From a virus, in IMG/VR virus record IMGVR_UViG_3300005860_000047, positions 1 to 54,873 of that record: a stretch of DNA of 54,873 nt; one strand, written 5' to 3'. Below are positions 1 to 54,873 of this stretch, one piece after another. Each line of letters begins with the position of its first letter. Position 1 is the stretch's first letter. Below the pieces are notes generated by a model that saw nothing but the letters and a program-made list of their open reading frames with translations, was not told where the DNA came from and searched no databases. A program made the position numbers and the translations under genes.

Positions 1-116
1 GCGGCTGCGGCTAAGTCGTACCTCGCCGTGGGCATGGCAGCCTTCGCAGTCCAGGTGTTGGTGGCAGGGTCATACTCCTCGTTGGTGGCTACAGCAGCCG
101 TGGTGTACCCTCCCAC
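1..116. repeat. Terminal direct repeat (circular overlap)
   Basis: These 116 bases are identical to 54758-54873. The simplest reading is that the contig is a circular molecule of about 54,757 bp with an assembly overlap. The overlap lies inside a Kelch tandem repeat with a 141-144 bp period, so a collapsed repeat copy at the junction cannot be excluded. Confidence 0.9.
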
Positions 117-260
117 GGCATATAGCTTACCGTTGCCCGGTGCAGCTGCGGCTAAGCCGTACCTCGCCGTGGGCATGGCAGCCTTCGCAGTCCAGCGAAC
201 ATATCTTATTGGCGGTATGACTAAGACATCCATACCACCACCTATTTGCGCCCAACCCAT
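1..260 (-). CDS. Kelch-repeat tail protein, N-terminal part (continues at 54757 across the junction)
   Basis: The gene starts at ATG 260-258 (MGWAQIGGG...), reaches base 1, and continues from 54757 down to a TAA at 54361. Joined this way the frame is intact over 657 nt and gives 218 aa. After about 23 residues it has roughly three Kelch-like units of 47-48 aa, each with W-T-A-K-A-A-M-P-T-A-R-Y, A-P-G-N-G-(K/R)-L-Y-A-V-G-G and N-E-E-Y-D-P-A-T-N-T-W. Units of this kind fold as blades of a beta-propeller and in phages often contact the host surface. A closed propeller usually needs five to seven blades, so three is few. It lies in a tail-fibre cassette downstream of a nozzle fragment. The start has no strong ribosome site and may be coupled to the preceding gene. 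Confidence 0.8.
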   Translation of the reverse strand, partial: MGWAQIGGGMDVLVIPPIRYVRWTAKAAMPTARYGLAAAAPGNGKLYAVGGYTTAAVATNEEYDPATNTWTAKAAMPTARYDLAAA

Positions 261-272
261 ACAACCACCGCC

Positions 273-758
273 CTACGGTAGATATACAAAGAGTTTATTC
301 AGGTCTGTGCGGAAAAACAAAGTATATGGTGGAGGGCTAGTTGGGAAAGTCGTTCCAGCAGGGACACCGCCCAAAGCAAACACCTGCTCTGCTTTCACTT
401 TGTGGGGGTTCGCAGTATCGGCCAAATGTGCATTAAGGGACGACTGCACTGAGTCTACCGATGATTGCGTAGCCAGTTCTGCATAGGTTCCTGCCGTCCA
501 CCTGTTTTCCACACCAGCACCTACCGAATGGGAAGTAGCCGCCGTGCCTTCCTTAGCCCGCTCCACCGTGAAGGAGTTGAGGCTGGCGTTAACTGCGGTG
601 ACCTCCATGATCTCATTGTCTACGGTGATACGGAACGGCGGAGCCGGAAACGCCGACACATCCTGAACGTAAATAGTCGTGTCAGAGGTTCCAACGGCCT
701 GGACCAGAACCGTCCTTGCATTATTAGCCGCGTTCAAGCGAGGCACCCAAACCACCAC
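273..758 (-). CDS. Tail-fibre-like protein
   Basis: A 161-aa protein starting at GTG 758, immediately after the stop of the preceding gene, with AAGGTGG upstream. The first ~85 residues look like a beta-rich module (TTIYVQDVSAF, ITVDNEIMEVTAV, FTVERAKEGTAA) of the type found in phage baseplate and fibre proteins. The middle carries a fibre signature, HLADTANPHKVKAEQV, like the H-x-D-x-x-N-P-H-x-V-x-A-x-Q repeats of trimeric tail fibres. The C-terminus (TLFFRTDLNKLFVYLP) resembles fibre sections that end in a short strand. It probably forms the shaft or adaptor for the Kelch protein encoded next. No chaperone gene is evident. Confidence 0.65.
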   Translation of the reverse strand: MVVWVPRLNAANNARTVLVQAVGTSDTTIYVQDVSAFPAPPFRITVDNEIMEVTAVNASLNSFTVERAKEGTAATSHSVGAGVENRWTAGTYAELATQSSVDSVQSSLNAHLADTANPHKVKAEQVFALGGVPAGTTFPTSPPPYTLFFRTDLNKLFVYLP

Positions 759-759
759 C

Positions 760-1146
760 TTACGCCATGCTGAAGCTCAACTGTCCTGCGGGTAATTTGA
801 GTTGGTCACCGGCGTCGATGGTCTTCGGCGTACTCAAGGCGGCGTAAAAGAGCAAGTTGCCGCCCGTAGCCGCATCCTTCACGCCCACATGCGTAACGGT
901 GCCCCACGCCGCCGTAGCCGCGGGAAACACCACGTCCACACTATTCACCACCTGCCCGCCGGACGCAGGGTTGAACGAAACCGCTTGCCGCGCATAGCCG
1001 CCGCCCGAAACCTCCGTCCCGGTATCGCCCGGTCCGGGATTGCTTGTGTACAAGGCCAGGTAAACGGTGGACGGCGGCGTGTACGCCACGTTCCGCAAGG
1101 AGTGATCAAGCAGCTTGTTAGCCAGGTAAGTGCTTATAGCTGCCAC
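760..1146 (-). CDS. Phage virion/tail-fibre-associated protein
   Basis: A 128-aa protein from GTG 1146 with the strong site AGGAGGGGGCGACA upstream. It resembles a phage structural family whose members share YLALYTSNPGP, GGGYARQAV.F and a late G-T-V-T-H-V-G-V-x-D motif. The family is beta-rich, is usually encoded among fibre genes, and its function is not firmly known to me. The spacing to the next gene is a TAA followed by a GTG within a few bases, so the two are probably translationally coupled. Confidence 0.6.
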   Translation of the reverse strand: MAAISTYLANKLLDHSLRNVAYTPPSTVYLALYTSNPGPGDTGTEVSGGGYARQAVSFNPASGGQVVNSVDVVFPAATAAWGTVTHVGVKDAATGGNLLFYAALSTPKTIDAGDQLKLPAGQLSFSMA

Positions 1147-1158
1147 TGTCGCCCCCTC

Positions 1159-1602
1159 CTAAACCCACACCTTGTCATAGGTGGGCGTTCCTAGAAAAGC
1201 CGCCTGCGGCGGCGTGTGCATCTTTACATCGCCCGGAGCCGAAGACACGTCGCAGTTCGTGTAGACCCCAGGCTGTTCCCAGTCCGACCGGGTATCATAG
1301 CCGAAGGCAAGGTGCGGCTTATCTACGTAAAGCGTCGTCCCCGCCGCAATAACTAGCCTAGTGGTGCCATCGGCACGGTAGTAAGGAGCCAAGCCGACCA
1401 CAGGGTTGCTGTCGAAGTCCGCGCTAAAACGTTTCCTTACGCCGCTACGAGGCTTGACCTTGCCCTCCAGCGTGTAGACGACGTTGGTCGCTTCAACCAA
1501 AGCGTCGTCCGGTATGGACGAAGGGTGTCCCGTCCGCAGGCCGCCGGAGAAGTCCCGTACCTGAAGCGCCTGGTAACCGTCGCCCGTCTGCTTCCGCGCC
1601 AC
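1159..1602 (-). CDS. Tail nozzle (T7 gp12-like) N-terminal fragment
   Basis: A 147-aa protein from GTG 1602. It opens with the signature of podovirus tail-nozzle/tubular protein B families: DFSGGL at residues 18-23, then SSIPDDALVEATNVVY and KVKPRSGVRKRF, then TTRLVIAAGTTLYVD. Full-length nozzles run 500-800 aa and continue into a propeller that typically contains a V-x-N-G-V-D-x-P-L-x-Y-D-G motif. This ORF ends just before that point with a clean TAG and a good ribosome site for the next gene. The missing continuation is recognisable in the LamG protein at 51615-53876, four tail-fibre genes downstream. It therefore looks like one half of a split nozzle rather than a decayed gene. Confidence 0.7.
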   Translation of the reverse strand: MARKQTGDGYQALQVRDFSGGLRTGHPSSIPDDALVEATNVVYTLEGKVKPRSGVRKRFSADFDSNPVVGLAPYYRADGTTRLVIAAGTTLYVDKPHLAFGYDTRSDWEQPGVYTNCDVSSAPGDVKMHTPPQAAFLGTPTYDKVWV

Positions 1603-1605
1603 GGC

Positions 1606-2208
1606 TTACCACCACTCCCTGCTGATGTTGTTGGTGAACGGATTGCGCTGGGCGTCGAGCACAGCCCACTCCGCCCTGAGCGACAGGTACACGTCCCGCC
1701 ACCGCTCGGCCTCTGCCACGTTGCCGTCGATGTGCCACAGGCGCCAGGTAGCGTAGGCCACAAGCAGATGGTCAACGTCCTCATAAGAAGGAACATCGTC
1801 AGGGTCAACCAACGCAGACGGACGCGCCGTGCCTACAATGGTAAGAGTTCCGTCACGCGGCGGCACGGGCCGAAGATAAACCACGTTGCCTGCAAAGTAC
1901 AAGTCTTCAGGGAACCCCGTTATCCACTCCGTCTCCTCCGGCATTCCCGCGTGTATTCCAAGCTCCCACTGCTCGGTGTCAATGCGGAAGTAAGCACGGT
2001 TGGGAGCCAGGAGGCCGCTCGGCCGCTGGACGGAGTCTGTGTTGGCCAGAACGCTCACGGTAAAAGGAACTAAAGAATACGAAAAAGGCTTGAGGTTGTC
2101 CAGCCCCTCGTTTAGGTAGGTGGTGATCACCGAATCCGGCCACCTGCGGCCTTCGGGGTCGTACACGTTATCTCTTACCCTCGCTATTAGCTCCTGTAGC
2201 GTCGCCAT
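1606..2208 (-). CDS. Head-tail adaptor (podovirus connector, gp11-like)
   Basis: A 200-aa protein. The ATG at 2208 is preferred over upstream in-frame starts because GGAGAAG precedes it. The N-terminus (L-I-A-R-V-R-D-N-V-Y-D-P, then W-P-D-S-V-I-T-T-Y-L-N-E-G) is typical of adaptor proteins that dock under the portal and join it to the nozzle. Its place between capsid and nozzle genes fits. The start overlaps the end of the previous gene by about 40 nt, and the stop is close to the nozzle fragment start. Confidence 0.7.
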   Translation of the reverse strand: MATLQELIARVRDNVYDPEGRRWPDSVITTYLNEGLDNLKPFSYSLVPFTVSVLANTDSVQRPSGLLAPNRAYFRIDTEQWELGIHAGMPEETEWITGFPEDLYFAGNVVYLRPVPPRDGTLTIVGTARPSALVDPDDVPSYEDVDHLLVAYATWRLWHIDGNVAEAERWRDVYLSLRAEWAVLDAQRNPFTNNISREWW

Positions 2209-2590
2209 CTTTCTTCTCCGGCCTCCAACCGGGAACCACAGGCGTATCCGCAAACTTCATAACGTCGCGGCTGGCGTCCTCAAGCTCGTAAAGCCCTTTC
2301 CAGTAGCGCCGTTCCCTCTCATACTCGATCTCGTCTATCCTGCGAAGCAGCAACTTGTAGGGGTTTCCGGTGCGCCAGGCCCGCCAGTAAGCAGCGGCGA
2401 AATCATACTCCGCCCGCGCATCCAGCGTGGCGTAGCGAGCCATTAAATAGGGGGTGGACGCTGCGTCCACCCCCCAAACCTCAAACTGCTGTGTCTCGGT
2501 GTTGAAGTACACCTTGATGTTCGGGTCCCGCGTTACCTCCCGCAACCTGCGCGGGATGTCCAGCACGTGGCTCTCTACCGGGATACGCAC
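2168..2590 (-). CDS. Hypothetical virion-cluster protein
   Basis: A 140-aa protein with a charged alpha-helical second half (RRIDEIEYERERRYWKGLYELEDASRD) and an early beta-rich part (IKVYFNTETQQFEVWGVD). I do not recognise a family. Its position between capsid and adaptor suggests a head-completion or connector role. It overlaps the next gene by 41 nt, and its start codon abuts the stop of the preceding gene. Confidence 0.6.
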   Translation of the reverse strand: MRIPVESHVLDIPRRLREVTRDPNIKVYFNTETQQFEVWGVDAASTPYLMARYATLDARAEYDFAAAYWRAWRTGNPYKLLLRRIDEIEYERERRYWKGLYELEDASRDVMKFADTPVVPGWRPEKKDGDATGANSEGKR

Positions 2591-2805
2591 TACCTGACCA
2601 CCACCTGCTCCGAAGTAAGAGCAGGCAAGGACGGCCCCGCTCCCGTAGTGGCGTTCTGCGTATAAGAGGCCGCCAGGTTCTCAGTATGGGTGTGCTGGTG
2701 AAGGGCAGCCCGCAAAGCCGCCACGTCCGCCTGGAGAGCGTTAAACTGCTGAAGCAACTTGGCGATGAGGTCAGCGGGGCAGTCTTTGTAGGTGTAGACC
2801 GGCAT
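2590..2805 (-). CDS. Small hypothetical protein after the capsid gene
   Basis: A 71-aa protein with the strong site TAGGAGG upstream of its ATG. Residues 8-40 form a heptad-like helix (DLIAKLLQQFNALQADVAALRAAL), followed by a H-Q-H-T-H-T run and a Thr/Ser/Pro-rich tail. The helix plus His-rich turn resembles small trimeric fibre or decoration stems, but this is only a suggestion. Confidence 0.6.
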   Translation of the reverse strand: MPVYTYKDCPADLIAKLLQQFNALQADVAALRAALHQHTHTENLAASYTQNATTGAGPSLPALTSEQVVVR

Positions 2806-2817
2806 CCGCTACACCTC

Positions 2818-4050
2818 CTACGCCTCGGCGATGTTGATCATCTTGGCAAGGCGGTTACGCGCGAAGGCGCAGAGCTGCATGTCCCAAATCCACACAGCCT
2901 GGTAGCCGCGCTGGCCGTCCCAGTGGACGATGCTGCCGCCGAGGTCCTGCCAGCCGGGAGGAATAACCTCGCAAATCTTCAAGCCAGACTTCTCGATGAA
3001 GTAGGCCGTACCGGGCGGGCAGTCCTTGTCGCGGCCCAGAGGAACGCCGTTCCAGTCGATGCCCTCGAAGCCGCCGGGCAACGTGACGGGATTGCTCTGG
3101 ACAGGTATCCGCTTGAAGCTAGTCAGGTAGTTCGCCGCAGCGGTCTGCACGCCGGAAGAAGCAACGATGAAGTCGATCTTCCCACCGTTGTCTTCCACAG
3201 CGTTGAACACTTGCTGGAACAGCGACAAGCTCGGCGCGGCTCCGCCGGCGTCGAAAGCGCCATCGGCGTTGGTTAGCCCGGCCACATAACCGGCTGGAGA
3301 CCACTCTTCGTAACCCGGCGTAGCGGGGTCTACACCGCCAAGCGGCCTCGTGCTCACGATGACGTCAAGCCCAAGCATTTCGTCGTTGTAGCTGCCGCTG
3401 ATCACGACGATGCACTTGCCAGTGGTCTGCACGCTGGCACCGCTGATAGTAATGCTAGTAGGAGTCTTGGCAATTACCTGGCGCTCAGTAGCCACGTACT
3501 GCCCGGTCTGCGTGTTCACGATGTCGATATACTGCCCGTTAGTAGCGTGAGCGTAAATCCACTTGGTCGTGTCCACAGGTATGGTCGTTCCAGCCGAACT
3601 CATGTTGCCGCACTGCGCCAGCTTGCCGGAACCGTCGCCGAAGAGCTGGCGGTTAATGGACTGGCGCAATCCTTGGATAACGGAATCCATTTCCATAGCG
3701 GGAATGGCCTTCCAGCCGCCATCCGGATCGGCGCCAGCGTTCTTGGCCCGGAAGCTGAACTTGAAGGTCGCCGTGTGCTGCTTGCTGTAGTAGTTGGCCT
3801 GTACGACCGTGGACCGGCCGGCCACAGGCAGCTTACCGTACTCGCCGGTAGTGTTGTACCCCTGCGCCAGGCCCACCATAATGGGCACGGTTATGAGCGT
3901 GGCGCCTCCCGGCTGAGTCACGGTAAAATTTGGAGTGCGTTCCAGCTCGTTCAGCGTGGCAACGGGCTTGACCACATACTCAAACATCGCCTCGTTGCTG
4001 TAAACGGTCTTAAGTGCTTGCTCGTAGTAAAGTACCTGGGTGTCAGGCAT
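2818..4050 (-). CDS. Major capsid protein (HK97-fold)
   Basis: A 410-aa protein with AAAAGGAGGTTGAG before its ATG. It directly follows the scaffold and portal genes in the canonical order. It begins with an N-arm (MPDTQVLYYEQALKTVYSNEAMFEYVVKP) and has the mixed alpha/beta content and hydrophobic C-terminal segment (YQAVWIWDMQLCAFARNRLAKMINI) of podovirus-type capsid proteins. Identification rests on size, order and general pattern rather than a single diagnostic motif. No protease gene is adjacent, so maturation by cleavage is not indicated. Confidence 0.75.
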   Translation of the reverse strand: MPDTQVLYYEQALKTVYSNEAMFEYVVKPVATLNELERTPNFTVTQPGGATLITVPIMVGLAQGYNTTGEYGKLPVAGRSTVVQANYYSKQHTATFKFSFRAKNAGADPDGGWKAIPAMEMDSVIQGLRQSINRQLFGDGSGKLAQCGNMSSAGTTIPVDTTKWIYAHATNGQYIDIVNTQTGQYVATERQVIAKTPTSITISGASVQTTGKCIVVISGSYNDEMLGLDVIVSTRPLGGVDPATPGYEEWSPAGYVAGLTNADGAFDAGGAAPSLSLFQQVFNAVEDNGGKIDFIVASSGVQTAAANYLTSFKRIPVQSNPVTLPGGFEGIDWNGVPLGRDKDCPPGTAYFIEKSGLKICEVIPPGWQDLGGSIVHWDGQRGYQAVWIWDMQLCAFARNRLAKMINIAEA

Positions 4051-4079
4051 GTGATCTCAACCTCCTTTTCAAAATTTGG

Positions 4080-4880
4080 TTACGCCCCAGGTGTTTGGTT
4101 CAGAGTGCGCCAGAGTTCCTTCAACCTTTCCATTCGCTCCGCCGTGGTGCGCGGCACGGGCGGCTTCTCTTCCGCCGCAGCGGCCATGCCCCCGCGCCCT
4201 TCCACAGGTGGGGCCTGCTGCGCCTGCTTGGCCGCAGCCGCAAGCAGCCTGTCCCTGAGCGGAGTGTCGCCGCCGTGCAGCGTCTCGCTCAGAGCCGCGA
4301 GCAAAGCCAGCTCGTGCGGCGGCACCTTGCCCTCAAGGATCGCCGCGTACTTCTCCAACACCGGCTTCTCAAGCTCGTCGAACTTCTCCGGCAGCACGTC
4401 GCCGTAATGCCTGCGAAGCTGATCGTATCGCTGCCGCAACTGCGCCAGCTCTCTGTCGAGCTGGTAGTCGGCCAGCGGCCGCTGCATCTGGCTCACGGCC
4501 TGCTCAAGCGCCGCCAAGCGTTGCAGCAACTCCTGCGGCACCTGCTGATCGGCAACCGGAACGGCAACAGGCTGCGGCGGCACCTGAGCCGCGCCAGGCG
4601 AAGCAGCCGCGCCAGTGTCAGGCGCTGCGGGCGCAGCCGGAATTCCTTCCACTCCTTGCACTTGCTCACCCCCGCCAAAATGCTGTTCTATGAGGTCGGC
4701 AATTTTGCCGGCCAGCACCGGGTCGGCCTGCATAAGCTCGGCCAGCGAACTGGCCAGCTCGTTTGCGCCGCCTTGACCAGTCGCAGCAGCTTCTCCACCG
4801 CGGGAAGGCTGCTGCTCGTCGGGCTGCGCAGCAGACGCTATCAGACCCTTGAGGTCCTGGTTACCTCCCTCCTGCGGCAC
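4080..4880 (-). CDS. Scaffolding protein
   Basis: A 266-aa acidic, Ala/Gln/Pro-rich protein from GTG 4880, with GGAGGTGAAGTGA upstream and a 20-nt overlap with the portal gene. Residues ~105-180 form a predicted coiled coil (QELLQRLAALEQAVSQMQ, then LAQLRQRYDQLRRHY). The C-terminus is basic and helical (TTAERMERLKELWRTL), matching the capsid-binding helix-turn-helix of scaffolds. Low complexity, coiled coil, basic tail and the portal-scaffold-capsid order all fit. Confidence 0.75.
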   Translation of the reverse strand: MPQEGGNQDLKGLIASAAQPDEQQPSRGGEAAATGQGGANELASSLAELMQADPVLAGKIADLIEQHFGGGEQVQGVEGIPAAPAAPDTGAAASPGAAQVPPQPVAVPVADQQVPQELLQRLAALEQAVSQMQRPLADYQLDRELAQLRQRYDQLRRHYGDVLPEKFDELEKPVLEKYAAILEGKVPPHELALLAALSETLHGGDTPLRDRLLAAAAKQAQQAPPVEGRGGMAAAAEEKPPVPRTTAERMERLKELWRTLNQTPGA

Positions 4881-6633
4881 TCACTTCACCTCCTTCCGCA
4901 ACTCGTTGGCTTTGCTGTTGCACTGCTTGCAAAAACTGTTGGTGAACCGCCACATGTCTAGCAAACAGCTCCTTTCTCTCAGGCGGCAGTTGCTCGTAAG
5001 CCTCCGTCTTGCGGAAGCGGTTGTGCTCTATCAGGTGCAGCATATGGTTGTGGAAATCTTCGGGCATGACGGCCACGCCCTCGGCCATCCTTGCGTTTTC
5101 CCGCTGCGCCTGGGCCTCGTCCAGGTCCGCGTCGGTGAACATTTCTTCCTTGGAACCGTACTTAAGCAACCGCACCAAAAGCCGCGGGTCCTGAATGATC
5201 CCGCGGTCGAACAAGGCGAAAAGCCTCTTCTCCTCCTCGGCGCTCGGCGGCGCGGTCTCCAAGTCAATCGTTACCTTCACCTGAGCGTCAGGCGGGATGT
5301 CGCTCCCGCGAATAATAAAGGCGGCGTTGTTTCCGCCGCCCAACTGCCTCGGAAGGCTCATGTATTTCCTGGCCAACTTCAAAGCGTTCGTCAAGGCCGC
5401 TTCGATCATCTCGGTGTATCCCTGGAGAGCCACCTGCCGACGCTGGTCTTCCAACGCCGCCAGAGCCGAGAGCTGCTGCGCCGACCGAACGTTCCTGGGC
5501 ACCCCTCCTCTGGTCAGCGCCGTCACCCCTGCTTGCTCGTCGGCCTCCTGCTCCAACCGCACAAGCATATTCACCGCCTGCGCCGGGAAAGGTTCTATCT
5601 TCAACTGTTCCAGTTTTCCACCCTGAAGTACCAGCGGGTTGTAAGAAATCACCTCGCCGGGATTCATCTTCACCTCGCCGGTTATCGCGCCCATCGGCGC
5701 AAGCAGCGGCGGGTTGGACAGCTTGACCGCGTTTTCGAGGATGTCGCTACGCAAACGGTTGTAAAGCACGTTCACCTGCCGAGAGTCCGAAACCCACGTA
5801 ATCCCGTAGAACTCGCCGGGTACCGGAGTGTGAACCACAGCTGCGTAGGGTATGGGACAGGTGTCAGCGTAAGGGTTCGGCCCTTCGTACAGAACCGTGT
5901 TGCCGGAGTACACTAAGTAATACCCTTCCGGATTCTCGGGGTTCGGCTTCTCCCAATACTCGCAGACGGTGGTGGACGGCAGCCTCGAAGTGTTCAAGTT
6001 TACCCTCAGCGCCCCCAAAACGCTCATCAGCATGCTCGTCGCCGGAGCGCCGCTCACGTCCTTGCCGTACTTCTGCTTGACGTACTGCCTCGACCGCACG
6101 CGCTCTTGAATAACCCAACTAGCCTCGGACAGGTCACGGGCGTAGGGGTCAACCAGAATCTCGAAAGGAGAACACACATCCACAACCGGATCGCCGCCTC
6201 TGATCTCGCCGTAAACCGGTCCGGCGTCGGGGTCGTAGTAGGTCTTCACAAAACCCGTCCCGGTGACTATAGCCCACAGAAGAGCTTCCCGGAACGACTT
6301 CTCGTACCCATAAGTGCGCCACAGGTAGTCCAGGTAGTAGTAAATCGCCTTCGAGGCGGCCGCCGACGGGCACTCGACGCGGAAAACAGGCGTCGCTTTC
6401 GTCAAGGCCGCGTACTCAAGCCTCACCCGCGGGGTTATGATGTTCGAGACGAGCCGCGGCTGCCCTCTGCGCTCGGGAAGCGTCAAACGCAGGGTGTTGT
6501 AGCGCTTGTCGTAGGCCACCCACTGCTCGCCCAAAACGAAGGCCAGGTTCAGCCACCACTGGCGCTCGTAAAGCCGCCTAGCCTCCCTGGCCGCCTCGTA
6601 CTTTTTCTTAACCTCCGCTAGAGAAACCGCCAT
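4861..6633 (-). CDS. Portal protein (P22-like)
   Basis: A 590-aa protein starting MAVSLAEVKKKYEAAREARR. It has the portal signatures of podoviruses: an early W-W-L-N-L-A-F-V-L-G-E-Q-W segment, N-I-I-T-P-R-V-R-L-E-Y-A, the helix REALLWAIVTGTGFVKTYYDP, D-V-C-S-P-F-E-I-L-V-D-P-Y-A-R-D, and a Gln/Glu-rich C-terminal barrel region. It forms the dodecameric DNA channel and the terminase docking site. It sits between a putative internal protein and the scaffold, with which it overlaps. Confidence 0.85.
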   Translation of the reverse strand: MAVSLAEVKKKYEAAREARRLYERQWWLNLAFVLGEQWVAYDKRYNTLRLTLPERRGQPRLVSNIITPRVRLEYAALTKATPVFRVECPSAAASKAIYYYLDYLWRTYGYEKSFREALLWAIVTGTGFVKTYYDPDAGPVYGEIRGGDPVVDVCSPFEILVDPYARDLSEASWVIQERVRSRQYVKQKYGKDVSGAPATSMLMSVLGALRVNLNTSRLPSTTVCEYWEKPNPENPEGYYLVYSGNTVLYEGPNPYADTCPIPYAAVVHTPVPGEFYGITWVSDSRQVNVLYNRLRSDILENAVKLSNPPLLAPMGAITGEVKMNPGEVISYNPLVLQGGKLEQLKIEPFPAQAVNMLVRLEQEADEQAGVTALTRGGVPRNVRSAQQLSALAALEDQRRQVALQGYTEMIEAALTNALKLARKYMSLPRQLGGGNNAAFIIRGSDIPPDAQVKVTIDLETAPPSAEEEKRLFALFDRGIIQDPRLLVRLLKYGSKEEMFTDADLDEAQAQRENARMAEGVAVMPEDFHNHMLHLIEHNRFRKTEAYEQLPPERKELFARHVAVHQQFLQAVQQQSQRVAEGGEVSAAGGR

Positions 6634-6645
6634 ACGTTCACCGCC

Positions 6646-7662
6646 TTACTGCGCCTGTCCGAGCCGCCGCAGCACCCCCAGGCGCGCCAGGTACAGTCTC
6701 CACAGCGGGTCGGCTTGCATCCACATCGGCACGGCACCGCCGCTCAGAATGCCTTGGAACTGTGGACTGGCTAAGTAAGCCTTGATCCCTTCATCCTCTT
6801 TCCCAAAAACCTGCTTGTACAAGTCGTAGAGTTTGTCCACAGACGGAAGATAAGGCAGAGCCGCGGCCTGCTGCACAAACCCTCCGGGCGTGCTCGGAAG
6901 GGCGCTCTTGGGCTGCTCCTGCGGCTGGGCCGCCTGCACGTCCTCAGCAGGTGTTATGCCTTGCAAGGTCGGCGGCTGCTGAATGCTTACCGGCTGCACG
7001 GCCTGGATCGCCTCCTGGAGCCTGGCGTTTATGGCGTCCAGAGTCGGCAGGCTGGCAAGGGCGGACTGGAACCGTTGCTGCAAGTCGCCGAGCTGCCCCT
7101 GAAGCCAGCTCTTCGCTTCTTCGGCGCCCTGCGCCCTGCCCTGCTCGAACGCCTGCCGGACGTCCTCCTCGGTATATGTCTTCGCAGGCTGCTGCGCCTG
7201 CTGCGCCTGCCGCGCAAGATCGGCCACCGCATAAACCTGAGACGAAAGCTGCCCAGGACCGGACCATATAACGTCAGGGCTGTGCGAAACACCCTTCTGC
7301 GATAAATAGGTCTTGAGCGTATCCACCTGCTCCTGTGACAACAGAGGAACCGTCACCGGGTTGCCGTAAGCATCGGTTATGGTGAAAGTACCGGGCGGGC
7401 TTGTGACCCGCGTGGCAGGAGCGTAAGTAGTGCCGCTGCTTTTACTAGCAGAGGAACCAGCCCCAGAACCGCTTTTAGTACTAGAACTACTGCCGGAAGA
7501 AGAACCACCGCCGCTTGAGAAATACTGTGGGTACGCCGCCTTGAACGCGGCGGCAGCAGCGGGGTCGGAGAGCTTCTGTCCGCTTGCTTCCTTCTGTTTT
7601 ATCGCCGAAGCATAGGCTTCAGGACTGCCGAAGTACTTGATGTAGTCCTGATAAGTAGCCAC
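6646..7662 (-). CDS. Virion-cluster protein with [13 protein letters not shown]-terminal motif
   Basis: A 338-aa protein from GTG 7662. Residues 7-46 carry [12 protein letters not shown]-x-A-I-K-x-K-x-A-S-G-Q, nearly repeated at the start of the internal virion protein at 49475-51019. A Ser/Gly linker follows (residues ~52-75), then a Gln-rich helical region (RQAQQAQQ, EDVRQAFEQGRAQGAEEAKSWLQGQ) and a C-terminal domain ending LYLARLGVLRRLGQAQ. No enzymatic motif is visible. The shared N-terminus suggests both proteins are targeted to one virion partner such as the portal or capsid interior. The position just upstream of the portal gene supports a structural role. Confidence 0.65.
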   Translation of the reverse strand: MATYQDYIKYFGSPEAYASAIKQKEASGQKLSDPAAAAAFKAAYPQYFSSGGGSSSGSSSSTKSGSGAGSSASKSSGTTYAPATRVTSPPGTFTITDAYGNPVTVPLLSQEQVDTLKTYLSQKGVSHSPDVIWSGPGQLSSQVYAVADLARQAQQAQQPAKTYTEEDVRQAFEQGRAQGAEEAKSWLQGQLGDLQQRFQSALASLPTLDAINARLQEAIQAVQPVSIQQPPTLQGITPAEDVQAAQPQEQPKSALPSTPGGFVQQAAALPYLPSVDKLYDLYKQVFGKEDEGIKAYLASPQFQGILSGGAVPMWMQADPLWRLYLARLGVLRRLGQAQ

Positions 7663-7665
7663 CGC

Positions 7666-7917
7666 CTACACCCCCGCTTCCAACTCCTGCAACTCCTCCG
7701 CCCGGTCAAGCTCCTCCCTGGTAATCGTTTCCAGGGCCTCGGCGGTCTTGTACTGGCCGAAGTCACGCGCCATCAGGCGGTCGAGAAGCTGCGCCCTCTC
7801 CTTGCGCTCGTAATCCAGAAGCTCCACAACGCGCTTCCAATGCTGCCGCGTCTCGTAAAGCAAGAATACCATCGCCGCGAACCAGCACACCACCGCCGCC
7901 GCAAGGGCTTCCGTCAT
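7666..7917 (-). CDS. Small membrane-anchored coiled-coil protein
   Basis: An 83-aa protein. The ATG at 7917 is chosen because GGGGGGAGAAGCGA lies just upstream. An N-terminal hydrophobic segment (LAAAVVCWFAAMVFLLY) is followed by a charged helix (WKRVVELLDYERKERAQLLDRL) with a Glu-rich end. This is the layout of small phage membrane proteins with a cytoplasmic or periplasmic coil. Its role is unknown. Confidence 0.6.
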   Translation of the reverse strand: MTEALAAAVVCWFAAMVFLLYETRQHWKRVVELLDYERKERAQLLDRLMARDFGQYKTAEALETITREELDRAEELQELEAGV

Positions 7918-8189
7918 TCGCTTCTCCCCCCTCGGCGCTTGTGCTCGCGGTGGTGGGCGAGGAACGCGCCCCTGTTGTCGAACTCGGCCCCGCACTTGCC
8001 GCAGACGTACGCCTCCCCGCCGTCGCCCGCGTCCCGCGCTAAAACTACCTCGGAAATCTTCCTCGCGCAGTCAAAACAAATTATGTCAAACCCATGCACG
8101 ACGCACTCGCGGTTCTTCCCGCCTATAGGAGCCTGGCAGAACAGGCAGCAGCCGATTGTGCCAATAGAATACTCGAAATCGAGAAACAT
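7914..8189 (-). CDS. Small zinc-finger protein
   Basis: A 91-aa protein from ATG 8189, sharing TGATG with the stop of the preceding gene. It has three Cys-x2-Cys pairs (CLFC, CFDC, CGKC), and the last pair continues as a C2H2-like finger, C-G-K-C-G-A-E-F-D-N-R-G-A-F-L-A-H-H-R-E-H. It is likely a nucleic-acid or protein-binding zinc protein. HNH-type nuclease residues are absent. Confidence 0.65.
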   Translation of the reverse strand: MFLDFEYSIGTIGCCLFCQAPIGGKNRECVVHGFDIICFDCARKISEVVLARDAGDGGEAYVCGKCGAEFDNRGAFLAHHREHKRRGGRSE

Positions 8190-8380
8190 CAATCACCCTT
8201 CTTTCTCGACAACCGCCTTAATATGGCGGCGCGCTTGTGAGGGTCTTTGATTTTCTTGGCCGCCTCGCGGGCCTTCGCGTAGCTTATCGCGGCCGCCTGG
8301 CGTCGGTCGTATCCCTCTCTTACAAGCTGCCGTATCCGCTCAGAAATAGCTTTTTGGGAATAACCACCCACTAAAGGCAC
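8189..8380 (-). CDS. Small basic phage protein
   Basis: A 63-aa protein from GTG 8380. The start MPLVGGYSQKAISERIRQLVREGYDRRQAAAIS matches a widespread family of very short phage proteins (MPLVKGYS-like starts with a Q-A-x-A-I-A helix) found near head genes. The function is unknown to me. The protein is highly basic and helical and may bind DNA. Confidence 0.65.
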   Translation of the reverse strand: MPLVGGYSQKAISERIRQLVREGYDRRQAAAISYAKAREAAKKIKDPHKRAAILRRLSRKKGD

Positions 8381-8392
8381 AGCACATCACCC

Positions 8393-8977
8393 CTACTTGT
8401 ACACCACGGTCACGTCTCCCGGAGTCCCGCTTATCACCACTGTCAGGCCGTTGTTGAAGGCCACGTCGTACGGATAATGTCCCGCAGCCTTGACGACCCC
8501 TATCACCGCCGCCCCGTCGCGCAGCTCCACCGCCATTCCCGTGCCCGCGTCTCCGACGTTGACGGCGTGCAGCACTCCGGGACCGCTCTTCACCTGCGTC
8601 CCGGCAGTCGCCGCGTTGAAGTGCGCGTAGGAATAAGGACCCAGGCCCTTGGCGTCGAAGTAGCCGAGAGCCGTCACCGCGCCGCCCCTGTACTTCCTCA
8701 CCACGGGGCGGATGTACCTCACGGCTTCCACATCGAAGTAAACCGCGTTGGGATACGAAACGAAGTCCACAATGCCCTTCCCGCAGGCGAGCTTTCCTTC
8801 AAACGGGAACCAGTCCGTTCCGTTCAGGCTGGCTTCAAACCTCACGTCGGCCGCAAAACTGCCCAAAACCTGAATGACGGCCTTGTTGACGTCGGTGCAG
8901 TCCATAGCCTGCCCCGGACCGTCCGCCGCAGCGTTGTTGAGCAATGTGAACAGAGGCAACCCAAACACCTCCCGCAT
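8393..8977 (-). CDS. Beta-rich virion protein, possible decoration or head fibre
   Basis: A 194-aa protein. The ATG at 8977 overlaps the terminase stop (TGATG). The sequence is almost entirely beta-strand: a jelly-roll-like first half (AVIQVLGSFAADVRFEASLNGTDWFPFEGKL, then VYFDVEAVRYIRPVVRKY) and an Ig-like second half (GVLHAVNVGDAGTGMAVELRDGAAVIGVVKAAG). The segment A-S-L-N-G-T-D-W-F-P resembles receptor or decoration proteins that present a beta-sandwich on the capsid. A second copy of a similar C-terminal fold is seen in 51034-51612. The assignment is structural only. Confidence 0.55.
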   Translation of the reverse strand: MREVFGLPLFTLLNNAAADGPGQAMDCTDVNKAVIQVLGSFAADVRFEASLNGTDWFPFEGKLACGKGIVDFVSYPNAVYFDVEAVRYIRPVVRKYRGGAVTALGYFDAKGLGPYSYAHFNAATAGTQVKSGPGVLHAVNVGDAGTGMAVELRDGAAVIGVVKAAGHYPYDVAFNNGLTVVISGTPGDVTVVYK

Positions 8978-11814
8978 CACAAATAAGCACCCAGCTCCGG
9001 GTGCTCCTCGCCGCGCAAGGCCCTTTCCCTGAACATCCGCCGCAAGCCCCCTGCCGGAGCCTCTTCCAGCGGCCTGTTCTCGCGCAAGACGGCCTCCGCC
9101 TGCTGCTTTTCCCACGCCGTGGCGTACTCGTAAACGTCCTTCCGCACCATGCAGGCTATCGCCAGCGAGATCACTCTGTCGTCGTGCGCCCCCGCCGCCG
9201 CCTCGAACTCGCCCGTGGTCGGGTTGCGCACAAAGGTAAGCATCTCCTGGAGCGTCGCCCGCTCGTTCACAACCACTTCCCCGTTGGAAAAAGCGGCGCG
9301 CAGGCCGTCGATCATCAGCCTGCGCGTCGCCTTAGTGGTGTTCCACCCGATCTTGTTCACGAACCCGCCGCTCAGCCTGTCGTAGACCCTGCGCTGGTAC
9401 AGCTTCGTGTACCCCATGTCCCGCAGGGCGAGAGCCGTCGCCAGCCCGTGCCCGCCGGTGACTTCCACGGCTATCAGCGCCTCGTTGTAATACTTGCCGA
9501 GCTGGTACAGGTCCAGCGCGAACGCCTGCGGCTCCTCTATCACGTGCAGGTGCGCCACCTGCTCGCCGGTCACCGCATCCACAACGTCCGCCGAGGAGGG
9601 GTCGCCGTCTTTTCCGGCCACGCCGGAACCCACGTCCGCCCCTATCACGTACAGCCTGCCGGGCTGCGGGTGCTTGAAGACGTGCAACCTCTCGCCGGGA
9701 ACTTCCACGAACTTGCCGTCCACAATCACCCCCTCGGCGAACGGCTGCGCCGCCACTTCCTCCAGCCTGGCCGCCACAGCCTCGACCCTGAAGGCGCAGG
9801 ACCGGTTCTGCAGCCACGCCTCGGCTTCGGTGGCCGGGTACTCCATCTTGAAGGCGTCCTCGTCGCCGCCGAAGTCGTTCTCTATCTTCCACTGCCGCCA
9901 GTAGAGCTGCTCCCTGGCCAGCGGCACGCCGAACAGCTCCGGCGGCCTCCTCACCTCGACCCCCGGCGGCACCGGGCGGCGGTACTCCTCGTGCTCGTAC
10001 CACGGGAAGAACAGAGCCTCGTACTCGGAGAGGCCGCGCTTCGCCCGCTGAAACGTGTCGTAGAACCACCCCGCCGGGCCGTTGCCCGTGGACTCGACGA
10101 AAACCGCCGTGTTGTTGAAGTCCGGCACGGCGGCGAACAATGCGCGGGTCAGCGCTTCGGCGTTTTCATAGAACGCGGCCTCGCTGTTGCTGACTATTCC
10201 TATAGGCGTCTCAAAGTCGTGCGCGGGGTCGTCGACTTCTATATCATATACATCCGCCGTCTCGTAAGGCTCTATCGACTTCACTCTAACAAACCACTTG
10301 CCGTCAACCAGCTTATACTTCTTTACATGGTCGCACCCCGCAGGAAAACTCTCTAGGCCCATCAACTCGCGTATTCTGCCGCCAAAATCTCCGTAGGCGC
10401 CTAAGACATACGCTGGCTTCGTTTTCTTATCGTACCGATACCGCTCGGCGTGATAATACAAAGCCGCTACCCCGTACCCGCGAGCCAGCAATAACCTGCG
10501 CATCTGTCTAGCAATTCTCTCATGAACGCTGGTAGCAGTAACCATGTTTTCCTTGTATTTTCCGTTAACCAGCGTTCTCGTCTTGCTGCCGTCACCGGAG
10601 AAATACCCCGCTATAACCCCGTCGACGAACTCTGGAGTAGCCTTGAAAAACCACCAAGGGACGTGCTTGTCTTCCTTCACCCCGCAAATCTCAGCAACCA
10701 AGTGCGCCAGAAACGTATCATAAACATCAGTAACTGCACGCTTACCTTCTCTGCGTCTTGTCCGGCAAGTCCTGCCAAACTGTCGCTGTAAATAAGCGTT
10801 TATGCGCTCGCAATAACGTTCGTCCGCATGATGTCCGAACGATACGGCGTGGTAGCGGTCACTATACCCGTACTGTCTCTTAACACAACCCTCCGCCAAG
10901 TAATAACCGAGGAGAAACCCGAAATCGAAATCAAGCGGTATATAAGCGTACTCGCGATGCCGCGTTCCGTGCGTCTTCTCTTTGTTCGGCAAGTAAAACT
11001 CGTACGCCTTAACCTCGCCGCTTATCTCCAGAGCCGGAAGCTGTATGTAGTCATCCGTCGTAAGCTCAGCACACCGCTTCCACCCGCTATCGGTAAGAAC
11101 TTTGTGCTCAGGCGTCATCGCAACGAACTCGTTCGACAGCCACGTTTCCACTTTTACCGTCTGCTTCTTGCCTGAGTAGAACTTGTTCTTCACCGGAGCA
11201 ACCTTCCCGGTAGAAGTGAGCACGCAGTCGCCGATTTTAACGTGTCTGACCGGTTTCGTGCTCCCATCTGCTAACACCACCAGCGAGTCTTTGTGCAAAC
11301 ACAAATGCACTAGGTGCAGGGTCCTCGACCTGCCGGGATGACCGCTTTCCGCCGACGAAATGACCAGCGACGAGCCGTTGTTGGCGAACGAAATCTCGTA
11401 CTTGGTGAAGTACCCTTCCTTGACCCCGAGCGCGTTCCTGAACCACTGCGGCAGGCTCCTCACCGCAAACCGGTTGATGTCCAGGATGTGCCTGGCCGCT
11501 TCGCGCTCGTGCGCGATCTCCATCGCCGACAGGTTCCCGTCCCTGAGCATCCTCCACAGTATGTAGGCTTGAATCACGGTGGAGACGCCCATCTGCCGCG
11601 CTTTCAGGACCACAAGCCGGACGGGCCGTTTCTCGGCGACCTGCCTGTTGACGGCGGCGACAATCTTCCGCTGGACGGAATTCAGCTCCAGCGTGCCCAC
11701 GGTGCCGTCCTTGCGGCGGATAAAGAAAAAGCGCCTGCAGAAGTACTCAAAGTCCGCAAGCGCCCTCTGCGCCGTCTCAGCCAGCACCGGGTCAAGCCGC
11801 GCCACAGCCAACAC
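8977..11814 (-). CDS. terL: Terminase large subunit interrupted by an intein
   Basis: A 945-aa precursor from GTG 11814. The exteins total 573 aa, a normal TerL length. The N-terminal ATPase has K-A-R-Q-M-G-V-S-T (71-79) as Walker A. The hydrophobic run T-L-H-L-V-H-L followed by S-E-A-A-F-Y is Walker B plus catalytic Glu. It is split exactly between L and S by a 372-aa intein at residues 172-543. The C-terminal RNase-H-like nuclease shows G-A-D-V-G-S-G, E-V-T-G-G-H-G and H-D-D-R-V-I-S-L-A-I-A. Terminase packages DNA through the portal. Splicing is needed to restore the ATPase site, so packaging depends on it. Confidence 0.9.
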   Translation of the reverse strand: MLAVARLDPVLAETAQRALADFEYFCRRFFFIRRKDGTVGTLELNSVQRKIVAAVNRQVAEKRPVRLVVLKARQMGVSTVIQAYILWRMLRDGNLSAMEIAHEREAARHILDINRFAVRSLPQWFRNALGVKEGYFTKYEISFANNGSSLVISSAESGHPGRSRTLHLVHLCLHKDSLVVLADGSTKPVRHVKIGDCVLTSTGKVAPVKNKFYSGKKQTVKVETWLSNEFVAMTPEHKVLTDSGWKRCAELTTDDYIQLPALEISGEVKAYEFYLPNKEKTHGTRHREYAYIPLDFDFGFLLGYYLAEGCVKRQYGYSDRYHAVSFGHHADERYCERINAYLQRQFGRTCRTRRREGKRAVTDVYDTFLAHLVAEICGVKEDKHVPWWFFKATPEFVDGVIAGYFSGDGSKTRTLVNGKYKENMVTATSVHERIARQMRRLLLARGYGVAALYYHAERYRYDKKTKPAYVLGAYGDFGGRIRELMGLESFPAGCDHVKKYKLVDGKWFVRVKSIEPYETADVYDIEVDDPAHDFETPIGIVSNSEAAFYENAEALTRALFAAVPDFNNTAVFVESTGNGPAGWFYDTFQRAKRGLSEYEALFFPWYEHEEYRRPVPPGVEVRRPPELFGVPLAREQLYWRQWKIENDFGGDEDAFKMEYPATEAEAWLQNRSCAFRVEAVAARLEEVAAQPFAEGVIVDGKFVEVPGERLHVFKHPQPGRLYVIGADVGSGVAGKDGDPSSADVVDAVTGEQVAHLHVIEEPQAFALDLYQLGKYYNEALIAVEVTGGHGLATALALRDMGYTKLYQRRVYDRLSGGFVNKIGWNTTKATRRLMIDGLRAAFSNGEVVVNERATLQEMLTFVRNPTTGEFEAAAGAHDDRVISLAIACMVRKDVYEYATAWEKQQAEAVLRENRPLEEAPAGGLRRMFRERALRGEEHPELGAYL
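10186..11301 (-). other. Intein with LAGLIDADG endonuclease in terL
   Basis: Intein residues 172-543 of the precursor. It begins C-L-H-K-D-S-L-V, with block-A style V-x-x-A-D-G-S-T and V-K-I-G-D, and has block B M-T-P-E-H-K-V-L. Two LAGLIDADG helices are visible, L-L-G-Y-Y-L-A-E-G and V-I-A-G-Y-F-S-G-D-G. It ends G-I-V-S-N before Ser+1. The penultimate residue is Ser rather than the usual His. Base composition is lower in G+C than the flanking exteins, which fits recent transfer. Confidence 0.85.
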
Positions 11815-11835
11815 CCATCACCTCGCGCCGCCGCG

Positions 11836-12213
11836 CTACTCGTCTTCCTCCGCAACCTCGGCGTCTACAGCCTCCCGCGCCCTCCACTCGGCCAAATCGG
11901 CCTCGTAAATGCGCCGCTCTTCCGGCGACACGCCGAACTGGTTGACCACCTGCACCATCGCGCCCGCGCCCTTGCCGGTCAAGCCCATAACGTCCAAATA
12001 CATACGCATAAAGGACGCATCGCCTTCCACCGCCTTGAGCTTCAGGGTGTCCAGCACGTCAGGCAGGCCCTCGCCCAGCTTGACCATCGCCACCTTCAGG
12101 AACGCCTCGCGAAGGCTCGCAGCGTCTATGGCAGCGTCAAGCGCCTCCTCAAGGGTGACGGACGTCTTTCTGTCCAGGAGGCGCAAGACGAACTCTTTTG
12201 GTTCAAGAGGCAT
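11836..12213 (-). CDS. Candidate terminase small subunit
   Basis: A 125-aa helical protein. ATG 12213 is a plausible start, since in-frame sequence upstream lies in a neighbouring gene and looks non-coding. It is placed immediately before terL, the usual site of the small subunit. The last part (VVNQFGVSPEERRIYEADLAEWRAREAVDAEVAEEDE) is an acidic tail like those that contact TerL. The first part (SVTLEEALDAAIDAASLREAFLKVAMVKL) is helical. No clear helix-turn-helix is seen, so the call rests on position and layout. Confidence 0.45.
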   Translation of the reverse strand: MPLEPKEFVLRLLDRKTSVTLEEALDAAIDAASLREAFLKVAMVKLGEGLPDVLDTLKLKAVEGDASFMRMYLDVMGLTGKGAGAMVQVVNQFGVSPEERRIYEADLAEWRAREAVDAEVAEEDE

Positions 12214-12541
12214 CAGCGCGTTGTCCACAGCTCGCACCCCGCCACTTCTCCAAGGTCTCCACAGCCTGCCTGCACCTCTCCTCCACCGTGCCCCGAACGG
12301 TGACGTAGCGCTTGCCCCGCAGCACCGCTTCCCGCAGGATCGCGTCCAGCAGGTTGCGGCAGCTCTCGCAGGTGTACCGCACGCCGTCGTCCACAACCGG
12401 AAACTCTACCGGGTGCCTTCCCCACCGCTCGATTACCTTGCGGGCCGCCTCCTCCACAAGCGGGAGGCCAAGCTCCTCGGACAGCCTCTTCGCGAGCATC
12501 GTCTTGCCGACGCCGTGAACGCCGATGACGCCTATCCGCAC
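12203..12541 (-). CDS. Small P-loop NTPase in the terminase cluster
   Basis: A 112-aa protein starting MRIGVIGVHGVGKTMLAKRLSEELGLPLVEE. The G-V-H-G-V-G-K-T Walker A (residues 7-14) and the spacing to L-P-L-V-E-E match AAA_28/NadR-like or dNMP-kinase-like P-loop enzymes. Those are normally 160-200 aa, and here the lid and C-terminal half are missing or very short. A C-E-S-C pair sits at 58-61. It overlaps its neighbours by about 10 nt at both ends, so it is a genuine operon member. The substrate is unknown. Confidence 0.6.
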   Translation of the reverse strand: MRIGVIGVHGVGKTMLAKRLSEELGLPLVEEAARKVIERWGRHPVEFPVVDDGVRYTCESCRNLLDAILREAVLRGKRYVTVRGTVEERCRQAVETLEKWRGASCGQRADAS

Positions 12542-13335
12542 GCTCCCGCCCCCTGGCCTTGCGCGCCCTGCGCGGCCCGCTTTTCTTCCACCGCCTCAAG
12601 CACTTCCCTTATTCCTTCAAGCCGCCCGCCCACGTCGCGCCTTTCGGCCAGCACCTTCATGATCCCGGCCACCGCAGCGCGGTCCTCGTGGGTCAGCGCC
12701 CGCCACAGCGCGGAAATCGTCTGCTCGGCCTCCGTCGCGCCCAAAACGCCCGGAACCTTCTTGAACGGCGCGGCGAGCATCCACGCGGGCATCCCGAGGT
12801 AGTGCAGAATCCACAGCACGGTTCCAAACGTCAGCCGGTAGTGGTTGTAGCTCACGGGGTCGTCGGGGTTGCAGATGCCGCTCTTGCCGTACAGCCGCCC
12901 CACAAGGAAGTGCTTGATCGGCTGGACGTAGGCGCCGTCCCGCTGGTAGTACGGCGGCAGGATCTCCCGCAGGTTTCTAACACCCTTGCGGTGCGCTTCG
13001 CAAATGATGCGGTACGTCGTGAACCCGCCGCTTAAGTTGACGTAGTAAGCCTCGTCCACAAGCAGCTCCATCGGCACGCCGAGCTTGTCCGCCGCGTCTC
13101 CGAGAATCCGCCAATGCGCGTAGGCTCCTTGTCTGAGCCACAGTATAGAACTTTTATGCCTGCCCTCGCCTTCCGGCCGCGGCGGGAACAGCTCCTTCGG
13201 CGCGGTGTAAACGATCCTGTCGGGGTCGAAGTCGTACCCGCGCGTGCGGCAGACGATCCACAGCGTGGGAACGTCCAGCTTCAGCCGTATCGTATCGACT
13301 TCGTTGTGGCGGTAAATTTTCTTTTCCTCGGTCAT
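12532..13335 (-). CDS. Hypothetical protein, first gene of the terminase operon
   Basis: A 267-aa protein (ATG 13335; GTG 13344 is an alternative). I do not recognise it. Visible features are a Trp/Tyr-rich, mixed alpha/beta N-terminal half and a long C-terminal helix (AVAGIMKVLAERRDVGGRLEGIREVLEAVEEKRAAQ). It overlaps the P-loop gene by 10 nt. It is the first coding sequence after the operator-controlled promoter at 13611-13640 and may be a packaging or host-takeover protein. Confidence 0.6.
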   Translation of the reverse strand: MTEEKKIYRHNEVDTIRLKLDVPTLWIVCRTRGYDFDPDRIVYTAPKELFPPRPEGEGRHKSSILWLRQGAYAHWRILGDAADKLGVPMELLVDEAYYVNLSGGFTTYRIICEAHRKGVRNLREILPPYYQRDGAYVQPIKHFLVGRLYGKSGICNPDDPVSYNHYRLTFGTVLWILHYLGMPAWMLAAPFKKVPGVLGATEAEQTISALWRALTHEDRAAVAGIMKVLAERRDVGGRLEGIREVLEAVEEKRAAQGAQGQGAGACG

Positions 13336-13344
13336 GCGAACCAC

Positions 13345-13604
13345 ACGAAGAAGGCCGCCTCACGAACGAGCGGCCCGCGTAGGCAAAACGAAAGTCGCCC
13401 CGCGCGCTAGCCCGCAACAAGGCACCTCCGACATGAGTCGGAGTATTCGCCATGCGGTGGCAGCCAACGGCCCTGCGGCCGTTAATTCTCGTCGCGGCGC
13501 CCGCAACCCACCGAACCGGGCGCCGCGCTCTGGTGGAGGAGGTGCGCCATGCTATACACAGGCGGTGTCGGTTTTTGGCGTGTGCTGCGAAACACCGAAT
13601 TTCC
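13345..13604 (-). promoter_or_regulatory. Structured 5' leader of the terminase operon
   Basis: About 260 nt lie between the promoter and the first convincing start codon. On the transcribed strand it contains AACGGCC-GCA-GGGCCGTT and CTCCGAC-TCAT-GTCGGAG hairpins, the second overlapping a ribosome-site-like GGAGGTG, and a third imperfect GGCCGCTC/GAGGCGGCC stem close to the first gene. No convincing ORF fills it. It may be an attenuator or antitermination leader. Confidence 0.4.
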
Positions 13605-13610
13605 ACGGTC

Positions 13611-13640
13611 ATAGTACCACAGAGAGTGGTACGCTGTCAA
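13611..13640 (-). promoter_or_regulatory. Late/terminase promoter with embedded operator
   Basis: On the minus strand TTGACA (13640-13635) and TACTAT (13616-13611) are separated by 18 bp. Inside the spacer lies the palindrome GTACCAC-AGAGA-GTGGTAC (13614-13632), matching the palindrome beside the Cro promoter at 25067-25085. A repressor bound here would block RNA polymerase directly. The -35 overlaps the stop codon of the small gene upstream. Confidence 0.75.
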
Positions 13641-13807
13641 TACCCAAGATACGACCACCGCTTCAATCCCACAGGCTTTTTGCCGTCGAAGCGTTTGCGC
13701 CCGCGCCTGCGCCCTCCGCCGCGCTTGTTGCCGGAGAGGACGACCACAGAAGTTGAGCGAAACTTCGGGAGCACTTCGCGCAAGCCGTAGTACTTGTCGT
13801 TTTCCAC
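13637..13807 (-). CDS. Small very basic protein
   Basis: A 56-aa ORF from GTG 13807, with GGGAGG nine bases upstream. It begins MENDKYYGLREVLPKFRSTSV and ends with an Arg/Lys/Gly-rich tail (GGGRRRGRKRFDGKKPVG). It lies between the RHH-regulator gene and the terminase promoter, whose -35 overlaps its stop codon. The composition suggests nucleic-acid binding. The function is unknown. Confidence 0.55.
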   Translation of the reverse strand: MENDKYYGLREVLPKFRSTSVVVLSGNKRGGGRRRGRKRFDGKKPVGLKRWSYLGY

Positions 13808-13840
13808 AGCGTGGGGCCTCCCTGCCCGGTCGTAATGAGT

Positions 13841-14239
13841 CTAGTTCAGCGGGCTGTTGTCAGGCCAGGCGTATATTGTAAAAGGACCGGAGAACTCTTT
13901 GACCTTTATGCCGATCTCCTTCATCACATCATAAGCCCTCCGTCTCGTCATGCTGATACCGCGGTTGCTTAGCCTCTTCTCTATACTGGCCCACAGCTCG
14001 TGACAGGGGATCTCTTTGCGTTTGCCGCCCTCAAACACTTCGTAGAGAATTTCCTTCAGAATTTCACCCTTCTTAAGCTTGCGTTCTCTTGGCTGCGCCT
14101 CTTTTGTCTCCGGCACTCCGTACCGCTGGCACAGAATCTTGACCACCATCCTCGGCGCATTCACGCCTTCTTTTTCGGCCTCTTCGAGCAGCCGCAACCC
14201 GACATTCTCCGGCAACCACAGCCGTATGCTTATGGGCAT
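13841..14239 (-). CDS. Ribbon-helix-helix-like transcriptional regulator
   Basis: A 132-aa protein. The ATG at 14239 is chosen because GGAGGTGGCTCAG precedes it and upstream in-frame codons overlap the promoter. Residues 1-42 (MPISIRLWLPENVGLRLLEEA..., VVKILCQRYG) have the strand-helix-helix pattern of Arc/MetJ-like repressors. The remainder (EIPCHELWASIEKRLSNRGISMTRRRAYDVMKEIGIKV) looks like a second, winged-helix-type DNA-binding part. It has its own promoter and is the first minus-strand gene after the origin-like region, so it is a candidate early-late switch protein. Confidence 0.6.
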   Translation of the reverse strand: MPISIRLWLPENVGLRLLEEAEKEGVNAPRMVVKILCQRYGVPETKEAQPRERKLKKGEILKEILYEVFEGGKRKEIPCHELWASIEKRLSNRGISMTRRRAYDVMKEIGIKVKEFSGPFTIYAWPDNSPLN

Positions 14240-14258
14240 CTGAGCCACCTCCACGCTT

Positions 14259-14287
14259 AGTGTATCACTAGGCGCGTATGTTGTCAA
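14259..14287 (-). promoter_or_regulatory. Promoter of the RHH regulator
   Basis: TTGACA (14287-14282) and TACACT (14264-14259) with a 17-bp spacer, reading leftward, about 20 nt upstream of ATG 14239. Confidence 0.7.
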
Positions 14288-14348
14288 GAAGCATTTGGTA
14301 TAAGTAGTTTACAGGTTGACTATGACGGATACTTGCTTGCACTCGGCC

Positions 14349-14540
14349 TCGAACGTCCGACATATGAATGAAGGAAAATACCCCCTACGTAAATTTCTGT
14401 TTCCATCATCACGTAAGAAGTTGAGTAAACACATTAGTATGTGTTTACCTCTCAAAACCTTAGTATTTAAAACTACTTAACGATGGAAGAAAACATTTAC
14501 GTAGAGGCGTTTTTCCTTCTTTCATATGTCGGACGTTCGA
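14349..14540. repeat. 192-bp imperfect palindrome
   Basis: The left arm 14349-14407 and right arm 14482-14540 are 59-bp inverted repeats matching at about 50 positions, with perfect ends of 20 bp and no length difference. The 74-bp centre contains a second perfect 10-bp stem, GTAAACACAT/ATGTGTTTAC, with a 4-nt loop (14425-14448). The element is A+T-rich against a G+C-rich genome and contains no gene. It could be a replication-origin cruciform, a MITE-like element or a structured RNA. Confidence 0.85.
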
Positions 14541-14703
14541 CGTTAGCTACTGTCTTATCCTTCCTTCAAGGTCTGGCTTGACTTCCTCCCCTGCATATGG
14601 AAAACCCTGTGAGCGTCCCCGCCCGCGCGAGGCTACCCCTGCCGGCCGGGGTACCCATATGCCTAGCTAAGCATAACGCCGGTAACCTGGCAATCGCTGG
14701 TGG

Positions 14704-14819
14704 ATTGCCGGCTACCTGCCAGTTGTTTCCAGGTTGGCTGTCGCCCCAGAAAGTCCCAAGCTGTGGCTGCGGCCTGTGGGACCAAATTGCTGGCTGCCTT
14801 CCAGTTGTTGCCAAGTTGT
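14704..14819. repeat. Pair of 34-bp direct repeats
   Basis: Copies at 14704-14737 and 14786-14819, 82 bp apart, share ATTGC(C/T)GGCT(A/G)CCT and CCAGTTGTT(T/G)CCA with only single-base differences. They lie in a 550-bp stretch (14541-15049) without a convincing gene. Candidate iterons. Confidence 0.65.
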
Positions 14820-14987
14820 CACCGCTATGTCCAAGCAGACATAACTCGCTGTCGGTCGCAGACACAGGTGCGGCTGCGTAAATGAAAAAGCGTGAAAGAA
14901 ATTGTGTGTGCGCGTGAAAGAGGAAGGATGAACGCTGGCGCAATCTACGGCCAGCCGATTTTGACCAAAATCGGGCGAGAATCCACT

Positions 14988-15016
14988 TTGTGTGCATACA
15001 CTTGGCGTGCTATAAT
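14988..15016 (+). promoter_or_regulatory. Early rightward promoter
   Basis: TTGTGT (14988-14993), a 17-bp spacer and a perfect TATAAT (15011-15016). A strong ribosome site and GTG start follow 34 nt later. It probably drives the first early operon. Confidence 0.65.
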
Positions 15017-15049
15017 GAGGCCAGAGACAAGGAAGGAGGTGAACAACAA

Positions 15050-15250
15050 GTGGCAGGGAGGCTTCGGCAGCGGTATCAGTGGCGCTCCGGCCAATGGGAA
15101 TGCGTCCTCTCGCTTCCCGGCGGCCGCCAGGCCACTGGGCGCGGCCGGAGCAAGCGGGAAGCGTACAAAGCCGCCCGCGCGGTTTTGTATGGCCCAGCCG
15201 GCTGGCGGCCGGCTTGGGCGAATGGCGGTAACGTGAGGCTAATTGGCTAG
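15050..15250 (+). CDS. Small basic early protein
   Basis: A 66-aa protein from GTG 15050, with GGAAGGAGGTG upstream. It is Arg/Trp-rich (LRQRYQWRSGQWECVLSLPGG, then a helix SKREAYKAARAVLYG) with the outline of a small beta-beta-alpha nucleic-acid-binding fold. It is the first gene after the early promoter. No named family is recognised. Confidence 0.65.
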   Translation: MAGRLRQRYQWRSGQWECVLSLPGGRQATGRGRSKREAYKAARAVLYGPAGWRPAWANGGNVRLIG

Positions 15251-15784
15251 CCCCGTTGGGCGCCGTCTGGGCGCCGAGGCGGCTTCTGCGCCATTCGCGA
15301 GCGGCGCGCGAGGCGCAGCGCGGGCAGGGCGCTGCGTAGTAGCTGTCGCGGACGGTGGATGCGGTTGCCGCTCAGCGCCTAGGCCGGTGATCTTTGAAAA
15401 GTCTGCCAATTCCAGGCTCACCTGCCAGAGCGGGGAATTGGCTATATCGGCCGCTTCGTGGGAGCGCGGCCTTGCGCTGTGCCTTGCGAAGTCGGCAGTT
15501 CGCCCTACCGGCCAGCTGGGAAACGCTGCCAGCTAGCTGGCACTGGCTGGCGCCGCCCAACCCTCCGGTAGTGGCTATCCCAGGGCGCCGGGAATGCCTT
15601 CCGGCTTTGGACCAGGTTTGCCAGAACCTGGAAAACCGGCCGGAAGTTAGCTCCGGCGGCTTGGGGAGGGCTGCCAATTCCTGGCAACAGGGATTGGCTA
15701 CGGCCGGCGGCCAACACAGAGAGACGCGGCCGCCTGGCCCAATACGGCGCAGGGGTTGCAGCACTCGGCTTGTGGGCTCAATGA
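15251..15784. other. Non-coding region with GCCAA/TTGGC hairpins
   Basis: No convincing gene is present. Visible structures are the hairpin 15599-15645 (TTCCGGC...GCCGGAA outside CCAGGTT-TGCCAG-AACCTGG), GCCAATTCC with a distant GGGAATTGGC partner (about 15404-15445), GCCAATTCC-N9-GGATTGGC (about 15671-15697), and CTGCCAGCTAGCTGGCA. The clustering of these half-sites suggests protein binding or an origin. Confidence 0.6.
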
Positions 15785-15825
15785 AGCCCTGTGGGCTGAG
15801 GGCCGATTGTACATATCACAAAACC
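15785..15825 (+). promoter_or_regulatory. Hairpin plus GTACATA intergenic module 1
   Basis: Hairpin AGCCC-TGT-GGGCT (15785-15797), then GTACATA (15809-15815), then NNN-CAAAACC, 29 nt before the next ATG. The segment before the motif is also repeated at 19751-19787. Confidence 0.6.
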
Positions 15826-15844
15826 CTGGAGGAGGTTTTCCACC

Positions 15845-16162
15845 ATGCTCTACATTGCGGACGGCTTGCGCAATCACGTCAAGCAGTTGCTTGCCGAATA
15901 CCCAGACGCAGACGAGCTGCTTGTCGACGTGATTGCCGACGGCTGGCTCGGCGTCCACCAAGCAGAAGCGGCTTGCGAGTTCTTTGGTCTGGACTACGAC
16001 GAGAACGACGAGTGGATCTGGGAGAAGATTGACGAAGCGGCGGAGAAGGAAGCCGAGGAGTTGAACGCGGAGTTGAGCGACTTGCCGGGGTACTTCTGCT
16101 TCGGTCATTGGGACGGCGGCGGCGAATACGGCTTGATCTTCGTGCGCGAGGCGGCCGAGTAA
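15845..16162 (+). CDS. Acidic early protein
   Basis: A 105-aa protein with GGAGGAGG before its ATG. It is strongly acidic, especially the helix ENDEWIWEKIDEAAEKEAEELNAEL, and has a C-terminal F-C-F-G-H-W-D-G-G-G-E-Y-G segment. Acidic small early proteins often mimic DNA or inhibit host enzymes, but there is no direct evidence here. Its stop codon lies in the loop of the next intergenic hairpin. Confidence 0.65.
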   Translation: MLYIADGLRNHVKQLLAEYPDADELLVDVIADGWLGVHQAEAACEFFGLDYDENDEWIWEKIDEAAEKEAEELNAELSDLPGYFCFGHWDGGGEYGLIFVREAAE

Positions 16163-16192
16163 GGCCGCCTCTCCTGTACATAACCCAAAACC
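16148..16192 (+). promoter_or_regulatory. Hairpin plus GTACATA intergenic module 2
   Basis: A perfect 9-bp stem GAGGCGGCC-GAGTAA-GGCCGCCTC places the stop codon of the preceding gene in its loop. GTACATA (16176-16182) and NNN-CAAAACC follow, 29 nt before the next ATG. Confidence 0.65.
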
Positions 16193-16211
16193 TAGTGGGA
16201 GGTATAGCGAA

Positions 16212-16547
16212 ATGCACAAACCTAAAGTCCTAATTGACCAATACTATGGTGATTGTGGTCTATATGTCGAAGTTTGTTGCCAGGTTGTGGAGATTGTGGA
16301 TGCGCACTACGATGACGAAACAGACACTACCTTAGTGCAATACGCTTCACCTTCCCTACGCGATGTTCTTATTGGTCCTCACCGCGGCTGCTACGGCGGG
16401 GGCCGCCCGCCGTTCAAGTCGCAGCGAAAGAAGGTTTTGGCCGCCGCAATTTCCTACATCGGATATTACGGCGGTGAAACTTCAAAAATCTGGCGCGGTT
16501 ATGTATTGCCTAAGTGGTTCCCCCAAGCAAAGGAGGCGGCCTGCTGA
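16212..16547 (+). CDS. Hypothetical early protein
   Basis: A 111-aa protein with GGGAGG upstream of the ATG. It has a beta-rich first half (VLIDQYYGDCGLYVEVCCQVVEIVDAHYDDETDTTLVQY) and a basic Gly/Tyr-rich second half. Four cysteines are not arranged as a clear zinc site. Codon use is less G+C-rich than in adjacent genes. No family is recognised. Confidence 0.6.
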   Translation: MHKPKVLIDQYYGDCGLYVEVCCQVVEIVDAHYDDETDTTLVQYASPSLRDVLIGPHRGCYGGGRPPFKSQRKKVLAAAISYIGYYGGETSKIWRGYVLPKWFPQAKEAAC

Positions 16548-16567
16548 GAAGCCGCCTTTTGTACATA
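16534..16567 (+). promoter_or_regulatory. Hairpin plus GTACATA intergenic module 3
   Basis: AGGCGGC...GCCGCCT with a short T run forms around the stop codon, and GTACATA follows directly (16561-16567), 22 nt before the next ATG. The T run makes this copy look like a weak intrinsic terminator. Confidence 0.6.
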
Positions 16568-16589
16568 ACCGCTTTGGGAGGGATTGGCA

Positions 16590-16787
16590 ATGGCGTTGTT
16601 CTGTGGGCCTGGGTGCAAGGCTAGCTACCGCGAAGACAGACGGATAGGCGTGATTTACCCACTTGTTCTAGACCGCGAAACCGGCCGGCGCTACGGCTGG
16701 GAAGAGGCCAGCGAACTGTTTGGGTTTTGCGCTTATTGCGGGCAGGAGGTGAAGCGAAATGCGGCTAGAACTCGAAAGGCTCGCTGA
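16590..16787 (+). CDS. Small zinc-binding protein
   Basis: A 65-aa protein. ATG 16590 has GGGAGGGATTGG upstream. Cysteines in C-G-P-G-C near the N-terminus and C-A-Y-C near the C-terminus could form one zinc site. The tail is basic. It overlaps the next gene by 29 nt. Confidence 0.6.
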   Translation: MALFCGPGCKASYREDRRIGVIYPLVLDRETGRRYGWEEASELFGFCAYCGQEVKRNAARTRKAR

Positions 16788-17028
16788 AGAGCTTGACGCT
16801 TGGCTTCCCAGCGAGAGCGAGGAGTTTACTACTCTGTTCTTCCGCTTGCTTGCAAGCCTGCCGGGCGGTGAGCTGGCCGAAGAGGCCGGCTACCGCCCGC
16901 TGCCTGTGGGTTGGAAAGAGGCCGAGCTGTTGGCGAAGACGCTGGCGACTTTGCAAGACGCCAGCGACGTGGCCTACCTAGTGGGCCGGCTGGCCGGCGG
17001 AAGGCTGGTCGAGGACGCGGCTTGCTAG
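16759..17028 (+). CDS. Hypothetical acidic helical protein
   Basis: An 89-aa protein with CAGGAGGTGAAG upstream of the ATG. It is mostly amphipathic helices with many Leu, Glu and Ala residues (LELERLAEELDAWL, then ELLAKTLATLQDASDVAYLVGRL). It begins inside the preceding gene, and its stop lies in the loop of the next hairpin module. No family is recognised. Confidence 0.6.
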   Translation: MRLELERLAEELDAWLPSESEEFTTLFFRLLASLPGGELAEEAGYRPLPVGWKEAELLAKTLATLQDASDVAYLVGRLAGGRLVEDAAC

Positions 17029-17057
17029 CCGCCCTTTCTCGTACATACCGCAAAACC
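17017..17057 (+). promoter_or_regulatory. Hairpin plus GTACATA intergenic module 4
   Basis: GCGGCT-TGCT-AGCCGC (17017-17032) encloses the stop codon. GTACATA (17041-17047) and NNN-CAAAACC follow, 31 nt before the next ATG. Confidence 0.65.
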
Positions 17058-17078
17058 TCGCAGGAGGAGGTTCGCGCC

Positions 17079-17231
17079 ATGTTGGTCATTTATTGCTACC
17101 TGCTCGGCCGGTCATTCGCGGCCGAACGGGTTCCGGCCTGCCCGTTCGCAGTAGACATGGCCGAAGTCGATCAGGAATGGGTGCTGCGGGAGGTGGCCGC
17201 CGATGGCAACGATAGCGAGAACGGTCATTGA
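17079..17231 (+). CDS. Small hypothetical protein
   Basis: A 50-aa protein with GGAGGAGG upstream of its ATG (MLVIYCYLLGRSFAAER...). It overlaps the next gene by 29 nt, matching the tight packing of this operon. No family is recognised. Confidence 0.55.
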   Translation: MLVIYCYLLGRSFAAERVPACPFAVDMAEVDQEWVLREVAADGNDSENGH

Positions 17232-18345
17232 TCCACTCCCCGCCGTGGCCACGTTCTACGGCCTGGACGCACTGCGCCAGGCCGCCAAGACCGAGCCCTT
17301 CCGGCCTAGCCACGAGCGGTGGCGGGCGGATTTGGAAGACTTGTGGGGCCGATTGGTTCCTCGGCTGGCCAGGTGCTTCTACGATTACCTGGCGCTGGCT
17401 TGCTTCGGCGAGGCCAGGCACGCGGACCGGGAGGCCAGCCACTACATTGAGGACTTCCCGGCTGATGGCGGCGACAGCCGGGGTGAGGCGGTAGTTGCGG
17501 CCCTCGGTTACGATCCGCGCCAGTTCCTGCCAGTCTTGGAGCGCCTTTTCTTTGAGGCGCGGTGGCAGGGTGGTTTCGGCGGCGAGAGCTGGGGCCGCAT
17601 CGCGAAGGCGGCTCAGCTCTACGGTCGGCTACCGGATGCGGTTTTCGTAGACCACGTTGTGGACCTTACCCACAACGGCGGCCTCTGCTTCGACAAGGAA
17701 GAGGCCGGCCTGCATGTGGGTTCGCGTGTGACCTATCTGGAAATACTTGATCGCAAGCGGAGAGACGATCCAAGCGCGTTTTTGGAATTCTTGTGTCACT
17801 TTCATTACACCAGACTTCCCTGGGCGTTCGTCAAACTTGTCCTGCGCGCCGTGGCCCTGGAGCTTGTGGTCTTGTCGCCCTGGGCGCTGTCGGCGCTGGC
17901 CTACCGTCGGCGCGAGTGGGCCATGCGTTACACCTGGCCCGACGAGCAGCTGGCGCTCATCCTGGAATACGAGCCAGTCGAGTGGGGCGACGGGGTGCTA
18001 GGCGATAGCTTGGTTAAGTCCAATCGGTGGGTGACCTGCGACGGCTGCGACGAGGATATACCGGAAGGCGACGCTTATTCGTTCGGCGGGTACACTTATT
18101 GCTCCTCGTGCTATGAAGAGCGGGTTAGCACCTGCGACCACTGCAACAAGGCCGTCTGGGCCGAGGATCTGTGGTGGTCCGAGGCTTACGACGGCTGGCT
18201 GTGTGAGAGCTGCCGGGAAGAATTGCTAGACTATTGTGCGTCATGCGGTTGCGAGATTTTGGTCGAAGACGCGATATGGGATGACGGCTCAGAAGACTAC
18301 GTTTGCCAAGACTGCGCTAAAAGCGAAGACGGGGAGGTGGCTTGA
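17203..18345 (+). CDS. Early protein with C-terminal LIM-like zinc domains
   Basis: A 380-aa protein from ATG 17203. The first ~270 residues are helical, contain no recognised motif and carry several Trp/Arg-rich segments. The last ~110 residues hold repeated Cys-x2-Cys pairs: C-D-G-C, C-S-S-C, C-D-H-C, C-E-S-C, C-A-S-C, C-Q-D-C. Their spacing resembles consecutive LIM/treble-clef zinc fingers. Such modules usually bind proteins. The stop TGA overlaps the ATG of the phosphatase-like gene, so the two are coupled. Confidence 0.65.
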   Translation: MATIARTVIDPLPAVATFYGLDALRQAAKTEPFRPSHERWRADLEDLWGRLVPRLARCFYDYLALACFGEARHADREASHYIEDFPADGGDSRGEAVVAALGYDPRQFLPVLERLFFEARWQGGFGGESWGRIAKAAQLYGRLPDAVFVDHVVDLTHNGGLCFDKEEAGLHVGSRVTYLEILDRKRRDDPSAFLEFLCHFHYTRLPWAFVKLVLRAVALELVVLSPWALSALAYRRREWAMRYTWPDEQLALILEYEPVEWGDGVLGDSLVKSNRWVTCDGCDEDIPEGDAYSFGGYTYCSSCYEERVSTCDHCNKAVWAEDLWWSEAYDGWLCESCREELLDYCASCGCEILVEDAIWDDGSEDYVCQDCAKSEDGEVA

Positions 18346-19133
18346 TGGTACGGTGGTGGAAGAACAAAACCTCGGCAAAGACTGGCAAGGCCGAAAACAA
18401 GGCTGAGGTCAAGACTGAAACCAAAACCGATGTCAAGTCGGTTGTGTGGCTTCGTGGCGGCGAGTGCCACGAGGACCCGAAAGAAGTCGCGCCCGCCCTG
18501 TGGTGCGGCAGCAAGTGGGCGGCCGAGGACATGGCCCTGATGGGCCTGGACGTCCTCGTGCCGCTCGCCTCGCTGGACGGCGACATTTGGGAAACTGGCT
18601 GGCGGGGCGAAATTCTTTACGTGCCTATAGAAGATTACGGCGTTCTGCCCCAGGACGTGCTGGCCAGGTACGCCCGCCGCGTCGCGGACCTGCTCTGCGA
18701 CGGCAAGCGCGTGGGCGTGTTCTGCGTAGGCGGGCACGGCCGGGCTGGGTACTTCGCGGCGGCCGTGCTGGGCTTGCTCTACCCGGAGATTGATCCGGTG
18801 GAGCACCTGCGGGGTTACTATTGCGAAAAGGCGGTGGAAACCGAAGGCCAGCTTCGCAGTTTGGCCGAATTCCTTAACCGGCCCGAGCTGACCAAGCACG
18901 GGCCGAGCAAGACCCCCGATGGGCTTGTCGCCCTGCTCGGCGGCGGGGAGGTGATTACCGCCGGCGGGGCCGTTGAGAAGAGAAACAGTTGGGGCAGTTG
19001 CTACACCTGCGAGTGGTTGAGTTTTGAGAAGGGATTAAAGCAATGCGATTGGCACGGCTGCATAGTCGAGGGCGCGGCCGGCGGTTGCGGCGACTGGCGG
19101 CCGATTAATGCAAGGTGGAGAGAGGAGGTTTGA
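18345..19133 (+). CDS. Cys-X5-Arg protein phosphatase-like protein
   Basis: A 262-aa protein from ATG 18345 (TGATG overlap; GGGGAGGTGG upstream). After a Lys-rich N-terminus the core has L-Y-V-P-I-E-D-Y-G, a candidate general-acid loop, and V-F-C-V-G-G-H-G-R-A-G, with Cys127 and Arg133 in the C-X5-R signature of dual-specificity or tyrosine phosphatases. The helix after it (YFAAAVLGLLYP) fits that fold. About 75 C-terminal residues carry extra cysteines (SCYTCEW, CDWHGC, GGCGDW) and may bind zinc. The usual Ser/Thr after Arg is Ala. It could act on host phosphoproteins or on a nucleotide. Confidence 0.65.
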   Translation: MVRWWKNKTSAKTGKAENKAEVKTETKTDVKSVVWLRGGECHEDPKEVAPALWCGSKWAAEDMALMGLDVLVPLASLDGDIWETGWRGEILYVPIEDYGVLPQDVLARYARRVADLLCDGKRVGVFCVGGHGRAGYFAAAVLGLLYPEIDPVEHLRGYYCEKAVETEGQLRSLAEFLNRPELTKHGPSKTPDGLVALLGGGEVITAGGAVEKRNSWGSCYTCEWLSFEKGLKQCDWHGCIVEGAAGGCGDWRPINARWREEV

Positions 19134-19136
19134 TCT

Positions 19137-19448
19137 ATGGCCAAGACGTTTACTTCACCACAAACCGGCTCCGAGTACCGCGTGGTCGCCGAATACGGCG
19201 ACTTTCTTATTTGCTACCGTCCTATTGACGGCGGGAAGCGGTTCCGCGTTCGCATCCAGGGGCCGGAGCCGCTGTCTCTGTGCGGGGTAAAGAAACGCCT
19301 CCACAATTTCGACATATGGTCCAATGTGAAGGACGGGGACCACATCAGCGTTGTGGTTCCTAACGACGGCCAGAGTCTTGCCAATGCCGTCGCGGACGCC
19401 GTGCGCGCCGTGATGCTGTATCCCTTTGGGAAGGGAGGTGAAGAGTGA
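19137..19448 (+). CDS. Early paralogue A
   Basis: A 103-aa protein with GAGAGGAGG upstream. It begins M-A-K-T-F-T-S-P-Q-T-G-S-E-Y-R-V-V, which is shared with the next gene. A beta-rich first part (DFLICYRPIDGGKRFRVRIQGPE) is followed by D-H-I-S-x-V-V and a C-terminal helix. Function unknown. Confidence 0.65.
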   Translation: MAKTFTSPQTGSEYRVVAEYGDFLICYRPIDGGKRFRVRIQGPEPLSLCGVKKRLHNFDIWSNVKDGDHISVVVPNDGQSLANAVADAVRAVMLYPFGKGGEE

Positions 19449-19732
19449 TGTTGAGCTTGGCCTTCACATCCCCGCAGACCGGCAGTGAATACCGCGTTGT
19501 CTACGCCGCCACCGGCCGGCTTGTGGCCTACCGCAGCCTGAGCGACGGCCGCTACCGCGTTCGGGTGCAGGCGCCGGAAAAGGAGTTGGCCCAGCTCAAG
19601 GACGAGCTGGACGGCTTCGGCTACGGCGCCACCGGCAATGACCACATCAGCCGGGTGGTCGAGGCCGAGGACCTGCCTGCCACCGTGGGCGGCGCCGTGG
19701 CCGCCGTGGTGCGGCTGGCCGAAAGCTTGTAA
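19448..19732 (+). CDS. Early paralogue B
   Basis: A 94-aa protein whose ATG overlaps the previous stop (TGATG). It shares T-S-P-Q-T-G-S-E-Y-R-V-V, Y-R-V-R-V-Q-x-P-E and N-D-H-I-S-R-V-V with the preceding gene and has the same order of parts, so the pair arose by tandem duplication. Function unknown. Confidence 0.65.
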   Translation: MLSLAFTSPQTGSEYRVVYAATGRLVAYRSLSDGRYRVRVQAPEKELAQLKDELDGFGYGATGNDHISRVVEAEDLPATVGGAVAAVVRLAESL

Positions 19733-19752
19733 CCTGTGAGGAGGTGCGCCCG

Positions 19753-19818
19753 ATGAGGCCCTGTGGGCCGAGGGCGCCGCGTACATACCAAGTAAAAAGG
19801 AGGGGTATGGTGTGTTGA
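19753..19818 (+). CDS. Possible 21-aa leader peptide
   Basis: GAGGAGGTG lies just upstream of ATG 19753. The frame reads MRPCGPRAPRTYQVKRRGMV plus Cys and stops at 19818, overlapping the GTG start of the next gene by 7 nt. It spans the hairpin and the GTACATA motif. A related but open-ended frame (MKPCGLRADCTY) sits at 15781. It may couple or regulate translation of the next gene. Confidence 0.4.
   Translation: MRPCGPRAPRTYQVKRRGMVC
19757..19787 (+). promoter_or_regulatory. Hairpin plus GTACATA intergenic module 5
   Basis: GGCCC-TGT-GGGCC (19757-19769) is followed by GTACATA (19781-19787), 24 nt before the GTG start. From 19751 the segment closely repeats 15779-15815. Confidence 0.6.
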
Positions 19819-20060
19819 GCGCGAGGGAGATTGTTCTTCTGGGCGAGGCTGCCGAGGTTCTTGGCGCCTTGGCCGCCGAGAAAACCGAAGCCGAGTGGGA
19901 GCAATTTTTAGACGGAGTGTATCAAGTCGCGACGGAGATGCAGCAGGCAGCGAAGGACAAGCCTTTTATTGTGGGAATTGTCGCCGCGGCGTACACCTTG
20001 CACGTTTTGCTTGAAGAGCTTGAGAGGCGGCGCGTCGAGCGCCGTGGGTTTGTTCAATAA
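19812..20060 (+). CDS. Hypothetical early helical protein
   Basis: An 82-aa protein from GTG 19812, with AAAAAGGAGGGG upstream. It is helical with Glu/Ala-rich segments and a hydrophobic stretch (FIVGIVAAAYTLHVLLEEL) that could be a buried or membrane-associated helix. The general layout resembles the two paralogues at 20795 and 21072, but identity is weak. Confidence 0.55.
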   Translation: MLSAREIVLLGEAAEVLGALAAEKTEAEWEQFLDGVYQVATEMQQAAKDKPFIVGIVAAAYTLHVLLEELERRRVERRGFVQ

Positions 20061-20082
20061 GTTTATGAAGGAGGGATTTGGT

Positions 20083-20565
20083 ATGGATTTCACCCGCTTT
20101 TTGACCATTGTGCGAGACGCCAGGGTAACCGGCCGCCCCGCTGCCGCTGTCAAGGTGTTTGAAGATGCCGGATTGGGCGTGACCCATTTGTCCGACCCGA
20201 TGGACATCGAGCACTTCTATGTCAACACCACGCCGCACCCGGTGCGGGTGCTCGGCCGGGACGGGCGCGTTGCGCTCGCCGTCCCCGCCGCCACCGACCC
20301 GCTGCGGTTGGAAGAAAAAACCGAGGTCGTCGGTTATCTCGACGGCATCCCGGTGGTGGAGAAGCGTTTGGAGGGTGTTGGCGAGAACGCGCGCCACGAG
20401 CTGGCCTTGCACGATTTGCTCGGGTTTTTCTACATCGTCCCGCTTGTGGTCGCCCAGGCCGTGCGCTACTACCGTTTCCTCGTCCCGGACGATTTGGTGC
20501 GGGACGAAGAAGGTAAAGTAGTCGGCTGCCGGCGGTTCTCGACGTTCGACAAGATAGTCGTTTAA
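20083..20565 (+). CDS. Hypothetical early protein
   Basis: A 160-aa protein. ATG 20083 has GAAGGAGGG upstream, and the longer reading frame before it overlaps the previous gene and is not preferred. It contains alternating strands and helices, a Val-rich central part (VRVLGRDGRVALAVPAATDPLRLEEKTEVVGYLDGIPVV) and a C-terminal strand-rich part. No motif is recognised. Confidence 0.6.
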   Translation: MDFTRFLTIVRDARVTGRPAAAVKVFEDAGLGVTHLSDPMDIEHFYVNTTPHPVRVLGRDGRVALAVPAATDPLRLEEKTEVVGYLDGIPVVEKRLEGVGENARHELALHDLLGFFYIVPLVVAQAVRYYRFLVPDDLVRDEEGKVVGCRRFSTFDKIVV

Positions 20566-20581
20566 GGAATGGGGTGACGCA

Positions 20582-20776
20582 ATGAATTGTTGTAAGTGCG
20601 GAATCAGGATAAGTCTTGCTGGCCCTTCCACCCCGCCTCCTAAAACATCTCATGAATGGGTTGAGGTACGGTGGCACGAAAGCGCAGAACTTGAGCCTTA
20701 TTATTGCAAGATTTTCATAGTGCGTACCGACATTTACTGTCGTAGGTGTTATGAGGAATTAATAGGAAGCAACTGA
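20582..20776 (+). CDS. Small zinc-binding protein
   Basis: A 64-aa protein starting MNCCKCGIRISLAGPS, with a late Y-C-R-R-C-Y-E-E pair. The two Cys pairs could form a single zinc ribbon. Codon use is A+T-richer than its neighbours. Confidence 0.6.
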   Translation: MNCCKCGIRISLAGPSTPPPKTSHEWVEVRWHESAELEPYYCKIFIVRTDIYCRRCYEELIGSN

Positions 20777-20794
20777 GGAAGGAGGCAACCAACG

Positions 20795-21082
20795 ATGGCC
20801 GACTTTAAGTCAGCACAATTACGTGCGGTAGATCGGTCCGTCGGCCGGGCAGTCCGATATTTGGCTACGGGCGTAGAAAAAAGCATTGTGGTTTACGGCG
20901 CCGTGCCGACGACTGCGGCCGTAGGGCTGCTTTGTATTCAAACGCTTGCGGCCGTCAAAGACGGCTTCGGTTTGCCGCTCTTCAAAGCACTTCTGGCGGC
21001 GTTCATGCAGGACTTGTCTAAAGAGTGCGGCGTGCCCGTGTCGGTGATTTTCGGTGAGGAGGCGGTCGTAAATGAGCAATGA
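20795..21082 (+). CDS. Early paralogue C
   Basis: A 95-aa protein with GGAAGGAGG upstream. It has a hydrophobic centre (TTAAVGLLCIQTLAAV) and the motif A-A-F-M-Q-D-L-S-K-E-C-G-V-P-V-S-V-I-F, shared with the next gene. Function unknown. Confidence 0.6.
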   Translation: MADFKSAQLRAVDRSVGRAVRYLATGVEKSIVVYGAVPTTAAVGLLCIQTLAAVKDGFGLPLFKALLAAFMQDLSKECGVPVSVIFGEEAVVNEQ

Positions 21083-21335
21083 CGAAGCCAAGTTTCGCGA
21101 GGCGGTGGCGCGTCTGGGCATGATGATGCTTGGGTGCAGCGCGGCTTACGGCCCGGCGATTGCTTCCGCAGCCGCCGCCTGGCTTTTTATAACCACCTTG
21201 TCGGCGATTAGGGTTAGTTGTGGCCTTGATGCTTTCAAAGAAGCGGTGGCCGCGTTCGCCCGCGACCTCTCGCGGGAATGCGGCTTGGGCGTGACCGTGA
21301 CTTTTGTGGAGAAGGAGGAGGAGGTGTCCATATGA
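21072..21335 (+). CDS. Early paralogue D
   Basis: An 87-aa protein that starts inside the previous gene with TGAGGAGG upstream. It shares A-A-F-x-x-D-L-S-x-E-C-G-x-x-V-x-V-x-F and an Ala-rich hydrophobic middle with the preceding gene, so the pair is a tandem duplication. Function unknown. Confidence 0.6.
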   Translation: MSNDEAKFREAVARLGMMMLGCSAAYGPAIASAAAAWLFITTLSAIRVSCGLDAFKEAVAAFARDLSRECGLGVTVTFVEKEEEVSI

Positions 21336-21550
21336 CCGTTCGCGTCTGCGCCCGTTGCGGGTTCGGGGTTCACGGCCTGGACCCGACCACCGGCGAAAGA
21401 TACTGTCTCGCCTGTGGTTCGCGGGTGTTCTCGGACGTAACCCGCGACCGCTGGCGTTGTCAGTATTGTGGAAAGCTAGCTGATAAGCCAGTCATGATCG
21501 TGGACGCCTGGCAGGGCGTTCATTACGACGGCTGCCGGGGGTGGGATTGA
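21332..21550 (+). CDS. Zinc-ribbon protein
   Basis: A 72-aa protein. ATG 21332 has GGAGGAGGTG upstream. Three Cys-x2-Cys pairs (CARC, CLAC, CQYC) make a double zinc-ribbon layout. A late Cys and His (GVHYDGC) may complete the second site. Probably a nucleic-acid or protein-binding adaptor. Confidence 0.65.
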   Translation: MTVRVCARCGFGVHGLDPTTGERYCLACGSRVFSDVTRDRWRCQYCGKLADKPVMIVDAWQGVHYDGCRGWD

Positions 21551-21723
21551 TGTGGCCGTCGGCAAGACTGTGCCCGATGACGTCCGACGCCAGCGGCCGT
21601 CGCTGGCACTGCGATAAAAGCAGTATGTGGTACCGCGATGGTGACTGCGCGGTGGTCACCCTCGCTAACGCAATAGCCGGCTTGTATCGCTATTTGCTTG
21701 GGCACCGGAAGGAGGCTGATTGA
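21550..21723 (+). CDS. Small hypothetical protein
   Basis: A 57-aa frame starting at ATG 21550, overlapping the previous stop (TGATG). It contains Cys and Trp residues and a helical end (ALANAIAG-like, LYRYLLGHRKE). No family is recognised. The coding call relies on tight gene packing. Confidence 0.45.
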   Translation: MWPSARLCPMTSDASGRRWHCDKSSMWYRDGDCAVVTLANAIAGLYRYLLGHRKEAD

Positions 21724-21724
21724 C

Positions 21725-21925
21725 GTGTCCTTTCCGCCTTATGCGACAAATCTGGAGAAGTTGAAAGTGGCGTTCAGCTTGGTGTCCGAGGTATACACCG
21801 ATCTGGCCAGAGAGTTGGGTTTTAAGGCGGTGGACAGGTTGGCGGAATTGGCGGAGGCAAGCAGGGCGTTGGATCGGTTTATAAGCGTCATACTGCCCGA
21901 TTTACGGAAGGAGGTGCGGGAGTGA
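21725..21925 (+). CDS. Small helical protein
   Basis: A 66-aa protein from GTG 21725, with GGAAGGAGG upstream. It is almost entirely amphipathic helix (LEKLKVAFSLVSEVYTDLAREL, then LAELAEASRALDRFISVIL). It overlaps the next gene by 4 nt (GTGA). Function unknown. Confidence 0.6.
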   Translation: MSFPPYATNLEKLKVAFSLVSEVYTDLARELGFKAVDRLAELAEASRALDRFISVILPDLRKEVRE

Positions 21926-22137
21926 TAACGGTAATTGATACCTATCCCGGCGGTGAGCTTGACATCGTCGCCAAGGAAGGGATTGTCAGCGGCACGGTCG
22001 AAGTCACATTACGGTTTGTCAGCGGCGACGCCTGGAACAGCGTGGTTCTCACCCTGCGGCCCGAGCAGGCGGCTCAGATCGTCGAAAAGTTGCAGGAGGT
22101 GATAGAGCGTGAGGCCAGCAGCAAGGAAGCGGCTTGA
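21922..22137 (+). CDS. Small beta-alpha protein
   Basis: A 71-aa protein from GTG 21922, with GGAAGGAGGTG upstream. Four predicted strands (ITVIDTYPG, LDIVAKEGIVSGTVEVTLRFV, SVVLTLRP) precede one helix (AAQIVEKLQEVIERE). It overlaps the excisionase-like gene by 29 nt. Function unknown. Confidence 0.6.
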   Translation: MITVIDTYPGGELDIVAKEGIVSGTVEVTLRFVSGDAWNSVVLTLRPEQAAQIVEKLQEVIEREASSKEAA

Positions 22138-22330
22138 CTTGAACGACCTCCCGCCGTTTCTCACCGTCCCGCAGGCGGGAGAAATCCTTCAGGTGGATAA
22201 GCGGACGGCTTACTATCTTGCCCAGTCGGGCGTCATCCCCACCGTCCGCCTAGGCAAGAGGCGCCTGCGGGTTCCGAAAGACGCTCTGCTGGCGAGGTTG
22301 CAGGAGACTAGTGGGCGCCTGGCGAATTAG
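22109..22330 (+). CDS. Excisionase-like HTH protein
   Basis: A 73-aa protein from GTG 22109, with GCAGGAGGTG upstream. Residues 16-60 (PFLTVPQAGEILQVDKRTAYYLAQSG..., VRLGKRRLRVPKDAL) have the MerR-like winged-helix pattern of the DNA-binding/excisionase family. It lies two genes before the integrase, as expected for a recombination directionality factor. A plain transcription factor is the alternative. Confidence 0.7.
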   Translation: MRPAARKRLDLNDLPPFLTVPQAGEILQVDKRTAYYLAQSGVIPTVRLGKRRLRVPKDALLARLQETSGRLAN

Positions 22331-22365
22331 TCTTTTTAAGACTTTGTGGAGGAGGTACGGCTATT

Positions 22366-22695
22366 GTGGAGGATGTTCTGGTTGTTTTGGAGAGCAGGAC
22401 CGGCGTTAAGTTTGCCGGTTGGGTGGCCAAGGAGAAGGCTGCCGAGTTCAAGCGAGACGTTAAAGAGAGGGGCTTACGCATCGGCGACGCCGATCCTTGC
22501 GTTCCCGTTCATCTGCGGAATAAGTGTTTTAAGATTGTGAAGGCGTGGTCGCCAAGCATGCCTGAGGCGTATCTGAAAAAGCACCCGGAAGTTATCATCC
22601 CCCGCTGGCTGTCTCTACGTCCGCCGCGTCCTGAGTATTGGGCTGCTGTGGGCGAGACGCCTCCGGCGGAAATTTTACCCGAAAACTGGTTGTAG
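22366..22695 (+). CDS. Hypothetical protein next to the integrase
   Basis: A 109-aa protein from GTG 22366, with GGAGGAGGTAC upstream. The first half is beta-alpha (VEDVLVVLESRTGVKFAGWVAKEKAAEFKRDV), and a Pro/Trp-rich end (IIPRWLSLRPPRPEYWAAVGETPP) follows. It could assist integration or lysogeny, judging by position only. Confidence 0.55.
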   Translation: MEDVLVVLESRTGVKFAGWVAKEKAAEFKRDVKERGLRIGDADPCVPVHLRNKCFKIVKAWSPSMPEAYLKKHPEVIIPRWLSLRPPRPEYWAAVGETPPAEILPENWL

Positions 22696-22722
22696 CAGTT
22701 GGAAAGGAAGGGGAGGAGGCGC

Positions 22723-23865
22723 GTGCCAAGACGCGGCCGCGGCGAAGGCACCATTGTTAAACGCAAGGACGGTCGGTGGGAGGCCCGCCTGACGGTGGGC
22801 CGCGATCCTTCCACCGGCAAATTGAAGCGGATCAGTTTTTACGGCAGGACCCGCGCAGAGGCTGCTGAAAAGTTAGCGGAGGCAATGGGCGAGCTGGTTA
22901 CCGAAGGCGTGCTGTCGTCGCCGGGAAAGTTGACCGTCGGCCAGTGGTTGGAGCGGTGGTTCAAGGAGTATAAGGAAGGCAAGCTGCGGGTAACTACTCG
23001 CGAGAACTACTGGTCCATAGCCAAAAACCACCTGCTCCCCGCTCTCGGCGATCTCCGGCTGAAGGACCTTCGCGCGGATCACCTGCAGGCTCTCTACAAC
23101 GCGAAGCTGCAATCCGGCCTGGCCGTGCGGACGGTGCACCTGATGCACCAGGTTATGCGCGGCGCGCTAAAGAAAGCCGTGGAAGTCGGCCTGCTGAAGA
23201 GGAACCCGTGCCAGGGTGTGGAACTGCCTTCGCTCAAGTATGAAGAGCGCGAGCCGCTGACGCCGGAGGAGCAGGAGCGGTTTCTCCGAGCGCTGGCGTC
23301 CGACAGGCTCGGGCCGGCGTTCATCACCCTCCTCGGCACGGGGCTGCGGCGGGGCGAGCTGCTCGGCCTTAAGTGGTGCGACGTGGACCTCGACGGCGCA
23401 AGACTCGTGGTCCGCCGCCAGCGTGTGGCCGCCAAGGGCGGCGCGAAGGAGCAGCCGCCGAAGTCGGAAAAGTCCAGGCGGGTGTTGCCTCTTCCGCCTG
23501 TGGTTGTGGAGGCGCTGAGGCTCCACCGCGAGCGGATGGTGATGGAAGAGAACTACAGCCGCGACGGCTACGTTTTCTGCACCGGCAAGGGAACGCCTAT
23601 CCTGCCGCGAAACTTCAACCGCAAGCTCACCCAACTCTGCCGCAAGGCCGGGTTGGAGGGCGTGTCGCCGCACGTTCTCCGCCACACCTTCGGCACGCGG
23701 CTGCTTGAGGCCGGCCACGACCTGCGCGTGATCCAGGAGCTTTTGGGCCACAGCAGACACAGTTTTACGGCGGACGTCTACGCGCACGTCCTCGACCGTC
23801 TCAAGCGGCAGGCGATTGAAGACCTAGACCTCGGCATAAAAAGAAGCTCCCCACCGGATGAGTGA
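22723..23865 (+). CDS. int: Tyrosine integrase
   Basis: A 380-aa protein. GTG 22723 is chosen because AGGGGAGGAGG precedes it; an upstream TTG lacks a site. An N-terminal AP2-like arm-binding domain (GEGTIVKRKDGRWEARLTVGRDP) and a SAM-like core-binding domain (~70-170) come first. The catalytic domain has Arg in T-G-L-R-R-G-E-L (~209), H-V-L-R-H-T-F (His317, Arg320), G-H-S (His343) and Tyr353 in D-V-Y-A-H-V. It integrates the phage at the attP immediately downstream. A strong hairpin ends the gene. Confidence 0.93.
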   Translation: MPRRGRGEGTIVKRKDGRWEARLTVGRDPSTGKLKRISFYGRTRAEAAEKLAEAMGELVTEGVLSSPGKLTVGQWLERWFKEYKEGKLRVTTRENYWSIAKNHLLPALGDLRLKDLRADHLQALYNAKLQSGLAVRTVHLMHQVMRGALKKAVEVGLLKRNPCQGVELPSLKYEEREPLTPEEQERFLRALASDRLGPAFITLLGTGLRRGELLGLKWCDVDLDGARLVVRRQRVAAKGGAKEQPPKSEKSRRVLPLPPVVVEALRLHRERMVMEENYSRDGYVFCTGKGTPILPRNFNRKLTQLCRKAGLEGVSPHVLRHTFGTRLLEAGHDLRVIQELLGHSRHSFTADVYAHVLDRLKRQAIEDLDLGIKRSSPPDE

Positions 23866-23884
23866 GGAGCCAGTCCCAGCCGAC

Positions 23885-23906
23885 GCCGGGCGGTTTTCCG
23901 CCCGGC
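23885..23906 (+). terminator. Hairpin after the integrase gene
   Basis: A perfect 9-bp stem GCCGGGCGG-TTTT-CCGCCCGGC, followed by TAAAAATTT rather than a clean T run. It is likely a transcription terminator or mRNA 3'-end stabiliser. Confidence 0.6.
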
Positions 23907-23926
23907 TAAAAATTTGGGTTCGTGGT

Positions 23927-23945
23927 GTCGTCAAATTGTCGTCAG
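23927..23945. promoter_or_regulatory. Left integrase arm-site candidate
   Basis: GTCGTCAAATTGTCGTCAG, itself a double GTCGTCA repeat, recurs almost unchanged at 24145-24164 in the same orientation. The two copies flank the tRNA-derived core at roughly 50 and 100 bp, as arm-type sites do. Confidence 0.65.
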
Positions 23946-23992
23946 CCGCGCTTTTTACCGTCCGCCACGAACCCGCAAACCCTTGATTTTCC

Positions 23993-24046
23993 TGGTGGGC
24001 GATGGTGGATTCGAACCACCGGCCCCTTGCTTGTAAGGCAAGTGCT
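23993..24046 (-). other. attP: attP core: 3' part of a tRNA-Val gene
   Basis: Reading leftward, 24046 to 23993 gives the anticodon stem-loop CTTGC-CTTACAA-GCAAG (anticodon TAC, valine), the T arm with GGTTCGAATCC, and an acceptor end TCGCCCA followed by CCA. The 5' half of the tRNA is absent: the sequence diverges right after AGCACT. This is typical of a phage that integrates into the 3' end of a tRNA gene and restores it. It lies directly downstream of int. Confidence 0.85.
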
Positions 24047-24144
24047 GCCAGTTTTTGGGGTATTGCCGCGCCTGTGAAGCGTTGATTTTCCTAGGTTTTG
24101 TTTCACCGTTACTCACTAAGACTCACCACTTTTCTTTCCTTGTT

Positions 24145-24164
24145 GTCGTCAAAATTGTCGTCAG
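24145..24164. promoter_or_regulatory. Right integrase arm-site candidate
   Basis: GTCGTCAAAATTGTCGTCAG, one base longer than the left copy at 23927-23945. It overlaps the end of the repressor gene. Confidence 0.6.
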
Positions 24165-25018
24165 AGGTTTTTGGGCGGTGGCGGCACATGCGTTGAGATC
24201 ACGCAGTAAACGACGCCTTTTATGCTATCGTTTTCTTGAAGTTCATAGTCTTCATAATTGGGGTTAGCGGCGCGGAGGAAGGGCTTGCCGTCCTTTTCAA
24301 CGTAGTACTTGACCGTCGGCAGCCCTTCTTCTCCAATTGTGGCAACTACCATGTCCCCCGGTTTCGGTGCGATGTCTGAGCGGATTAGCACTTTGTCCCC
24401 GTTGTGAATGCCCGCCCCGACCATGCTGTCCCCGACCACGTTGACCATTGCGATGTCTTCGTAATTTGCTGCCGGCGGTAAAAGTTCAGGCGGCAACGGT
24501 ACTAGCACGGTTTCCTCTGTAAAGTCGCTGGTGTAACCGCCGGCTGCGCTGAGTTGCTTTATCGGCTTTAGCTTGGTTACGTAAGTTGCCGGTGTTTTTA
24601 TCGGCGTGGTTCCGAGGATGCTTATTTGATCGCTTAGTCGCTTTAGTTCCAAGGTGTCCGACTGCTTCGGCCACCGCGCTAACTCCTTTACGACTTTTTC
24701 CAGCGCTGCGATTAGTTTCTCTTTGTCTTCGGGGACGATTGGCTTCGTCAGAAATTCCATATCGACTCCGAGAATATCGGACACGGCTCTTGCATCGGCT
24801 AATCGGGGCGACCGTTCTCCGGTTATCCACGATTGAACACGCCGATAGTCCACATGCTCCCCGAGCAATGCGGAGAGTTTAGCTGCCAGATCTCCGATTT
24901 TAATGTTTTTGGCTTCCATAACTTCTTTCAGTCTGTTTCCGAAGACCTTGCGCTGCTCTTCATCCCACTTCGCTTTCTCTTGTTGTTTGTTTTTCTTCTC
25001 ATCTTCGCGTCTCCGCAT
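24161..25018 (-). CDS. CI/LexA-like repressor with S24 peptidase domain
   Basis: A 285-aa protein with AAAGGAGG upstream of ATG 25018. A Lys/Glu-rich start leads into a Xre-type HTH (residues ~27-88, e.g. IKIGDLAAKLSALLGEHVDYRRVQSWITG). The self-cleavage site is likely Ala159-Gly160 in L-S-A-A-G-G-Y. The peptidase has Ser198 in V-G-D-S-M-V-G-A-G and Lys237 in L-P-T-V-K-Y-Y. It should keep the prophage silent and be inactivated by RecA in the SOS response. It is divergent from the Cro-like gene and likely binds the operators at 25067-25085 and 13614-13632. Confidence 0.9.
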   Translation of the reverse strand: MRRREDEKKNKQQEKAKWDEEQRKVFGNRLKEVMEAKNIKIGDLAAKLSALLGEHVDYRRVQSWITGERSPRLADARAVSDILGVDMEFLTKPIVPEDKEKLIAALEKVVKELARWPKQSDTLELKRLSDQISILGTTPIKTPATYVTKLKPIKQLSAAGGYTSDFTEETVLVPLPPELLPPAANYEDIAMVNVVGDSMVGAGIHNGDKVLIRSDIAPKPGDMVVATIGEEGLPTVKYYVEKDGKPFLRAANPNYEDYELQENDSIKGVVYCVISTHVPPPPKNL

Positions 25019-25038
25019 TTTGTGGGCCTCCTTTCTAC

Positions 25039-25067
25039 TTGACTAGGGTTCACGGAGCGTGTATAAT
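25039..25067 (+). promoter_or_regulatory. Promoter of the Cro-like gene
   Basis: TTGACT (25039-25044), a 17-bp spacer, and a perfect TATAAT (25062-25067). It lies between the divergent repressor and Cro-like genes. Confidence 0.85.
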
Positions 25068-25085
25068 TACCACAGGTGGTGGTAC
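25067..25085. promoter_or_regulatory. Operator at the Cro promoter
   Basis: TTACCAC-AGGTG-GTGGTAC begins on the last base of the -10 box and covers the expected start site. It matches the operator in the terminase promoter in both half-sites, with the same 5-bp spacing and one base changed. Confidence 0.75.
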
Positions 25086-25087
25086 TT

Positions 25088-25318
25088 ATGGCAGCCATAC
25101 CCGCGTTCCGTGAACAGGACCTTGTGTTGGACCTGCAAAAGATTAGGCAGCGCCGCAAAGAGCTTGGCCTCTCAATAGAGCAGGCTGCTAAAAGAGCTGG
25201 CATCACATGGTCCATGTGGATCAAGATCGAACGCGGCGAACGCCTCCCTTCGCTCAGAGTGGCGACGAGGGTAGCGCGGGTCCTGGGGGTCGGCCTCGAC
25301 TACCTTCTCACCTCATAA
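25088..25318 (+). CDS. Cro-like HTH repressor
   Basis: A 76-aa protein from ATG 25088, which lies only three bases past the operator. Residues ~15-70 (LQKIRQRRKELGLSIEQAAKRAGITWSMWIKIERGERLPSLRVATRVARVLGV) are a clear Xre-type helix-turn-helix. It is divergent from the CI-like gene and first in the rightward operon, the classical Cro position. Confidence 0.8.
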   Translation: MAAIPAFREQDLVLDLQKIRQRRKELGLSIEQAAKRAGITWSMWIKIERGERLPSLRVATRVARVLGVGLDYLLTS

Positions 25319-25385
25319 CTATTATACACAGGCGGTGCAGATTTGCATACTGCTTTTCTTAATTCCACAGGAGGAGGTGCGTGCT

Positions 25386-25625
25386 ATGAGCAGGAATTTC
25401 GGCGTCATTTTGCGCCAGCACAGGCTGCGTGCGGGACTAACCCAGCGGGCGCTGGCACGTCAGGTGGGAGTAGCGCCTGAAACACTTAGCCACTACGAGG
25501 TCGGGCGTTTGCCTGTGCCGCCTGACGTCGCCGTAGCCATTGCCCGTTCCCTGCAAAACCGCTGTCTGCTGGAAGCATATTGCCACGGTTGTCCCATCAC
25601 CCAAGCGCAAAAGGGGGTGGCGTAG
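25386..25625 (+). CDS. Second HTH regulator
   Basis: A 79-aa protein with GGAGGAGGTG upstream of ATG 25386. An Xre-type HTH occupies residues 5-55 (VILRQHRLRAGLTQRALARQVGVAPETLSHYEVG). A C-terminal C-L-L-E-A-Y-C-H-G-C segment may bind metal. It lies directly before the helicase gene. Confidence 0.75.
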   Translation: MSRNFGVILRQHRLRAGLTQRALARQVGVAPETLSHYEVGRLPVPPDVAVAIARSLQNRCLLEAYCHGCPITQAQKGVA

Positions 25626-28286
25626 GTGGCCACCGTCGCTCTTGACTATGCCAGAGACGGAAAACCCGTCTCCTATTTAGTCCGCACCCGCGGCGTGGAC
25701 GAAGGTCTTCATCTCCGCAAGGTGGACGGCGCCCGGTGGGACCCGCGCCGCGGCGTATGGGTTTTGCCGCTTGACACCGACTTGGGCGCTTTGCGCCGCC
25801 GTGTTGCGCTTGTTTTTGAGAATGGCGCTGGTGAGTGGTACGAGCAACGTGTGACTAGGCTTGAGGAGCTACGGCGCTTGCACACGGCTAAAGACGCCGA
25901 CGTGCGGTTCGGCGAGGGGCTGGACGGCTATCAGCGCGTCGGCGTTAAATTCCTGGCCACGGCGGGGTCGGCGATTTTAGCGGATGATCTTGGTTTAGGG
26001 AAGGGGCACCCCATTGGGACGCATATATTGACCCCACGAGGATGGCGGCCCATCGAGCAACTCCGCGTGGGTGACAAGGTAATTGGGGCCAACGGGCAAC
26101 CGACGACCGTGGTTGGTGTGTACTGGCGCGGGGTATTGCCCGTATTCCGAGTAACGTTCACAGATGGTGCGTCGGTACTAGTTGACGCTGACCATCTGTG
26201 GGCAGTTAGGACTGTGAACGACCAGCGTCGCGGACTACCTTTTAGAGTCGTGTCGACGCGCCAGCTCATAGGCGACTTGCGATGGGCCTATGGACAACTC
26301 AAATGGCGTATTCCACTAGTCAAGCCTGTAGAATTTGAGAGCGACACGAACTACCCAATCGATCCATATATTCTCGGCGTGTGGCTTGCTGACGGTTCGG
26401 TTGGGCACTCGGTCAAATTCGTGCCTGGCGATGAACGTGTGGCCGAGGAGGTACGTAAGTTGCTTCCTCCCGGTTTAAGCTTGGCCAGGCGTGTTTATAA
26501 ACGAAAGGCCTCAGAGTTTGTTATTGCTTCAGCGCACGCTGGTGCTCCGAACCCTGTGTTCCGCGTACTAAAGAACCTGGGTTTGACGGGCTTGCGCTCA
26601 TACGAACGTTTTATCCCTGAGAGTTACTTGTTGGCGCCTGTTGGTGTACGCTTAGCTCTACTCCAAGGGTTAATGGACTCAGACGGCGAGGTTCGGAAAC
26701 ACGATGGGCACGTAGAGTATGTCACTACATCCAAGGCGTTGGCCGAGGGCGTGGCGTTCCTTGTGCAGAGTTTAGGCGGTACAGTTCGCTGGCATGAGAA
26801 GAAGGCACCTGCTTACATTCACAACGGTGAAAAGCGCCAAGGCAAGTTGGCGTACCGCTTGACTATCGCTATGCCCGACGGACTAGTACCTTTCCGAGTG
26901 AGGGCCGATGAGTATCGCCCGCATATAAAGTATAAACCCAACAGAATTATTGAGTCCATTGAACCCGCAGGTGAAGCAGAAGTAGTTTGCATTGCGGTTG
27001 ATGCGCCTGACCGGCTATATGTAACAGAACATTTTATTGTAACGCACAACACTGCCCAGGCCATCCGCGCCTGCTTGGAAGTCGGAGCACGGCGGGTATT
27101 GGTGGTAACGAAGAAGTCCCTCTTAGCGCAATGGGAGAAGGAAATCGAAAAGTGGGCGAACGGCGAGTTTGCCCGTCTCGCTGCTAGTTCTGGGACTATT
27201 TCCGGCGCGCCTTGGACGGTTGCCAACTACGAAGCGGTAGTCCGCCACGCGGATCGTCTGGCCTCTGTCGGGTTCGACGCGATGATCGTGGACGAGGCTA
27301 CCGCAGTCAAAAACCGCAAGGCGCAACGCTCCAAAGCAATCCACAAGCTGGCCAAGGTTATTCCACACCGCTTTTTGCTGACCGGTACCCCGATCCACAA
27401 CCGCCCTGACGAGCTGTGGTCTTTGCTGCATACTGTCTCCCCTACCCGCTTCACGAGCTACTGGCGGTGGGTTGAGGAGCACTGCGAGACGTGGCCCAAC
27501 CCGTGGGGCGGCGTGGACATCCTCGGCGTGAAAAACCCGAAAAAGCTCTCCGAAGCAATTTACCCGTATCTGCTTCGCCGTACCAAAGAGCTGTTGAACT
27601 TGCCGCCGTTAAGCGAAGAGACAGTTCACATCGATCTCACCGACGAGCAGCGGCGTATTTACCGCGAACTCAAAACCCTGCTTATGTCTAGCATCGGTTC
27701 CCGCATTGTGGTCACGCCTACCGTCTTGAGCCAGCTTACCCGTCTCCGGCAGGTGTGCTGCTCCCCCGCCCTGCTCGGCGGCAAGGACGCCAGCGCGAAG
27801 ACCGAAGCTCTGTTGGACCTATTGGAGGAGTACGCGCCTGACCACAAGGTTCTGGTTTTCACGACGTTCGCCGAGTACGTCCGCCTTCTGCTCCCCGTTC
27901 TTCGGCAGTGGAACCCTGCCTACATCACCGGCGACTTGTCGGCGGCCCAGCGGGAGGCGCAGGTTGCCAGGTTCCGCGACGACCCGACCTGCCGCGTTCT
28001 GGTCGGCACCATAACCGCGATGGGTGAAGGATTGAACCTCCAGGTGGCGGACGTGGTGGTATTTCTCAACAGGGAGTGGGTTCCCGCCTGGAACGAACAG
28101 GCCGTTGGCCGCGCTTATCGGCGCGGGCAGACCAAGCCGGTCCACGTCGTCAACTTGGTCTGCCGAAATACGGTGGAAGAGCGCGTCGAGCGGCTGCTGG
28201 CGGCCAAGGAGAACGTTGTGCGCGAGGTAGATCTGGCGGTCAGGCTTCTAGCTGAACTTAAAACTGATCTTACAGAGGAGGAATGA
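25626..28286 (+). CDS. SNF2-family helicase interrupted by an intein
   Basis: An 886-aa precursor from GTG 25626. The exteins total 537 aa. After a short beta-rich N-terminal part come the Q-like G-L-D-G-Y-Q-R-V-G-V and motif I D-D-L-G-L-G-K/T, which the intein splits between Lys126 and Thr476. Motif II is V-D-E-A, followed by L-T-G-T-P-I-H-N-R-P-D-E and C-terminal lobe motifs V-L-V-F-T-T-F, Y-I-T-G-D-L-S and Q-A-V-G-R-A-Y-R-R-G-Q. The enzyme would use ATP to move on duplex DNA in replication or recombination. Splicing is required to form the ATP-binding loop. Confidence 0.9.
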   Translation: MATVALDYARDGKPVSYLVRTRGVDEGLHLRKVDGARWDPRRGVWVLPLDTDLGALRRRVALVFENGAGEWYEQRVTRLEELRRLHTAKDADVRFGEGLDGYQRVGVKFLATAGSAILADDLGLGKGHPIGTHILTPRGWRPIEQLRVGDKVIGANGQPTTVVGVYWRGVLPVFRVTFTDGASVLVDADHLWAVRTVNDQRRGLPFRVVSTRQLIGDLRWAYGQLKWRIPLVKPVEFESDTNYPIDPYILGVWLADGSVGHSVKFVPGDERVAEEVRKLLPPGLSLARRVYKRKASEFVIASAHAGAPNPVFRVLKNLGLTGLRSYERFIPESYLLAPVGVRLALLQGLMDSDGEVRKHDGHVEYVTTSKALAEGVAFLVQSLGGTVRWHEKKAPAYIHNGEKRQGKLAYRLTIAMPDGLVPFRVRADEYRPHIKYKPNRIIESIEPAGEAEVVCIAVDAPDRLYVTEHFIVTHNTAQAIRACLEVGARRVLVVTKKSLLAQWEKEIEKWANGEFARLAASSGTISGAPWTVANYEAVVRHADRLASVGFDAMIVDEATAVKNRKAQRSKAIHKLAKVIPHRFLLTGTPIHNRPDELWSLLHTVSPTRFTSYWRWVEEHCETWPNPWGGVDILGVKNPKKLSEAIYPYLLRRTKELLNLPPLSEETVHIDLTDEQRRIYRELKTLLMSSIGSRIVVTPTVLSQLTRLRQVCCSPALLGGKDASAKTEALLDLLEEYAPDHKVLVFTTFAEYVRLLLPVLRQWNPAYITGDLSAAQREAQVARFRDDPTCRVLVGTITAMGEGLNLQVADVVVFLNREWVPAWNEQAVGRAYRRGQTKPVHVVNLVCRNTVEERVERLLAAKENVVREVDLAVRLLAELKTDLTEEE
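26004..27050 (+). other. Class-3 intein with LAGLIDADG endonuclease in the SNF2 helicase
   Basis: Residues 127-475 of the precursor (349 aa). The intein begins with Gly (G-H-P-I-G-T-H-I-L-T-P), not Cys, Ser or Ala. It carries the Trp-Cys-Thr signature of class-3 inteins: Trp192 in D-A-D-H-L-W-A-V, Cys455 in V-V-C-I-A-V-D, and Thr473 in V-T-H-N, with His474-Asn475 at the end and Thr+1. Two LAGLIDADG helices are present, L-G-V-W-L-A-D-G (~249-257) and L-Q-G-L-M-D-S-D-G (346-354). Confidence 0.85.
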
Positions 28287-28290
28287 GACT

Positions 28291-28623
28291 GTGGGTCGCA
28301 GCTTGTCGTTTGCAGACATTTGTGAGTGTGGAGAAGTCGAGGTCGAAATTCCACTGGCGTGGGCGCTGTTGTACGAGGTCTGCATGCACATAGCGCGGGA
28401 GGTTCACGCGCGGCCTGCGTGGGAGGCGGAGGCAAAGCGACTCGCTTGCCGCATCAGCAGGATGATTTCCTGCGACGCTGTAGTCGATAGCACCATAAGC
28501 ATGTATGCCTTGCTTGTCGTGCTTTTCGCCTACTTGGCTACGGCTGTGGAAACTGGCGCTTTAGAGGTCATCGACATGGGAGGGGGTGATGGCGGATGCC
28601 GGTCCGCGACCTGGCTGAACTAG
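28291..28623 (+). CDS. Small hypothetical membrane-associated protein
   Basis: A 110-aa protein from GTG 28291, with GAGGAGGAATGAG upstream. It has a C-E-C-G-E-V-E-V-E-I start and a hydrophobic segment (ISMYALLVVLFAYLATAV) that could cross the membrane. It overlaps the next small gene by 28 nt. Function unknown. Confidence 0.55.
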   Translation: MGRSLSFADICECGEVEVEIPLAWALLYEVCMHIAREVHARPAWEAEAKRLACRISRMISCDAVVDSTISMYALLVVLFAYLATAVETGALEVIDMGGGDGGCRSATWLN

Positions 28624-28721
28624 CTTACGAGGCCGAGCGCTACGGTTACGTTCTGGTCCGGTGGGACGCCGTGGACCGGGCGCTTGAGGCGGGCGTGATC
28701 TCGGAGGACGACCTTTTCTAG
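28596..28721 (+). CDS. Very small acidic protein
   Basis: A 41-aa frame (MPVRDLAELAYEAERYGYVL..., ending LEAGVISEDDLF) with GGGAGGGGG upstream of ATG 28596. The composition is helix-favouring and acidic. Good ribosome site and tight packing support it. Function unknown. Confidence 0.5.
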   Translation: MPVRDLAELAYEAERYGYVLVRWDAVDRALEAGVISEDDLF

Positions 28722-28823
28722 ATGGAGACGGCCGGCATGGGAGATTTGCCGGCCTGCGACGGGCAGGGAGGTATTAACACCTCCTACTGTCCAGTTTACA
28801 GGATTTGGAAGGGAAGTGTCAAG

Positions 28824-29672
28824 ATGGTCGAAATCCACGCGAGCCAGATCACGACTTACAAGACGTGCCCGAGGATGTACCGTTTCAGGTACGTTGACCG
28901 CCTCGTGCCCAAGGTCGAGAGCGAAAAGCTCGTCTTAGGCAAGGGCGGCCACCGGGCGCTGCAGGCGTATTACTCCGGCCAAGACCCTCTGGGTACCTAC
29001 GACGCCTGGGCAGAGGAGCAGCTTGCCCGTTTCAGCTCCGTCGCTTGGCCGGACGAGCTGGCTAAGATCGAAGACCAGCTGGCGCTCGGGCGCAAGCTCG
29101 TCGCCTATTATGTCGAGTGGGCAAGGCAGAATGACAGCTTTCGTGTCTTGAGCACCGAGCAACAGTTCCGGGTGCCGGTGTGGTCGCCGAAGGGCAAGAA
29201 AGTCCCCGGTGTGTGGCACGCCGGGACCTACGACGGCATTGCCGAGGACGTTTACGGCAACCTGTGGCTGCTGGAGCACAAGTTCTACAACCACTTTCCA
29301 AGCGAGACGGAGCTACGCCTGAACGAGCAGGCCGGTTATTACTTGCTGGCGGCCGTGCAGCTATTCCCGGATCGCGTCGTGCGAGGCGTGATTTATACCG
29401 TGATCCGCAAGGCCGACCCGGACCGTGCGAAGGACGACGTGGTGCGGCGCTGGTGGGTGCAGCGCAACGAGCACGAAATCGCCGCCCTGCGCGACAGGCT
29501 CTATTACGCTTACCGCGCCATCGCCAGCGACAAGGTTTGGGCGCCGTCGCCGGGGTTCCACTGCACCTGGCAGTGCGCTTACACCCGCTTGTGCCTAGCC
29601 GAGGATGATGGTTCCGACATTAAGGAGCTTGTGGACGCTTTCTACACCACGGAGGAGGAGGCTGCTGCATGA
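28824..29672 (+). CDS. RecB/Cas4-like PD-(D/E)XK nuclease with predicted Fe-S cluster
   Basis: A 282-aa protein. ATG 28824 follows GGAAGGGAAG and begins at the conserved start (S-Q-I-T-T-Y-K-T-C-P-R-M-Y-R-F-R-Y). The nuclease core shows G-T-Y-D (Asp137) and L-L-E-H-K (Glu151, Lys153), then Q-A-G-Y-Y-L-L-A. Cys15, Cys247, Cys251 and Cys257 match the four ligands of the AddB/Cas4-type 4Fe-4S cluster. It is likely a recombination exonuclease working with the adjacent Sak4-like ATPase and SSB. Its last 4 nt overlap the AbrB-like gene. Confidence 0.85.
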   Translation: MVEIHASQITTYKTCPRMYRFRYVDRLVPKVESEKLVLGKGGHRALQAYYSGQDPLGTYDAWAEEQLARFSSVAWPDELAKIEDQLALGRKLVAYYVEWARQNDSFRVLSTEQQFRVPVWSPKGKKVPGVWHAGTYDGIAEDVYGNLWLLEHKFYNHFPSETELRLNEQAGYYLLAAVQLFPDRVVRGVIYTVIRKADPDRAKDDVVRRWWVQRNEHEIAALRDRLYYAYRAIASDKVWAPSPGFHCTWQCAYTRLCLAEDDGSDIKELVDAFYTTEEEAAA

Positions 29673-29818
29673 CGGTCTGCGTTGGTATCCGCAAAGTGAA
29701 TCGCTTAGGGCGTATTACTCTACCATACTCCGTAATCGGTGGGTGGTATGGCAAGTATGTCTCAATCTGGACGGACGGCGAGTGCATCTTTATCAAGCCT
29801 TTGGAGGAGGTGAAGTAA
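29669..29818 (+). CDS. Tiny AbrB-like protein
   Basis: A 49-aa frame from ATG 29669, with GGAGGAGGAGGCTG upstream. The start V-G-I-R-K-V-N-R-L-G-R-I-T-L-P is the signature strand-turn of SpoVT/AbrB DNA-binding domains, and W-T-D-G-E-C-I-F-I-K-P matches the closing strand. Only one domain is present. It could regulate the operon or act as an antitoxin-like protein, but no toxin is adjacent. Confidence 0.65.
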   Translation: MTVCVGIRKVNRLGRITLPYSVIGGWYGKYVSIWTDGECIFIKPLEEVK

Positions 29819-29819
29819 G

Positions 29820-30587
29820 ATGGCCGTGCTTGAGCAGGAGGTCCTAACCCCGCCGCGCCGCGCGGTGCCGAAGCTGCGCCGGGCAAGCGAAAGGGAGGTG
29901 CTGGTGAAGGCGCTGATCTATGGCGAACCCGGCGCGGGCAAGACCTACCTAGCCTGCACCGCGCCCAATCCGATCATTTTACTGACGGAGCCTGCGGTCT
30001 CTGACGCCACCATGCTGGCCGTGCGCCGGGACTTGGGCGTGGACCCCGCGGTGTGGGAAATCCACACCTGGGAAGACCTGGAGGAAGCCTACGAGTACCT
30101 GCAAGGCGGGCAGCACGAGTTCACCACAATCGTAATCGACAGCTTCACCGACCTCTGCCGCCGCCTGATCCGCTCCGTGTTAGACGCGGCCACGGCGAAG
30201 CGGGCGAGCCACGACCCGGACATCCTGGAGCAGGGCGATTGGCAGCGCGTAGGCGAGCGGTTGCGGTACATCGCGAGGCTCTTCCGCGACTTGCCCTACG
30301 ACGTGGTTTTCACCGCGCTTGTAATGGAAATCCAGTCGGAAATGCTGAAGGTCCCCTACGTCCAGCCCAAGTCGGTGGCCCGCGAATTGGCAGCGTACTG
30401 CAACCTGGTCGGTTACCTAGGCGTGTTGCCTGAGGGAGATAGGTATACACGGCTCTTGCAGGTGGAGCAGTCTGCCACGGCGGTTGCCAAAAACCCCGGC
30501 GGCACGCTCCCGCCTGTAGTGCGGCATCCGAATTTGACCGAGATTTTTAAAGCGGTGAAGGGAGGCTTGCCACACAATGGCTGTTAA
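29820..30587 (+). CDS. Sak4-like RecA-fold ATPase
   Basis: A 255-aa protein with GGAGGAGGTGAAG upstream of ATG 29820. Walker A is G-E-P-G-A-G-K-T (35-42), and the Walker B-like T-T-I-V-I-D-S-F-T-D-L is at about 105. This matches phage AAA_24/Sak4-type single-strand annealing recombinases, which are core-only RecA-fold proteins. The neighbouring SSB-like and RecB-like nuclease genes form the usual recombination set. Confidence 0.8.
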   Translation: MAVLEQEVLTPPRRAVPKLRRASEREVLVKALIYGEPGAGKTYLACTAPNPIILLTEPAVSDATMLAVRRDLGVDPAVWEIHTWEDLEEAYEYLQGGQHEFTTIVIDSFTDLCRRLIRSVLDAATAKRASHDPDILEQGDWQRVGERLRYIARLFRDLPYDVVFTALVMEIQSEMLKVPYVQPKSVARELAAYCNLVGYLGVLPEGDRYTRLLQVEQSATAVAKNPGGTLPPVVRHPNLTEIFKAVKGGLPHNGC

Positions 30588-31041
30588 AGTACTGCTGAAC
30601 TTCGATGGTGTGGAGGATTACGAGTTTACGGTAGTCCCGGCGGGCGTCTACAACGCTACTGTGGACACCAGCCAGACGGAGCTGCTGCAAAGTCAAGGCG
30701 GCAACAACTACCTGACGATCCGCTTTGCGATCGCCGACGGCGAGTACCAGGGCGTGAAGGTCCTGGAACGGTTCTCGCTCCAGCCGAAGGCTTTGTGGAA
30801 GCTGAAGAGACTTTTGAAGGCCGTTGGCTACCCGATCCCAAGCGGCCAATTCGCCTTCGACGCCGCCGCGATCCACGGCCGACCCGTCAGGATTAAGGTT
30901 TCGGTGGAAACGTATGAGGGCCGCGAGCGGAATCGAGTTGAGGACTTCGCTCCGCTCGGTGGCAACGGCGAGGCGCTGGCACCGCACATCGCTGAGACAA
31001 CGGCCACCCCTCAACAGCCGGCTGCTAGGTTGCCATTCTAA
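30577..31041 (+). CDS. DUF669-like single-strand DNA-binding protein
   Basis: A 154-aa protein overlapping the Sak4-like gene by 11 nt. The pattern V-P-A-G-V-Y-N-A-T-V, N-N-Y-L-T-I-R-F-A-I-A-D-G-E-Y-Q-G-V-K-V and L-W-K-L-K-R-L-L-K-A-V-G matches DUF669 proteins, which function as phage SSBs next to Sak4-type genes. The C-terminus ends in a Pro-rich linker and R-L-P-F rather than an acidic tip. Confidence 0.75.
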   Translation: MAVKVLLNFDGVEDYEFTVVPAGVYNATVDTSQTELLQSQGGNNYLTIRFAIADGEYQGVKVLERFSLQPKALWKLKRLLKAVGYPIPSGQFAFDAAAIHGRPVRIKVSVETYEGRERNRVEDFAPLGGNGEALAPHIAETTATPQQPAARLPF

Positions 31042-31046
31042 GGCAG

Positions 31047-31079
31047 GGCGGCAACCCCGTGCGGTTGCCGCCGTACATA
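31047..31079 (+). promoter_or_regulatory. Hairpin plus GTACATA intergenic module 6
   Basis: A perfect 10-bp stem GGCGGCAACC-CCGTGC-GGTTGCCGCC (31047-31072) is followed without a gap by GTACATA (31073-31079), 54 nt before the primase ATG. Confidence 0.65.
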
Positions 31080-31133
31080 CGCGGCGCGGCGCAAGGTCGC
31101 CGCGTTGCTTTCCCACAACCGGAGGAAGCAGCA

Positions 31134-33053
31134 ATGCTCGAACACGTTGCCAACTACCTCCAACTCGGTTTGTACGTCCTACCCGTTTGCTGGCCCGACG
31201 AGCGTGGCCTCTGCGCCTGCGGCAAGGGCCATACGGGCCGCGCCGTCGGCAAGGCGCCTCTGCTGTTGCACGGCCACCTGGACGCCTCCCGTGACCCGCT
31301 CCAGGTGTCGCGGTGGTGGAATCAGTGGCCGATGGCCAACGTCGCCGCCGCGCTATGGCCGTCGCGGCTGGTGGTGCTCGACCTCGACAGCGAGGAAGCC
31401 GTCGAAGAAGCCCGCCGCCTCGGCCTGCCGGAGAACGCGCCGTGCGCCGTCACGGGCGGCGGCGGCAGGCAGTATTACTTCCGCCGCCCCGAAGGGGTCG
31501 GCCCCGTGCGCCGGACCAAACGCGGCGAGGCCCGTGCGATCGACGTTCTCACTGATGGGTACACGATCCTGCCTCCGAGCCGCCACGCCAGCGGCGGTGT
31601 TTACCGGTGGCTCGTGCCGCTGGCTCCGGTGGATGAGCTGCCGGAGCCGCCGGATTGGGTTATCCGGTTGCTTTTTGAAAAACAGTACGCCGCCGACGAG
31701 GACCCGGAGCTGGGTCCGCCGCCAGCGGAGGGCGAGGCGGAAGCGGCGGTCAAGGCTCTGCGCTCTGTAGTCGGCCTCCTGCCCAAGCGGGCACAGGACT
31801 TGATCGACAACTACGTGGTCACCGACGACCGCTCCGGGCAGGCCTGGGAACTGGGGCGGCTGCTCGTGGAGCGCGGCGTGCGCGACCCGCGGACGCTGGC
31901 CGCGGTCCTTTACGCCAGCGGCATCCATAAGTCCAAATGGGAAGAGCGGCGCGACCGCTGGCAGGATTGCTGCCGCATCGCCGCCCGGTGCCTGGACGCC
32001 GCGCTGGCCGACGTGGAGGCCGCTGCCGCCGATCCCCTGGCCGGGATAATCGTCCCCGGCGAGACGTGGATCGAGCGGACCGCCGACCTGGAATGGTTGT
32101 GGTATCCCTTCCTGGCGCGGGGCCTCTCGACTACAATCGCCGGAGGCGTGCGACGCGGCAAGACGACCTTCGTATCCGGCCTGCTGGCCCTCCTTACCGG
32201 CGGCGTCGGCGGAAGCGGCGCCGAAGGCATAGACCTCGGACCCATGTACATCGGCTACCCCGTCAGGCCCCTCACCGGGCGGGCGCTCCTCGTCAGCGAG
32301 GAGCACCAATCGGTCTGGCGCAAGCGGGCGCCTATAAACTGGCGGCTCGTGGACGTTGTGGAGGACTACGCCGCGCTTACGGGCGCCGAGAGCACCTGGG
32401 AGCGCTTCCTGGCGGAGATACGTTCCGGCCACTGGCAGCTGGTCATTATCGACAGCCTGGATGTGCTGGTGACCGCGAGAGGCGCCAGGAGCGAGAACGA
32501 CGCCGTGGACGTGACGCGGGTGGTGTCGCCGCTGCTCTCCGCCTGCCGCGTGAGCGACACGGCCCTCTTGCTCCTCGACCACGCTTCCAAGGCGCAGGCA
32601 GACACCGGCGGCGTGGACTCCGTGCGCGGTTCTTCGGCCAAAACCGGCAGGTCGGACGTGGTGGTTACGCTGGCCGAGCCGTATGAGATGAAGAATTCGC
32701 GCTACCGCCTGCTCACGGCTCGGTCCAGGTACGACCTGCCGGGAGTGCCGGAAGACGGCCTCGTGGTCGCGTACAACCCCGAGACGCGCCTGTACGACCC
32801 GGTGTGCCCGTACTCGGAGTGGAAGGAAGCAAAGCGCGAGCAGAAGATCGCCGGCCGGGAAAAGGCCGTGCTCGAAGCGCTGGTCGACGGTCCGAAGAAC
32901 GCAACCGAAATCGCCGATGCACTTGACCTGTCTAGGCGGACGGTCACAGAGCGGCTCAAAGAGCTTGCTAAGAAGGGCGTCGTGGTGTCTTGGACTGCCA
33001 AGGACGGCAAGACGAAAGTTTACGCCCTTTCCGAGGGTGGTGACGGCGAGTGA
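31134..33053 (+). CDS. Primase-polymerase / helicase fusion
   Basis: A 639-aa protein with GGAGGAAGCAGCA upstream of ATG 31134. The N-terminal ~200 residues are an AEP prim-pol domain (GLYVLPVCWPD, VVLDLDS, TGGGGRQYYFRRP, TDGYTILPPSRHASGGVYRW). The middle is an AAA_25/RepA-like helicase with Walker A G-G-V-R-R-G-K-T (about 337-344) and V-I-I-D-S-L-D-V-L-V. The end is a winged-helix domain (KNATEIADALDLSRRTVTERLKELAKKGVV). It probably primes and opens the origin, acting with the PolA-type polymerase. It overlaps the next gene by 4 nt. Confidence 0.88.
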   Translation: MLEHVANYLQLGLYVLPVCWPDERGLCACGKGHTGRAVGKAPLLLHGHLDASRDPLQVSRWWNQWPMANVAAALWPSRLVVLDLDSEEAVEEARRLGLPENAPCAVTGGGGRQYYFRRPEGVGPVRRTKRGEARAIDVLTDGYTILPPSRHASGGVYRWLVPLAPVDELPEPPDWVIRLLFEKQYAADEDPELGPPPAEGEAEAAVKALRSVVGLLPKRAQDLIDNYVVTDDRSGQAWELGRLLVERGVRDPRTLAAVLYASGIHKSKWEERRDRWQDCCRIAARCLDAALADVEAAAADPLAGIIVPGETWIERTADLEWLWYPFLARGLSTTIAGGVRRGKTTFVSGLLALLTGGVGGSGAEGIDLGPMYIGYPVRPLTGRALLVSEEHQSVWRKRAPINWRLVDVVEDYAALTGAESTWERFLAEIRSGHWQLVIIDSLDVLVTARGARSENDAVDVTRVVSPLLSACRVSDTALLLLDHASKAQADTGGVDSVRGSSAKTGRSDVVVTLAEPYEMKNSRYRLLTARSRYDLPGVPEDGLVVAYNPETRLYDPVCPYSEWKEAKREQKIAGREKAVLEALVDGPKNATEIADALDLSRRTVTERLKELAKKGVVVSWTAKDGKTKVYALSEGGDGE

Positions 33054-33346
33054 GCTACATTCCTCGCTGGTTGCCTTGCGGCGTGGAAGTCAACAAGAAC
33101 TGGCGGCGCGGCATGCCGCTGGAGTGCTGCCGCACGGTCTGCCCCGACAAGCCGAACGCCGCGATAGACCGTTGCTACAAACTCCACTTCAACCGCCTAA
33201 AACGCATGTTGATGAAGGCTGGCATTCGGCCGAAGGAAGAAGAAGCATGGTTTGAGATTAAAGACGCTTACTTCCGCCTGAAAAAGGAAAAGGAGGCGAA
33301 TGCTGGTGGAGAGGGACGTCAAAGTGCATCCATGGTATCACAGTAG
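33050..33346 (+). CDS. Small Cys-rich basic protein
   Basis: A 98-aa protein from GTG 33050. It contains C-C-R-T-V-C-P and a basic helix (YKLHFNRLKRMLMKAGIRPKEEEAWFEIKDAYFRLKKEKE). It overlaps the prim-pol gene by 4 nt and the next gene by 47 nt. Function unknown. Confidence 0.6.
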   Translation: MSYIPRWLPCGVEVNKNWRRGMPLECCRTVCPDKPNAAIDRCYKLHFNRLKRMLMKAGIRPKEEEAWFEIKDAYFRLKKEKEANAGGEGRQSASMVSQ

Positions 33347-33584
33347 CTACCCCTGGTGGGCTTGGGGTTATTACACGGCTGCGTTGCGAGGCGAAGTCCC
33401 GAAGGAGGTGTCCACAGAGAACGTTTACCTGTGGATTGAGAAAAGCCCCCTATGGCCGAGGGTGAAGAAAGCGTTGACTAGAGTGTGCCTCAAGGACGGA
33501 GTTGAAGATGCTCTAGACACCTGGAAGCGGAAAATGGCGACGGCCGTTGTGAAGCACTTGAAGGCCGTAGGACTGGCGAGGTGA
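33300..33584 (+). CDS. Hypothetical Trp-rich protein
   Basis: A 94-aa protein with AAAGGAGGCG before ATG 33300. It begins with a Trp/Tyr-rich segment (WYHSSYPWWAWGYYTAAL), then helices. No family is recognised. It overlaps thyX by 4 nt. Confidence 0.6.
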   Translation: MLVERDVKVHPWYHSSYPWWAWGYYTAALRGEVPKEVSTENVYLWIEKSPLWPRVKKALTRVCLKDGVEDALDTWKRKMATAVVKHLKAVGLAR

Positions 33585-34273
33585 CCGCCGTGGACGTTAA
33601 ATTGCTTGCCTATACGCCCGAGCCTATCCGGGTGCTGTGGACTGCCGCCAGAACGTGTTACTCGGCAGATATGCCGCAGGAACTGTGGGAAGATTATCCC
33701 TACGTCCTGGGATGCCAGCATGAAGAGTGCGGTCCTAACAAAGTTATTAAGCTTTTGCGGTCGCTGTGGGAACGCGGCCACCACAGCGTGTTTGAGCACG
33801 TCAGCTTCACCTACGCCGTTAGCGGCGTCTCCCGCGTGCTGTTGGCCCAGTACAGCCGCCACCGCATAGGCGTGAGCCTGTCGGTGCAGAGCCAGCGGCA
33901 CATGGTCGTCGGCGGCGCTCTAGAAGCACTGCCTGTAGTATTTCCGAAGCGCATCAGCCCCGACATTTTCGAGGTTTACTCGCGGACGGTGGAAACGGCG
34001 TTTGAGGGGTACCGCGACCTGATCAATGCAGGGGTGCCGGCCGAGGACGCCAGGTTCTTGCTTCCGCAGGCAGTAGTTACAAACTTCGTCACCACAGTCA
34101 ACCTACGCTCTCTCATGTACCTGTATCGGGTGCGGGTGCTGGAGCCGGGAGCGCAATGGGAGATCAGGGCGCTGGTACAGCGCATGGTAGAGTTGGCGGG
34201 CGAAGCTGTGCCGGAGCTTGGGTTGGTGATACCCGAGGTACGAAGAGAGGTGAGACAGGATGCCGGAGCGTGA
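33581..34273 (+). CDS. thyX: Flavin-dependent thymidylate synthase
   Basis: A 230-aa protein from GTG 33581. It has the ThyX layout: an early A-A-R-T-C-Y-S, S-V-F-E-H-V-S-F-T-Y, and Q-Y-S-R-H-R (93-95) followed by S-Q-R-H. By my count eight residues separate R-H-R from Ser, one more than the canonical RHRX7S. The end has R-S-L-M-Y-L-Y-R-V-R, the conserved substrate/FAD-binding region. It makes dTMP from dUMP using FAD and folate and supports phage DNA synthesis. Confidence 0.88.
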   Translation: MTAVDVKLLAYTPEPIRVLWTAARTCYSADMPQELWEDYPYVLGCQHEECGPNKVIKLLRSLWERGHHSVFEHVSFTYAVSGVSRVLLAQYSRHRIGVSLSVQSQRHMVVGGALEALPVVFPKRISPDIFEVYSRTVETAFEGYRDLINAGVPAEDARFLLPQAVVTNFVTTVNLRSLMYLYRVRVLEPGAQWEIRALVQRMVELAGEAVPELGLVIPEVRREVRQDAGA

Positions 34274-34754
34274 CTGGCAGGCGGACTGGGAATTGTGTCA
34301 GCAAGCTGACCTTCGCAGTATGAAGGAGGTTCTCTATGAAATAGTTCAGAAACTCGAACGCACCGAGCATAGTGGACACTGGTATGTGCTAAAAGACGAA
34401 ACGCCAAAGTGTTTGGAAAATGCTAGGTTCCTATACGAGGCTTGCTCCGGCTGGCCCGCCGCCCTTGAGGAGCGGGCGCGGCTGGAGGCAAGGGTGCGGG
34501 AGTTAGAGGCGCGGATAAAGTCGTTAGAAGACGGTTTGTTCTACCAGGCAGAGGTCGCAAGCAAATTGGAGGAAGAAAACCGCCGCCTCAAGGCTTTGGC
34601 GGAGGCGGCGCGGGAGTTTCTGCACAAGTGCAGTTTCGATGAGTGCTCGCCCTGCGCCGATCCATCGGACTGGCGGATGTGCGCTGAGGCCTGTCCTGTT
34701 GAAAAACTCCGCGAGGCCCTGGCGGCGCTGGAGGAGGCGAATACCAATGCCTGA
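34260..34754 (+). CDS. Coiled-coil protein with Cys-rich tail
   Basis: A 164-aa protein with AGAGAGGTGAGACAGG before ATG 34260. The centre is a long coiled coil (ALEERARLEARVRELEARIKSLEDG, then SKLEEENRRLKALAEAAREFL). The tail has five cysteines (CSFDECSPC, MCAEAC) that could bind zinc. Function unknown. Confidence 0.6.
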   Translation: MPERDWQADWELCQQADLRSMKEVLYEIVQKLERTEHSGHWYVLKDETPKCLENARFLYEACSGWPAALEERARLEARVRELEARIKSLEDGLFYQAEVASKLEEENRRLKALAEAAREFLHKCSFDECSPCADPSDWRMCAEACPVEKLREALAALEEANTNA

Positions 34755-35079
34755 ACTGAACGTCAGTAAGGAGGACTGGGGTTTAAAGGTATTTGCCAAA
34801 TGCGTGTGCCACGCCCATGCTGTGGAGGTTAGTTGGTTCCAAAAAGATGACGGCACCTATGACGACGAGATTTTTCTTAGCTTCTGGCACCACGGCCACC
34901 AGGATTACACCCTGTGGGAGCGGGTTAAGATGGCGTGGCGAATATTGACGGGCCACACGGTTGAGATAGACGAGATAATCCTTGACCGCGAAGAGGCCAA
35001 ACAACTGGGCGAGGCGCTGGCGAGGGCGGCGGAGGAACTGCCCAAATGTGATGAGCGGGAGGGTAGCCGGGATGTCTAA
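34747..35079 (+). CDS. Hypothetical protein
   Basis: A 110-aa protein with GGAGGAGGCG upstream of ATG 34747. It is rich in His and Trp (CVCHAHAVEVSWFQKDDG, then FWHHGHQDYTLWERVKMAWRILTG), with a C-terminal acidic helix. It may be a phage protein that binds metal. No family is recognised. Confidence 0.6.
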   Translation: MPELNVSKEDWGLKVFAKCVCHAHAVEVSWFQKDDGTYDDEIFLSFWHHGHQDYTLWERVKMAWRILTGHTVEIDEIILDREEAKQLGEALARAAEELPKCDEREGSRDV

Positions 35080-35260
35080 CTTCCAGATCACATGTCTCAA
35101 GTGTGGCAGGCAACTCTCGATTAGGAACGTTTGGTGGAAGCCGTTGTTCAACAAGGACGGGGCAGTAACGGGGATGCGGGTACAGTTGGAATGCGCGTGC
35201 GGCAACGCGGAAGGATATGTAGACTTTGCTGGTGACGAAGGTGAGGAGGCGAAAGAGTGA
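35072..35260 (+). CDS. Small zinc-ribbon protein
   Basis: A 62-aa protein with GGGAGGG before ATG 35072. C-L-K-C near the start and C-A-C near residue 45 may form one zinc ribbon. The tail is acidic. It overlaps its neighbours by a few bases. Confidence 0.6.
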   Translation: MSNFQITCLKCGRQLSIRNVWWKPLFNKDGAVTGMRVQLECACGNAEGYVDFAGDEGEEAKE

Positions 35261-35682
35261 TGCAGGAACGCATCTGTCCCGCCTGCAACCGCCTCTGTTA
35301 CTCGGCGGCGACGACCGAAGTGTGGCGGTGTCCGTACTGTGGGGCGGAGATGCCGCCACCCGTAAACCCTAACAACGACAGCCTAGACGATCTTTGGGCG
35401 TGGGGAAACGCAGTAGCTGAGCTAATTAGGAAGAGGCAAGCCGTCCTACTTGAGCGATTGGCCGAACTTGAACACGAGCAGTGGATGGCCTGGGCAAGAA
35501 CGCTCATGGAAACTGAGCAACTATCGGAGGAAAGGCGCAAACGGTGGCAGCAGTACATGGTGCCGTATGCCGAGTTGCCAGAGGACGTCAAAGAACATGA
35601 CAGAGTATGGGCAAGGAAGGCGGTTGCGATAGTGAGCGAGTGGTTGCATGGAGTGACGAAGGATGCAGGACAAGGCGACTGA
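35260..35682 (+). CDS. Zinc ribbon fused to a conserved phage domain
   Basis: A 140-aa protein from ATG 35260. Cys6, Cys9, Cys24 and Cys27 form a zinc ribbon. The rest matches a phage domain with E-H-E-Q-W-M-A-W-A-R, L-S-E-E-R-R-K-R-W, V-P-Y-A-E-L-P-E and K-E-H-D-R-V-W-A. That domain is common in phages of Firmicutes, and I know no proven function for it. The zinc ribbon is an added part. Confidence 0.65.
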   Translation: MQERICPACNRLCYSAATTEVWRCPYCGAEMPPPVNPNNDSLDDLWAWGNAVAELIRKRQAVLLERLAELEHEQWMAWARTLMETEQLSEERRKRWQQYMVPYAELPEDVKEHDRVWARKAVAIVSEWLHGVTKDAGQGD

Positions 35683-35914
35683 CGCGGCTGTTTCCAGGGC
35701 TGAGCTTATGAAGCGCTTGGCCGAGTTCGCGCCGGGCAAGGTGGTCGAACTCGACGGCTGGCGGCTCAAGGTGGTGCGGGTTGATCTGCCCACCGATTAC
35801 AGAGACTACGCCCTGATCGAGCTGGCCCCGCCCAAGTCGATGGTGCCGGCCGTGGCGGTGGCGAGGCTGGATCGAAATGGGCTGAGATTTCGGGTGCCGG
35901 AGGGATGGCGATGA
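35663..35914 (+). CDS. Small beta-rich protein
   Basis: An 83-aa protein from ATG 35663. A short helix (RAELMKRLAEFAPG) leads into strands (KVVELDGWRLKVVRVDL..., YALIELAPP, VAVARLDRNGLRFRVPEGW). It overlaps neighbours at both ends. Function unknown. Confidence 0.6.
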   Translation: MQDKATDAAVSRAELMKRLAEFAPGKVVELDGWRLKVVRVDLPTDYRDYALIELAPPKSMVPAVAVARLDRNGLRFRVPEGWR

Positions 35915-36219
35915 GCGAACTGGTCAAATACCGCGAGGAGTTCGGCGACATCGCCGCCGAGATCACGGAGTTGCTGGTGCGCAAGCGCATGGACTACGGC
36001 GACGAGAGTCTTTCCCGCTTCGGCGAGCTGGGCATCCTCGTCCGGGCCTGGGACAAGATGTGCAGGCTGGTGCATCTCCTATGGGACAGGCGTGGCGCGG
36101 AGCCGCAAAACGAAAGCGTCGAGGACACCTGGCGCGACTTGGCCGGGTACGCCATTCTGGCTTTGCACGCAAGGCGCCACGGGTTTGCTCGGATTGCGGA
36201 CGGGAGCCGGCAGCGGTGA
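35911..36219 (+). CDS. DUF1599-like nucleotide-modification-associated protein
   Basis: A 102-aa protein with GGAGGG six bases before ATG 35911. The motif K-R-M-D-Y-G-D-E-S, F-G-E-L-G-I-L-V-R-A-W-D-K, R-L, then N-E-S-V-E-D-T-W-R-D-L-A-G-Y-A-I-L-A-L is that of DUF1599/Nmad1, an all-helical family related to nucleotide pyrophosphohydrolases. It may prune a nucleotide pool; modification of DNA is only a possibility. ThyX is nearby. Confidence 0.75.
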   Translation: MSELVKYREEFGDIAAEITELLVRKRMDYGDESLSRFGELGILVRAWDKMCRLVHLLWDRRGAEPQNESVEDTWRDLAGYAILALHARRHGFARIADGSRQR

Positions 36220-36386
36220 AGATTGTCTTTCCACAGAACTCGGCGGCGAGGTTCGGCATGGGCTTGCAGGGCGACGCCCTTTACTACTGCCGCAGATGCT
36301 GGGGCTATAGGGTCGCCAGCGGTGCCGTCGATCAGATGGGATGGTGGGGACTGTATGGAATCGCCAACCTGCGTCGTAGCGGTTGA
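36216..36386 (+). CDS. Very small hypothetical protein
   Basis: A 56-aa frame from GTG 36216 with a weak purine-rich site. It contains Y-Y-C-R-R-C-W-G-Y and overlaps both neighbours. Coding support is moderate. Confidence 0.45.
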   Translation: MKIVFPQNSAARFGMGLQGDALYYCRRCWGYRVASGAVDQMGWWGLYGIANLRRSG

Positions 36387-36849
36387 TCCGGGCGAAACCA
36401 CAGGCTGGTGCGCGGTCCGGCTGCCGGATTTTGAGGTTGCGGCCGGACAGGTAAGAGACGTAGATGCCTTGATACGTGTTCTCGAAGCCCACAAGCCTGA
36501 GGTTGTAGTCGTTGAGGACTTCCGCCTTCGACCAGAGCGGGCGAAGTCGCTTTCCCAGCAGCAACTCCACGCCAGCGAGGTCATCGGCACGGTCGCGGCG
36601 TGGTGCGGGCGCAACTGGGTCGAGCTGGAGCGGCAGCCGGCTAGCATGAGGACGGTCGTCACCCGCGAGCTGCTGGGGCGATTAGGGCTGTGGAGTTTGA
36701 CTAGAAATATGCCTCATGCGAGGGACGCCGCGAAGCATTTGGTTGTGTGGTTGTTGCGAGAGTACCCAGAAGCAATAGTACGACGGTCTAATATGACTTG
36801 TGCAGCGTGGCAAGGCCCAGTCGAGCGCGGCGTGGCGAGGTGTGGCTAG
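36355..36849 (+). CDS. RuvC-like Holliday junction resolvase
   Basis: A 164-aa protein from ATG 36355. It has the RNase-H-fold acidic residues Asp11 in V-V-A-V-D-P-G-E-T-T-G, Glu54 in V-V-V-E-D-F, and His121-Asp124 in H-A-R-D-A-A-K-H. These fit RuvC-type resolvases of phages. It would resolve recombination or replication junctions before packaging. Its last ~18 codons are made of the NNNGG repeat tract that follows, so the C-terminus looks extended by the repeat. Confidence 0.75.
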   Translation: MESPTCVVAVDPGETTGWCAVRLPDFEVAAGQVRDVDALIRVLEAHKPEVVVVEDFRLRPERAKSLSQQQLHASEVIGTVAAWCGRNWVELERQPASMRTVVTRELLGRLGLWSLTRNMPHARDAAKHLVVWLLREYPEAIVRRSNMTCAAWQGPVERGVARCG

Positions 36850-37131
36850 GCCTGGCGCGGCGAGGCAAGGCGAGGGACTACATAGACCCGGCTGGACATG
36901 GCGGGGTTGGGCTTGGTGAGGCCGGGCGTGGCAGGGTTGGGTTTGGTAAGGCTGGGCAAGGCCAGGCAAGGAACTACATAAACCCGGCGTGGCTTGGCAT
37001 GGCAGCGCTCGGTGCGGCCCGGCGCGGCGAGGCAAGGAACTACATAGACCCGGCTGGGCCAGGCCTGGTGCGGCAAGGCGAGACCCGGCGAGGTTGGGTC
37101 CGGCGCGGCGAGGCAAGGCTTGGTCTACATA
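36806..37131 (+). repeat. NNNGG pentamer tract 1 with CTACATA inserts
   Basis: About 320 bp of 5-bp-periodic units ending in GG (for example cgtgg, caagg, cgcgg, cgagg). It is interrupted by CTACATA at 36878, 36974, 37040 and 37125. The first three are followed by (G/A)ACCCGGC. The last CTACATA stands 24 nt before the ATG of the ParB-like gene. Frames through it encode only repeat-derived residues, so it is not a gene. Confidence 0.85.
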
Positions 37132-37155
37132 CCACACTCACAAGGAGGGTTGCTC

Positions 37156-37803
37156 ATGCGTTTGCCTCTCAGCGAGTTGGTTCTTGACTATACTGTGTAT
37201 CCCCGGACAAACGTTTCCGAAGAACACGTCCGTTTGATGGTGGAAACGCTCTTGTCCGGGAGAGAATTGCCGCCGATAGTAGCCTGTGCTACCACCAAGC
37301 GCATAGTTGACGGCTTCCACCGTTACCATGCGTACCAGAAGATCAAGGCGGAGACTGTCCCCGTAGAGTTGAGGGTGTACGCCAGCGAGGTGGATTTTTA
37401 CAAAGATGCTGTCGCCCTCAACGTAGGCCACGGCAGGCCATTATCTCGCTACGAGTTAAAGCGTGTTGTGGCAAAGTGCGAAAAGCTGGGTCTGCAACGC
37501 GAGGAGGTGGCTGAGCTTATCCGGGTAAGGCCGGCAACGATTGACGAAATGCGGCGCGAAGTCGCGTTTGCTGGTGGCGAGATAGTCCCAGTAAAGCGCG
37601 GTCTGGAAGCCTTGCAAGGCCAAAAACTTACGCCTAGGCAAGAGAAGACACTACGTAGCTGGGGCGGGATGAACGCCGTCTTTTACGTTGACCGACTGAT
37701 CGACTACCTACAGTGTGGTTTACCCGTTCCGGCTTCTTTAGCTAATCGGCTAGACCGACTGGTTGAACTGTGGATCGAACGAAGGCAGAAAGCAACGGCG
37801 TGA
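37156..37803 (+). CDS. ParB/Spo0J-like nuclease-domain protein
   Basis: A 215-aa protein with CAAGGAGGG before ATG 37156. Residues 5-75 have the ParB N-terminal outline, with I-V-D-G-F-H-R-Y-H-A-Y (50-60) in place of the D-G-x-H-R core. A HTH region (SRYELKRVVAKCEKLGLQREEVAELIRVRPATIDEMR) and a helical end follow. Phage ParB-like proteins act as DNA-binding regulators, nucleases or partition factors. No ParA gene is present, so partition is unlikely. Confidence 0.75.
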   Translation: MRLPLSELVLDYTVYPRTNVSEEHVRLMVETLLSGRELPPIVACATTKRIVDGFHRYHAYQKIKAETVPVELRVYASEVDFYKDAVALNVGHGRPLSRYELKRVVAKCEKLGLQREEVAELIRVRPATIDEMRREVAFAGGEIVPVKRGLEALQGQKLTPRQEKTLRSWGGMNAVFYVDRLIDYLQCGLPVPASLANRLDRLVELWIERRQKATA

Positions 37804-37846
37804 CCTGCGCCGATTGCCGAGGATACCGGAGAGGAGGTTCTTTCAA

Positions 37847-38401
37847 ATGCTCCAAGAGTACCGTTTCAAGATTCTGGGCGTCACTCCCCTGCTGATGCAC
37901 GCTCCCACAGCGATGGGAAGCAACGGTAGCAGTCCCAAACGCAAAGAGGTGCCGCCTCCCGAAGAAGAGGCCGAGCGCGGAGCTTACAGAACGCCGGAAG
38001 GCTACTTGTGCTTCCCGGCAATAGCGTTCCGCAACGCTGCTCTCAAAGTAGCTGGACAATATCGGTCCGGCAAGAAAAGCTACAAATCACTGCTCGCGCA
38101 CATCCGTACTGCGGATGAGTTCGTCATCATGCGGCATCCTGAGACATGGGAACCGCTGACATCTTACGCGATTGACACCCGTCGCGCTGTGGTGCAGGGT
38201 CAGGGTGTCATTCGAGCTAGACCGCGCTTGGACGCCTGGGCCTGCGAGGTTGGATTGTTAGGAGACGACGAGATCGGTGTGAGAGACATGGACAAGGTGT
38301 TGCTTCAGTTCTTGAACGAGGCTGGCGGCACTATAGGCGTCGGGGACTTTCGATTGGAGAAAGGCGGTTGGTTTGGCTTGTTCCGGGCGGAACTCGCTTA
38401 A
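37847..38401 (+). CDS. Conserved phage protein of unknown function (TPLLMH family)
   Basis: A 184-aa protein with GAGGAGGTTC before ATG 37847. It starts Y-R-F-K-I-L-G-V-T-P-L-L-M-H-A-P and ends G-T-I-G-V-G-D-F-R-L-E-K-G-G-W-F-G-L-F. I recall this start/end pair from phage proteins near replication genes, but I cannot name a function. A RAMP-like beta-alpha-beta fold is a guess from the Gly-rich ending. Confidence 0.6.
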   Translation: MLQEYRFKILGVTPLLMHAPTAMGSNGSSPKRKEVPPPEEEAERGAYRTPEGYLCFPAIAFRNAALKVAGQYRSGKKSYKSLLAHIRTADEFVIMRHPETWEPLTSYAIDTRRAVVQGQGVIRARPRLDAWACEVGLLGDDEIGVRDMDKVLLQFLNEAGGTIGVGDFRLEKGGWFGLFRAELA

Positions 38402-38410
38402 CACAGGTAT

Positions 38411-38450
38411 ACACCGGAGCCCGGCTCTTTCACGATCCGGGCTCCGGTGT
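38411..38450 (+). terminator. Strong hairpin before tract 2
   Basis: A perfect 14-bp stem ACACCGGAGCCCGG / CCGGGCTCCGGTGT with a 12-nt loop, ten bases after the stop codon. No T run follows. It may end transcription or stabilise the upstream mRNA. Confidence 0.6.
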
Positions 38451-38464
38451 TGGTCACATCGATG

Positions 38465-38712
38465 CTACATAAGTAGGGCATGGCAGGGTGCGGCTAGGCT
38501 CGGTCGGGCAGGGACCGGCACGGCTAGGCGTGGTAAGGCAAGGCGTGGCAGGGAACTACATAAGTCAGGTGAGGCCGGGCGTGGCATGGACCAGCACGGC
38601 TTGGCGAGTTGAAACTAGGCGAGGCAAGGAACTACATACACAGGGCACGGCGCGGTAGGGTGGGGCTGGGCAAGGCGTGGTGGGGTATGGCACGGCTAGG
38701 CATAGTAGGACT
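38465..38712 (+). repeat. NNNGG pentamer tract 2 with CTACATA inserts
   Basis: About 250 bp with the same 5-bp period (cgtgg, taagg, caagg, gctagg) and CTACATA at 38465, 38556 and 38632, followed by AGT(A/C) or CACAGG. It fills the space between the hairpin and the polymerase gene. No gene is present. Confidence 0.85.
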
Positions 38713-38739
38713 TGGCATAACTGACAGCGCGAAGGCGAG

Positions 38740-41025
38740 GTGATTAATTTGGTTGACCCTCTGTGCGAACGATGCCCTCTTCAAGGCCGCCCACAGGTCC
38801 CCGGCGACGGCCCCGAGAAGGCGGCCCTGGTGCTCGTCGGCGAGGCCCCCGGTCGCCGTGAGGCCGCCGAGGGTAAGCCGTTCGTGGGTCGCGCCGGGCA
38901 GTTGTTGGACAAGGCGCTGGCCGAGGCCGGACTGCGGCGAGAGGAGATATACATCACCAACACCTGTTTGTGCCACCCACAGGACAACGCCACGCCCGAC
39001 GCCAAAGCCATAAAGGCCTGCCGTTCGCGCCTAGTCGAAGAGATTAAGACCCGTTGTCCTAAAGTAGTGATTCTGGCAGGCGGTGTACCGGTCAAAGCGA
39101 TCTTCGGCAAAGGGAAGGTAACCGACCTGCGCGGCGCGGCTGTGTGGGTCGAAGAGTTGCAGGCCTATGCGGTTCCGACTCTTCATCCCGCCTTCGTCTT
39201 GCGTCAGCCGAACCTTTATCCCGATCTGGTTCGCGACCTGCGGTACGCCAGGGACGTGCTCCGCGGCACGGTGAAGCCCGTCGAGGTCGGCTGCGACGTG
39301 CAGCTTTTCATCGCCGACGATCCCAACGATGCCCTTGCCCTGGCCCGCCGGCTTGTGGAAGTCAGGGAGGCGGCGGTGGACGTAGAGTGCGCCAGCGACG
39401 GATCGCTTCTTTGCGTTTCGTTTTCATGGAAGCCAGGGACGGCCGCTATACTGACGGCGGAGGCGCTTAAAAGTCCCGCCGTGGTGGCTGCCTTTTACGA
39501 TGCTTTCAGGCGCGTGAAGCTCATCGGCCACAACCTGAAGTATGACCTCAAGGTGTTGTGGCGGCAAGGGTTGTGGAGCGCTAGGACCGGGTTTGACACA
39601 ATGCTTGCGCATTACACGCTCGACGAGCGCCGTGGCACCCACGGCCTCAAGCAACTGGCGCGGCTCTACTTTAACGCGCCAAATTATGACAAAGAAATCG
39701 AGCCATACATCAAGAAGGACGGCCTCGAAAACTGCCCGAAGGATTTGCTTTACAAGTACAACGGCCTCGACGCCTCCTTCACCTACGCCCTGTACCAGAC
39801 GATCACCAAGGAACTCGGCCCGAACGAGTGGCAGGTGCTGAACGACCTCCTGCTCCCCGCGAGCGACGTGTTGGCGGAAATGGAGTATTTCGGTATCATG
39901 GTGGACGTGCCTTACTTGCAGAAGCTCGACGCCGAGTTGACCGCTGAGCTTCTGCGGCTGGAGAAGGAGATGTTCGCCGTGGCCGGTCGAGAGTTCAACC
40001 CCAACTCGCCGAAGCAGCTGGCGCAACTGCTCTACCAGACGCTTGGCCTCCCCTACCCCGGACGGGTGTCCACGGACGAGGATGCCCTGAAGCGGCTTGC
40101 ACCGTACCACGCCTTGCCCAGACTGCTGCTCCAGTACCGGGCAAAGCGGAAGTTTCTGACGACCTACATCCAGGCGTTGCTCGATGCGAAGGACGAGAAT
40201 GACAGAGTACACACAACATTCAATCTCCACGGCACGGTCACGGGGCGCCTGTCCAGCAGCGATCCGGTCAACCTCCAAAACATTCCGCGAGAGGGCGAAG
40301 CTCGCAATATGTTCATCAGTAGTCCGAATTGGTGTTTTATAGAGTGCGACAATTCGCAGGCGGAGATACGGGTTTTAGCATTGTATTCGGGTGACGAAAA
40401 ACTGTTGGAAATATTGGCTACTGGCGGCGACATTCACGAGCGGACGGCACGCATTATGTTCAAATGCTCTGGGGAGGTCAGTAAGGAGCAACGAACAGCA
40501 GCTAAGCGTATAAGTTTTGGTTTGATATACGGGATGAGTACCCAATCGCTTGCCGAAGAGCTTGGCGTAGGTTTCTCCGAAGCGGAGGAATTAGTAGCTG
40601 AGTTCTTCAAAGCATTTCCGCAGACAAAAGCGTGGATTGACGAGACGCAGAAGCGAGCGCTTGCCGAGGGGAAAGTAACCACAATATTTGGCAGAACCAG
40701 ACGGTTTGGGTTGATAACACCGGAGAACAAGAGCGACGTGCTACGACAAGCGGTAAATACTTTAATACAAAGCACGGCTTCGGACTTTTGCCTGTTAGCC
40801 CTCATCGGACTACATCGACGATTGAAGACAGGTGAGTTAGGACGCACGCGGCTAGTGCTCACGGTCCACGACTCGATATTGGTAGAAACAATGGAAAACC
40901 CAAAGGAAATAGGCAGAGTCATATATCAAGAGATGTGTCGGCCAGCGGAAGGGAAGGTCCCGTGGAACGCAGAAGTAAAGGTTGGACTAAGGTGGGGTGA
41001 ACTTCAACCGCTTGATGTGTTATGA
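38740..41025 (+). CDS. Uracil-DNA glycosylase / DNA polymerase A fusion
   Basis: A 761-aa protein. GTG 38740 is the longest start; TTG 38749, with GCGAGGTGAT upstream, is equally possible. Residues 1-165 are a family-4 UDG (Cys9, Cys12, G-E-A-P-G 34-38, G-K-P-F-V-G-R-A-G, H-P-A). The 3'-5' exonuclease shows V-D-V-E, N-L-K-Y-D and Y-N-G-L-D. The polymerase has motif A D-N-S-Q-A-E (Asp537), motif B R-T-A-A-K-R-I-S-F-G-L-I-Y-G, and motif C V-H-D-S (Asp711) in place of the usual H-D-E. It is the replicative polymerase. No 5' nuclease domain is present. Confidence 0.9.
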   Translation: MINLVDPLCERCPLQGRPQVPGDGPEKAALVLVGEAPGRREAAEGKPFVGRAGQLLDKALAEAGLRREEIYITNTCLCHPQDNATPDAKAIKACRSRLVEEIKTRCPKVVILAGGVPVKAIFGKGKVTDLRGAAVWVEELQAYAVPTLHPAFVLRQPNLYPDLVRDLRYARDVLRGTVKPVEVGCDVQLFIADDPNDALALARRLVEVREAAVDVECASDGSLLCVSFSWKPGTAAILTAEALKSPAVVAAFYDAFRRVKLIGHNLKYDLKVLWRQGLWSARTGFDTMLAHYTLDERRGTHGLKQLARLYFNAPNYDKEIEPYIKKDGLENCPKDLLYKYNGLDASFTYALYQTITKELGPNEWQVLNDLLLPASDVLAEMEYFGIMVDVPYLQKLDAELTAELLRLEKEMFAVAGREFNPNSPKQLAQLLYQTLGLPYPGRVSTDEDALKRLAPYHALPRLLLQYRAKRKFLTTYIQALLDAKDENDRVHTTFNLHGTVTGRLSSSDPVNLQNIPREGEARNMFISSPNWCFIECDNSQAEIRVLALYSGDEKLLEILATGGDIHERTARIMFKCSGEVSKEQRTAAKRISFGLIYGMSTQSLAEELGVGFSEAEELVAEFFKAFPQTKAWIDETQKRALAEGKVTTIFGRTRRFGLITPENKSDVLRQAVNTLIQSTASDFCLLALIGLHRRLKTGELGRTRLVLTVHDSILVETMENPKEIGRVIYQEMCRPAEGKVPWNAEVKVGLRWGELQPLDVL

Positions 41026-41049
41026 TAGAATCGCAACAGTTCAATCTAG

Positions 41050-41131
41050 TACGATGTGACACGGCCTGGCGGGGCTGGGTATGGCCTGGCGTGGTGAGGT
41101 TGGACGAGGCAAGACTAGGCAAGGCGCGGTA
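41050..41131 (+). repeat. NNNGG pentamer tract 3
   Basis: About 80 bp of the same units (tatgg, cctgg, cgtgg, tgagg, caagg) after the polymerase stop, without a CTACATA motif. It leads into the terminator. Confidence 0.75.
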
Positions 41132-41137
41132 GAACGC

Positions 41138-41185
41138 GGAACGGCACCCTTACCGAGTTGGTAGGGGTGCCGTTCCGTTTTGTTT
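41138..41185 (+). terminator. Intrinsic terminator of the early/replication operon
   Basis: A 17-bp inverted repeat (GGAACGGCACCC... / ...GGGGTGCCGTTCC) with a 5-nt loop, followed by GTTTTGTTT. It ends rightward transcription before the convergent late genes. Confidence 0.85.
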
Positions 41186-41358
41186 CACGTTCTTATCCCG
41201 TGCCACCCCGGCTCGTCCCGCAAATATCGTATCAACTTTTCGCGTGCGCTTTCCACGTCGTCTTCCTCTTCTGTAGTCAGCAGGCGATGCCATAAGCACA
41301 GCTCCACGCACCGAAGTAAGACTTCTATCTCCCATGCCTCCAAGGCGCTCGGCAACAC
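41185..41358 (-). CDS. Possible small protein between convergent operons
   Basis: A 57-aa frame from GTG 41358 with a weak AGGGGG site. It reads like protein: helical and amphipathic (LEAWEIEVLLRCVELCLWHRLL, then DDVESAREKLIRYLRDEPGW). It lies downstream of the late terminator on the same strand, so expression would need readthrough or its own promoter. The opposite-strand frame looks non-coding. Confidence 0.4.
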   Translation of the reverse strand: MLPSALEAWEIEVLLRCVELCLWHRLLTTEEEDDVESAREKLIRYLRDEPGWHGIRT

Positions 41359-41421
41359 GGCTGGCCGCCCCCTAATTGAGAATGAATTGAAAACAACCTC
41401 TTGCTAGAAGCCTCTACAAGA

Positions 41422-41471
41422 CGCCTTTTCGGGGCAGGTAGGGATAAATGTATTACCGCCCCGAAAAGGCG
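41422..41471 (-). terminator. Late-operon terminator candidate
   Basis: A perfect 14-bp stem CGCCTTTTCGGGGC / GCCCCGAAAAGGCG with an inner GGTA/TACC pair in the loop, 19 nt past the amidase stop. The T run lies within the stem, not after it. Confidence 0.65.
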
Positions 41472-41489
41472 GTCTATAGGGCCGCGCAG

Positions 41490-42092
41490 CTAATACCTTA
41501 TTCCGTGGTGGTATGCCAAGTGGTTGAGCAACAGGGCCACCACGAACCACTTCGGCGCGGGGTCGTCCGGCTTGTGGTCGCCGGAGAAAAGCGATGCCAT
41601 CTTGCCCCGTTCCATTATCTGCTCCTTCCAGTTCAGCTCGGTCATCTTCACCATCTCCACAAACTTCTGCCACGGGAACTTGTTGCCGGGGCACTCGGTG
41701 GCGCTCAGCTCCCTGTGGGGCGCCAGCCTGGCGTTCGGGTACCGCGCCAGCAGCCACCGGCACAGGTCGGCGGCGGTGTCGAGTTGTTTGTCCGGCGGGA
41801 CGTCCCGCGAGAAGTCGCCCACGAGACACACGCCGAGGCTCAGGTGGTTGTACCCGGCGCAGTGGGCGCCCTGGAGGTCTTCGGGTCTGGCCCGGTGGGC
41901 CACGCCGTCGGCCGTGACGACGAAGTGGTAGCCGATGCCGGCGTACTTCTTTTCGGTCTTGTGGATGCGGTCGATGTCTTCCACCGTCCAGGTGGGCGGC
42001 GAGGCGCTGTGGTGAACCACGATGAACTGGACGGCCTGGAGCTTGCCTACTTTGCCATTTGGCTGCCACTTGAAGCTTTCGTCGAGGATCAT
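41490..42092 (-). CDS. N-acetylmuramoyl-L-alanine amidase endolysin
   Basis: A 200-aa protein. The amidase_2 (T7 lysozyme-like) domain spans about 15-150, with zinc ligands in V-V-H-H-S-A-S (His27/28) and A-P-H-R-E-L-S-A-T-E-C-P-G, the typical I-G-Y-H-F-V-V-x-x-D-G, and G-A-H-C-A-G-Y-N. The last ~45 residues are helical, with a short hydrophobic stretch, and could be a wall- or membrane-binding tail. It cuts the amide bond between muramic acid and peptide at lysis. Two holin-like genes lie directly upstream. Confidence 0.88.
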   Translation of the reverse strand: MILDESFKWQPNGKVGKLQAVQFIVVHHSASPPTWTVEDIDRIHKTEKKYAGIGYHFVVTADGVAHRARPEDLQGAHCAGYNHLSLGVCLVGDFSRDVPPDKQLDTAADLCRWLLARYPNARLAPHRELSATECPGNKFPWQKFVEMVKMTELNWKEQIMERGKMASLFSGDHKPDDPAPKWFVVALLLNHLAYHHGIRY

Positions 42093-42099
42093 CTGATCC

Positions 42100-42387
42100 T
42101 CACTCTCCCTTACGCAAGCTGTACAGCCCGCTCAGCAGGTCGTGCAGGAAGTTGCTGCCGCGTCCCACAAGCAGGCCGCTCAACACCTGGCCGACGTAGG
42201 GAGCGTTGAGCGTCACGCCCACCGTGGCGAATAGATCAAGCCCGGCGAGCACGCATACCGCCACGCCCAGCCCCAGCGTGATGGCCACGTCGGTCCAGGC
42301 CGGCACCGGCGGGAACGCGGGCTTGGCGGCCTGCCATATGGCCTCAATCAGCAACGCCGCGGCAAGGAAAGCAAAGAATTCCTGCAT
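42100..42387 (-). CDS. Holin candidate
   Basis: A 95-aa protein. ATG 42387 follows AAGGGGGCG. It has a hydrophobic N-terminal helix (FFAFLAAALLIEAIW), a second helix (DVAITLGLGVAVCVLAGLDLFA), a weak third segment, and a charged C-terminus. Size, layout and position before the amidase fit a holin. Confidence 0.7.
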   Translation of the reverse strand: MQEFFAFLAAALLIEAIWQAAKPAFPPVPAWTDVAITLGLGVAVCVLAGLDLFATVGVTLNAPYVGQVLSGLLVGRGSNFLHDLLSGLYSLRKGE

Positions 42388-42389
42388 CC

Positions 42390-42620
42390 TCAACGCCCCC
42401 TTCCGTTTCTCAGTTCACGGGTAAGCTCGCGGATGGCTTCCTTGAGTTCCAACTGGGCTTCGACGCTGTGGGCAATGTGATTTTGAATTGTCTCTACAAA
42501 CTGGTTCATGAGTTGTTCTTGTCTTTGCATAAGCCACTTCACGGTCGAATAAAAAAGCGCCAGCACCACGGCCAGCGCCCCGCCCTGGAGGATCAGTTGT
42601 TCGTTGCCCAAAGCGGCCAC
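42390..42620 (-). CDS. BhlA/UviB-like holin-type protein
   Basis: A 76-aa protein from GTG 42620. One N-terminal membrane helix (LQGGALAVVLALFYSTVKWLM) is followed by a charged coiled coil ending in R-N-G-R-G-R, the layout of BhlA/UviB-family proteins. With the next gene it makes a two-component holin set. Its stop overlaps the holin start. Confidence 0.7.
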   Translation of the reverse strand: MAALGNEQLILQGGALAVVLALFYSTVKWLMQRQEQLMNQFVETIQNHIAHSVEAQLELKEAIRELTRELRNGRGR

Positions 42621-42623
42621 CCC

Positions 42624-43640
42624 CTACCAAGGTCGTCTCAGCTCTACAAGCCTGTTCCCGGCCTGCCAGTTCACCACATACCCCATCCGTTCGGCCACAA
42701 ACCGGATGGGCAGCAGCGTCCTTCCGTCCACCACCTTGGGAGGCACGTCTAGCTGCGCGTACTCGCCGTCCACTATGGCGGTCGGGTTATCGATTTTGAG
42801 TACGATGTGCCGCGCCATCTTCGGCGTGTACGGCACGTCCACGCAGGCCCACGCCTCCATCACGAACGGCCAGCCGATGTCGCGGTCTATCCACCAGTCC
42901 GTCCAGGCAGCGTAAGGCAGCCAGGCAAACCCGCCCTGCCCCCATGACGTGCCCCAGGAGTTCATGATCAGGACGGCGCCGCTGGCGTCGTCGTAGCCCA
43001 CGGCGCAGACGGCATGGCCCCCCAGTAGCTTACCGCCCGGCCTGGGAATAACGTCCACGATGTTGACAAAGCTCTCCGTGACTGCTACCGCCAGCAGCAC
43101 GGGACCCTGCTCCACTATCGCCCGCTTGAGTTCGTCCAGCCCCTTTACCTGGGCGTAGACGCTTATCCTGTACGGCTCGGCGGCCTTTGTGACGCTGTCG
43201 GGAGGACGCGGCAGGTTAACGTCGGTGGTGAGTTCACCGTAAGGTAGCACCGTCTCCGGACAGACGCCGTAGTCCTGAAGCACCTTCATCGCCACGCGGG
43301 GGTAGGTTCCCGGAGTGGACGGTATGCCGTCCAGTTGCTTGGCCATCTGGTAGATGTACCTGGGGGACAGTCCGCCTCCGGGCACGTCTCCCTGTTGCCG
43401 CTCCTGCCACTCCTTGATGGCCCAAGCCGCGTGGCCCACACAGGTCCCCAGCTTACCCTGGTTGCGCACGCCGGGCATCTCGTCCCTGCGGCTGAAGGAC
43501 GGCGGTAAGGGCTGGGTGCCGGCGAAAACAGCGAAGGCGAAGTCACGCTTGTCCGGCGGCGAGGGCCACAGGCCGTAGGACTGACCCAGCTCCTCCAGGC
43601 GGTTGGTTATTTTGCGCCACCGCTCAAACATCTCAGACAC
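42624..43640 (-). CDS. Papain-like (C1) cysteine peptidase with copper-amine-oxidase-like domain
   Basis: Up to 338 aa. GTG 43640 or ATG 43631 may be the start, both after GGAGGGGAGAG. A complete papain set is present: Gln61 and Cys67 in N-Q-G-K-L-G-T-C-V-G-H-A, His209 in G-G-H-A-V-C-A-V-G-Y, and Asn227 in M-N-S-W-G-T-S-W-G. The last ~60 residues (TAIVDGEYAQLDVPPKVVDGRTLLPIRF...) are a copper-amine-oxidase N-domain-like module common on Clostridial surface proteins. No signal peptide is seen. It may be a virion peptidase that digests host surface proteins, or it may process the SpeD/ATP-grasp product. Confidence 0.85.
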   Translation of the reverse strand: MSEMFERWRKITNRLEELGQSYGLWPSPPDKRDFAFAVFAGTQPLPPSFSRRDEMPGVRNQGKLGTCVGHAAWAIKEWQERQQGDVPGGGLSPRYIYQMAKQLDGIPSTPGTYPRVAMKVLQDYGVCPETVLPYGELTTDVNLPRPPDSVTKAAEPYRISVYAQVKGLDELKRAIVEQGPVLLAVAVTESFVNIVDVIPRPGGKLLGGHAVCAVGYDDASGAVLIMNSWGTSWGQGGFAWLPYAAWTDWWIDRDIGWPFVMEAWACVDVPYTPKMARHIVLKIDNPTAIVDGEYAQLDVPPKVVDGRTLLPIRFVAERMGYVVNWQAGNRLVELRRPW

Positions 43641-44001
43641 CCTCTCCCCTCCTCAGAACCGTGACACGTTTCCTTTCCGGCTTGAGCACCCCAACAAGCC
43701 CCTCTACAGCCCGCCGTGCCTTCTCCGGGTCGCCGCAGGTGAAGAAGTCGATGGCGATGAACTCCTGCGCGGGCCAGGTATGAACCGCAACGTGGCTCTC
43801 GGTGAGCGGCACGATCACCGTCACCACGCTGTCGCCGTAGTCGTCGCCGTGCTTCGCCTGCGGGAAACTGAACCAGCACTCGCGGCCAGCCTGCACCATC
43901 CCGGCCTGCGCCACGGCTTGCTTAACCAACTGCGTCAGCGCCGGCCCGTCGGGGATGATGGCGCACCCGTACAGGTCGGCGGCGTAGAGCATGCCTCTCA
44001 T
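43633..44001 (-). CDS. speD: AdoMet decarboxylase-family pyruvoyl enzyme
   Basis: A 122-aa protein from ATG 44001, with AAGGGAGGCG upstream. It has the class-1b SpeD signature L-T-E-S-H (Ser69), H-T-W-P (His74) and D-F-F-T-C-G (Cys89). The +5 and +20 spacing from the Ser matches Ser63/His68/Cys83 of the Thermotoga enzyme. Self-cleavage before Ser69 would create the pyruvoyl cofactor. Phage SpeD homologues have been reported as arginine or ornithine decarboxylases, so the substrate is open. It overlaps the peptidase gene and follows the ATP-grasp gene. Confidence 0.88.
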   Translation of the reverse strand: MRGMLYAADLYGCAIIPDGPALTQLVKQAVAQAGMVQAGRECWFSFPQAKHGDDYGDSVVTVIVPLTESHVAVHTWPAQEFIAIDFFTCGDPEKARRAVEGLVGVLKPERKRVTVLRRGEGV

Positions 44002-44015
44002 GTCAGTCGCCTCCC

Positions 44016-45332
44016 TTAGCCAAGCCATCCGAGCGCGTCGAGCATCTCGAACTGCACCGACGACGCCAAGCCAGTGTCTTGACGGTAAAGCGGATAAGGG
44101 ATAACTTTGATCTGTTCCAACAAGTCATAACACTTATCGACAGCCTCAGGGATGTCGTCTCCTCGGCCGGTCACCACCATCAGATAACCGAGATTGCCGG
44201 CACCGTAGAACTTCCCATCCTTATAGCGCATTTCACTAAGCCACACGTGCCGCAAACCGGTCTTCTCAAGTCCGCGCACCAGCGCGAGCTTGTTTAGGCG
44301 CTCGTCTTCCCTGGGGAATGTCCCTGTGGCCAGCACCACATTGGCCACCCACTTGTCGGACATGCGCGTGGACGCCTGGTCCCTCTGCGCCATCCTCAGC
44401 AGCCACTCGCCCACAGGCTCGTCGAGCAATTCGCACCAGGAATACAGCGTCGGATAGCCCGGCCTGCCGGCCGTGAACTCCAAGGGAACGAAGCTGTCCC
44501 CGTCGAGCACGATGCAGTTGAGATCAATGAAACCGCAATAGCCCCATTCCTGAAGAAGCGGAGCGAGCTTTGCTAAGGTTTCACGGTACAATCTCGCCTG
44601 CGGTATCACGCGGCCGATTTCGCCCATCTGGCCCGTGCGCGGCCCTTTGTCCAGGTCGAGCATTCGCTTGATCTCCTGGTTTAAGTAGCAGGCTTCGTCG
44701 CGGAACCTTTCTCCGTCGAAGAAGCAGGTGACGGCGAACTCTATTCCTTTCGCAGCCTCCTGCAAAACGAAGTCCACGGTCGCGCCGGGAGCAAGTTCCT
44801 GCCAGTTTTCGTCGAGCCAATCTAGGAAGGCGAGCATGTCTTCCGGCTCGTCGGCCACGTACGCCAGGTCGCGGCTCACTTGGCTGTTGTGTTTAAGCGC
44901 CCAGCTGCCGCCGTTTTCCTGTACGAACTTCTTAGCCTCTTCAAAAGACGTGAAGCGGTGCATCGGAACGGTCGGTATGCCCACCTGCTGCATGACCTCG
45001 TAGGCAAACATGCGGTCGTTCTCCAGCCTGGCGACGTTGGGGTGTCCGCCGATGATGAGCTTGTCGGGGTACTTTTCGCGCAGCTCCAGGTACCACGCGC
45101 CGCTGTCGTACAGCGCGTCCCCCTTCGGCTTCTGGCGCACGTCGTCAAAGAAAACCAGGTCGGCTTCCTCCACATAACGGCGCCAGTCGTCCACCTTCTG
45201 GAGGATGCCGTCTCCGCAGTCGCTCTCCACGTCGCTGTGGACGTAATAAAAAACCTCATGGCCCTCTGCCATGAGGCGTATCGCCAGGCCGACCGTCTCG
45301 GCCAGGCAGGAGACAATCAGGAACCTTGCCAA
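44016..45332 (-). CDS. ATP-grasp carboxylate-amine ligase (PurD-like)
   Basis: A 438-aa protein from TTG 45332. An N-terminal pre-grasp domain (FLIVSCLAETVGLAIRLMAEGHEVFYYVHSD) is followed by an ATP-grasp fold with A-L-K-H-N-S, the catalytic strand F-V-L-Q-E-A-A-K-G-I-E-F-A-V-T-C-F-F-D-G-E, and the metal-binding G-F-I-D-L-N-C-I-V and L-E-F-T-A-G-R-P-G-Y-P. The layout resembles phosphoribosylamine-glycine ligase. No purine genes are near. It stands 14 nt before speD and could couple the SpeD amine product to a carboxylate. Confidence 0.8.
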   Translation of the reverse strand: MARFLIVSCLAETVGLAIRLMAEGHEVFYYVHSDVESDCGDGILQKVDDWRRYVEEADLVFFDDVRQKPKGDALYDSGAWYLELREKYPDKLIIGGHPNVARLENDRMFAYEVMQQVGIPTVPMHRFTSFEEAKKFVQENGGSWALKHNSQVSRDLAYVADEPEDMLAFLDWLDENWQELAPGATVDFVLQEAAKGIEFAVTCFFDGERFRDEACYLNQEIKRMLDLDKGPRTGQMGEIGRVIPQARLYRETLAKLAPLLQEWGYCGFIDLNCIVLDGDSFVPLEFTAGRPGYPTLYSWCELLDEPVGEWLLRMAQRDQASTRMSDKWVANVVLATGTFPREDERLNKLALVRGLEKTGLRHVWLSEMRYKDGKFYGAGNLGYLMVVTGRGDDIPEAVDKCYDLLEQIKVIPYPLYRQDTGLASSVQFEMLDALGWLG

Positions 45333-45355
45333 ATCGCACCACCCCGGCTTATAGT
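45326..45355 (+). promoter_or_regulatory. Promoter of the small plus-strand membrane gene
   Basis: TTGCCA (45326-45331), an 18-bp spacer and TATAGT (45350-45355), reading rightward against the late operon. A strong ribosome site and ATG follow within 25 nt. Confidence 0.55.
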
Positions 45356-45376
45356 CTTGATAAGGAGGTGTCGGTC

Positions 45377-45535
45377 ATGATAATTTTCATTACCTTCATG
45401 ATCGGTTTTTGCATAGGCATGATCATCAGCGTTGACGTGCACCGCGGCTTAAACCACTCCACCTGGGACATCGTTAAAGATGGGCTGATGTGCGGCGCGT
45501 TCAGCGTAATCCTCGGCGTGATGGCAAGTTACTGA
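45377..45535 (+). CDS. Small membrane protein on the opposite strand (moron candidate)
   Basis: A 52-aa protein with AAGGAGGTG before ATG 45377. It has two hydrophobic helices (IIFITFMIGFCIGMIISV and MCGAFSVILGVMA) joined by a short polar segment. It is the only convincing plus-strand gene in the late module, with its own promoter, and its end overlaps the minus-strand gene by 7 nt. This is the usual form of a lysogenic-conversion gene such as a superinfection-exclusion protein. Confidence 0.65.
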   Translation: MIIFITFMIGFCIGMIISVDVHRGLNHSTWDIVKDGLMCGAFSVILGVMASY

Positions 45536-48500
45536 GCCAACTGCTCTATACGCCGCGTAGTCGCGCCCGGACCGAGCACGGTGTCAGACGGCTTCTCGCG
45601 CCGCATCAGCTGCCTGTGGTACTGCCACACGTCGCGCAGGGTGACTTCCTCTTTCCTCTTGCCGAGCGCCCTGGCCAGCCAGCTAAGCTGGCTGTCGCTG
45701 AAAAGGAATTGCAGAGTCCGCTCGCGGTCGCGCGGGTCGTCCTGCGCAAAAACGAGCCGCATGTGCCACAGGTGTGCCGGCAACGGATCGGTGCGGAAGT
45801 ACTTTTTGAACAACGCTTTGCTCTCCGGCGAGAACACGTTGGCAATTGCCTTGTTCCTCACTTCTGGCGGCAGGCCGAGGATGTCTAGCGACTCCACAAC
45901 ATCCTCTTGAGACGGCACCTTGCCGAGGACAGAGGCAAGCCACTGCATCCAGGGCTGGGAAAGAACCACCCTCTCGGTAGCCTGCCCAGCTCTGGGTCTC
46001 GCCGGGACTTTCCACAACATTCCCTGGCGGGCGGCTTCTTTTACCCGCGCTTTTTCTTCCACAGCAGCGGACGGGACGGAGCCGGGTGTCAACCTGACGC
46101 CGAGAAGTTCGGCAGCCCACCTCGGCAGATCAAACCTGCCGGTGGGCGTGCCGGACCACCCACCCATGAGAGAGAACCCGGCGCCGGCGACGTTCAACGT
46201 TCCCGCAGGGAAGAACAAGTCAACTAAGTCCTTCAGAGCCATGCCGAGGTTCGCTCCGAGGCCCTGTCCCAGGAATCTCTGCTGCGTTGGGTCGTACCCG
46301 AAGAGGTCCATAGCCACAGTCCACATCGGCGCCATCTTGAACTCCAGGTACCGTATCAGATTGCCCTTGCTCGCGTACTGAACCAAGCGTGGGTAGTCGC
46401 GCTCCCAAAACCACGGGTCGAAGTACTGCCTTTCACCGCGCGGCCCCGTGCCCACCAAGGGGGTGATGTCTATTAGGTGTCTGTAGCCCGGCGGGTTCTC
46501 CCATATGTGCCTGCCGTTGTTCAACTGGCGGTTGACGGCATCGGCCAGCGCCAGCGTGGCCGTAACAGTGTGGGCTAGGTACTGCGCGGCCAGGTCGCTG
46601 ACCAGTTCCTGCGCCGCGGGCGAGAGGGTGACGTCCGGCGCGACACCGACGGCCACAAGCGGAAGCTGTAGGGTGTGTGTGAGCCACCTGGGCGCCAGCG
46701 CAAGCGTGTTGAGGAAGCCCTGCAACGTCGGGTGCAGTGTGTGCAGGTCAACGTGGCCGGTGAGGTAATTGGCAGTCGAAGCAGCGGCCTTGGCGGCTTC
46801 CTCTTCGCCCAGACGCGGCAGCCACCGCCTGTAGAGGTCGAGAGCTAAGCCGATGCGCATGTTGACGGTCGGCCCGAACGACAGTCTTTCTATTGCTTCC
46901 GTAGCCCGGTCGAGCGCGTGCCCGGCCACGCCTAGGGCGCTCTTAAGCGGCTGGCGCAACGCTTCGTACGTCTCCGCGCGCCATCCGGTTCCGCTCACGT
47001 CCAGCCCGGCCTCCACCAGCTTCGCCAGCTCAGGCGATACCCGGTCGAATGCCTCTTTCCCAGCTCTCCACCGCGCGAGCCCGTTCACTATCCGGTTGAC
47101 CGGGCTTAGAACCTCGGCGAATCCCTTGCCTGCGGGGCCTGCGACGGTGTAAATCATCTGCGTCACCCAATCAAACGGCTGCAAGACTTTTATGCGGGTG
47201 ATCGCTCGGGACAGCTCCATCAAGGCCCGCTTGAAGTCGCTGTCCGTCCTGAAGTAATACTGCAACCGTTTCTCCAACCATTGCTGGGCATCCCGCGGTA
47301 GGCGTGGCACCGGGCGCTTTTCCAGCTCGGCTAATCGTTTCTGAGCCAAACTCTCCAGCCTACTTTCCACAGCTAGCGTGCCAGCGCCGCGCTTCAGGGC
47401 CTCCCTCGCCTTTTCTACTGCCTGCTCTATGTCTTTCCTGCTCAGGCGCTTTTTCCCAAGGGCGGCGGCAACTTCGTCCAATGCCGTCGAAACGTCCGCT
47501 CCCAACTGCGTCTTGGATACCACAACCCGGCGGAGGTTGTCGGCGACTGCCTCCGCAATGCTGCGCCTGCTCGCGCCTCTGGCAGCCATAGCCTTTTGCA
47601 GTTCCCCAGCCAAGGGATGATTGCCGCTCAGTTGCCTCAAAGCCTGCTCAAGCGAACGCTTGCTTACCGACTTCCCTCTGAGGGCGCGCTCCAGCGCGTC
47701 GAGAGCCAGAGCCTCCGGCGACCCCAAGCCGCGTACAGAAGCCAGAGCCTGTTGAACTCTTCCTATCCTGCGGGCCATCATCCGCTCGTAGTCAGCCACC
47801 AGCTGCTCCGGGAGGCTTAGTCCAACCAAAGGTTGCTTGCCAAGCCCGGACGCGGCGCGCTGTTCCGCCAACTTGGCAAGGCGTTGCAGGCGGTTGACAA
47901 AGCGGGCACGCTCCAACATCTGCCGCAGCTCCATAGCGTGGAATGGTATGGTGTGCGCCGTGTCCAGAACCACATCCGGCCCGAATTTCACTAGCGCGTC
48001 CTCTAAAGTGTGACCCCTGGGCAGCGCGTGGACGGAGAAGCGAGTCGGCTTCCGGGTGAAGATCAAACTACGCGCCAGGTTGCTTACCTGGGCACCCGTC
48101 TTTCGCACCCCGCGCTCCGTGATGTACAGGGGAACGTATCTCTCACCCGGCTGCTCCCACAGTTCCAGAAGGCCGATGCGTTGCAACCTACGGGCGACGT
48201 TCTGACCCGCGTCATAAACGCTCTTCAGGTGCTTGGCGTAGTTGGCAATCACCTCGTCAGGCACCTGCGCCAGCTCGGCGCGGATGGACCGCAGCGCCGC
48301 CGCCGCTTCCTGGTTGCCCAGATTAGCTGCTCTCTGCTCCACCGCGGCTATGCGTTGCGCCAGCGTAGTCTTCCAGCCCTGTGGGCTGAGCAGTTCGTTC
48401 TCCGGCAGCCACGCGAGGGCCATGCTCCCGGCCTTCCGCAGCGCTTCATGCCCGGCAGACGTTCTCTCCAGGACCCGCGCCATGAGGCGTCCAGTTTCGC

Positions 48501-49113
48501 TGGCCACGCGGACGGCCTTGGGATACTCGGCAAAGATGCGTTTAACCTGCCCGAGTTCTTCGCTCGCGCGCGCCAGCAGAGGTTTCCGTGCCAGCTCAAC
48601 GACCTTGCCCAACTCGCGCAGGCCGAGATAAGGGACGGTTGACCAGAAAGCTGTGCTGACGGCGCCCTTCGCAGCACCCTCAGGCACCGGCTTTCCTTCC
48701 TGTCTAGCCTCCGAAGCCCCGCCCCACGCTCCCACCAACGCGCCCTCAAGCCCCATCGCAGCGGCGCGGGAAAGAATCGACCGTCCGAGAGCCGCAGAGA
48801 TACCTGCCAGGTTAAGCGCGCGGCCAACCGGAACGGCCATCAGTCCCCAACCAGCCGTACTGCCCACGACCTCCGCTACCTTTTTGGCCTTGGGAGACAG
48901 AAGACCGGCCTTCTCCAGACGTTCGCCGTACCGCCTGGAACGCAACAGTCCCATCATCGGCACGTCCAGAGCCTTCATTTCCGCATAGCCCACAGGGGCC
49001 AAAACCCTAGCTATGCGCGGCGCAGCCTCGCGGGCCTCCTGCGCTACCTTTCCCGCCACTTTAACTGCGACGCTTTTTATCCTGTTTTTTACCGCGTCGA
49101 GGAAACTTGCCAT
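45529..49113 (-). CDS. Very large internal virion / ejection protein
   Basis: A 1194-aa protein from ATG 49113, overlapping the transglycosylase stop (TGATG). It is Ala/Leu/Arg-rich and largely helical, with a Gly/Ala-rich amphipathic N-terminal part (VVGSTAGWGLMAVPVGRALN..., GALVGAWGGASEARQEG), several long coiled coils, and a C-terminal part that includes D-I-T-P-L-V-G-T-G-P-R-G-E. This is the type of internal virion protein (compare T7 gp15/gp16) ejected with DNA in podoviruses. The neighbouring transglycosylase, encoded separately, fits the same ejectosome. No catalytic motif is visible. Confidence 0.7.
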   Translation of the reverse strand: MASFLDAVKNRIKSVAVKVAGKVAQEAREAAPRIARVLAPVGYAEMKALDVPMMGLLRSRRYGERLEKAGLLSPKAKKVAEVVGSTAGWGLMAVPVGRALNLAGISAALGRSILSRAAAMGLEGALVGAWGGASEARQEGKPVPEGAAKGAVSTAFWSTVPYLGLRELGKVVELARKPLLARASEELGQVKRIFAEYPKAVRVASETGRLMARVLERTSAGHEALRKAGSMALAWLPENELLSPQGWKTTLAQRIAAVEQRAANLGNQEAAAALRSIRAELAQVPDEVIANYAKHLKSVYDAGQNVARRLQRIGLLELWEQPGERYVPLYITERGVRKTGAQVSNLARSLIFTRKPTRFSVHALPRGHTLEDALVKFGPDVVLDTAHTIPFHAMELRQMLERARFVNRLQRLAKLAEQRAASGLGKQPLVGLSLPEQLVADYERMMARRIGRVQQALASVRGLGSPEALALDALERALRGKSVSKRSLEQALRQLSGNHPLAGELQKAMAARGASRRSIAEAVADNLRRVVVSKTQLGADVSTALDEVAAALGKKRLSRKDIEQAVEKAREALKRGAGTLAVESRLESLAQKRLAELEKRPVPRLPRDAQQWLEKRLQYYFRTDSDFKRALMELSRAITRIKVLQPFDWVTQMIYTVAGPAGKGFAEVLSPVNRIVNGLARWRAGKEAFDRVSPELAKLVEAGLDVSGTGWRAETYEALRQPLKSALGVAGHALDRATEAIERLSFGPTVNMRIGLALDLYRRWLPRLGEEEAAKAAASTANYLTGHVDLHTLHPTLQGFLNTLALAPRWLTHTLQLPLVAVGVAPDVTLSPAAQELVSDLAAQYLAHTVTATLALADAVNRQLNNGRHIWENPPGYRHLIDITPLVGTGPRGERQYFDPWFWERDYPRLVQYASKGNLIRYLEFKMAPMWTVAMDLFGYDPTQQRFLGQGLGANLGMALKDLVDLFFPAGTLNVAGAGFSLMGGWSGTPTGRFDLPRWAAELLGVRLTPGSVPSAAVEEKARVKEAARQGMLWKVPARPRAGQATERVVLSQPWMQWLASVLGKVPSQEDVVESLDILGLPPEVRNKAIANVFSPESKALFKKYFRTDPLPAHLWHMRLVFAQDDPRDRERTLQFLFSDSQLSWLARALGKRKEEVTLRDVWQYHRQLMRREKPSDTVLGPGATTRRIEQLAQ

Positions 49114-49499
49114 CAGCCGATCCCCGCCATTCTCATGACTTCGGAGACGAAGTTTCTAGTCTCTTTGTAAGGCGGAACGCCGCCGTACCTATCCACCGCT
49201 CCCGGCCCCGCGTTGTAAGCCGCCAGAGCCAAGGTCCAGGAGCCGTAGCGGTCAAACAACTGCTTCAGGTACTTGGCACCGCCAAGCAGGTTTTCAATCG
49301 GGTTCCACGGATTAACGCCAAGAGCTTTAGCCGTGGACGGCATCAGTTGCATCAGGCCGATGGCCCCTTTCGGCGACACAGCGCTCGGGTTCCCGCCGCT
49401 CTCCGCCATCACCACAGCGCGCAAGAGCTTGGCAGGCACGCCGACGGCGCTGGCTACGGAGCTGATCGCACTGGCTAGCCAGTTGGAAGCCCTAGCCAT
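49113..49499 (-). CDS. Lytic transglycosylase (SLT), virion-associated
   Basis: A 128-aa SLT-fold enzyme. Glu33 in [20 protein letters not shown] is the catalytic acid. L-M-P-S-T-A and [12 protein letters not shown] complete the family motifs. It cleaves the peptidoglycan glycan strand, probably during DNA entry. It is encoded alone rather than fused to the large ejection protein. Confidence 0.88.
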
Positions 49500-51019
49500 T
49501 CCCTTGCCTTGGAGAAAAAACCAGCACCACCACCGCCGGAGGAACCGGAAGAGGCAGATTGGCCCGGAATCTGCTGGCCTTGGTTGGTCGCCATAGCAGC
49601 CTCATTCGGCCATCGCTTGCGAATGAAATCCATTACCCTTCCTATGTCGAATGTGATTGCGCTTTCGCCGCTGAGTATAGCGTTTGTCCAGCCAGTAAGT
49701 ATATCGACGGCCTCGTTAAAGGTCTTCGCCGTGTTTACAGAAGCTATTACGCGCTCTGTACCGGCGTCTTTCGCAGCTTTCTCCTGCGCCGTCTGCGCCT
49801 TCAACTGCTGCGCAGCCGCCTTCAGCTCAAGGTCCTTCCACTTCTGCGCCGTCTGCGCCTTCCTGTACTCCACAAGCGATTGTGTCGCCAGCTCCTTGGC
49901 CGCCGTCTCCCGTTCTTTCAGTCCAAACTCTTTCTCCTTCAACGCCTGCTCCGCTAACCACTTCTGTATATCGAACTGCTGCTTGGCAAGCTCGGTTTCG
50001 TATTGCAGGGCAGACTGCTGCGCCGCCTGCTGCCGCTCGGCAAGCCAGGTCTTCAGGGACTTGGCGATGTCGAAAGCCTTCTCCGCCAGGCCCGACTGTA
50101 TCTGGTAAGCGGTCTGCGCCGCGCCCATACCCAGCTCGATGGGCTTCATCACCGCCGCCTGGTAGAGGTTAGCTAGACCAGAGGCGTAGTTGGCCTGCAT
50201 CCGGGCGTACTCCAGGGCGGCGTTGTACATTTGCTGGTGCTGCTGGTCGAGCCACTGAGCAAGAAGTTTCTGCTCCTCTTCGAGCTGGCCTTTGTAGAGC
50301 TTCTGGCGCATGTCGGCGGCGATACCCGAGCGGTAAATGCCCCGACGGATCATTTCCTCGTCCAGGGCCTTGAGGTTTTCGTCCGTCTGCTCCTTCAAGA
50401 GCTGGATGGCCAGCTTCACGCTCTCGGGCACGTCGCTTCGCGGCTGCATGAGCTGCTGGAGCTGCGCCAAAGCCTGCGAGTACTGCTGCTGGTACGCCTG
50501 AAGCATCGCCAGCCCCGCGTCGCCGTACTGCTTGACGTAGTTATTTATAGTGTTGAGGTAGGTGCTGGCGATGTTGTTCATGTTGGCGAGAAAGTCCTGC
50601 GCCATCGAAGTCAGCTCGGTGTAAGTCTTCTGGTAGGGCGGCGTAACGCGCTCTTCAATGGCCTGGACCTTGCTCTCGGGGACGTAGGCGGTTCCTCCCG
50701 CAATTCCGCTCGGCTTGACCGTGGCCTTGTAGAGGTAAGGATTGTCCGAGTGACCCACGGTGACGGTTCCCGTGTCCGGGTTGTAAGTCACCCGATAGCC
50801 TTTCTCCTCGAACGTAGACCGCACCGGAACGAGTTTTTCAGTATCCTTGAAGTATTGCTGATAGTCCTTCATAAACTCCTGTGCCGCTGGGAAGTCGCTG
50901 AACGGCTGCCCGGACGCGATCTTGGCCTTGATAGCCTCGGCGTAAGCCTCGGGGCTGCCGAAGTACTTGATGTACTTCTGGTAGGAGGGTTCGGTTTTTT
51001 GAGCGGTTGCAGTAGCCAC
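49475..51019 (-). CDS. Internal virion coiled-coil protein with [12 protein letters not shown] motif
   Basis: A 514-aa protein from GTG 51019, with AAGGGAGGTG upstream. Residues 16-50 ([27 protein letters not shown]) nearly match the start of the protein at 6646-7662. The centre is a very long Gln/Ala-rich coiled coil (residues ~165-425). It ends in a Gly/Ser linker and R-E-W-L-G-L-P-T-G. This is the layout of podovirus ejection proteins. It overlaps the transglycosylase gene by 25 nt. Confidence 0.7.
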
Positions 51020-51033
51020 CTATTACACCTCCC

Positions 51034-51612
51034 TTACGGGACATAAATCAGCCTGGCCGCCCACAGACTGGCGGTGTAGCTGGAACCGCTGCTGACCAAC
51101 GTCACCGTCAAGGCTGCCTGCGACTGCGGCATGGCCAAAGCAGAGCTGCGGGCCACAGTCCAATTCGTACCGGACGTAGACACTGACCCCACGACCTGGG
51201 CACCGTTCTTGAGCTGCGCCGTGGCCGTGCCGCCCGCCGTCACCTGCATGGCCGCCTCCAGGTACCAGGTGCCTCCAGGGAATTTGTTCGGGTCCCACAC
51301 GAAAAAGCCGCCGCAGTCCACAGCCGAGGTTGTAGAAATCGGCTGTGCCGGGGCCACCAGCGTCACCAGCGGCCACTCGCGGAACGCCAGTTTCTTGAGC
51401 GCGGTAGAATAGTCTTTCAGTAACGAACTTCCGGTGAGACTTGCAGCTGCCAGCACGTTGTCGCCCGTCATTGGGGTCGCGATGTTGGTTTCGTCGAGGT
51501 TGTTGTAAGCGGAAACCACCTGCTGCAAGGCCATCATAGTGGCGTAAGCGATGTCAGAAGGCGACCTGGCGTACCGCAGCCATAGAAGAATACTGTTGTC
51601 CACCTGAGCCAC
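51034..51612 (-). CDS. Virion protein with C-terminal beta-sandwich
   Basis: A 192-aa protein from GTG 51612. The N-terminal half is helical (SPSDIAYATMMALQQVVSAYNNL). The C-terminal half is a beta-sandwich (TWYLEAAMQVTAGGTATAQLKNGAQVVG..., SQAALTVTLVSSGSSYTASLWAARLIYVP), like those at the tip of fibres and decoration proteins. It lies between the nozzle C-part and the internal proteins. The function is probably structural. Confidence 0.6.
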   Translation of the reverse strand: MAQVDNSILLWLRYARSPSDIAYATMMALQQVVSAYNNLDETNIATPMTGDNVLAAASLTGSSLLKDYSTALKKLAFREWPLVTLVAPAQPISTTSAVDCGGFFVWDPNKFPGGTWYLEAAMQVTAGGTATAQLKNGAQVVGSVSTSGTNWTVARSSALAMPQSQAALTVTLVSSGSSYTASLWAARLIYVP

Positions 51613-51614
51613 AG

Positions 51615-53876
51615 CTAAACCACCCTCACCGGACGCGCCGTGCGGAGATAATACACAGCCACAAGTTCCAACAAAGTCGGGCCGTCGCCGGACACGTTCG
51701 GCATCTCAAGCCTGACTCCCACGCTAGAACCGTAAGCGGCAGGATATAGGCGGAATACCTCTCGCTCGGCACCAGCCGGAACGGTGAACGCTTTCATCCC
51801 CACGCGCCGACCGTCTACCACAGCGGAAGGGACAACCTGTGTATCCGTGCTCCCGCCGCTAAAAGCGAGGTCAACCCACAACAGCCGTTTTTCTAAGCCC
51901 TCGCTCGTGGGAGAGTAGTGTTTGGTTTCAATGATAGCACTAAACGGCTCTCCGGCGTCCGTCAGTTCCCACACGTTGCCCGTCCTGGAGTCACCGAAGA
52001 GGTAAACCCACCTACCCCGTTCCCTGAACACGGCGAAGCACGAGGCGTAGACGTTTCGCCACACGCTCCACGCCTTGTGAACAAGGTCGTAGACCAATAC
52101 CAAGTTGTTGTAACTGAAACCGCTCTCGGGTGCGGCAACCAGCAACTTATCTCTCAGGTAGAAGACGGCGACCTTGTCCAAAGCCCTCTGATTCAGGCGG
52201 CCCCACAGCTCCCGCACCGGGAGCGTGACCTGCTCCTGCTTGCGGAAGTCAGTCACCCACACGCCCTCGCGATCCACCTCAAACACTCCGTAAGGCGTGT
52301 CGGCCACGCCATGGTGGGAAATTGAGCCTACCGTGGCAGCAGGTTCGACTCTGAACGACTGCGGCCCGTACCCGGTGAGAAAGTACATGCTGTACCGTTT
52401 GACGATGAGCAGCGTTGTGGACAAAGGCACCAGCGCCACGATCTCATCGCCGTCGTCGGGGTTCACGTCTATAAAGTTAGTAGCAGGCCAAGAGTCTACG
52501 TTCGTCGGGTCGCTGAAGTACAGCGTGGAGCCGCGAGCCAAGAAGACGCGCTCGCGGTACGTGCAGGCCACTTTACCGACCGGAGCCGCGTCAATGGTCG
52601 CCACGGTGGCACCGTCGTACTTGAGCGGTTTGTCTACCCCGTTGCATATAACCATCTTATCCACAAGCTGTGCAAAGGAATAGAAAGACGAATAGGACAA
52701 GCCGGACTTCAACACTTCCGCCGTCGGTCTGCCCTCGTAGATCACCATCGCTTCGTGCAGAACGGGCGTGCCTGCGTTTTGCAGCTCTTGGAAAATGAAC
52801 CTGACCTGCGCGTAAGGTTGCGGCGGCGCCGCCGAATATTCGTTGTTCACCTGGTCGTACCACGGTGACCAATTCACGCGGTCGGGCGAAGTGCGAACCT
52901 GGCACGCGATGGCGGTATTGGCCGGAGCGTCCGCCAGCCAGGTCACAATCAGGGACGAATAATCGGTTGCCTGAACAGCGTCCAAAACGGGAGACACCCA
53001 CACACCCTGGCGGTTGGCGGGCACGTTCAGGTTGCCGTCGAAGTGCAACAGGTAGGTCGTGTCTATATCCCATTCAAGCGGGTAGCCGAGCCGTCCGAGT
53101 TCGTAGGCCGCGGCGAATTCCGCCGCCGAACGCTTGCGAGAGCTTACGCGGAACTCGTCGAGCAAGCCGTCCAGCGAGTTGGTCTGGGAAGCGCTGCAGC
53201 CGACATAGAAGTCCGCGCCAAAGCTCAACGTGAACTGTTGCGTGCTGCTCGCCGCGAGCTGCCCGTCTAAGTAAAGCTCAACTCCGTCGCTACCCCAGCC
53301 CACGCCAACCCAGGTGGCGCCATCGTCGGACACGGTGCCGGGCGAGGTGATCACCACAGAGCCGCAAGTCACCTGCACGCGGCCGTCCGCGGTGACGACC
53401 ACCGTGAGGTTCTGACCGGAAGCGCCACCACCATCAAAAAGGTAGCGCGGCGAGCCTGCGGTGACGGAGTACGGCTGCACCACCCACTCCAAGGAACCCT
53501 GCGCAGCGTACAGCACGCCCGCGGAAGCGATGCGGATCCCCTCGTTATAAGCGGCCCGTATTGCCACGGCCTGGTCGAAGGAGGCGTACTTGACCCTGAT
53601 CCGGGCCACCGAGCCGGAGACGCCTACGGAAGAGGCCGCCTGGCCGGAAACAACCCGCACTCCAACAGACGCACCCGAGACAGCAACCACCACCGCGGCG
53701 GATGAGACGTAAACCACAGCGGAGGAAGCTACTGCCGAGCACTCGACCATACCGGCAGCGGATGCCGCGACGATCCTGACCGCAGAAGCAGCCGCAAACG
53801 TTTCGACTGCGCCGTGCGCGGAGAGCACTTCCTCGTTATAGGCGTTGTTCCCGTACAGCAGCCTTCCGTAAAGCAC
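51615..53876 (-). CDS. LamG domain fused to tail nozzle propeller (C-terminal nozzle part)
   Basis: A 753-aa protein from GTG 53876, with AGGAGGCG upstream. Residues 1-105 are Ala/Val/Ser-rich strands. Residues 110-265 are a LamG/concanavalin-like domain (SLEWVVQPYS, YLFDGGGASGQ, WVGVGWGSDGVELYLDGQLAAS, NSLDGLLDEFRVSSRKRSAAEF). A beta domain follows (275-380). From about 395 the tail-nozzle propeller resumes: V-D-K-M-V-I-C-N-G-V-D-K-P-L-K-Y-D-G, V-F-L-A-R-G-S-T-L-Y-F-S-D-P, and L-L-I-V-K-R-Y-S-M-Y-F-L-T-G. It lacks the nozzle N-terminus, which is encoded at 1159-1602. LamG domains bind glycans. Confidence 0.8.
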   Translation of the reverse strand: MLYGRLLYGNNAYNEEVLSAHGAVETFAAASAVRIVAASAAGMVECSAVASSAVVYVSSAAVVVAVSGASVGVRVVSGQAASSVGVSGSVARIRVKYASFDQAVAIRAAYNEGIRIASAGVLYAAQGSLEWVVQPYSVTAGSPRYLFDGGGASGQNLTVVVTADGRVQVTCGSVVITSPGTVSDDGATWVGVGWGSDGVELYLDGQLAASSTQQFTLSFGADFYVGCSASQTNSLDGLLDEFRVSSRKRSAAEFAAAYELGRLGYPLEWDIDTTYLLHFDGNLNVPANRQGVWVSPVLDAVQATDYSSLIVTWLADAPANTAIACQVRTSPDRVNWSPWYDQVNNEYSAAPPQPYAQVRFIFQELQNAGTPVLHEAMVIYEGRPTAEVLKSGLSYSSFYSFAQLVDKMVICNGVDKPLKYDGATVATIDAAPVGKVACTYRERVFLARGSTLYFSDPTNVDSWPATNFIDVNPDDGDEIVALVPLSTTLLIVKRYSMYFLTGYGPQSFRVEPAATVGSISHHGVADTPYGVFEVDREGVWVTDFRKQEQVTLPVRELWGRLNQRALDKVAVFYLRDKLLVAAPESGFSYNNLVLVYDLVHKAWSVWRNVYASCFAVFRERGRWVYLFGDSRTGNVWELTDAGEPFSAIIETKHYSPTSEGLEKRLLWVDLAFSGGSTDTQVVPSAVVDGRRVGMKAFTVPAGAEREVFRLYPAAYGSSVGVRLEMPNVSGDGPTLLELVAVYYLRTARPVRVV

Positions 53877-53894
53877 TTTAGGCGCCTCCTAAAG

Positions 53895-53923
53895 AAAAAC
53901 CCCTCGGGAAGAGGGGTTTGTTG
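53895..53923 (-). terminator. Intrinsic terminator after the tail-fibre cassette
   Basis: Reading leftward, AACCCCTC-TTCCC-GAGGGGTT is followed by TTTCTTT. It lies between the 134-aa gene and the LamG-nozzle gene, so the tail-fibre cassette ends here. Confidence 0.8.
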
Positions 53924-53938
53924 CACATTAAAGTCCAA

Positions 53939-54343
53939 CTACGCCAACAATTTCTCCAGCACCATCTCGAATATTTTTTCGTCCACCGCCTGCCACGCTA
54001 GCTGGTCAACGTGCTGGTTGGCTATCTGCAGGACGTTATCCTTGGTCACAGGCACAATTCCTGCTTGAAATGGATTATGCGGCTGTAAGTAGCGCAACTG
54101 ACCATCAACGTAAAGCAAATAAATTTCGCCGTCATCAGGAACGTCTTCACGAGCAATAATCTTTTCGGCAGGAACTCCGTTGATAGGTGTAACCTTATCC
54201 CATACTTCAACCTTGAAACGTGTACGCTCTTGCTCAAATATAGCCTGCTGGTCAATCTGAGCTAAGGCGGCATCAATTTCGGTAAGCGTTTTGTTAACAC
54301 CCATCTCGTTCAAGCGTTTCCAAACCTGAAACTTGGTAAGCAT
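53939..54343 (-). CDS. Tail-fibre-cassette accessory protein
   Basis: A 134-aa protein with AGGAGG upstream of ATG 54343. Helix-rich ends (MLTKFQVWKRLNEMGVNKTLTEIDAALAQIDQQAIFEQER... and LQIANQHVDQLAWQAVDEKIFEMVLEKLL) flank a beta hairpin (GEIYLLYVDGQLRYLQPHNP). Its G+C is lower than that of its neighbours. It follows the Kelch gene and may assemble or modify the fibre. The family is not recognised. Confidence 0.6.
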   Translation of the reverse strand: MLTKFQVWKRLNEMGVNKTLTEIDAALAQIDQQAIFEQERTRFKVEVWDKVTPINGVPAEKIIAREDVPDDGEIYLLYVDGQLRYLQPHNPFQAGIVPVTKDNVLQIANQHVDQLAWQAVDEKIFEMVLEKLLA

Positions 54344-54360
54344 TGCACATCTAACCTCCT

Positions 54361-54873
54361 TTAAGGTCTTTGTACCCAGGCATAGTTCAAGTTTTCTCCC
54401 GTCAAAACCAAATTACCGTTGGCAGATACTGTGGTTGTGGTATCAGCAGGAATAGTCTGAGCCCCAACCTTGAGAGGTACATCGAAGCTGTACACCACAT
54501 CGCCAGCCTTCACGGGGGCCAACACTATATCACGGGAGTCATACTCCTCGTTGGCGGCTACTGGGGCCGAACCCGCGAACCCTCCCACGGCATAGAGCCT
54601 GCCGTTGCCAGGGGCGGCTGCGGCTAAGTAGTACCTCGCCGTGGGCATGGCAGCCTTCGCAGTCCAGGTGTTAGTAGCAGGGTCATACTCCTCATTGGTG
54701 GCTACGATAGCCGAACCCGTGTACCCTCCCACGGCATAGAGCCTGCCGTTGCCAGGGGCGGCTGCGGCTAAGTCGTACCTCGCCGTGGGCATGGCAGCCT
54801 TCGCAGTCCAGGTGTTGGTGGCAGGGTCATACTCCTCGTTGGTGGCTACAGCAGCCGTGGTGTACCCTCCCAC
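54361..54873 (-). CDS. Kelch-repeat tail protein, C-terminal part (partial at the right end)
   Basis: This is the right-hand piece of the gene that starts at 260 and crosses the junction; bases 54758-54873 repeat 1-116. It contains two full Kelch-like units (period 144 bp) with A-P-G-N-G-R-L-Y-A-V-G-G and N-E-E-Y-D. After these come about 60 C-terminal residues (DIVLAPVKAGDVVYSFDVPLKVG..., TTTTVSANGNLVLTGENLNYAWVQRP) that form a strand-rich tip. The units are very similar to each other at DNA level, so copy number may vary between phages. Confidence 0.8.
   Translation of the reverse strand: MGGYTTAAVATNEEYDPATNTWTAKAAMPTARYDLAAAAPGNGRLYAVGGYTGSAIVATNEEYDPATNTWTAKAAMPTARYYLAAAAPGNGRLYAVGGFAGSAPVAANEEYDSRDIVLAPVKAGDVVYSFDVPLKVGAQTIPADTTTTVSANGNLVLTGENLNYAWVQRP

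What the first reader, a model, noticed from the sequence alone, without database searches (positions are those of the whole stretch)
42624..45332. Late cassette of ATP-grasp ligase, SpeD-type decarboxylase and papain-like peptidase
Three enzymes not needed for virion building lie in one overlapping operon between internal virion genes and the lysis genes. SpeD keeps all catalytic residues with exact spacing. The ATP-grasp enzyme is intact but has no purine pathway around it. The peptidase has the full Cys-His-Asn-Gln set. A decarboxylase that makes an amine, next to a ligase that joins amine to carboxylate, suggests a small conjugated amine or a modified peptide/protein. Possible roles are charge neutralisation of packaged DNA, virion modification or a host-directed product.
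Basis: partly seen in the sequence, partly recalled or inferred. Interest (0 to 1): 0.78.

Follow-up and report, generated by a model that had tools for sequence, protein, structure and literature searches.

The report
Phage amine-making and amine-joining enzyme pair
A bacterial virus carries, beside its cell-bursting genes, a decarboxylase likely to make a small amine and a ligase likely to attach that amine to something else; the ligase belongs to a large, apparently undescribed family that in some bacteria also sits among polyamine genes, so its product can now be looked for directly.

Summary
The three genes are real and intact: ATP-grasp (44016-45332 -), SpeD-type decarboxylase (43633-44001 -, start corrected) and papain-like peptidase with a C-terminal stalk domain (42624-43640 -). 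The linkage is not chance. Three other phage contigs, with ATP-grasps 54-65% identical to this one, carry all three (order changed in one), and a fifth carries ATP-grasp plus SpeD. The ATP-grasp has the full GAR-synthetase (PurD) fold but lacks PurD signature motifs. It belongs to a family (87 proteins aligned, 15 residues invariant) that usually follows an ejection-protein gene in P22/T7-like podoviruses; PHROGs has no match. Only the five SpeD-linked members share a Q150/R153 loop and they form one clade. Chromosomal relatives lie in a polyamine operon (Patescibacteria) and beside arginine/ornithine-type decarboxylases (Planctomycetota). Best reading: SpeD makes an amine and the ligase amidates it; substrate and product are unknown. 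The peptidase more likely belongs to the neighbouring lysis module, since its relatives in other phages that I inspected sit beside holin and endolysin genes. SpeD keeps its processing residues but has Ala where AdoMet decarboxylases keep an acidic residue, so AdoMet may not be its substrate.

The parts
44016..45332 (-). PurD-fold ATP-grasp ligase (438 aa, TTG start), SpeD-linked clade of a phage/bacterial family
   Evidence: PF01071 E 3e-13, weak PF02843, TIGR00877 96.6 bits against cut-off 288; AlphaFold model pLDDT 88, top 15 PDB hits all GAR synthetases, TMq 0.70-0.78; 15 residues invariant in 87 relatives
43633..44001 (-). SpeD-type pyruvoyl decarboxylase (122 aa; corrected start ATG 44001; ORF opens at 44028)
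   Evidence: PF02675 E 2e-21; Shine-Dalgarno and homologue N-termini; Ser/His/Cys kept, HTWPE replaced by HTWPA
42624..43640 (-). papain-like (C1A) peptidase with C-terminal Cu_amine_oxidN1 'stalk' domain
   Evidence: PHROG 16701 peptidase E 1.7e-25
42390..42620 (-). small membrane ORF, probable lysis (holin-like) gene
   Evidence: position and one transmembrane-like stretch; no family match above cut-off
42100..42393 (-). small membrane ORF, probable holin (PHROG 20258, unknown function)
41490..42092 (-). Amidase_2 endolysin
   Evidence: PF01510 E 7e-22, PHROG 822 amidase E 3e-35
45529..49113 (-). 1194-aa internal virion (ejection) protein just upstream of the cassette
   Evidence: position after SLT and tail-region genes; no family match, assigned by position as in relatives
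49113..49499 (-). SLT transglycosylase, internal virion enzyme
   Evidence: PF01464 E 1e-28
45377..45535 (+). small divergent membrane ORF between the ejection protein and the ATP-grasp
   Evidence: Shine-Dalgarno AAGGAGGT before ATG; opposite-strand small or secreted ORFs at the same place in L007 and L102

Best explanation
Two modules meet here. (1) SpeD autoprocesses to a pyruvoyl enzyme and decarboxylates an amino-acid-type substrate to an amine; the PurD-fold ATP-grasp uses ATP to activate a carboxylate as an acyl phosphate and joins it to that amine, giving an amide such as an aminoacyl- or peptidyl-polyamine. Shown: folds, conserved active-site residues, genetic linkage of the pair in five diverged phages, and linkage of chromosomal relatives of the ligase to polyamine enzymes. 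Inferred: that the two enzymes act in sequence, the identity of amine and carboxylate, and the benefit late in infection. (2) The peptidase belongs to the lysis module and probably cleaves cell-envelope or S-layer protein at lysis; it is a neighbour, not a step of the pathway.
For: ATP-grasp+SpeD+C1 together in window, L007, L102 and L103; ATP-grasp+SpeD in L187. SpeD-linked ATP-grasps form one clade (99/99) and they alone of 87 share loop residues Q150/R153 (5/5 vs 0/82). Catalytic residues invariant; full PurD fold. Chromosomal relatives: G286 operon CASDH-like / ATP-grasp (19-bp overlap) / ornithine-lysine decarboxylase (PDB match E 1e-65) / homospermidine synthase (E 1e-104), with a MetK-like gene nearby; G529 and G619 next to a PLP Orn/Arg-type decarboxylase and PvlArgDC; G063 next to MetK. 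Genomes G046 and G047 hold a second match that looks like ordinary PurD. Peptidase with lysis genes: L102 Amidase_3-SLH and holin, L103 SLT, L105, L115, L117, THSA-485A GH25, MMB025 'endolysin'.
Against: Of the 43 other phage records searched (nearly all with this ATP-grasp), L007 is the only ATP-grasp carrier with SpeD, so in most phages the ligase must take another amine or do something else. The five SpeD-linked phages are one clade, so the linkage may be one acquisition kept by descent. Only 3 of about 33 independent chromosomal contexts show polyamine or AdoMet genes, one of them MetK only; by a crude guess about 1 would be expected by chance. No substrate-site evidence. L102 retains Glu after HTWP, so the SpeD substrate may differ among the five.
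Confidence: 0.5

Rival explanations
1. The ATP-grasp is a late-expressed or virion-borne enzyme that acts on the ejection proteins or the packaged genome; SpeD was added in one lineage to supply the amine used in that modification (for example polyamine attachment to virion protein).
For: The ATP-grasp sits directly after a ~1000-aa ejection-type protein in 67 of 73 loci that have the latter, and a GNAT lies just before the ejection block in 20 loci; in L187 the pair lies among ejection-protein genes.
Against: Position alone; chromosomal relatives have no virion genes around them; no peptide substrate motif was looked for.
Confidence: 0.25
2. SpeD is a plain polyamine-boosting auxiliary gene (AdoMet decarboxylase using host SpeE and putrescine, or an ornithine/arginine decarboxylase) and the ATP-grasp is functionally unrelated; co-occurrence is common descent of neighbours.
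For: Phage SpeDs of this kind are known and can make spermidine, agmatine or putrescine (PMC9992855, PMC10407285); SpeD is widespread in phages without this ATP-grasp.
Against: SpeD stays with this ATP-grasp in 5/5 members of the clade although gene order, lysis genes and neighbouring ejection genes changed; the ligase loop differs exactly in the SpeD-linked clade.
Confidence: 0.2
3. All three genes form one pathway making a modified or cleaved peptide, with the C1 peptidase processing the conjugate or its target.
For: Four of the five phages carry all three.
Against: L187 has no C1 in its 19-kb contig; C1 relatives in other phages that I inspected stand with lysis genes or are annotated as endolysin; in L102 an amidase separates C1 from SpeD.
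Confidence: 0.12
4. The ATP-grasp is a phage GAR synthetase for purine supply.
For: Same fold and PF01071/PF02843.
Against: Far below the TIGR00877 cut-off; PurD motifs GGREHA and GGR(V) replaced; no purine gene among the neighbours scanned; two bacteria with a family member hold a second match that looks like PurD.
Confidence: 0.03

Closest known systems
GAR synthetase (PurD, phosphoribosylamine-glycine ligase)
   Same: Full-length fold, including N, ATP-grasp and C domains (TMq 0.70-0.78, about 20% identity)
   Different: N-terminal GGREHA and C-domain GGR motifs lost; EFN becomes EFT, RFGDPE becomes RPGYP; family-specific invariant D269, N271, C272; no purine genes seen nearby
Peptide/polyamine ATP-grasp-type ligases (glutathionylspermidine synthetase, E. 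coli YgiC/YjfC peptide-spermidine ligases, the latter known to me through the reference list of PMC12568646)
   Same: Proposed chemistry: ATP-dependent amide between a carboxylate and a polyamine
   Different: Not tested as homologues of each other here; the phage protein's fold hits are GAR synthetases first
Class 1b AdoMet decarboxylase and its ODC/ADC derivatives in phages (PMC9992855, PMC10407285)
   Same: Pfam family, Ser/His/Cys processing and catalytic residues
   Different: Ala instead of Glu/Asp after HTWP in three of the five linked phages and Leu in one; genes sit with an ATP-grasp, a linkage for which I found no report
Phage C1A peptidases near lysis genes (THSA-485A, Alicyclobacillus MMB025, PHROG 16701)
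   Same: C1A fold family and lysis neighbourhood
   Different: Extra C-terminal stalk domain; in MMB025 the peptidase is part of a longer protein annotated endolysin

Membership tests
PurD / GAR synthetase (TIGR00877) | whole-protein score at or above the curated cut-off (288 bits) | tested here: not met
   96.6 bits
PurD / GAR synthetase (TIGR00877) | N-terminal GGREHA and C-domain GGR motifs | tested here: not met
   replaced in the aligned family
PurD / GAR synthetase (TIGR00877) | three-domain fold | tested here: met
ATP-grasp superfamily, catalytically competent | ATP-binding Lys and Mg-ligand acidic residues kept | tested here: met
   K146, D269, E284 invariant in 87/87; roles assigned from general knowledge of the fold
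Polyamine-amide ligase | ATP-dependent amide formation with a polyamine | not testable with these tools
   only genomic context
Class 1b AdoMet decarboxylase | family profile and Ser/His/Cys processing residues at correct spacing | tested here: met
   PF02675 76.6 bits, above cut-off; TIGR03330 72.6 bits against cut-off 75.65, just under
Class 1b AdoMet decarboxylase | acidic residue after HTWP (substrate ribose contact, from general knowledge) | tested here: not met
   Ala in window, L007 and L103, Leu in L187, Glu in L102; Glu in S-PM2, Asp in phiYS40, both validated AdoMetDCs (PMC9992855)
Class 1b AdoMet decarboxylase | activity on AdoMet rather than ornithine or arginine | not testable with these tools
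   needs purified enzyme
Papain-like C1A peptidase | Gln, Cys, His, Asn active-site set | tested here: met
   invariant in four phages
Polyamine pathway of a phage (SpeD+SpeE) | spermidine synthase present | tested here: not met
   PF01564 absent from four contigs; contigs may be fragments, so the absence is weak

The most novel reading that the evidence does not exclude
A widespread, previously undescribed family of PurD-fold ligases in podoviruses and some bacteria makes polyamine (or related amine) amides late in infection, in some phages with their own decarboxylase, giving a new conjugated polyamine used for genome packaging or ejection, or for virion modification.
Probability: 0.3. Interest if true: 0.78.

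Novelty: new variant of a known kind. Interest (0 to 1): 0.6.

Why it matters
Polyamines matter for phage DNA and translation, yet no phage polyamine-conjugating ligase of this kind was found in the papers searched. This gives a concrete, testable enzyme pair, a family with invariant residues that PHROGs does not match, and bacterial relatives in polyamine operons that can be assayed in isolation. It also offers a candidate role for a gene that usually follows the ejection proteins in many environmental podoviruses.

Tried and rejected
Close-relative scans with the single ATP-grasp found nothing. PHROGs gave no family for five members tried. BFVD fold search found only partial ATP-grasp matches. 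GAR synthetase, pseudo-enzyme and single-pathway trio readings rejected or downgraded as above. Substrate assignment from published SpeD diagnostic residues: the text names residues without positions, so it could not be applied; a conserved Pro is said to mark AdoMetDC, but validated phiYS40 has Ile at the HTWP proline position. E-64-type inhibitor synthesis (ATP-grasp plus amine; PMC12568646) considered because its targets are papain-like peptidases; no warhead-forming gene was noticed, kept only as a thought. hhalign of A11 against A6 not used because the sets overlap. A DNA-hypermodification role was not excluded but no supporting gene was looked for systematically. Literature searches combining ATP-grasp with internal virion protein found no paper.

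Full report
OBSERVATION. The three ORFs are present and intact with clear family matches. They lie on the minus strand after a 1194-aa protein and an SLT transglycosylase and before two small membrane ORFs and an Amidase_2. The portal matches P22_portal, so this is a P22-like podovirus; ORFs resembling an integrase and a repressor (by eye, not family-tested) suggest it is temperate. SpeD should start at ATG 44001 behind GGGAGG; it then begins 14 bp after the ATP-grasp stop codon.

THE LINKAGE IS REAL. The closest ATP-grasp relatives found in IMG/VR (2.9 million contigs, pattern-based scans) are L102 (65%), L103 (57%) and L007 (54%). All three also carry SpeD and the stalk-bearing C1 peptidase. 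Orders: window and L007 ATP-grasp-SpeD-C1; L103 ATP-grasp-SpeD-small ORF-C1; L102 ATP-grasp-C1-Amidase_3/SLH-SpeD-holin. A fifth contig, L187, has ATP-grasp then SpeD among ejection-type genes and no C1 in its 19 kb. The neighbouring lysis genes, and the ejection genes between window and L007, have changed while the pair persisted.

THE WIDER ATP-GRASP FAMILY. A profile scan matched 187 viral contigs, 80 kept. In the loci studied the gene directly follows a ~1000-aa ejection-type protein (67 of the 73 loci that have it) and precedes a tail-fibre-like or lysozyme gene. In MW202796 the ORF is not annotated. PHROGs has no match. Across 87 aligned members K146, Q190, E197, E219, K221, G229, T232, G233, D269, N271, E284, T286, R289, G291 and P293 never vary, which speaks against a pseudo-enzyme. 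The model (pLDDT 88) matches GAR synthetases first (15 of 15 top hits, TMq 0.70-0.78), but PurD's GGREHA and GGR motifs are replaced and the score is far below PurD's cut-off.

CO-VARIATION WITH SpeD. Only the five SpeD-linked proteins carry Q150 and R153 in the loop after the ATP-binding lysine (5/5 vs 0/82; Fisher p 3e-8, ignoring phylogeny). They form one clade (99/99), sister to chromosomal homologues (90/84), so this is one origin kept by descent, not many independent ones.

CHROMOSOMAL RELATIVES. Present in 11/287 Patescibacteria, 30/392 Planctomycetota and 1/399 Pseudomonadota sampled. In G286 the gene overlaps a carboxyspermidine-dehydrogenase-like gene by 19 bp and stands with an FMN-reductase-like gene, an ornithine/lysine decarboxylase (E 1e-65) and a homospermidine synthase (E 1e-104) on the same strand, with a MetK-like gene nearby. 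In G529 and G619 (near-identical here) it follows a PLP Orn/Arg-type decarboxylase with a pyruvoyl-dependent arginine decarboxylase beyond. In G063 it precedes MetK. Counting G529/G619 once, 3 of about 33 contexts have such genes; I guess about 1 by chance, so this is suggestive, strongest for the G286 operon. In L091 a relative follows a double ATP-grasp protein with L-amino-acid-ligase and D-Ala-D-Ala-ligase domains.

SpeD SUBSTRATE. Ser, His and Cys for processing and catalysis are kept at T. maritima spacing. After HTWP the five have Ala, Ala, Ala, Leu and Glu, while 61 of 70 other phage SpeDs scanned have Glu (p 0.003, ignoring phylogeny). Two biochemically validated phage AdoMetDCs (PMC9992855) have Glu (S-PM2) and Asp (phiYS40) there. 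Phage SpeDs that became ornithine or arginine decarboxylases are published (PMC9992855, PMC10407285). No spermidine synthase gene is on the four contigs. AdoMet is therefore doubtful; ornithine, arginine or another amino acid remain open.

PEPTIDASE. C1 relatives in other phages that I inspected lie with holin, GH25, amidase or glucosaminidase genes or are annotated as endolysin; in L102 it adjoins an amidase with an S-layer-homology domain. I assign it to the lysis module.

MECHANISM. Shown: genes, folds, conserved residues, linkage. Inferred: decarboxylase supplies an amine, ligase forms an amide. Unknown: both substrates, product, timing and benefit. Rivals are listed separately.

LIMITS. 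IMG/VR records may be fragments, so absences are weak. Only the best 80 of 187 matches were kept. Greedy ORF calls in GC-rich loci are unreliable, so some chromosomal neighbourhoods were not readable. Nothing was assayed.

Noticed in passing
window 38740-41025: DNA polymerase I fused to an N-terminal uracil-DNA-glycosylase domain; similar-looking fusions stand near the cassette in L102 and L103.
   Followed up: partly
window 45377-45535 (+); L007 9751-9939 (-); L102 3740-4480 (-): An opposite-strand small membrane or secreted stalk-domain ORF sits between the ejection protein and the ATP-grasp in three of the phages; the proteins do not look alike by eye.
   Followed up: no
L331 (Pseudomonas phage ZRG1, OQ504961) 2413-8111: SpeD lies beside a ParB-N-domain gene and near the terminase and an Nmad5 'nucleotide modification' gene; a DNA-modification role for the amine there is possible.
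   Followed up: no
L004 (Moorella phage MTATph1) 5815-6171: SpeD gene sits between two genes annotated as major head protein in a thermophile phage.
   Followed up: no
L286 (genome G184) 7202-9946: Two tandem copies of the chromosomal ATP-grasp in one Patescibacterium.
   Followed up: no
window 49475-51019 and 6646-7662 (-): Two virion-region proteins share a start like '[15 protein letters not shown]'; the first has a weak stalk-domain (Cu_amine_oxidN1) match.
   Followed up: no
window about 36682-37137 and 38373-38658: GC-rich repeat-like stretches giving repetitive translations (such as ARLGRAGTGTARRGKARRG) in probably spurious frames.
   Followed up: no
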